A DNA stretch of 22,456 bases from a virus, in IMG/VR virus record IMGVR_UViG_3300020436_002698, positions 1 to 22,456 of that record; one strand, 5' to 3'. The notes below the pieces were generated by a model that saw only the letters and a program-made list of their open reading frames with translations, searched no databases and had not been told where the DNA came from. Positions 1 to 22,456 of this stretch are shown piece by piece. Position numbers and translations under genes: made by a program. Position 1 is the first letter of the stretch, and each line of letters starts with the position of its first letter.

Positions 1-390
1 AGTGTTAGTGTCAGTTTAAGTAAAGCACTAGGAATGGGTAGTCAAAGAATTGGAATACGTTATACCCATACTCCACCCCTTGGACCAATAAAAATAATGA
101 ATGATTTTAATTATGCTAATGTTAGTGATATGTGGATAGGTATGGGAGCTATGAAACATTTTGGCGTAGATTTTTGGTGGAATAATTATGAAAATTTATA
201 TGAAAAAGTTTGTAAAGATTTTAATCTAATTGAATGTGATAGTATACATATAGGTATGTTAGATGAAGGAAGACATGGCATAAATCCTTATGGAATTAGA
301 ACACCTTTAAGATTTTTAATTGATGGTATTTTTGATGATAGAGGAACAGATAAGAGTTTGAATAAAATTGAAATTGAGGAAAGAAAATGA
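1..390 (+). CDS. Unidentified protein, C-terminal part (5'-truncated by window edge)
   Basis: The frame is open from base 1. Its first in-window ATG is at 34, but sense codons continue upstream to the edge, so this is most likely the C-terminal 129 residues of a longer protein. I do not recognise a family. It is rich in Gly, Asp and aromatic residues (for example a DFWWNNYENLY stretch). It has no obvious membrane segment and ends in a charged tail (KIEIEERK). Its TGA overlaps the ATG of the PP-loop gene by 4 bases (ATGA, 387-390), so it is the upstream, translationally coupled member of the biosynthetic cluster and probably acts in the same pathway. If 34 were the true start it would be a 118-residue protein. 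Confidence 0.6.
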   Translation, partial: SVSVSLSKALGMGSQRIGIRYTHTPPLGPIKIMNDFNYANVSDMWIGMGAMKHFGVDFWWNNYENLYEKVCKDFNLIECDSIHIGMLDEGRHGINPYGIRTPLRFLIDGIFDDRGTDKSLNKIEIEERK

Positions 391-1133
391 ATATTAATGA
401 TATAATGTTTAATCATTTTGAAAAAGAATATGATGTAACAAACGAAAAAGTTACAGTTGGCATGAAACTTAGCGGTGGTGCTGATAGTGCTATTGTTTAT
501 TACGCATTGTGTAAAAGATATGAAAAAAATGATAATGTTAATATTGTTGTATTAAGTTTGGATACAAGTAGAAAATGTTTTTATTCTAGGTATGCTAAAA
601 GAGTAATTGATATAGTAGGAAATATGACAGGTAAATATCCTGTAGAACATATGACAAAATACATTGAACATTGGCCGGATGGTGGTGATTCTTCTCCATA
701 TAGTCTTGGCCAAAATAAATTACTTAATAAAGCAACAGAAAAATATAATGTTAAATATTGTTATTCTGGTTTGACAAAAAATCCAGACATTGATGACATG
801 ATAGAATACTTTGAAAAGAATCATGAGAAGCATGGTTTAGATTTAAAAAGAATATTAAAAGCTATAGCAGAAAGGGATTCAAATAGAGATCAAGATCTTG
901 GACTTTATGATGGATATCGACCTTTTGGAAATAGTGACAAATTAGCGGTATCCGCACAATATAGATATTATGAAAATCTTGGTATACCATTACTTAATGA
1001 GTTATTTCATAATACAGATAGTTGTGAAGAACATGATAGACATTTAGATATTGGTGAGGATGAAGATCCTGTTCATTGTGGACATTGTTGGTTTTGTGCA
1101 GAACGTTGGTATGCATTTGATAGAATTATATGA
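387..1133 (+). CDS. QueC-like PP-loop ATPase (first copy)
   Basis: This 248-residue protein belongs to the N-type ATP pyrophosphatase (PP-loop) superfamily. The signature SGGADS lies at residues 29-34, where it binds the ATP phosphates. The C-terminus carries TDSC followed by CGHCWFC and ER-W-AF, matching the four-Cys zinc site of 7-cyano-7-deazaguanine synthase (QueC). Family members adenylate a carboxylate or similar group for attack by ammonia or another nucleophile. The insert between these motifs does not look like standard QueC, and no QueD or FolE gene is in the window, so a preQ0 role is not established. A GAGGA ribosome site at 376-380 precedes the ATG. Both ends overlap neighbours by 4 bases. 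A second, divergent copy lies at 2949-3746. Confidence 0.85.
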   Translation: MNINDIMFNHFEKEYDVTNEKVTVGMKLSGGADSAIVYYALCKRYEKNDNVNIVVLSLDTSRKCFYSRYAKRVIDIVGNMTGKYPVEHMTKYIEHWPDGGDSSPYSLGQNKLLNKATEKYNVKYCYSGLTKNPDIDDMIEYFEKNHEKHGLDLKRILKAIAERDSNRDQDLGLYDGYRPFGNSDKLAVSAQYRYYENLGIPLLNELFHNTDSCEEHDRHLDIGEDEDPVHCGHCWFCAERWYAFDRII

Positions 1134-1786
1134 TAATTAATATAGACCTGGACATTCAATATCATAGAAAACAGTGTTCTGAATTGTTAAAAAATTCAAA
1201 AAAGATAAGTGGACTAAAAAATCATAATAAATTTGTTAAAGTAAAAGACCTTAAATATTTTAGATCTTTGATTGAAAATATAACAAACCAAAAAGGATTA
1301 GATTGGAATTTTGAATATTTTCATAGTGGAGAGCCCGTTGGTTTGCATTCAGATGATGATATTGTTCCGTGGGATGACAAAACATCATGTGAAATATTAC
1401 AAAGTATAATCATTCCTTTAGAATGGAATTGTAAACAACCATATACATTACTCTATGATAAAATAAATTCAATATCTCGAAAAATGATTTTTAGAAAAGG
1501 TGAAATGAGATATTCAGATAATAATGAAATTGTTGAATATAGAAAACATTGGAATTTTGATGATGAAGTTTTAAAGTACAATCCAAAGGGAACTAGATAT
1601 TACAAAGAGTATGCTGATTTAAAATTACATGAAGTATATCCTTGGAAGATCAACACAGCAATTTTGTTTGAATCGTCAAGGTGGCATAGTAGTAGTTGGT
1701 GGTTATCTGAAAATGATATCCCTGATATATCTACTGAATGGAAAAGAAGTATAATTGGATTTGGTTCGAGGGATATTCCAAAATGA
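1130..1786 (+). CDS. 2-oxoglutarate/Fe(II)-type oxygenase (copy A)
   Basis: This 218-residue soluble protein has the signature of the 2-oxoglutarate/Fe(II) dioxygenase (double-stranded beta-helix) fold. An HxD iron-binding pair sits at H73-S-D75 in the context GLHSDDD. The distal iron ligand is probably H186 (ESSRWHSS), and R206 (EWKRSII) is a candidate for binding the 2-oxoglutarate carboxylate. Such enzymes hydroxylate or desaturate small molecules, lipids, nucleic acids or proteins; the substrate cannot be read from sequence. It sits between a QueC-like PP-loop gene and a radical SAM gene with 4-base overlaps on both sides, which argues for one pathway. It shows little similarity to the three other oxygenases in the cluster beyond the metal site. 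Confidence 0.75.
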   Translation: MIINIDLDIQYHRKQCSELLKNSKKISGLKNHNKFVKVKDLKYFRSLIENITNQKGLDWNFEYFHSGEPVGLHSDDDIVPWDDKTSCEILQSIIIPLEWNCKQPYTLLYDKINSISRKMIFRKGEMRYSDNNEIVEYRKHWNFDDEVLKYNPKGTRYYKEYADLKLHEVYPWKINTAILFESSRWHSSSWWLSENDIPDISTEWKRSIIGFGSRDIPK

Positions 1787-2952
1787 ATTTTACGTCAATT
1801 AATCATGTTGAAGATGAAGAATTTTCTGTTGTATGGGATCTTGGAAGAAGATGTACCTACGCTTGTTCTTATTGTGGACCACATCACAGTAATAAAACAT
1901 CCCCGATGGTTAATATGGATGAGTTAAAATACACAATTGATGGGATTGTTGAATATTCAAATTTATTAAATCAATATAGAATAAAACCTAAAAATTTAAA
2001 TATTGCATACACAGGTGGGGAACCAACAATTCATCCTGCTTTTTTTGACTTTGTACGTTATACAAAAAGTAAATATCCTTTTATCACAAGTAATATCACA
2101 ACAAATGGATGTTTTAGTAAAACAAAATGTAAAGAAATAATAGAATGTGTGACAAATACAACAATTAGTTATCATACAGAAGCGACTGAAAAAGAAAAAC
2201 AAATAGTAAGAAATAATATAAAATTTATGTCAGATGTTGGATACAATTTTAGAATTAATTTAATGTTTCATAAAGATTATTTTGATGAGTGTATAATAAT
2301 TGCTGATTGGCTTGATGAAATGGGTATAAAATATACGCCTAGACCTATAGGTGATAGTGGAAATAAACAAGACATTCTAGATGGTACTGCTCATGTATAC
2401 AGTAAAGAACAACTGTCATGGTTTTCAAATTATTGGAAAAAAGGTAAAAAAACAGAAATAAAAAGTAAAACTAAAAATGAAGAATTAGCAACTAAAAAAA
2501 TAGGAAGAACTTGTTGTAATGGAAAATGTTTAAATGTTAAAATTGATAATAAATTTTTTAAACAAACTTATGTTCCAAGTACAAATTTTCAAAGTTGGAA
2601 TTGTATGATCAATTGGGATTTTTTATTTATAAACAGTGAACTTAACGGTGTGTGGCATCATCAAACTTGTCAAGTAAATTTAGATGGACATATCGGCCCA
2701 ATAGGAAAAGCAAGTGAATTTGAAAAGATTATAAGAAATTTGAAAAAAAAATTAAGTAGTGGAAAAATGCCAGTAATCAAATGTCCAAAGACTTTTTGTG
2801 GATGTGGATTATGTAGTCCTAAAGCATCACAAGAAAATGATGCAAAAAAAATATTTGAAAGTAGAACAAAATATCTTGAACCTGTATTTCAAAAAAAAGT
2901 CAAGGATATAAGTAAAGATGAAACAATATATGGAAGGTTTATTGGATTATGA
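1783..2952 (+). CDS. Radical SAM protein with Cys-rich C-terminus (first copy)
   Basis: This 389-residue radical SAM enzyme has the 4Fe-4S motif CxxxCxxC at C24, C28 and C31 (CTYACSYC). The GGEPT S-adenosylmethionine-binding motif is at residues 78-82. The C-terminal third holds many cysteines (TCCNGKC, then single Cys residues, then CPKTFCGCGLC), suggesting one or two auxiliary clusters as in SPASM or twitch-domain proteins. I chose the ATG at 1783 because it gives a 4-base ATGA overlap with the preceding oxygenase; an upstream in-frame ATG at 1738 would overlap by 49 bases and add 15 unrelated residues. The downstream PP-loop gene also overlaps by 4 bases. The family does radical chemistry such as C-C bond formation, epimerisation or thiolation; the substrate here is unknown. 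Confidence 0.88.
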   Translation: MNFTSINHVEDEEFSVVWDLGRRCTYACSYCGPHHSNKTSPMVNMDELKYTIDGIVEYSNLLNQYRIKPKNLNIAYTGGEPTIHPAFFDFVRYTKSKYPFITSNITTNGCFSKTKCKEIIECVTNTTISYHTEATEKEKQIVRNNIKFMSDVGYNFRINLMFHKDYFDECIIIADWLDEMGIKYTPRPIGDSGNKQDILDGTAHVYSKEQLSWFSNYWKKGKKTEIKSKTKNEELATKKIGRTCCNGKCLNVKIDNKFFKQTYVPSTNFQSWNCMINWDFLFINSELNGVWHHQTCQVNLDGHIGPIGKASEFEKIIRNLKKKLSSGKMPVIKCPKTFCGCGLCSPKASQENDAKKIFESRTKYLEPVFQKKVKDISKDETIYGRFIGL

Positions 2953-3746
2953 AAAACTTATATAAAAATTTAAATTTAGATAATTTTATTTTAGATGATA
3001 AGTATGGTGTAATAGTTCCAATTTGCAAAAACTGGAAAAAAATTGGAATAAATCTAAGTGGCGGAGCTGATAGTGCCATGATGACTTGGATACTTTGTCA
3101 AACAATTATAAAGTACAACTTAGATATTACAATTGATATAATTACATTCAATCGTAATTATATTTTAAAACCTTGGCAGGGTTTTTATAGTTTAAGGATC
3201 TATAATTGGTTCAAAGATCATTTCAATAAAATTATTTCTGAAAGAATAGAAACTTATGTTCCACCAGAACTTGAACATAAAAAATCACCTAATTTATTAA
3301 ATGGAAGGTCTGGTGATCAAATTATTATAGAAAGTTTTAATAAATTTTTAATATCAAGCAAAAAAATTGATGCAGTGTATAATGCTACAACTAAAAGTCC
3401 GCCAATAGAAGGGGGTATGTTAAATAGATATCGCGATCCTGAGTTGAAAGATTTAATTAACAGAAAACAAACTGAGTTCAATTCTTTTAAAGGTATAACA
3501 AAAGATCATATTATTAAAATTTATTATGATTATAACTTGCATGAACTTTTAGATTTAACTAGAAGTTGTGAGATTAATATTAAGAATTTAGACTTTGATG
3601 AATACATAGAAGGTACGTTGGTTCCTACATGCAATACAATAAAAATGATCCGGTTCAATGAATATGTTGTGAAAATGTCTGAAAATTTTAAATGTTGGTG
3701 GTGCAAAGAACGAAACTGGGCAATTAATGTTGTTAAAAATTTATAA
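2949..3746 (+). CDS. QueC-like PP-loop ATPase (second copy)
   Basis: This 265-residue PP-loop ATPase has SGGADS at residues 37-42. As in the copy at 387-1133, its C-terminus has TRSC, a further Cys (PTC) and a terminal CWWCKERNWA, recalling the zinc-binding end of QueC. The cysteine spacing is looser than in canonical QueC. The two copies share only the ATP motif and the C-terminal Cys/Arg/aromatic pattern, so they are old paralogues with probably different substrates. The start overlaps the preceding radical SAM stop by 4 bases, and a second radical SAM gene follows after 5 bases. The pairing is reminiscent of queC-queE, but this is an inference from gene order. Confidence 0.82.
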   Translation: MKNLYKNLNLDNFILDDKYGVIVPICKNWKKIGINLSGGADSAMMTWILCQTIIKYNLDITIDIITFNRNYILKPWQGFYSLRIYNWFKDHFNKIISERIETYVPPELEHKKSPNLLNGRSGDQIIIESFNKFLISSKKIDAVYNATTKSPPIEGGMLNRYRDPELKDLINRKQTEFNSFKGITKDHIIKIYYDYNLHELLDLTRSCEINIKNLDFDEYIEGTLVPTCNTIKMIRFNEYVVKMSENFKCWWCKERNWAINVVKNL

Positions 3747-3751
3747 ACAAA

Positions 3752-4780
3752 ATGGACTTCACAAAAATACCTTTTGAAGATATTCAACTTGTGGGAACAA
3801 AAACTATGCTTCATCAAGATACATTTACAGTATCTTGGTTACTTGGCAGATTTTGTAATTATAAATGCACATATTGTTGGCCTTATGCTAGATCTGATAA
3901 AAAAGATCATAGACCAACAGAACTATGTTTTGAGACAATTGATGAAATAAAACAACAAGCAAGAAAACAAGGATTTAATTCTTTTAATTGGTCTTTGTCT
4001 GGTGGTGAACCTACTTTTCATCCTGGGTATTTGGACATATTAAAATATCTTGCAGATGATAATGATAATTGTAAGAGACAGAGAATTCACATGACTTCAA
4101 ACTGTTCCAGAAAAATAAAATGGTTTGAGACATATGTTAAACATGCAAAACAATTTGATAGAGCATCAATTACAGCTTCTGCACATTTTGAACATTTGAA
4201 TACTCAAGAGAAAGTTGAAGATTTTGCTGATAAGTTGGTTTATCTGCAAAAAATGGGAATAAGAATTACTATCAATATGGTCATGGTTCCTGAAAGATTT
4301 TGGCAATTAGCGGATCATGTTTTATATTTTAAAGAGCGTGGATTGCACACAACACTAAAACCTCAATCCAATTCAACCGCTACAAAAGTAGTAGAGGGAT
4401 ATACAAAAGATCAATTAGATATATTGCATAATGATTCAAAAACATCAACAATGGAAATAGAGTTAATTGATTCAAAAGGAGAAATACATGAAATGGATCA
4501 AGCAGAGCGTTTTAATGCTTTTGAGTTTAATAACTTTAAAGGGTGGATTTGTTCGTCGGGCTATCGTAGTATCATTATACGCGAGCCTTGCGGGAGCATT
4601 AAGCGGTCATATTCTTGCACAGATTTACCTTTAGGCAACATAGAAACAGGTTTTAAATTATTCGATAGTCCACAACCTTGTTTGTCAGATGCTTGTGTAA
4701 GTTCAGCTGATAGCAAAATACCTAAACGTAAACCTGGAGTTAAATTGCCATTATGGCCTGGAGATAAAACATATGTCTGA
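3752..4780 (+). CDS. Radical SAM protein (second copy)
   Basis: This 342-residue radical SAM enzyme has the cluster-binding motif at C35, C39 and C42 (CNYKCTYC) and GGEPTFHP beginning at residue 84. Further cysteines lie in the C-terminal third (near WICSSGY, EPCGSIK, YSCTD, QPCLSDAC) and could bind an auxiliary cluster. Its N-terminal layout (a VSWLLGRFC stretch before the cluster motif) resembles the other radical SAM protein (VVWDLGRRC), so the two are probably paralogues. It follows a QueC-like PP-loop gene by 5 bases, and its stop overlaps the start of the next oxygenase by 8 bases. The 4550-4640 part uses more GC-rich codons than its surroundings, which may only reflect local constraint. 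Confidence 0.87.
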   Translation: MDFTKIPFEDIQLVGTKTMLHQDTFTVSWLLGRFCNYKCTYCWPYARSDKKDHRPTELCFETIDEIKQQARKQGFNSFNWSLSGGEPTFHPGYLDILKYLADDNDNCKRQRIHMTSNCSRKIKWFETYVKHAKQFDRASITASAHFEHLNTQEKVEDFADKLVYLQKMGIRITINMVMVPERFWQLADHVLYFKERGLHTTLKPQSNSTATKVVEGYTKDQLDILHNDSKTSTMEIELIDSKGEIHEMDQAERFNAFEFNNFKGWICSSGYRSIIIREPCGSIKRSYSCTDLPLGNIETGFKLFDSPQPCLSDACVSSADSKIPKRKPGVKLPLWPGDKTYV

Positions 4781-5402
4781 TTTTAATTTATATAATATTA
4801 CATTAGCATATGGTGATCAAATAAAATTAGATTTATATCAAAACAGTTCAATTGTATCTAAGTTGGAACAATTTGATAATGATTGGGTAAAATATAATCC
4901 TAGAAAAAACATAAATCGATGGGGATTAAGTGTAACCAATTTGAATGGTAAATTTGGTTCTGGACCTGATTTAGATAGTCTATATGAATATAATAAAGAA
5001 AATAAAACCAGTTATAATGAGATGGATTTCAATATACCAACACCAGCGTATAATATAGTATCTAAATATTGTGATCCTTTTAAAGAATGGTTATTTAGAA
5101 CACATTTTATTAAATTAAAACCCGGAGGTTTTTTTCCAGACCATGTTGACAATATTGGACCAAATATAAATAGCTTTAGATTGATTGTTCCAATTGAAAC
5201 ATTGAATTCTCTTGATGATGGATATTTTATATATGATGAAAAAATATTGCAATGGAGATATAATCAACTTTATTTTTTAAATACTTGTAAACGTCATACA
5301 GTTTTTAATGCTAATTCAGATAAAGATTCAATCTTTTTGGTTATGAATCTTAAATTAACAAAAGAATCTGTTTGTAAAGTTACTAATTTAATAATACCAT
5401 GA
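4773..5402 (+). CDS. 2-oxoglutarate/Fe(II) oxygenase, aspartyl/asparaginyl hydroxylase-like (copy B)
   Basis: This 209-residue protein has HxD at H124-V-D126 in the context PGGFFPDHVD, followed by a FRLIVPI strand. A distal histidine, H175, lies in NTCKRHTVFNA. The pattern PGG-x-x-x-x-HxD followed by R-x-I-V-P is typical of the aspartyl/asparaginyl beta-hydroxylase-like branch of 2-oxoglutarate oxygenases, which is common in marine T4-like phages. The substrate is unknown. The start overlaps the radical SAM stop by 8 bases and the stop overlaps the desaturase start by 4 bases, so it belongs to the same transcription and translation unit. Confidence 0.8.
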   Translation: MSDFNLYNITLAYGDQIKLDLYQNSSIVSKLEQFDNDWVKYNPRKNINRWGLSVTNLNGKFGSGPDLDSLYEYNKENKTSYNEMDFNIPTPAYNIVSKYCDPFKEWLFRTHFIKLKPGGFFPDHVDNIGPNINSFRLIVPIETLNSLDDGYFIYDEKILQWRYNQLYFLNTCKRHTVFNANSDKDSIFLVMNLKLTKESVCKVTNLIIP

Positions 5403-6154
5403 ATAAAAATTTAAATAAATATGGATTATTTGCATTTCAAATATTTTCATATATTTGTTTTATATACTCATTATCTATCCTAAATTTAAATCATTATTTA
5501 ATTTCTTTTTTGGTTTATTTTATTATTTTTGGATTGGGAATTGTAATAGGTTATCACAGATTATTAAGCCATAAATCATTTAAAACATCGTATGAAAAAA
5601 TATTAAGTATACTAGGTTGTTTAGCTTTTCAAGGAAGTCCTTTAGTGTGGGTTTGTTTGCATAGGGAACATCACGCATACACAGATACAAAAAAAGATCC
5701 ACATTCACCAGTTAATGGATTTTGGAAAAGTTTTTTTACTAGTTCAATATCTGAAACAAATCCAAGATTGATAAGAGATATGTTAAAAAATAAATTTCAT
5801 TTATTTTTGTATAAATATTATTTTGTTTTAATGAGTGTTTATATTTTATTGATGTCATTATTAGGAATTGAAATGTTTTTAACATTGTGTGTCATTCCTA
5901 TATGTTTCTCTTGGATAGGTGTAAATTTGGTAAATTCTGTTTGTCATTCTTATGGATATAAAAATTATAAAATAAAAAATGAAAGTACTAATAATACTAT
6001 AGTTGCTTTATTAACATTTGGTGAAGGTTATCACAACAACCATCATCATCAACCATCAAATTACAACTTTGCAAAAAAATGGTTTGAATTTGATTTATCA
6101 GCTTTAATTATAAAATGTTTAAGTATATCGCCCAATCCCTCAAAGGGTCTTTAA
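5399..6154 (+). CDS. Membrane fatty-acid (acyl-lipid/acyl-CoA type) desaturase, copy A
   Basis: This 251-residue integral membrane di-iron desaturase has three histidine boxes: H53-x4-H58 (HRLLSH), H88-x2-HH (HREHH, residues 88-92) and H212-x2-HH (HNNHH, residues 212-216). The boxes and the hydrophobic stretches around residues 12-50 and 140-185 match the stearoyl-CoA/delta-9 acyl-lipid desaturase family, although it is shorter than bacterial members (usually about 270-320). It would sit in the host inner membrane and introduce a double bond into acyl chains, changing fluidity or supplying a modified lipid. Lipid desaturases are known in cyanophages. The start overlaps the previous oxygenase by 4 bases; the stop lies 40 bases inside the next small ORF. 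Confidence 0.9.
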   Translation: MNKNLNKYGLFAFQIFSYICFIYSLSILNLNHYLISFLVYFIIFGLGIVIGYHRLLSHKSFKTSYEKILSILGCLAFQGSPLVWVCLHREHHAYTDTKKDPHSPVNGFWKSFFTSSISETNPRLIRDMLKNKFHLFLYKYYFVLMSVYILLMSLLGIEMFLTLCVIPICFSWIGVNLVNSVCHSYGYKNYKIKNESTNNTIVALLTFGEGYHNNHHHQPSNYNFAKKWFEFDLSALIIKCLSISPNPSKGL

Positions 6155-6423
6155 GAGTACTATCAGTAAATCCTTTATCATACTACAATAAATATATTAA
6201 AGATCAACAAGTTCCTGAAATTTATAAAAATTTTGAATATATTGAATTTGACAGTCCATTAAAGTATAATGAGATTGATAGTAAATGTCCATTTATTTTA
6301 TATAACAAAGTTTGGATAATTGAATTGAAGGTTAGTGATTTGTCTAATCAAGAAAAAGAAATATATAATCTTCATAAAAAAGTTAAACATAAAAAAATGC
6401 CTTGGTGGAAAAATGAAATATAA
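6115..6423 (+). CDS. Small unidentified protein, 102 aa
   Basis: I do not recognise this protein. It is 102 residues, Lys- and Tyr-rich, soluble, and ends in a basic patch and a Trp pair (KKMPWWKNEI). The only ATG that opens the frame is at 6115, giving a 40-base overlap with the desaturase and no clear ribosome-binding site; this makes it less certain than its neighbours. In its favour, the interval from the desaturase stop to the next start would otherwise be an unusually long 258-base gap in this compact cluster. Its stop also overlaps the next gene's ATG by 11 bases. Confidence 0.6.
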   Translation: MFKYIAQSLKGSLRVLSVNPLSYYNKYIKDQQVPEIYKNFEYIEFDSPLKYNEIDSKCPFILYNKVWIIELKVSDLSNQEKEIYNLHKKVKHKKMPWWKNEI

Positions 6424-7312
6424 ATTAGGAAAAACAAAAAGACATTTTCCATTTGTTCTAAGATACAAACTTAAAAATTTTGATTATCTTCAAAGAACAT
6501 GCTTAGATATTATATCTAAAGTTGATGAAACTTTCATGTCACAATTTAATGATGCTGAAAAAATAATTAGAGATGAAGAATTTTTTAAAGAAAAAAATGA
6601 TAAATATGGATCATCTTTTTGTTATCCAAATAATAATGGAAAAGAAGCATATTTAGAAGAAACAAAAAAATATGATTCTGACAGTAAGTTTCAACTAAAT
6701 GGTGTTGATGGAACAAATTTTGTTAAAAGTAATCAAGCGATTTACGGAAACTATTCAGTTGTAGCTTTTCAAGAAATAAATGATGAATTAGTTGAACTTT
6801 CTAAGAACATTGAATATAATGAAAATTCCACTCCTTTTCAAAGACAGAGAGGAATGATTACATTAAAGCCACCATACTATCACCCCAAGTATGATGAAAG
6901 ATCATATACTAAATTTACTCCATTTGCTTCTAATGATGTCAAAAATTTTTTGTCAAATTTTAGTCCATATAAAGAACAATCATGTAGAAGTTCTTTGGTC
7001 AAATTGAATCCTGGTATGTATTTAAGTCCTCATTGGGATATGGGTCCTGAATTTTGTTCAAGATTTCAAATACCAATTGTTGCGAATAAAAATATGGAAA
7101 TGGGATTTAGAAAAAACAAAAATCATCAATGGAATGTATATAAGTTTGAAGAAGGATATGCATATTTTGTAAATACAGGGTATGAACATTATGCTAGAAA
7201 TGATGATGATAATACAAGATATCAAGTTAGGGTTTGTGTAATTGGACAAAAACTACTTAATAATTTTGAAAAAATTGATTGTAATTATTTAAAAAATGAG
7301 TGGAATGAGTGA
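6413..7312 (+). CDS. 2-oxoglutarate/Fe(II) oxygenase (copy C, long N-terminus)
   Basis: This 299-residue protein has its oxygenase signature in the C-terminal third. HxD is at H207-W-D209 (LSPHWDMG), the probable distal ligand is H259 (GYEHYARN), and R269 (TRYQVRV) probably holds 2-oxoglutarate. The first 140 residues are mostly hydrophilic and have no motif I can name. I chose ATG 6413 (MKYKLGK) because it follows a GGTGG-like ribosome site and avoids a Lys/Ile-rich 26-residue extension from 6335 that runs through the preceding gene. The gene lies between a desaturase block and an SDR gene, in a continuous run of overlapping genes. Substrate unknown. Confidence 0.78.
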   Translation: MKYKLGKTKRHFPFVLRYKLKNFDYLQRTCLDIISKVDETFMSQFNDAEKIIRDEEFFKEKNDKYGSSFCYPNNNGKEAYLEETKKYDSDSKFQLNGVDGTNFVKSNQAIYGNYSVVAFQEINDELVELSKNIEYNENSTPFQRQRGMITLKPPYYHPKYDERSYTKFTPFASNDVKNFLSNFSPYKEQSCRSSLVKLNPGMYLSPHWDMGPEFCSRFQIPIVANKNMEMGFRKNKNHQWNVYKFEEGYAYFVNTGYEHYARNDDDNTRYQVRVCVIGQKLLNNFEKIDCNYLKNEWNE

Positions 7313-7844
7313 TGTTATAATTACAGGGCATACATCAGGTATAGGTAAATCATTATATAATTTTTTCACTCCAGGTTGTATTGGTCTTAGTCGCTCGACT
7401 GGATTTGATATTACAAAAGATGATTTCAATTGGCATGGTGATGTTTTTATAAACAATGCAATCAATTTAAAATCATATGAGGGTATGTTTGGTCAAGTTA
7501 GAATGTTTTGGCAAGCTTGGAAGTTGTGGAGAAAATTTACAGATAGAACTATTGTCAACATTGGATCAATATCTATAGATTATCCAACTTCTCCTACATA
7601 TTTGCAAATGATGTATGCTTCTTCAAAATCTGCATTAGCAAATGCTTCTAAAAGTTGTCAGTATATTGAAAATGGTCCAAGGGTAATTCATGTAAAATTA
7701 GGAGCAGTTGATACACCTTTAATTAAAAATTATAATATGCCTAAAATGCCAGTTGAAGAAATAACTGATGCAATACTTGATGCTCTTGATAATAGATATT
7801 GTTTTGAAATAGATCTTAGTCCCAGAGGATTTAGGAATGATTGA
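7305..7844 (+). CDS. Short-chain dehydrogenase/reductase (SDR)
   Basis: This 179-residue Rossmann-fold oxidoreductase has the nucleotide-binding TGxxxGIG motif (TGHTSGIG) within residues 7-14, INNA at residues 49-52, a catalytic Ser near residue 88 (NIGSIS) and the Y104-x3-K108 pair (YASSK). It is much shorter than the usual 240-260 residues, because the loops after the cofactor domain and the C-terminal substrate lid are trimmed; this is common for phage SDRs. The substrate could be a sugar, lipid or small alcohol/ketone. I preferred ATG 7305 over 7296 because a GAG/GGA ribosome-like stretch lies just upstream of it; both overlap the end of the previous oxygenase. Confidence 0.82.
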   Translation: MSDVIITGHTSGIGKSLYNFFTPGCIGLSRSTGFDITKDDFNWHGDVFINNAINLKSYEGMFGQVRMFWQAWKLWRKFTDRTIVNIGSISIDYPTSPTYLQMMYASSKSALANASKSCQYIENGPRVIHVKLGAVDTPLIKNYNMPKMPVEEITDAILDALDNRYCFEIDLSPRGFRND

Positions 7845-8439
7845 AGTTATAAATTATGATCCTAAGCACCATGAAGATTTACTAGAAGAATTTTTTCAAT
7901 TGCCTGGATTACCTGAAAGAAATAGTAATAAAAAATTTTTACACTATGATAAATTGATGGATGATGGAGTATTACTATTAGTTAAATATAAAAATAAAGT
8001 CAAAGGTATGGAGTGTTGTTTATTTAATACTGAAGATGACGGAACATATTGGGCAAAGTTTCCTTGGAGAACATTGCATCATAAAATGCCTTATTTTCCA
8101 AGATATCATTATGAACAAAAAATTTATGATGAAATTGCAAAAAGAAAAATAACTAAGATAGCAACATTTTATAATGTGGGAACTGATTATAATAAAAGAA
8201 TAAATCGTACAATAAGATACACACAAAAATACCAAAAAAATTATGTAGATAAGTTATCAGATGTTAGTAAACTTTATTTACCATATTGGAAGAAATATCA
8301 TAAACAAGTATTTGAATCCTATACATGGTCAGTACCAGTTTATTGTAATTTAATAGATGGTAAATGGTTTTTAAAAAGAGAAGAAAAGGAAATAAATGAT
8401 GAACATCAAATTAATTTCAAACCTCATACCTTTTACTGA
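7837..8439 (+). CDS. Unidentified protein, possibly GNAT-like
   Basis: This 200-residue soluble protein cannot be assigned confidently. The N-terminus (a short beta strand, a helix around residues 10-20, then LLLVKYKNKVKGMECC around residues 45-60) is weakly reminiscent of the first strands of GCN5-related N-acetyltransferases, but I do not see a clear acetyl-CoA-binding Q/R-x-x-G-x-G/A motif. The C-terminal half is rich in Tyr, Lys and Trp. A TTAGGA ribosome-like site precedes the ATG. The start overlaps the SDR stop by 8 bases and the end overlaps the second desaturase by 44 bases, so it is embedded in the biosynthetic operon. Confidence 0.7.
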   Translation: MIEVINYDPKHHEDLLEEFFQLPGLPERNSNKKFLHYDKLMDDGVLLLVKYKNKVKGMECCLFNTEDDGTYWAKFPWRTLHHKMPYFPRYHYEQKIYDEIAKRKITKIATFYNVGTDYNKRINRTIRYTQKYQKNYVDKLSDVSKLYLPYWKKYHKQVFESYTWSVPVYCNLIDGKWFLKREEKEINDEHQINFKPHTFY

Positions 8440-9190
8440 ATATTTTAAAATAGTATTATTTCATCTATTTTTTTTTATAGTTTTAGTTAAGTATGTACCA
8501 TTAATGTTATTATTACTTGGTTTTATATGGAGTACTATTGTTTGGATTAGTTTTGATATATCTTTTCATAGAATGTGGTCGCACAAATCGTTAAGTTGTC
8601 CAAAATATATGGAATGGATTTTTAGTTTCATAAATGTTTTTACTGGTATGAAAAGTGCTATTGACTTTTGTGGTCCACATATTTGGCACCACAAATATTC
8701 AGATACAAAAAAAGATACTAATTGGCCAGAAGGCATGCCAATTTGGAAAATAATTGTTCAACATAAAAGCGTATATTATAATGTTAATAAAACAGAAATG
8801 CTTAAAATGTGTAAACATTTATTAAAAAATGATACTGTCAAATTCTTTCATAGATATTTTTATTTCATATTTCTTGCATTACATATAGTATTAGTTTTTA
8901 TAAATCCCATACTAATCATTCCAATTATTTCTATACCTGTACTATTTGCATATATGATTATTATTCCTGGAGGTGCTCTACTTCAACATACATGGGGTGA
9001 AAAAATTTACACAGATAAATCCTCAAATAATAAATTACTTTCATTTATCAGTTTAGGATTTTTATGTCAACATAGCAATCATCACAAACATCCTTATAGT
9101 TATACATTTGACACTGATGGTGATGCATTTGATTTAATTGGAGTCATAATAAAAAAAATGAATGACTATAAACTTGTCACTATTAAATGA
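8396..9190 (+). CDS. Membrane fatty-acid desaturase, copy B
   Basis: This 264-residue membrane desaturase has three histidine boxes: H58-x4-H63 (HRMWSH), H95-x2-HH (HIWHH, residues 95-99) and H226-x2-HH (HSNHH, residues 226-230). Hydrophobic segments at about residues 15-56 and 150-195 give the usual two hairpins that place the di-iron centre on the cytoplasmic face. It is clearly different from the desaturase at 5399-6154 outside the boxes, so the two probably act on different acyl positions or lipids. AAAAGGA upstream supports the start; ATG 8396 or the adjacent ATG 8399 are both possible. The stop overlaps the next oxygenase by 4 bases. Confidence 0.88.
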   Translation: MMNIKLISNLIPFTEYFKIVLFHLFFFIVLVKYVPLMLLLLGFIWSTIVWISFDISFHRMWSHKSLSCPKYMEWIFSFINVFTGMKSAIDFCGPHIWHHKYSDTKKDTNWPEGMPIWKIIVQHKSVYYNVNKTEMLKMCKHLLKNDTVKFFHRYFYFIFLALHIVLVFINPILIIPIISIPVLFAYMIIIPGGALLQHTWGEKIYTDKSSNNKLLSFISLGFLCQHSNHHKHPYSYTFDTDGDAFDLIGVIIKKMNDYKLVTIK

Positions 9191-9651
9191 ATATCATAAA
9201 ATTTGACACAAATATTGATGTTATAGCATTAAAAAATGAATGGGAAAAAGTTAAAGTAAATGCTAAATCATATGATGATGTGAGAGGTAAAAGAAATGAT
9301 TGGAAAATTGTGAGACATGAATTTGATTATTCAAAAAAACTATGTAATTTTTTTAATGTAAATGGAAGACCAAGATTTTATATTTTAGATCCTTATGCAA
9401 TTTTACCTCAACATACAGATCTTGAAACTAAATGTTCTTTAAATTTTATTATTAATGATAATTATGCACCTGTTATGTTTGGAAAAAAAGAATATAATTA
9501 CAAATATGCATTATTAAATGTATCAGAAGAACATGGTGTAATTAACAATGATAAAGAAAGATTATTGTTTAAGATATCTATTTTTGATGAAAAATTTGAT
9601 CAAGTAAAAATAAAATTAATGAACAATAAAAAAATTAAAATAATTAATTAA
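9187..9651 (+). CDS. Small 2-oxoglutarate/Fe(II) oxygenase-like protein (copy D)
   Basis: This 154-residue protein looks like a minimal oxygenase core. HxD is at H76-T-D78 (PQHTDLETK), the probable distal histidine is H116 (EEHGVIN), and R125 (KERLLFKISI) is in the position of the 2-oxoglutarate-binding arginine. The strand order and a tail rich in Lys and Ile fit a truncated or minimal jelly-roll fold. It overlaps the desaturase by 4 bases and is the last gene of the plus-strand cluster; the next gene, 14 bases on, is convergent. It could serve as a partner for the desaturase, but this is only context. Confidence 0.7.
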   Translation: MNIIKFDTNIDVIALKNEWEKVKVNAKSYDDVRGKRNDWKIVRHEFDYSKKLCNFFNVNGRPRFYILDPYAILPQHTDLETKCSLNFIINDNYAPVMFGKKEYNYKYALLNVSEEHGVINNDKERLLFKISIFDEKFDQVKIKLMNNKKIKIIN

Positions 9652-9665
9652 TACTTCATCTTTTT

Positions 9666-10175
9666 TCATAAAACTTCTGACCATGAAAAATATTGATCAA
9701 GTAATTCTTGATAATCACCAATGATATATTTTGTGGGAGATCTATATTTTTTACTTGCTAAACCATAATTGTTAATTATTGTTACCATATTAGATTCATA
9801 GTTATGAGGATCAATTGATGATAACACTTCTTCAATTTTATTAATTCTTGCGCAATCACGAATATCAAAAGTTGCTGAATCATTTTCATTTTTAAAAGTC
9901 AGTGTGACTAGTGCATCAAAATTTTTATTCATTATTTCAATTTTTTTTGTCATTCTATCAGAATCTATCCATTCTTTTTCAATTTTATTTTGAGCTTTTA
10001 GAAATGAATTATCTTCTTCAGTTTTCCAAAAATATTTAAAAAAATCTTCTCCACTAGTGTAAGGACCATTACCAGGCATTGATGGGTCATATTTATCAGA
10101 TAATCCCCTAGATACCATATCATTTTTAAATTGATGTTCATGATATGTGAATTTTAATTTTTTTATTGATGTCAT
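9666..10175 (-). CDS. Unidentified protein, 169 aa
   Basis: I do not recognise this 169-residue, mostly acidic/polar protein. It has no membrane segment or signal peptide. It contains a Gly/Pro-containing segment near residues 28-45 (SMPGNGPYTSGEDFF) and a Lys/Glu-rich helix-like middle. The start at 10175 is well supported: AAGGAA lies a few bases upstream, and a perfect TATAAATA late-promoter octamer lies 23 bases upstream on the same strand. It is transcribed in the same direction as the upstream epimerase gene, 36 bases away, and convergently with the oxygenase at 9187-9651. The dedicated late promoter suggests a late, possibly virion-related or assembly-related role. Confidence 0.75.
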   Translation of the reverse strand: MTSIKKLKFTYHEHQFKNDMVSRGLSDKYDPSMPGNGPYTSGEDFFKYFWKTEEDNSFLKAQNKIEKEWIDSDRMTKKIEIMNKNFDALVTLTFKNENDSATFDIRDCARINKIEEVLSSIDPHNYESNMVTIINNYGLASKKYRSPTKYIIGDYQELLDQYFSWSEVL

Positions 10176-10198
10176 ATGTTCCTTAGATGTTACTCTAT

Positions 10199-10206
10199 TA
10201 TTTATA
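10199..10206 (-). promoter_or_regulatory. T4-type late promoter octamer TATAAATA
   Basis: Read on the minus strand, this is a perfect match to the T4 late-promoter element TATAAATA, which is recognised by the phage sigma factor gp55 together with the gp45 clamp. It lies in the 36-base gap between two minus-strand genes, 23 bases before the ATG at 10175, leaving room for a short leader with the AAGGAA ribosome site. In such AT-rich DNA chance matches are common, but intergenic position and spacing favour function. Confidence 0.65.
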
Positions 10207-10211
10207 TAAAA

Positions 10212-10880
10212 TTACCATCCTAATTCTTTCATCTTAGTAGGGTCTGCACAAGTAATTGTAGATTCACCAGTAACTTCTTTTGTCGGTAGCTCTTTATCAT
10301 ATCCTATTTTTTTTAAAAATGCTTGATTGGTGATTGGTCTTCCATGACCCACTTCATAGGTTTCACCACCAATTCCTTTTTCAATTAGTATTTTTATTGC
10401 TCTACATACATCATATACGTGAGTAAAATCCCTTTTATGATTAGTTATATAGTTTAATTGATTATTCATTGCTAAACCATATAACATATCAGTTCTATAG
10501 TTTTGTTCACCCCAAACAGTAAAAAACCTCATAATTATCACATTGTCTGGTGCTATGAGTTCACAAGCATATTTTGACATTGAGTATGGACTTTGTAATT
10601 CATGAACAGATGATGTAGAAGCAAATAGTATTTTTGTATCTTTATAATGATCAAATATTCTTTTTGTTATTTTGACATTATTGTTAAAATATGCTTTAGG
10701 ATTTTTATGAGATGATCTTACACCAGTTGATGCCGCAAGATGTATTACACAGTCAACGGGGGGTAATACTGAGGTAAGTACGTCATTGGGATAATCAATC
10801 CCATAAATATTATAATTATTTAAGTAATTTACAAGATTTGATCCTATAAACCCTTTGTCACCAGTGATTAAAACTTCCAT
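10212..10880 (-). CDS. NAD-dependent nucleotide-sugar epimerase/dehydratase (compact SDR)
   Basis: This 222-residue extended-SDR protein has the N-terminal NAD-binding motif GDKGFIG (around residues 7-13), an HLAA motif near residues 47-50, a Ser-rich STSS stretch and the catalytic YSMSK (Tyr-x3-Lys). RFFTVWG and DFTHVYDV follow, the usual substrate-pocket motifs of the UDP-glucuronate/UDP-galactose 4-epimerase branch. It is about 100 residues shorter than cellular homologues, with the C-terminal sugar-binding domain reduced. It probably acts on a nucleotide sugar for surface glycan or phage glycosylation. It is on the minus strand, divergent from the gp13 gene, sharing a 57-base intergenic region. 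Confidence 0.88.
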   Translation of the reverse strand: MEVLITGDKGFIGSNLVNYLNNYNIYGIDYPNDVLTSVLPPVDCVIHLAASTGVRSSHKNPKAYFNNNVKITKRIFDHYKDTKILFASTSSVHELQSPYSMSKYACELIAPDNVIIMRFFTVWGEQNYRTDMLYGLAMNNQLNYITNHKRDFTHVYDVCRAIKILIEKGIGGETYEVGHGRPITNQAFLKKIGYDKELPTKEVTGESTITCADPTKMKELGW

Positions 10881-10891
10881 ATCCTCACCTT

Positions 10892-10899
10892 ACTAAATA
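10892..10899 (+). promoter_or_regulatory. Possible late-type promoter (ACTAAATA) ahead of the neck genes
   Basis: ACTAAATA matches the T4 late octamer TATAAATA at 6 of 8 positions and is the only such element in the 57-base divergent intergenic region. It lies 38 bases before the gp13 ATG at 10938. The structural genes need a late promoter somewhere upstream, and the minus-strand island prevents read-through from region 1. The match is imperfect, so confidence is modest. Confidence 0.4.
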
Positions 10900-10920
10900 G
10901 TTAATGTAATATATATTAAC
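10900..10920. repeat. Imperfect inverted repeat in divergent intergenic region
   Basis: The arms GTTAAT (10900-10905) and ATTAAC (10915-10920) are perfect inverted repeats around an AT-only 9-base centre. It sits between the divergent epimerase and gp13 genes, just downstream of the possible late element. It could be a protein-binding site or simply a consequence of AT-richness; too short and AT-rich to act as a terminator. Confidence 0.25.
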
Positions 10921-10937
10921 GCAGTTATAGGAATATT

Positions 10938-11684
10938 ATGTCAGCAACTCAACCAGCTTCAAGAGCAGAATTAAAAGAATATTGCTTGAGAGCATTAGGA
11001 AAACCAGTAGTACAAATTAATGTTGAAGATGATCAATTAGAAGACAGAATACAAGAAAGTCTTCAAATGTATCAAGAGTATCATATTGATGCAACATTAA
11101 AAACTTATTTAAAACATCAAGTTACTCAAACAGATATTGATAATGAATATATCACATTGTCAGAGGCTGTTATTGGTGTTATAAGAGTTTTTCCATTAGA
11201 CGGTGGATCAACTAAAAATATGTTTGATGTTAGATATCAATTGCGTTTGAATGATATGTATAACTTAACAAATACTTCAGTCATTTCATATTATCAAGTA
11301 AAACAACATTTAGGAATTCTTGAAGAATTGTTTAGTGGCAAACCAGGAATGAGGTTTTCTAGACATCAAGACAGATTATATGTAGATGTTGATTGGTCTG
11401 CAGATTTTGCGGTTGATCAATATTTAGTTGCTGAAGTTATGCAGATTGTAGAACCAACAACTTATACGGATGTATTTAATGATATGTGGTTAAAAAAATA
11501 CACTACAGAGTTGTTTAGACAACAATGGGGATATAATTTAATTAAGTATCAAGGAGTGCAGTTACCAGGAGGTGTTTCATTAGATGGAAGAACAATCTTG
11601 GATGAAGCTAAAACTAATCTAGAAAGATTGACAGAGGAATTAGAAAACAAATATCAATATCCAGTCGATTTCGCAGTAGGATAA
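10938..11684 (+). CDS. 13: T4 gp13-like neck protein (head completion)
   Basis: This 248-residue protein is recognised as the T4-type gp13 neck/head-completion protein: an N-terminal helix-rich segment (RAELKEYCLRALGKPV), the EDRIQESLQMYQEYH helix around residues 35-50, and the conserved C-terminal region (FRQQWGYNLIKYQGV, then LPGGVSLDGR and an ELENKYQYPVDF tail). It is shorter than T4 gp13 (309 residues), as in marine T4-like phages. gp13 joins gp14 to close the DNA-filled head and provide the tail-docking site. TAGGAA precedes the ATG. It heads the plus-strand structural block in the order gp13-gp14-gp15-gp16. Confidence 0.92.
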   Translation: MSATQPASRAELKEYCLRALGKPVVQINVEDDQLEDRIQESLQMYQEYHIDATLKTYLKHQVTQTDIDNEYITLSEAVIGVIRVFPLDGGSTKNMFDVRYQLRLNDMYNLTNTSVISYYQVKQHLGILEELFSGKPGMRFSRHQDRLYVDVDWSADFAVDQYLVAEVMQIVEPTTYTDVFNDMWLKKYTTELFRQQWGYNLIKYQGVQLPGGVSLDGRTILDEAKTNLERLTEELENKYQYPVDFAVG

Positions 11685-11685
11685 A

Positions 11686-12528
11686 ATGGCAGTATCTACA
11701 TATTTTCAACAAACAGATTTTAAACCAGAACAAGAATTATTAAATGATTTGGTAGAAGAAACAATTCAGATTCATGGTTTGGATGTGAGTTATATGCCAA
11801 GAACTTTAATAGCAACTGATAATTTGTATAGTGAAGATGTTGCTTCAAAATTTACAAAAGCATATTCAATAGAAATGTATGTTGAATCTGTAGATGGTTT
11901 TGGGGGAGAAGGTGATATTATTGGTCAATTTGGAATTGAAGTAAGAGATCAATTAAGTTTAGTTGTTTCACAAAGAAGATGGGATGATATGGATATCCCA
12001 GATAGAGTAAGACCATTTGAAGGTGATTTAATTTATTTTCCATTAAATGATAAATTATTTGAGATAAGATTTGTTGAACATGAAAAGATTTTTTATCAAT
12101 TAGGAAATTTACCATTGTATGGATTAACTTGTGAATTGTTTGAATATAGTCATGAAGATATTGATACTGGTATTGCAGAAATTGATGATATAGAAAAAGA
12201 TTATGGTTATGGTATGGATCTTGTTTTTGCGTCAGGTTCTGGAAATTTTGAAATTGATGAAACTGTTACAAATGGAACTGCCACTGCAAAAGTAACATCA
12301 TGGGATTACACAAATAAAACATTAAGAGTTGGAAACATAGTAGGTACAATAACATCAGCTTCAGCAGTCGTTGGTGGTACTAGTGGTGCTTCTTGGAACA
12401 TGACAGCAACACCAAATACTCAAGTGTTTACAACTGATACTTATGCTAATAATTATGGTATACAAACTGAAAGTGATTCTATTTTTGATTTTACAGATAA
12501 AGATCCATTTTCTGAAGGGCAATATTAA
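11686..12528 (+). CDS. 14: T4 gp14-like neck protein with inserted beta-rich domain
   Basis: This 280-residue protein is the T4 gp14-type neck protein that works with gp13 at the head-tail junction. The N-terminal part (TYFQQTDFKPEQELLNDLVEE) and the middle (VSQRRWDD, RPFEGDLIYFP, LTCELFEYS, around residues 94-155) are typical, as is the terminal DPFSEG. Between about residues 185 and 240 lies a Gly/Thr-rich segment with short beta-strand repeats (GTATAKVTSWD, LRVGNIVGT, GTSGASW) that is not part of T4 gp14. Such segments recur in structural proteins of marine T4-like phages and may be surface-exposed. It starts 1 base after the gp13 stop and overlaps gp15 by 3 bases. Confidence 0.9.
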   Translation: MAVSTYFQQTDFKPEQELLNDLVEETIQIHGLDVSYMPRTLIATDNLYSEDVASKFTKAYSIEMYVESVDGFGGEGDIIGQFGIEVRDQLSLVVSQRRWDDMDIPDRVRPFEGDLIYFPLNDKLFEIRFVEHEKIFYQLGNLPLYGLTCELFEYSHEDIDTGIAEIDDIEKDYGYGMDLVFASGSGNFEIDETVTNGTATAKVTSWDYTNKTLRVGNIVGTITSASAVVGGTSGASWNMTATPNTQVFTTDTYANNYGIQTESDSIFDFTDKDPFSEGQY

Positions 12529-13415
12529 TGTTTGGAACTTCAACATATCATCAAACTCTTAGAAAAATGGTGATTGCTTTTGGATCACTTTTTAATGATA
12601 TCAATATAAAAAGAACTAATACATCTGGTGTAGTTATAGAAACACTTAAAATACCAGTAGCCTACGGTCCTAAACAAAAATTTATGGTTAGGATAGCAAA
12701 TCCAAGTTTTAAAGGACCAGCAATAGTATTACCTAGAATTGGTTTTATGATGAGTCAAATAATGTATGATGGTACAAGAAAATTAAAAACAACTGGTAAA
12801 AATTATTCATCAATATCTGGAACTGGTAGAACTCAATATAATCCAGTTCCTTATAATTTTATATTTGATTTAGCTATATTAGCAAAAAACGCAGAAGATG
12901 CTGCACAAATAGTAGAACAAATTTTACCAAATTTTACACCAGAATTTACAGTTACAATAAAAACAGTTCCTGAAATGGATGTAAAAGTTGATTGTCCAAT
13001 AATTTTAAATTCTGTTAATTACATTGATTCATATGATGGTGATTTTGAAACAAGGAGAGCAATTTCATGGGACATGCAATTTACTATGAAAGGATTTGTT
13101 TATCCTGAATTATCAACAACTGGTAAATTAATTAAAGATATTAGAGTTGATATTAATATTCCATCTAATTCAATTGAACAAACAATAGGTAATTTTGATA
13201 AAATAATATTAGAGGATAGTACTGATTTTACTATAAATAGTTTATTACAACAAAATGGAACAGATGCACTTTATCTTGAGTCTTCTGATGAAGGATTATT
13301 AGATCTTTCAAACACTGAATCTGTAGGTATAAAGCCAAATCCATTAGATTCAGAACCAGATGATGATTTTGGTTTTAGTGTATCAATTGATGGGACGGAG
13401 ACAGGATGGACATAA
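12528..13415 (+). CDS. 15: T4 gp15-like proximal tail sheath stabiliser / tail terminator
   Basis: This 295-residue protein is the T4 gp15-type tail completion and sheath-stabilising protein, which caps the finished tail and attaches it to the neck. Recognisable parts are the N-terminal FGTSTYHQTLRKMVIAFGSLF, the following IPVAYGPKQKF, the LPRIGFMM segment and YNPVPYNFIFDL. The C-terminal 60 residues are acidic and low in predicted structure (SSDEGLLDLS, EPDDDFGF). The length is close to T4 gp15 (272). The gene order gp14-gp15-gp16 is as in other T4-like phages. Its stop overlaps the gp16 start by 10 bases. Confidence 0.92.
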   Translation: MFGTSTYHQTLRKMVIAFGSLFNDINIKRTNTSGVVIETLKIPVAYGPKQKFMVRIANPSFKGPAIVLPRIGFMMSQIMYDGTRKLKTTGKNYSSISGTGRTQYNPVPYNFIFDLAILAKNAEDAAQIVEQILPNFTPEFTVTIKTVPEMDVKVDCPIILNSVNYIDSYDGDFETRRAISWDMQFTMKGFVYPELSTTGKLIKDIRVDINIPSNSIEQTIGNFDKIILEDSTDFTINSLLQQNGTDALYLESSDEGLLDLSNTESVGIKPNPLDSEPDDDFGFSVSIDGTETGWT

Positions 13416-13816
13416 AAGAAATGGTTGAAAATGTTTTAGTGGATGATCCTGTAAAAACAGTCACTAAAAATGAAAACAGATTAGAGGTGATATCTAATGA
13501 TGATGATATCAAAACAGATTATAATTATGCTAGAGAAAATTATTATAATCTTATGGAGAAGGGATATGATGCCCTTGATGAGTTATTGGAAATAGCAAAA
13601 TCATCAGAACACGCGAGACATTTTGAAGTAGCTTCACAGTTAATAAAAAACCTTGGTGATACCAATGAAAAATTACTAAAACTTCAACAAACAAAAAAGG
13701 AGTTGACAAAAGAAAAAACTAATACAGGTCCAAACAATGTTAGCAATAATCTTTTTGTTGGTTCAACTTCAGAGTTGCTTAAAATGTTAAAAAATAATAA
13801 TAAAGGAGATGAGTAA
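13406..13816 (+). CDS. 16: T4 gp16-like small terminase subunit
   Basis: This 136-residue protein fits the small terminase subunit gp16: an acidic N-terminus, a central pair of long helices (YNLMEKGYDALDELLEIAKS and HFEVASQLIKNLGDTNEKLL, about residues 48-95) for oligomerisation, and a C-terminal segment SNNLFVGSTSELLKML that is characteristic of marine T4-like gp16. It regulates the large terminase gp17 and recognises the packaging start. It follows gp15 as in T4. Unlike T4, gp17 does not follow; accessory genes do. The TAA shares its last base with the next ATG (TAATG, 13814-13818). Confidence 0.88.
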   Translation: MDIKEMVENVLVDDPVKTVTKNENRLEVISNDDDIKTDYNYARENYYNLMEKGYDALDELLEIAKSSEHARHFEVASQLIKNLGDTNEKLLKLQQTKKELTKEKTNTGPNNVSNNLFVGSTSELLKMLKNNNKGDE

Positions 13817-14160
13817 TGGATGAAATATTTAACTCTATGAATCTTGTTATGATTGGCATCATATTATTTTCCTCATTTTGGATTTTTCTTTTTAATTATA
13901 GACAAGATCATAAAGAAAAATATAAAGGGAATATTCCACTCATAATATTTGATTTGTTAATTAATCTGGGAATGTCTGTCTCAGGTTTTCTATTAATATT
14001 GGTAGTGTTTAACAATGTGCCACAAGCACAAGCGTATGATTCCTACAAATATCCTGTGGGTTTCTTATTTGGTTTAACCTCAAATGTGAGTATCCCAATA
14101 GTATTAAAGTGGTTTTCACAACAAATAACAGCAAAATTATCTGAGGTGGGCAAAAAGTAA
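13816..14160 (+). CDS. Small integral membrane protein with three predicted TM segments
   Basis: This 114-residue hydrophobic protein has segments at about residues 8-28, 42-67 and 80-100 long enough to cross the membrane, with a basic loop (YRQDHKEKYKGN) after the first and a Lys-containing C-terminus. I do not recognise a family. Size and topology fit a holin or a membrane-channel subunit, but a clearer holin candidate is at 16987-17283. AAAGGAG at 13803-13809 is a good ribosome site, 6 bases before the ATG. It opens the envelope-directed block, just before the haem-c-like gene. Confidence 0.7.
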   Translation: MDEIFNSMNLVMIGIILFSSFWIFLFNYRQDHKEKYKGNIPLIIFDLLINLGMSVSGFLLILVVFNNVPQAQAYDSYKYPVGFLFGLTSNVSIPIVLKWFSQQITAKLSEVGKK

Positions 14161-14163
14161 ATA
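14156..14163 (+). promoter_or_regulatory. Possible late-type promoter element (AGTAAATA)
   Basis: AGTAAATA shares the last six bases of the T4 late octamer TATAAATA and ends 23 bases before the ATG at 14187, the same spacing as the perfect octamer at 10199-10206. It overlaps the stop codon of the 3-TM gene. The first two bases do not match, so it may be chance. Confidence 0.25.
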
Positions 14164-14186
14164 ATTAATTTGAATAAGGATTGTCG

Positions 14187-14645
14187 ATGGCTGAGCAAAA
14201 AAGAAAAGAGCCAGAAGGAGTTGGCCAAGAAGTAATAGAAGGAGGGGAAGTTAAATTTGAACCTGTCAAAAAAATAGAAGAAGATACTTTTGATGCGGTT
14301 AAAAGTCTTAAAACTTTTCTTTTTATAACAATAGGATTGTTGGTATACTTACTGTTTTTAGTAATACCTGGTATTGAAGAAAAAGTAGAGTGGATTGAAA
14401 AAGATCTTACTTCAGTTTTAGTAACTAGTGAAAGATATAAATCAGCAACTAGAGTGTTTGCAAAAGGAAATGAGTGTTCCACTTGTCACCTTGAACCAGA
14501 TTATTTAATTTCTGGACTTCAAGGTACTTACCCAAGTTTTGCTGATTTAAAAGCATTTATGACAATTGGGCATCAGAAATATTATACAATGGCAACACCA
14601 TTACCAGATGAAGAACTGATGAACATTTACAGGGTTCTAAAGTGA
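14187..14645 (+). CDS. Membrane-anchored protein with c-type cytochrome haem motif
   Basis: This 152-residue protein has a hydrophilic N-terminus (about 40 residues), one transmembrane helix at about 42-61 and a C-terminal domain predicted to face the periplasm. That domain contains CSTCH at residues 97-101, the CxxCH covalent haem-attachment motif. M135, in a YYTMATPLPDEEL context, is placed like the distal Met ligand of small class I cytochromes c, and an LMNIYRVL end resembles their C-terminal helix. It would need the host cytochrome-c maturation system and could pass electrons to or from the host respiratory chain. I chose ATG 14187 (AAGGA six bases upstream) over the in-frame TTG at 14181. 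Stop and next start overlap (TGATG). Confidence 0.78.
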   Translation: MAEQKRKEPEGVGQEVIEGGEVKFEPVKKIEEDTFDAVKSLKTFLFITIGLLVYLLFLVIPGIEEKVEWIEKDLTSVLVTSERYKSATRVFAKGNECSTCHLEPDYLISGLQGTYPSFADLKAFMTIGHQKYYTMATPLPDEELMNIYRVLK

Positions 14646-16126
14646 TGATCAAAATCTTTTTTGCTATGATCACTATGTTTTGGATTCTTGGAATATCTCA
14701 AGGATATGTTTTACAAGGATCTGAAATGATTGAGATTGAAGCTCAATTTACTATAAGAAATCGTTTAGATATAGATGCGATGATGAAACTTGCAGGTTAT
14801 ACTCAACGAGGTGATTTTCTGACTGAAATGGAAAAATCAACAGGTGATCGTGATTGGGATCGTAATGTAGAAAAAGGTCAAACTTTTATTATACCATCTC
14901 AACATAAACCAGAGAGACAATTTAATGAAGCAGGTATTAATTACAGAGAGATGATGTCTCTTAATCCCTCACCAGACAATAAAACAGAACCTGAAGTCAA
15001 TTCAATCATAGCAAAAGATGAACTTGATGCTCTTAAAAAAGAATTAGACCGACTTAAAAAAGTTGAACAACAACATAAAATGAAACATATGAGTGAATCA
15101 TATGTGGTTGGTGATGAATATAAACCAAGTTTTAGTTCCACTGTTGATCGAGTTAAAGCACGTGGATATGTTGTATGTGGAACATATGCTGATACTCCTG
15201 GATTTAGTGAAGAATTTTTACAAAGAAATGATGGTCGTGATCCTGGTTGGGATGGTTTTGATGTAGACATTTGTAGAGCATTTGCAGTTGCATTATTTCT
15301 TGATAAGACTAAAATTAAATTCATTCCAATAAATGGAAGAACACGTTTTGAAAGATTGTTTGATGGTTCAATTGATATTTTATCTGCTACAACAACTTGG
15401 ACATTTTCAAGAGATGTAGATTGGAGAATAGAATTTTTACCTACAGTATTTTATGATGGTCAAGGATTTATTGTAAGAAAAAATCTTGGTGTTAAAAGTG
15501 CAAAAGACATGATGAATGCACGAGTTTGTTACAATACTGGAAGTACGGCAGCACAAAATATAAGAGATTTTTTTGATAAATGGCAAATTAATTTTGTTCC
15601 TGTAGCTGTACCACCTACAGATAGTCCAAAAATGTACTATCTTGATAATGATTGTGATATGTATGGAACTGATATGTCAGCATTAGCAGGACATAAAGCA
15701 AGATTTCAATATCCAGAAAGACACATTATACTTCCAGAAATAATATCTAAAGAACCATTAGGTCCAGCAGTAAAATATGGTGATCAACTTTGGTCTGATA
15801 TAACAAGATGGACTGTTAATGTATTGTTTATAGCAGAAGAATTAGGTATTACATCACAAAACATAGATGATTACATGGAAAATATTGATCCAGTAATTCA
15901 AAGATTTATGGGTGAAAGAAACGGTGGTAATACACCAGAAACAGATAATCTTGGTATTAAATTAGGATTAAGTAGTAATTGGAGTATTGAAATTATAAGA
16001 CAAATTGGTAATTATGAAGAAATCTATGAAAAACACGTAGGTCCAAATACAGACTTGGGACTCAAAAGAGGATACAATAAGTTGTATACGGACGGAGGAT
16101 TACTATATGCTCCGCCTCTTAAATAG
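14645..16126 (+). CDS. Secreted amino-acid ABC transporter substrate-binding protein, AapJ/BztA type, with N-terminal extension
   Basis: This 493-residue protein has a signal-peptide-like N-terminus (residues 1-20, cleavage possible after GISQG). Residues about 165-493 match the AapJ/BztA general L-amino-acid periplasmic binding protein end to end: VKARGYVVCG, GWDGFDVDICRA, TTWTFSRD, YDGQGFIVRK, LPEIISKEPLGPAV, RWTVNVLFIAEELGIT and a TDGGLLYAPP end. Cellular AapJ is about 340 residues. The extra residues 21-160 hold a segment ending VEKGQTFIIPS that vaguely resembles a LysM end, and a probable coiled coil at 125-147 (DELDALKKELDRLKK). It could boost host amino-acid uptake or serve as a periplasmic or virion ligand binder. 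ATG 14645 is preferred to the GTG at 14642. Its end overlaps the next gene by 20 bases. Confidence 0.88.
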   Translation: MIKIFFAMITMFWILGISQGYVLQGSEMIEIEAQFTIRNRLDIDAMMKLAGYTQRGDFLTEMEKSTGDRDWDRNVEKGQTFIIPSQHKPERQFNEAGINYREMMSLNPSPDNKTEPEVNSIIAKDELDALKKELDRLKKVEQQHKMKHMSESYVVGDEYKPSFSSTVDRVKARGYVVCGTYADTPGFSEEFLQRNDGRDPGWDGFDVDICRAFAVALFLDKTKIKFIPINGRTRFERLFDGSIDILSATTTWTFSRDVDWRIEFLPTVFYDGQGFIVRKNLGVKSAKDMMNARVCYNTGSTAAQNIRDFFDKWQINFVPVAVPPTDSPKMYYLDNDCDMYGTDMSALAGHKARFQYPERHIILPEIISKEPLGPAVKYGDQLWSDITRWTVNVLFIAEELGITSQNIDDYMENIDPVIQRFMGERNGGNTPETDNLGIKLGLSSNWSIEIIRQIGNYEEIYEKHVGPNTDLGLKRGYNKLYTDGGLLYAPPLK

Positions 16127-16997
16127 TCTTCTCATTTTATTTTTATTTGCTTGCGAAGGTCAAAAAGAAGAAGATTTAAAAGTTGCACTTAATTATAAAC
16201 AACCCAAGCAAACAGAGTATCCTGAGGCTAATTACAGGTACTACAACCAAAGACCTGTATTAGTCCAAAAACATCACATAGATCTTACTGACTTCATACG
16301 AAAACATTTGTATGATGAAACTGATCTAGATGAGAATATGTCTGGTACTGTAATGGCACCAGTTGATGTACAACTAGAAGTACAGTATAAAAACTATACA
16401 TTTGAACATCCACAAATACATTATGAATCTGGAACTTCAGACCCTTTTACTGTCTCATTTAATAGCCCTTCAACCAGGACTGTTACTATTTCTGTTGATA
16501 TCAATCCTGATTATCCTATACAAGAAACTGAAACGGTTGATAATGAAACTATAGAAACAATAGTTACTACTCATACATTACTATGGTCAGATAATTTTAC
16601 ATATAATACAACCCCTACTCAAACGCAAAGACAAACCTACATAGATTTTTGGGATAATGCTTCTAATTACTCTTGGGATAATATTTCCATAGGTAATCCA
16701 GATAATATGACATGGTGTGACAATACAACTATGATTAATGAAATAACCTTGAATTTTGATAATGTGACTTATGAATTTCAAGGTAGATATTGTAATGGAT
16801 TGTATTGGACAGTTGGTAGATGTGGTTGGGGTAATGAAATTTCAGCATTTCCAGTATCTACCAAAGACTGTCAATGTAGACAAAAAGGTTATGTTGTGAG
16901 GCCTTTGATCTCAAATAAAAATTGGGGTGGAGTTGGTAAGAGTTGTGGAGCTCCAAGCCAAACACTTCAAGTTATATTAAATAGAAATGAACATTAA
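16107..16997 (+). CDS. Predicted lipoprotein, function unknown
   Basis: This 296-residue protein starts with a hydrophobic signal and lipobox LFAC, with the lipidated Cys at residue 16. The mature part is rich in Thr, Asn and aromatic residues and probably beta-structured. The last 90 residues hold seven Cys (WCDN, RYCNG, GRCGWG, DCQC, SCGAPSQ), suggesting disulfides in the periplasm. I do not recognise the family. The ribosome site GGAGGA at 16094-16099 is the strongest in this region and lies inside the 3' end of the upstream binding-protein gene. It overlaps that gene by 20 bases and the holin gene by 11, so all three are probably co-expressed. Confidence 0.75.
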   Translation: MLRLLNSLLILFLFACEGQKEEDLKVALNYKQPKQTEYPEANYRYYNQRPVLVQKHHIDLTDFIRKHLYDETDLDENMSGTVMAPVDVQLEVQYKNYTFEHPQIHYESGTSDPFTVSFNSPSTRTVTISVDINPDYPIQETETVDNETIETIVTTHTLLWSDNFTYNTTPTQTQRQTYIDFWDNASNYSWDNISIGNPDNMTWCDNTTMINEITLNFDNVTYEFQGRYCNGLYWTVGRCGWGNEISAFPVSTKDCQCRQKGYVVRPLISNKNWGGVGKSCGAPSQTLQVILNRNEH

Positions 16998-17283
16998 TAA
17001 AACTATAAACAGACATTGGAGAGATTGGGCGGCCATTGTCTATCTCTTTATATGTTTATGTGATTTTTTTGTTGGTCCTCTTTGGTGGAATTTATTAATG
17101 TTTGATGCGTGTGCAGATGTTTTAGCAGCAGGTCAAGATTGTAAAACTTCAAGATGGGAACCATTGACACTGCAAGCAGGTGCTATGTTACATCTGTCAT
17201 TTGGTGCAATATTAGGTGCTACGGCATGGAGAAAAAAAGATGAGGTTGAAATACATAATAATCGGACTGACACTACTTCTTAG
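16987..17283 (+). CDS. Holin of the 3-TM gene-transfer-agent release type
   Basis: This 98-residue protein has the pattern of the 'holin of 3TMs, for gene-transfer release' family. A basic N-terminus (NRHWRDWAA) leads into a helix at about 14-35 containing the family-like CDFFVGPLWW. The middle part is followed by a LHLSFGAILGATAW helix at about 68-81 and a charged C-terminus. Holins oligomerise in the inner membrane and permeabilise it at a set time to trigger lysis. The gene overlaps the lipoprotein gene by 11 bases and the lipase lipoprotein by 44, so it lies in what may be a lysis module. No endolysin is seen in the window. Confidence 0.78.
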   Translation: MNINKTINRHWRDWAAIVYLFICLCDFFVGPLWWNLLMFDACADVLAAGQDCKTSRWEPLTLQAGAMLHLSFGAILGATAWRKKDEVEIHNNRTDTTS

Positions 17284-17974
17284 TAGTTGTATGTCCACAA
17301 ATAAATTTATCGGTATGGGTGGAGCGAACGGTACAAAAGAAGATTTGCCAATAGGGATTGAAGTCCTTGTAGAAATGGCAGAATATTGTGAGAGAATCTA
17401 TGATGAAGGTAAAGAGATAGGAGACAATGAATTCTCATATAATGTGGTTCAAGATCGTGGTGTCACTATTGTTAGCATTCGTGGTACTGATAATGGTAGA
17501 AACGTGCTCACTGATCTTGACGCCAGACCATTTCAAGATAAAAAACTTTCAGCAGGAATTCACAGAGGGTTCAGAGATGCTGCTGAAAAAGTAAGAAATG
17601 ATTTAATGGAAAATCATGTAATAGAAGAAACTGTAATTTTTACAGGACATTCATTGGGGGGAGCAATCGCTCAAATATTAGGATTGTGGTTTGAAGATGA
17701 TGCATATGAAGTACAAGTATTTACATTTGGATCACCTTCTGTTATAATGGAACAGTTATGGATGGATGGACATTTTAGAGTTTATTTAGAAAATGATCCT
17801 GTTCCTTTTTTACCTCCGTATCCCTATGTCCATTGGGGTATTAGAATTAATGCAGAAACACTAGATTGGGATGAAGATCATCCAATAGGAGATTTTACTA
17901 AAATAGATGCGAGAGATCACTCAATTAAAGAATACTTGAAAGAATTAAAAAAACATGGCTTATCTAAATCATAA
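17240..17974 (+). CDS. Class 3 lipase lipoprotein
   Basis: This 244-residue protein has a lipoprotein signal with lipobox LSSC (Cys17), so it should be anchored in the host envelope. It has the alpha/beta-hydrolase class 3 lipase features: IRGTDNGRN near residues 80-88 (oxyanion region), nucleophile S138 in GHSLGG, D186 in ENDPVPFLPP and H227 in ARDHSIKEY. The triad therefore looks intact. The start ATG 17240 gives a proper signal peptide; an upstream alternative at 17216 adds residues of no value. The first 44 bases also encode the holin C-terminus. In a phage it may cleave host envelope phospholipids to help lysis, or scavenge lipids. Its 3' end overlaps the next gene by 20 bases. Confidence 0.88.
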   Translation: MRLKYIIIGLTLLLSSCMSTNKFIGMGGANGTKEDLPIGIEVLVEMAEYCERIYDEGKEIGDNEFSYNVVQDRGVTIVSIRGTDNGRNVLTDLDARPFQDKKLSAGIHRGFRDAAEKVRNDLMENHVIEETVIFTGHSLGGAIAQILGLWFEDDAYEVQVFTFGSPSVIMEQLWMDGHFRVYLENDPVPFLPPYPYVHWGIRINAETLDWDEDHPIGDFTKIDARDHSIKEYLKELKKHGLSKS

Positions 17975-18623
17975 TATACCTTGTGTAAATTGTTTTATTC
18001 GTGATGAATATTTGTATGACCATACTAAAGGGCATGGTCAATATTCAGTATGTGATGTACATTCAGTTGCAAGCATAGAACATCGTGTTCCTATGTTTGA
18101 ATGTTTATTAGAAAATGGTGTCAATTGGACACGTAGACCTTTAACTGCATTTTGTTGGAAAAAGGAAGCACCAGTTTATCCTATAGAGATGCATCATTAT
18201 TGGGATTGTTTTTCTCCATATATTGATGTTAATGTAAGAGAAAGACTTGCTAGAAAACGTGCAGAATTGGTTGATCATAATGGTAAAAAACATTGGGGTG
18301 AATATATGTTCACTCTTGATTGGGGATTTGAGGGTAAAGCTGGAAATTTAGATGTCAATTTTTCTGAAGATCCAGAACATAAATGTGGACATTTTTTTAT
18401 GATGGATGATGGTAATTTTTTTTGTTATCCTAATAATAGAATCATATGGAATGATGTGGCATTTACTTTTAATAGATTAAAAGACAACCCAGGCTATTTG
18501 ATAGACCAAAACATTTATTCTGTTGAAAACAGAGTAGTTAAAGAAACAGATTTAAGTTATTTTACTGAATTTGGTGAGAATGTTGGTCAATCATATGACC
18601 AAGACAAGGTAAAGAATGAATGA
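17955..18623 (+). CDS. Conserved marine T4-like phage protein, Cys/His-rich
   Basis: This 222-residue protein resembles a conserved but unassigned family that I associate with marine T4-like phages. The N-terminus has a CVNCFIRDEYLYDHTKGHG motif with further Cys/His that could bind a metal. A middle segment contains AFCWKKEAP and a WDCFS segment. Downstream is a Trp/Asp-rich part (TLDWGFEGKAGN) and a CGHFFMMDDGNFFCYPNNRI stretch. No signal peptide or membrane helix is seen. It lies between the lipase and the PycTM-like gene with 20- and 4-base overlaps. Function unknown. Confidence 0.7.
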   Translation: MAYLNHNIPCVNCFIRDEYLYDHTKGHGQYSVCDVHSVASIEHRVPMFECLLENGVNWTRRPLTAFCWKKEAPVYPIEMHHYWDCFSPYIDVNVRERLARKRAELVDHNGKKHWGEYMFTLDWGFEGKAGNLDVNFSEDPEHKCGHFFMMDDGNFFCYPNNRIIWNDVAFTFNRLKDNPGYLIDQNIYSVENRVVKETDLSYFTEFGENVGQSYDQDKVKNE

Positions 18624-19264
18624 GAGATCCTTGGAACGAACTTAATTACAAAACACCAGAAACATTATTTGACAGATTAGATGAAACAAATGAAGGAAAA
18701 TCTTCTACTGCGGTAGATAATATTCTTCGTTTGAATCTTACAAATATAGTTCAAATGTCATTGATGGCTGATACAAAAGCCAATATAATGATAACAGTAT
18801 CATCTATTGTATTTTCTGTTACCATAGCTAATATGGAACATGAACAAGTAGCAATCCCCTTATCAATATTAGGATTTTTTTCTACTATTGCATTGTTATG
18901 TGCTATTGCTGTTATCATGCCAAGAACAGGTTATCCAAAAATAAAAGGTACAAAAATGATTGATAAAGACTCACCATTTTACAATCCACTTTTTTTTGGT
19001 CACTTTTCTTATATAACATTAGAAGAATTCAAAACTGAATATGCAAAAAGACTTGAAAAAGACTCAACGACTTATGATGCAATAGTTGGTGATATATATG
19101 GTTTAGGTAGAGTATTAGCAACAAATAAATTTAAATGGTTAAGATATAGTTTTCAATCATTTCTTTGTGGTATCATAGGAGCAGTAACTTCATACATACT
19201 TCTTGAACCTATAAAAAAATTATTATCATTTCTACAAGAATTTTGTATCGCATTATTTTTATGA
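18620..19264 (+). CDS. DUF5706/PycTM (Pycsar effector-like) membrane protein
   Basis: This 214-residue protein has the features of the DUF5706/PycTM family: a helix with MADTKANIMI (residues 49-58) entering a TM hairpin at about 56-70 and 78-100, the FFGHFSYITLEEF motif at 125-137, and DIYGLGRVLATNKFKWLRY at 158-176 leading to a last TM at about 178-195. In bacterial Pycsar defence, PycTM is the membrane-disrupting effector switched on by cyclic CMP or UMP from a linked cyclase. No cyclase gene lies in the window. In a phage it could be a decoy, a superinfection-exclusion or lysis protein, or a repurposed membrane protein. It overlaps the previous gene by 4 bases (ATGA). Confidence 0.8.
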   Translation: MRDPWNELNYKTPETLFDRLDETNEGKSSTAVDNILRLNLTNIVQMSLMADTKANIMITVSSIVFSVTIANMEHEQVAIPLSILGFFSTIALLCAIAVIMPRTGYPKIKGTKMIDKDSPFYNPLFFGHFSYITLEEFKTEYAKRLEKDSTTYDAIVGDIYGLGRVLATNKFKWLRYSFQSFLCGIIGAVTSYILLEPIKKLLSFLQEFCIALFL

Positions 19265-19295
19265 ATTACAAATAGATGTTAGAATAAATATAGTT

Positions 19296-20942
19296 ATGAG
19301 AAAATTTAAAAGTTTTATAATAGAATCAAATATCACACAAGCATTGAAACCAGATCTTAAATCTGCTATAAAATCTGCTGGTGGTAAAATATATCAGATA
19401 GGCGGCGCAGTTCGTGATGAGATATTAGGAAAGATATCAAAAGATTTAGATTTACTTGTTGTAGGAATAGAGTTGGATGATTTATCAAGTATATTGTCAA
19501 AATTTGGCAGAGTTGATGCGGTAGGAAAATCTTTTGGTATTTTAAAATTTCAACCTAAAGATCAACCTAAAGATAAAAATTATGAACCTATTGATATATC
19601 AGTGCCAAGAGTTGATTCAAAAAGCACTGGAACGGGTCATAAAGATTTTGAAGTTAAGTTGGGTAAAGGAATAACACTTAAACAAGATCAATTGCGTAGA
19701 GACTTTTGGATGAATGCTATGGCAAAAGATATTGAAACTGGTGAGATGCATGACATTGAAGGTAGAGGACAATTTGATATAGACAATAAACAAATATCAG
19801 TTATTAATCCTACCGCATTTGAAGAAGATCCACTTAGAATGATGAGAGCAATGCAATTTGCTGCAAGATTTGATTTTAATTTAGAAACAAAAACAGAAAG
19901 AGAAATCACTAAACAATCCAAAAAAATTACAACAGTTTCTGCAGAAAGATTTTTAGAAGAATTTTTAAAAATGTTTACAAAATCAACTGTGCCAAGTAAA
20001 GGTATAAAGTTGATGATAAAAACTGGATTGATGAAACACATTTTTAGAGGTATAAAAGACATAGATTATACAACTATGGATAAACTTGATAAGTCAGCCT
20101 TTCCTGCTTTTCTTGCAATATTACTGAAAGATTATAAATGGTTGGCGGGTCAAAATGCACAAAATACAATGAGAGTTTCAAATGAAGTCAGAAATGCTAT
20201 TGAAGGTGTTATGATGTTTATCCATAATCCAAGTATATTGAATAATGAATTTGAATTAGTAAAGTATACATCAAATAATTCAGTAGCAATCAAAAGTATA
20301 GATGAGTATTTAAAAGCAAAAGGACAAAAAACTGTTTCTATGATCTTAGCTGATATGAGAAGAAAAAGAAAACCAACATCTCTTAAAGAGTTGGGTGTCA
20401 ATGGTAGAGATTTAGCACAAGCAGGACTCAGAGGAAAATCAATTGGTGACGCGTTGATGGTTCTATTAAAGTTTGCAATAGAAACAGGAAAGAATGATAA
20501 AAAATCACTCATGAAAGAAATTGGTATAACTGAAGAAATAAAAGTTGAGAGTGTTTTAAAGTATTCTCTAAAACCAAAAGAAATAAATATAATAAGACAA
20601 ATGCAAAAAATGGTCCTTAAAAAAGACCCAAGTGTTAAACCTTTACAAGATAAACATTTGCATGTAACTTTGGCATCTGGAAATGATTGGAAAAAAATTA
20701 AATCAGAATATAAGGACGCAACCTTCTCTGAACCTGATTTTACTTTGCAATTCAGTGTTCCAAAGAAAATAGTTGACAATGATAGAACGTCATGGTATAC
20801 TATTGTCAGACAACAAAGAGAGTTAAAAAATTATGTTACAGACTTGTTGCAATCTGATGTTGATCCCAACAGAGTATATCATGTTTCTATCGCTAATAAA
20901 ACTGGAAACCCAGGAGATTCAGTAGCTAACGTAAGGAAATAA
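19296..20942 (+). CDS. tRNA nucleotidyltransferase / poly(A) polymerase-family protein fused to a 2H phosphoesterase domain, with capsid-targeting-like leader
   Basis: This 548-residue multidomain protein starts with a leader MRKFKSFIIES like the T4 capsid-targeting sequence. The nucleotidyltransferase head has GGAVRD at 36-41, KDLDLL at 49-54 with catalytic D50 and D52, a third acid at D100, QLRRDFWMNAMA at 132-143, and EEDPLRMMRAMQFAARF from 177, all class II CCA-adding features. A helical part follows with VNGRDLAQAGLRGKSIG around 370-385. The last ~110 residues have H456-V-T458 and H529-V-S531, 73 residues apart: the paired HxT/S of 2H phosphoesterases. E. coli Cca uses an HD domain for 2',3'-cyclic phosphodiesterase activity; here a 2H domain could substitute. 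No ribosome site is obvious. Confidence 0.87.
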   Translation: MRKFKSFIIESNITQALKPDLKSAIKSAGGKIYQIGGAVRDEILGKISKDLDLLVVGIELDDLSSILSKFGRVDAVGKSFGILKFQPKDQPKDKNYEPIDISVPRVDSKSTGTGHKDFEVKLGKGITLKQDQLRRDFWMNAMAKDIETGEMHDIEGRGQFDIDNKQISVINPTAFEEDPLRMMRAMQFAARFDFNLETKTEREITKQSKKITTVSAERFLEEFLKMFTKSTVPSKGIKLMIKTGLMKHIFRGIKDIDYTTMDKLDKSAFPAFLAILLKDYKWLAGQNAQNTMRVSNEVRNAIEGVMMFIHNPSILNNEFELVKYTSNNSVAIKSIDEYLKAKGQKTVSMILADMRRKRKPTSLKELGVNGRDLAQAGLRGKSIGDALMVLLKFAIETGKNDKKSLMKEIGITEEIKVESVLKYSLKPKEINIIRQMQKMVLKKDPSVKPLQDKHLHVTLASGNDWKKIKSEYKDATFSEPDFTLQFSVPKKIVDNDRTSWYTIVRQQRELKNYVTDLLQSDVDPNRVYHVSIANKTGNPGDSVANVRK

Positions 20943-21214
20943 TGAAAACATTTAAACAATATATCATCAAAGAAGCAGAGTATCAAGGGAGAGATGTTCC
21001 TCTTGGTAAAAAAATGAAAGGTGATGTAAAAAAGTCTAAAGTTTATGTTAGAGATCCTTCAACTGGAAATGTTAAAAAAGTTGAATTTGGCGATCCAAAT
21101 ATGAGGATCAAAAAATCAAATCCAGCTAGAAGAAAATCATTTAGGGCTAGACATAATTGCGATAATCCTGGCCCAAGAACAAAAGCAAGATATTGGAGTT
21201 GTAAGGCATGGTAA
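20942..21214 (+). CDS. Small basic conserved phage protein with capsid-targeting-like leader
   Basis: This 90-residue protein begins MKTFKQYIIKEAEY, close to the T4 leader MKTYQEFIAEA, with a possible gp21-type cut after IKE at residue 11. The body is strongly basic (GKKMKGDVKKSK, then RIKKSNPARRKSFRARHN) and ends CDNPGPRTKARYWSCKAW with two Cys. Near-identical small proteins are familiar in marine T4-like phages, but their role is not known to me. Basic charge and leader suggest a DNA-associated internal head protein, by analogy with T4 IPI-IPIII. Its ATG overlaps the stop of the preceding gene by one base, and it overlaps the next gene by 7. Confidence 0.82.
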   Translation: MKTFKQYIIKEAEYQGRDVPLGKKMKGDVKKSKVYVRDPSTGNVKKVEFGDPNMRIKKSNPARRKSFRARHNCDNPGPRTKARYWSCKAW

Positions 21215-21381
21215 CATTTAAAGAATTTTTATTAGAAGAAAATAAACCAACAAATCCTAAACTTTGGTCAAAAGCTAAGTCATTGGCAAGATCAAAATTT
21301 GATGTTTATCCTTCCGCATATGCAAATGGTTGGGCGGCAAAGTGGTATAAGTCAAAAGGTGGCGGATGGAAAAAAGGTTGA
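21208..21381 (+). CDS. Short conserved phage protein (57 aa) with capsid-targeting-like leader
   Basis: This 57-residue protein starts MVTFKEFLLEENKP. L8-L9-E10 matches the position of the T4 gp21 cleavage site in the capsid-targeting sequence. After the leader come NPKLWSKAKSLARSKF and DVYPSAYANGWAAKWYKSKG, a motif I recognise from small proteins of marine phages. It is basic and has no membrane helix. It begins in the last 7 bases of the preceding gene and ends in a TTGA overlap with the next, so it is tightly coupled to both. Processing would leave a peptide of about 47 residues. Confidence 0.78.
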   Translation: MVTFKEFLLEENKPTNPKLWSKAKSLARSKFDVYPSAYANGWAAKWYKSKGGGWKKG

Positions 21382-21680
21382 AATCATACGAAGTCTTTGT
21401 AGAAGATTTGAGGAAATGGTTTTCTAAAGATCACCCAGACGGTGATTGGAAGCGCGTTGATTCAAAAGGAAAAGTTGTAGGTGATTGCGCCAGAGATGAT
21501 ACTGATGGTGATGGTAAGGGTGATGGACCAAAACCAAAATGTATGTCAAGGAGAAAAAGACAACAACTTTCTAAAAAAGAAAGAGGCGCTGCTACTAGAG
21601 CAAAAAGAAAACATGATTCAAATCCAGATAGAAAAGGTAAACCAATTAATGTATCCAATTTTGGAAAAGGTAAATTATGA
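21378..21680 (+). CDS. Small basic phage protein (DUF5872-like) with capsid-targeting-like leader, TTG start proposed
   Basis: From TTG at 21378 the product is 100 residues and begins MKSYEVFVEDLRKW, in register with the leaders of its neighbours. The first ATG, 21366, would add four residues (MEKR) and put the leader out of place. The TTG overlaps the previous stop as TTGA, mimicking the ATGA couplings elsewhere. After the leader, the LRKWF and PKCMSRRKRQQLSKKERGAA pattern resembles the DUF5872 group of small marine phage proteins; a DTDGDGKGDG acidic Asp/Gly run, like a calcium-binding loop, separates them. The possible cut FVE fits the (I/L)xE rule only loosely. Function unknown; probably an internal head protein. 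Confidence 0.75.
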   Translation: MKSYEVFVEDLRKWFSKDHPDGDWKRVDSKGKVVGDCARDDTDGDGKGDGPKPKCMSRRKRQQLSKKERGAATRAKRKHDSNPDRKGKPINVSNFGKGKL

Positions 21681-22270
21681 AATCTTTTAAGGAAGTCATT
21701 AGAGAACTTGAGGAATCAAGTTTATCAAGAGTGATGCATCATGTGAACAAAACACCAAAACTTGGTATTATGTCACCACATAGACAAGAAAATTCAGATG
21801 AGGAAAATGAAAAAAACTTCAATGAATTAAAAAAGCATGTCAGAAAGTTGGGACATGGCTATGTTGAAATGAGAGGTGGATATAAAGAAGAAGGTGGATT
21901 TGTAAAAGAAAAATCTTTAATGATTCCAAACATTGAAAGAAAACACATGATGGAGTTGGGTAAAAAATACAATCAACATTCTGTTATTCATAAAGATGAT
22001 GATGACTTTTCATTAATAGGTACAAACAAATCTCCAGGTAATTCACATGGTAAAGTACATGCTAAATTTGATCATGGCGGAAAAAGTATTTCTGTAGATA
22101 GTAGAGGTAAAAAATTTCAAGATTTGTTTTCTAAATTACATAAGGGAAAACAAAGAGATCAAAAGTTTTTATTAAAGATGAAAGATGAAGAATTTAAGTT
22201 AGAAGAAAAAATAGAAACAAGTATGTACTACACAAAAAAACACGGTGATCAATGGTATGAAATCTTTTGA
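21677..22270 (+). CDS. DUF3293-like phage protein with capsid-targeting-like leader
   Basis: This 197-residue protein starts MKSFKEVIRELEE with I8-R9-E10 at the expected processing position. The body contains LGIMSPHRQENSDEENEKNF, then LKKHVRKLGHGYVEMRGGYKE and a KKYNQHSVIHKD segment, in the order of DUF3293-type proteins (a small domain often found in phages and bacteria with no assigned activity). The C-terminus is Lys-rich and ends GDQWYEIF. It overlaps the previous gene by 4 bases and the following P-loop gene by 14. If packaged and cleaved, a mature protein of about 187 residues would be injected. Confidence 0.78.
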   Translation: MKSFKEVIRELEESSLSRVMHHVNKTPKLGIMSPHRQENSDEENEKNFNELKKHVRKLGHGYVEMRGGYKEEGGFVKEKSLMIPNIERKHMMELGKKYNQHSVIHKDDDDFSLIGTNKSPGNSHGKVHAKFDHGGKSISVDSRGKKFQDLFSKLHKGKQRDQKFLLKMKDEEFKLEEKIETSMYYTKKHGDQWYEIF

Positions 22271-22456
22271 TGAGTTTCTAGTTGAGGGAATGTATGACCC
22301 CTCAATATTCAAAGCAATATTTTTAGCGGGTGGTCCAGGTTCTGGTAAATCATATGTTGCTGGAAAAGCAACAGGTGGTTTAGGAATGAAGGTTGTTAAT
22401 TCAGATGATATTTATGAACTTAAATTAAAATCATCTGGATTAGGAATGGACTTTAC
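22257..22456 (+). CDS. P-loop kinase/ATPase, N-terminal part (cut by window end), with capsid-targeting-like leader
   Basis: Sixty-six residues are visible. The protein begins MKSFDEFLVEGMYD, with L8-V9-E10 at the predicted cut site. Then comes AIFLAGGPGSGKSYVAGKA, a Walker A P-loop (GGPGSGKS, about residues 24-31), and a VVNSDDIYE stretch with an acidic pair typical of small-molecule, zeta-toxin-like or polynucleotide-kinase-like P-loop phosphotransferases. The substrate cannot be told from this fragment. It overlaps the previous gene by 14 bases and continues beyond 22456. Next to a CCA/2H fusion gene, an RNA 5'-kinase role is attractive but unproven. Confidence 0.8.
   Translation, partial: MKSFDEFLVEGMYDPSIFKAIFLAGGPGSGKSYVAGKATGGLGMKVVNSDDIYELKLKSSGLGMDF

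Follow-up and report, generated by a model that had tools for sequence, protein, structure and literature searches.

Two genes for QueC-like PP-loop proteins (PP1 and PP2) and two for radical SAM proteins (rS1 and rS2) stand together at the left end of a 22,456-nucleotide stretch of DNA from a marine T4-like virus (hereafter the window, meaning the whole stretch that was analysed), raising the question of what such a set of enzymes makes in a phage. An earlier note had read them as one duplicated PP-loop/radical SAM pair, with the radical SAM proteins in a QueE-like role, within a non-standard phage biosynthetic pathway. Our best reading places the four genes at the right-hand end of a large, modular biosynthetic island that belongs to the host-recognition cluster (HRC) of T4-like marine and freshwater phages, a gene island that is widespread yet undescribed.

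Table 1. Features of the window that bear on the island and its position.
Feature	Position	Strand	Basis
PLP enzyme, fold-type-I (aminotransferase-like), C-terminal part, cut by the contig edge	1..390	+	SxSK......RxG conserved in the family
PP1, QueC-superfamily PP-loop protein, clade PP-A	387..1133	+	SGGADS; SCE...CGHCWFCAER
Putative Fe(II)/2OG-type oxygenase	1130..1786	+	HxD..H-like pattern judged by eye
rS1, radical SAM protein, 8 further invariant Cys	1783..2952	+	PF04055 E 1e-7; ORF start possible at 1738
PP2, QueC-superfamily PP-loop protein, clade PP-B	2949..3746	+	SGGADS; AlphaFold model pLDDT 82
rS2, radical SAM protein, twitch-like C-terminus, 4 further invariant Cys	3752..4780	+	PF04055 E 3e-16
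Asp/Asn beta-hydroxylase-like oxygenase	4773..5402	+	PF05118 E 0.006, under cut-off
Epimerase	10212-10880	other strand	
gp14 (T4-type neck protein) and gp15 (tail-sheath stabiliser), anchor	11686..13415	+	PF11649 E 2e-38, PF16724 E 6e-71

All four genes lie on the same strand in a tight operon order, and their assignment as two PP-loop and two radical SAM genes was confirmed by the motifs and profile matches in Table 1, as was the short spacing described earlier: neighbouring genes overlap by 4 bases, apart from one gap of 5 bases and one overlap of 8. For rS1, the ATG at 1783, which gives an ATGA overlap, is a likelier start than the upstream alternative. The earlier note also had these genes alternating with oxygenases, but a single putative oxygenase lies among the four and the next follows rS2, so that "alternate" was an overstatement. 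The first of these oxygenases has no significant match in Pfam, PHROG or PDB and has a 45% homolog in the same cassette of a related locus, L050, while relatives of the second sit directly downstream of rS2 in L005, L006 and L050. The truncated PLP enzyme, which gives profile matches to the aminotransferases 3if2/3g7q (E 0.002-0.004) and is 68% identical to its counterpart in L050 (741-1670), is a member of the island gene set, and the whole PLP-PP1-oxygenase-rS1 cassette is found again in that locus. The island lies upstream of gp14/gp15, at the position of the pelagimyophage HRC. No glycosyltransferase is visible inside the window, which holds the right-hand end of the island, the left part being located beyond the contig.

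PP1 and PP2 are divergent QueC-superfamily PP-loop proteins, each from its own widespread subfamily. PP1 scored 18.5 bits against Pfam QueC (cut-off 22) and 11.5 bits against TIGR00364 (cut-off 150.3 bits); the latter model gave no match to PP2 and was matched by 11/15 members of clade PP-A (best 2.5e-6). Single-sequence scans for PP relatives returned L004 or none, and an alignment query was needed. The likeness to QueC proposed earlier was borne out for PP2 by structural comparison, in which its predicted model matched QueC 3bl5 first (VIA Z 15.1, rmsd 3.2, 180 aligned), followed by QueC 2pg3 (14.1), Cap9 (13.4) and QatC (12.3). With two QueC structures as the best matches, and with a C-terminal Cys motif, the model supports a QueC fold for PP2. 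In a motif census of the family, the SGGxDS P-loop was present in 119/122 members, including PP1 and PP2, and the Cys site C(x)6-45CxxCxxC in 112/122. The four cysteines of PP1 (C213, C231, C234 and C237) have a first spacing longer than in the canonical zinc motif C(x)8CxxCxxC, and PP2 keeps the four invariant cysteines with an insertion of ~19 aa inside a CxxC of the site, which may alter its function. The substrate motifs of QueC are rare or absent in the family (VPxRN in 0/122, YPDC-type in 5/122 and YxQ..E, i.e. YxQxHxxE, in 1/122); the phage's own canonical QueC carries the P-loop, the Cys site and all three substrate motifs. A further candidate, the N-acetyl-sugar amidotransferases of the WbpG/PseA type, was set aside, as the models matched by 15 PP-A members did not include the NCBIfam model of these enzymes.

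rS1 and rS2 are SPASM/twitch-like radical SAM proteins that combine CxxxCxxC with C-terminal auxiliary cysteines, with clusters predicted from these motifs and the fold comparison covering rS2. The extra cysteines pointed out earlier are invariant, namely eight in rS1 across 17 relatives and four in rS2 across its relatives. The best PDB profile match of rS1 is CteB 5wgg (E 1.4e-8, core domain only). The rS2 model (pLDDT 82) matches BlsE (VIA Z 15.9), SkfB (14.6) and CteB (14.2), and also ChlB; across BlsE, CteB, SkfB, anSME, PqqE and MoaA, the Z values are 13-16. Against the NF033640 twitch subfamily (cut-off 170 bits), of which the island's N-twitch-type radical SAM proteins (Twi) are likely members, rS1 and rS2 scored 39.8 and 44.1 bits. 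The proposed QueE-like role was not supported: QueE is not known to carry an auxiliary Cys set, and one QueE model (cut-off 260) gave 25.0 bits for rS1 and 19.4 bits for rS2. QueE was also absent among 50 structural matches listed for rS2, a result that by itself is no exclusion of QueE. rS2 is highly conserved, with at least 181 viral relatives and 57-85% identity in the best 80.

Nor did the proposed duplication of one pair survive comparison with relatives. Identity is about 21% between PP1 and PP2 and 25% between rS1 and rS2, but PP1 is closest to L050 (42%), PP2 to L115/L116 (40-41%), rS1 to L050 (59%) and rS2 to L005 (85%). Each of the four proteins has a widespread subfamily of its own; two ancient families adjoin here, with neither a recent nor a local duplication of a pair.

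The association of the two enzyme types extends far beyond the window. In an independent PP-B scan of IMG/VR (80 loci, neighbours within 8 kb), the earlier note's refuting condition, genomes where PP-loop and radical SAM genes never co-occur, clearly failed, with Twi present in 78/80 loci, rSc2 in 75/80, rS1-type genes in 74/80 and rS2 in 57/80; in 11 cases a PLPa gene preceded PP. Radical SAM genes occur in 120/120 PP-bearing viral loci, with a median of six per locus and loci of up to 17 kb, and they make up 156/247 genes left of rS2 and 1/348 right of it. In four contigs (L131, L132, L133 and L140), PP and Twi are fused as a single protein of 827-832 aa whose PP part belongs to clade PP-B. 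PP-loop and radical SAM proteins of defined subfamilies are, in all, linked in >100 viral loci, some of them fused. Asp/Asn-hydroxylase-like genes are frequent across the island loci, which also contain nitroreductases and a SAM-dependent transferase family that is spermidine-synthase-like (E 0.002; aminopropyl/methyltransferase-like). An amidinotransferase-like neighbour was noticed by eye in L195.

The island was found in hundreds of environmental phage contigs, and tblastn with PP1, PP2, a typical PP-B, rS2 and the Twi member Twi470 against 50,697 deposited phage records gave no close relative. A core of rS2, rSc2 and Twi470 is also chromosomal in Bdellovibrionia, relatives of predatory Bdellovibrio, with rS2 as a single copy per genome. 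There the core is often accompanied by GT-A-like (family-2-like glycosyltransferase) and SAM-dependent transferase genes and in one case lies within a polysaccharide locus; several Bdellovibrionia rS2 loci are without obvious polysaccharide genes. On the L109 chromosome a link to phage tail proteins was suspected, but tblastn gave no phage match.

GT-A-like genes (VDGDN; PF00535 E 7e-7) adjoin Twi470, rSc2 or rS2 in both phages and Bdellovibrionia, although with the profile used the family was seen in 25/161 viral loci only. In L219, genes for AsnB, GT2 and O-acyltransferase, and one identified by eye as a sugar epimerase, stand next to rS2-rSc2-Twi470. PP-A adjoins sulfotransferase-like and CysC/CysD-like genes in Bdellovibrionia. 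The pelagimyophage HRC is itself rich in glycosyltransferases (PMC7029224). We tentatively favour a modular HRC pathway whose product would be a building block that carries an amide and radical modifications and is most likely destined for a surface glycoconjugate, with ligation by the PP proteins as a predicted step on a putative substrate. PP1 and PP2 would activate a carboxylate by adenylation and transfer it to ammonia or an amine; the resulting amide-type bond would lie on a substrate that is not 7-deazaguanine. On the same scaffold, rS1, rS2 and the Twi/rSc2 enzymes would perform radical C-H chemistry, the PLP enzyme would add amino groups and the iron/2-oxoglutarate-type oxygenases hydroxyl groups. 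Glycosyltransferases and other SAM-dependent transferases could then link the product to a surface glycoconjugate, either on the host envelope during infection or on the virion fibre. The gene subset differs from phage to phage, as diversification of a recognised surface would predict.

The strongest rival is modification of a peptide or protein by the radical SAM and QueC-like enzymes. Their target would be a virion fibre, a RiPP-like peptide or some small protein of the phage, and PP would act on a protein N-terminus as QatC and Cap9 do. SPASM/twitch radical SAM enzymes often have peptide substrates, and the rS2 model matches SkfB, CteB, anSME and ChlB, as the rS1 core does CteB and ChlB; PP matches Cap9 and QatC, enzymes that act on protein N-termini. 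The frequent Asp/Asn-hydroxylase-like genes and the position of the island in the fibre region (PMC7029224) point the same way, as do two small conserved ORFs, one of 74 aa before rSc2 in about 20 loci, with no match in Pfam, PHROG or phage records, and one of ~50 aa before rS2 in several loci. We nevertheless regard a protein substrate as unlikely, though worth serious consideration: a small-ORF census of the islands revealed no widespread precursor-like peptide, both small ORFs occur in a minority of loci and are without a Cys-rich core or leader/core pattern, and the core is accompanied by GT-A-like and sugar-pathway genes.

It is considerably less probable that the infected cell makes a small molecule, be it a natural product, a cofactor or a signal, that stays unattached to any surface. 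The gene set does resemble antibiotic and nucleoside pathways, with BlsE as the best fold match of rS2 and with a PLP enzyme, nitroreductases, the aminopropyl/methyltransferase-like gene and the L195 neighbour, but NRPS, PKS and export genes were not recognised, and the HRC position and the GT-A-like genes suit surface chemistry better.

That a divergent QueC and QueE make a 7-deazaguanine (preQ0/archaeosine-like) modification of DNA or tRNA is very improbable, despite the QueC fold and Cys site of the PP proteins and the presence of FolE in 14/16 and QueD in 7/36 long relatives. In those relatives FolE and QueD sit away from the island, QueD being scattered, and the window contains none of FolE, QueD and TGT. 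In the three nearest large relatives, a canonical QueC above the curated cut-off is a separate gene that adjoins FolE, apart from the island PP genes, and TGT was not found in 16 relatives, whose records may be incomplete. Together with the missing substrate motifs and the SPASM/twitch-like radical SAM proteins, the separate canonical QueC and the lack of TGT make standard 7-deazaguanine synthesis unlikely, in agreement with the non-standard pathway that the earlier note had proposed. Sulfur transfer by the PP-loop proteins, of the ThiI/TtuA/LarE type, has a slighter chance still: ThiI, NcsA, MnmA and LarE are among the top Foldseek hits, but QueC ranks first when the structures are re-aligned, with residues 29-265 covered and the C-terminal Cys site among them, the cysteines follow the QueC pattern, and a sulfur-relay gene was not seen in the window. 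Least probable of all is a role in defence against competing phages, whether through antiviral nucleotides of the viperin kind or through another system, as the matches of rS1 and rS2 to prokaryotic viperin models (39-44 bits; for NF038283, 42.1 and 38.8 bits, far under its cut-off of 180) are confined to the radical SAM core of proteins with extra auxiliary cysteines, and neither PP nor PLP matched a defence model.

The favoured glycoconjugate pathway shares parts with several known systems. Like canonical QueC (PF06508/TIGR00364), the PP proteins have a PP-loop Rossmann fold, SGGxDS, C..CxxCxxC and a PF(x)4K-like Lys motif; unlike it, they are partnered by SPASM/twitch radical SAM proteins and not by QueD, QueE or FolE. 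A repurposed QueC fold is also what they share with QatC (qatABCD) and Cap9 (type IV CBASS), and the CE..CxxCxxC and PF(x)4K of Cap9 resemble the SCE..CGxCWWC and PF..DK of PP (motif definitions for QueC and Cap9 in PMC13329287). In contrast to these systems, PP1 and PP2 have no PADLOC match (QatC model 12.5 bits, cut-off 280), and no QatA/B/D or CD-NTase neighbour was recognised, the partners being radical SAM proteins instead. The combination of a radical SAM core with C-terminal auxiliary cysteines recalls BlsE, CteB, SkfB, anSME, PqqE and MoaA, albeit at just 10-16% identity. None of the pathways of these enzymes is known to include a QueC-like ligase, and biosynthetic gene clusters are considered rare in phages. 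With somewhat greater reserve than for the pathway itself, we suggest that a QueC-type ligase acting on a non-purine substrate and coupled or fused to a SPASM/twitch radical SAM cascade could represent a categorically new pathway, for radical-tailored glycoconjugate or protein decoration, mainly in uncultured T4-like phages and Bdellovibrionia.

Radical SAM cassettes have been described in the pelagimyophage HRC, in the same kind of phage and at the same genome position (PMC7029224), and a T4-like TARA contig carries 12 radical SAM genes (PMC5332604); in the main text of these two papers, as searched, there is no mention of a partner resembling QueC, of its fusion to Twi, of the rS2 core or of a counterpart in Bdellovibrionia. 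Here, the QueC scaffold gains a type of radical SAM partner that the family's 2026 survey (PMC13329287) does not mention, and the purpose of the many radical SAM genes in marine T4-like phages becomes testable. The island further connects marine phages with Bdellovibrionia chromosomes and, if our reading is true, would define a new class of decoration common to viruses and relatives of predatory bacteria.

Five genes of the window, encoding the QueC-superfamily PP-loop proteins PP1 and PP2, the radical SAM proteins rS1 and rS2 and a putative oxygenase, form a compact run joined by 4-base overlaps and one 5-base gap. The window itself is a 22,456-base IMG/VR virus record of 29% G+C, and its gp15 is ~37% identical to those of Pelagibacter phage Mosig and of cyanophages. 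The gene description in the earlier note proved correct overall, apart from the oxygenases said to alternate with these genes, of which just one putative member is interleaved. The duplication proposed there is not a local one: trees and best matches separate PP1 from PP2 (PP clades PP-A and PP-B) and rS1 from rS2 (two clades of radical SAM proteins), and each of these clades is widespread.

Features of the window and their positions
Feature	Position	Strand	Remarks
PLP-type enzyme	1-390		truncated by contig edge; precedes the PP1 run; family motif SxSK......RxG
PP1, putative oxygenase, rS1, PP2, rS2 (in this order)	387-4780	+	
Metabolic region right of rS2	5399-9190		
Desaturase-like membrane protein	5399-6154		PF00487
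Desaturase-like membrane protein	8396-9190		by resemblance
T4-type neck (gp14) and tail-sheath-stabiliser (gp15) genes	11686-13415		
Small CxxCH membrane protein, then solute-binding-like protein	14181-16126		
CCA-adding/poly(A) polymerase-like protein	19296-20942		PF01743, PF12627

Viral relatives of rS2 numbered at least 181 in a scan, with identities of 57-85% among the 80 retained, and PP genes lay no more than 8 kb away in 41/82 of the first loci. An independent PP-B scan gave 390 confirmed viral relatives; within 8 kb of PP-B, the 80 kept carried Twi (N-twitch-type radical SAM; 78/80), the further radical SAM family rSc2 (75/80), rS1 (74/80) and rS2 (57/80), with rS1 the first or second gene downstream in 78 cases. 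Among 161 viral loci surveyed, all 120 that bear PP genes contain radical SAM genes (median of six per locus). As an internal control, genes were tallied in loci whose rS2 precedes phage core genes: 156 of 247 on the left (rS2 included) were radical SAM, against 1 of 348 on the right. Near-duplicate contigs, self-built family profiles and a soft rS1/rS2 boundary in a second phage group make the linkage counts approximate, yet not this left/right contrast.

Twi and PP-B are fused in one 827-832 aa protein in four loci (L131, L132, L133, L140), and another locus (L050) repeats the window's PLP-PP1-oxygenase-rS1 cassette at 68, 42, 45 and 59% identity, respectively. Many of the phages share the order GT-A-like, SAM-dependent transferase, 74-aa ORF, rSc2, rSc2, Twi470 (a ~470 aa Twi), Twi/PP-B/rS1, rS2. 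The conserved 74-aa protein (NWYKAVIxWY..YGDLPSKVGPGKD), found between the transferase and rSc2 at L119:2800-3024 and in ~20 other loci, had no match in any database searched. A conserved ORF of ~50 aa (VKEFLEHEL...VIEYLEKRL), possibly a small partner protein, lies near the rS2 start in most of L066, L067, L070, L071, L072 and L113. In a second fusion (L182:11227-13158; 643 aa), a Twi-type radical SAM carries at its N-terminus a domain similar to an SGNH-hydrolase-like cluster, and a contig binned as Chloroflexi (L195) has an amidinotransferase-like gene, by eye, at 2958-3675 after Twi and PP-A.

PP1 and PP2 scored under every family cut-off, and 11 of 15 PP-A members weakly matched the QueC model. 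The predicted PP2 structure (pLDDT 82) aligned best with QueC (Z 15.1 and 14.1), then with TilS, Cap9 and others. The PP proteins share with QueC the fold (PP2 model), P-loop and four-Cys site, but its 7-deazaguanine motifs (as defined in PMC13329287) are nearly absent: VPxRN in 0/122, YPDC-type in 5/122 and YxQ..E in 1/122. Since QueC and Cap9 read their ligand through a Tyr and an Asp that fall within this motif region (PMC13279940), the PP proteins likely act on a substrate other than the 7-deazaguanine one. L007, L010 and L012, which are the nearest of the large relatives (rS2 ~81% identical), encode a canonical QueC above the curated cut-off, adjoining FolE and separate from the island PP genes; this phage QueC carries all three motifs, and the island genes are not the phage's QueC. 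QueD was found in only 7 of 36 relatives, and no TGT among 16 long ones. The radical SAM proteins have invariant extra Cys residues, eight in rS1 and four in rS2, and the rS2 model (pLDDT 82) aligns best with BlsE, SkfB, CteB, anSME and ChlB.

Bdellovibrionia and related MAGs carry rS2 at 51-56% identity, mostly in single copy, in 5/5 genomes of one family and 15/144 of the class. In one such locus (L109) the surrounding genes are trmD- and pheT-like by eye, which argues for a chromosomal location; other MAG matches (L100-L103, L113) look like phage contigs. The constant neighbours of bacterial rS2 are rSc2 and the ~470 aa Twi, an order matched in many phages, and half of the loci also have a GT-A-like gene, marked by VDGDN and, in L109, by a PF00535 match at E 7e-7. 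In L219, the rS2-rSc2-Twi set adjoins a sugar epimerase (by eye), AsnB, GT2 and an O-acyltransferase. PP-A also occurs in Bdellovibrionia, once next to a Twi gene and twice next to CysC/CysD- and sulfotransferase-like genes (L198 and L199, where APS-kinase-like, CysD-like and sulfotransferase-like genes adjoin it).

Linkage and fusion of the genes, the protein folds, the motifs gained or lost and the core shared with bacteria are observed; from these we propose that PP would activate a carboxylate as an adenylate and join it to an amine, while the radical SAM enzymes would work on the same scaffold. The PLP enzyme and iron oxygenases would supply functional groups, and the GT-A-like and SAM-dependent transferases would attach the product. 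By comparison with PMC7029224, the island sits where the host-recognition cluster (HRC) is found, between vrlC and gp14. Because of this position, these transferases, the L219 locus and the sulfotransferase context, we favour a surface glycoconjugate as destination; the main rival is that a protein is the substrate instead. Radical-SAM-rich T4-like phages have been noted before, as a contig with 12 such genes, taken to indicate that Fe-S clusters are used (PMC5332604), and as cassettes within the HRC (PMC7029224). Our search of open-licence literature turned up no description of the QueC-like partner, Twi-PP fusion, rS2 core or Bdellovibrionia occurrence. The enzymes are all members of known superfamilies and, within the literature searched, their combination is new; categorical novelty of the pathway hinges on its substrate.

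Right of rS2, the window's metabolic region also holds an SDR-like gene and additional oxygenase-like genes. Further on, a small membrane protein with a haem-like CxxCH motif precedes a periplasmic solute-binding-like protein (by eye), a pair unusual for a phage late region, and the CCA-adding/poly(A) polymerase-like gene stands amid phage late genes.
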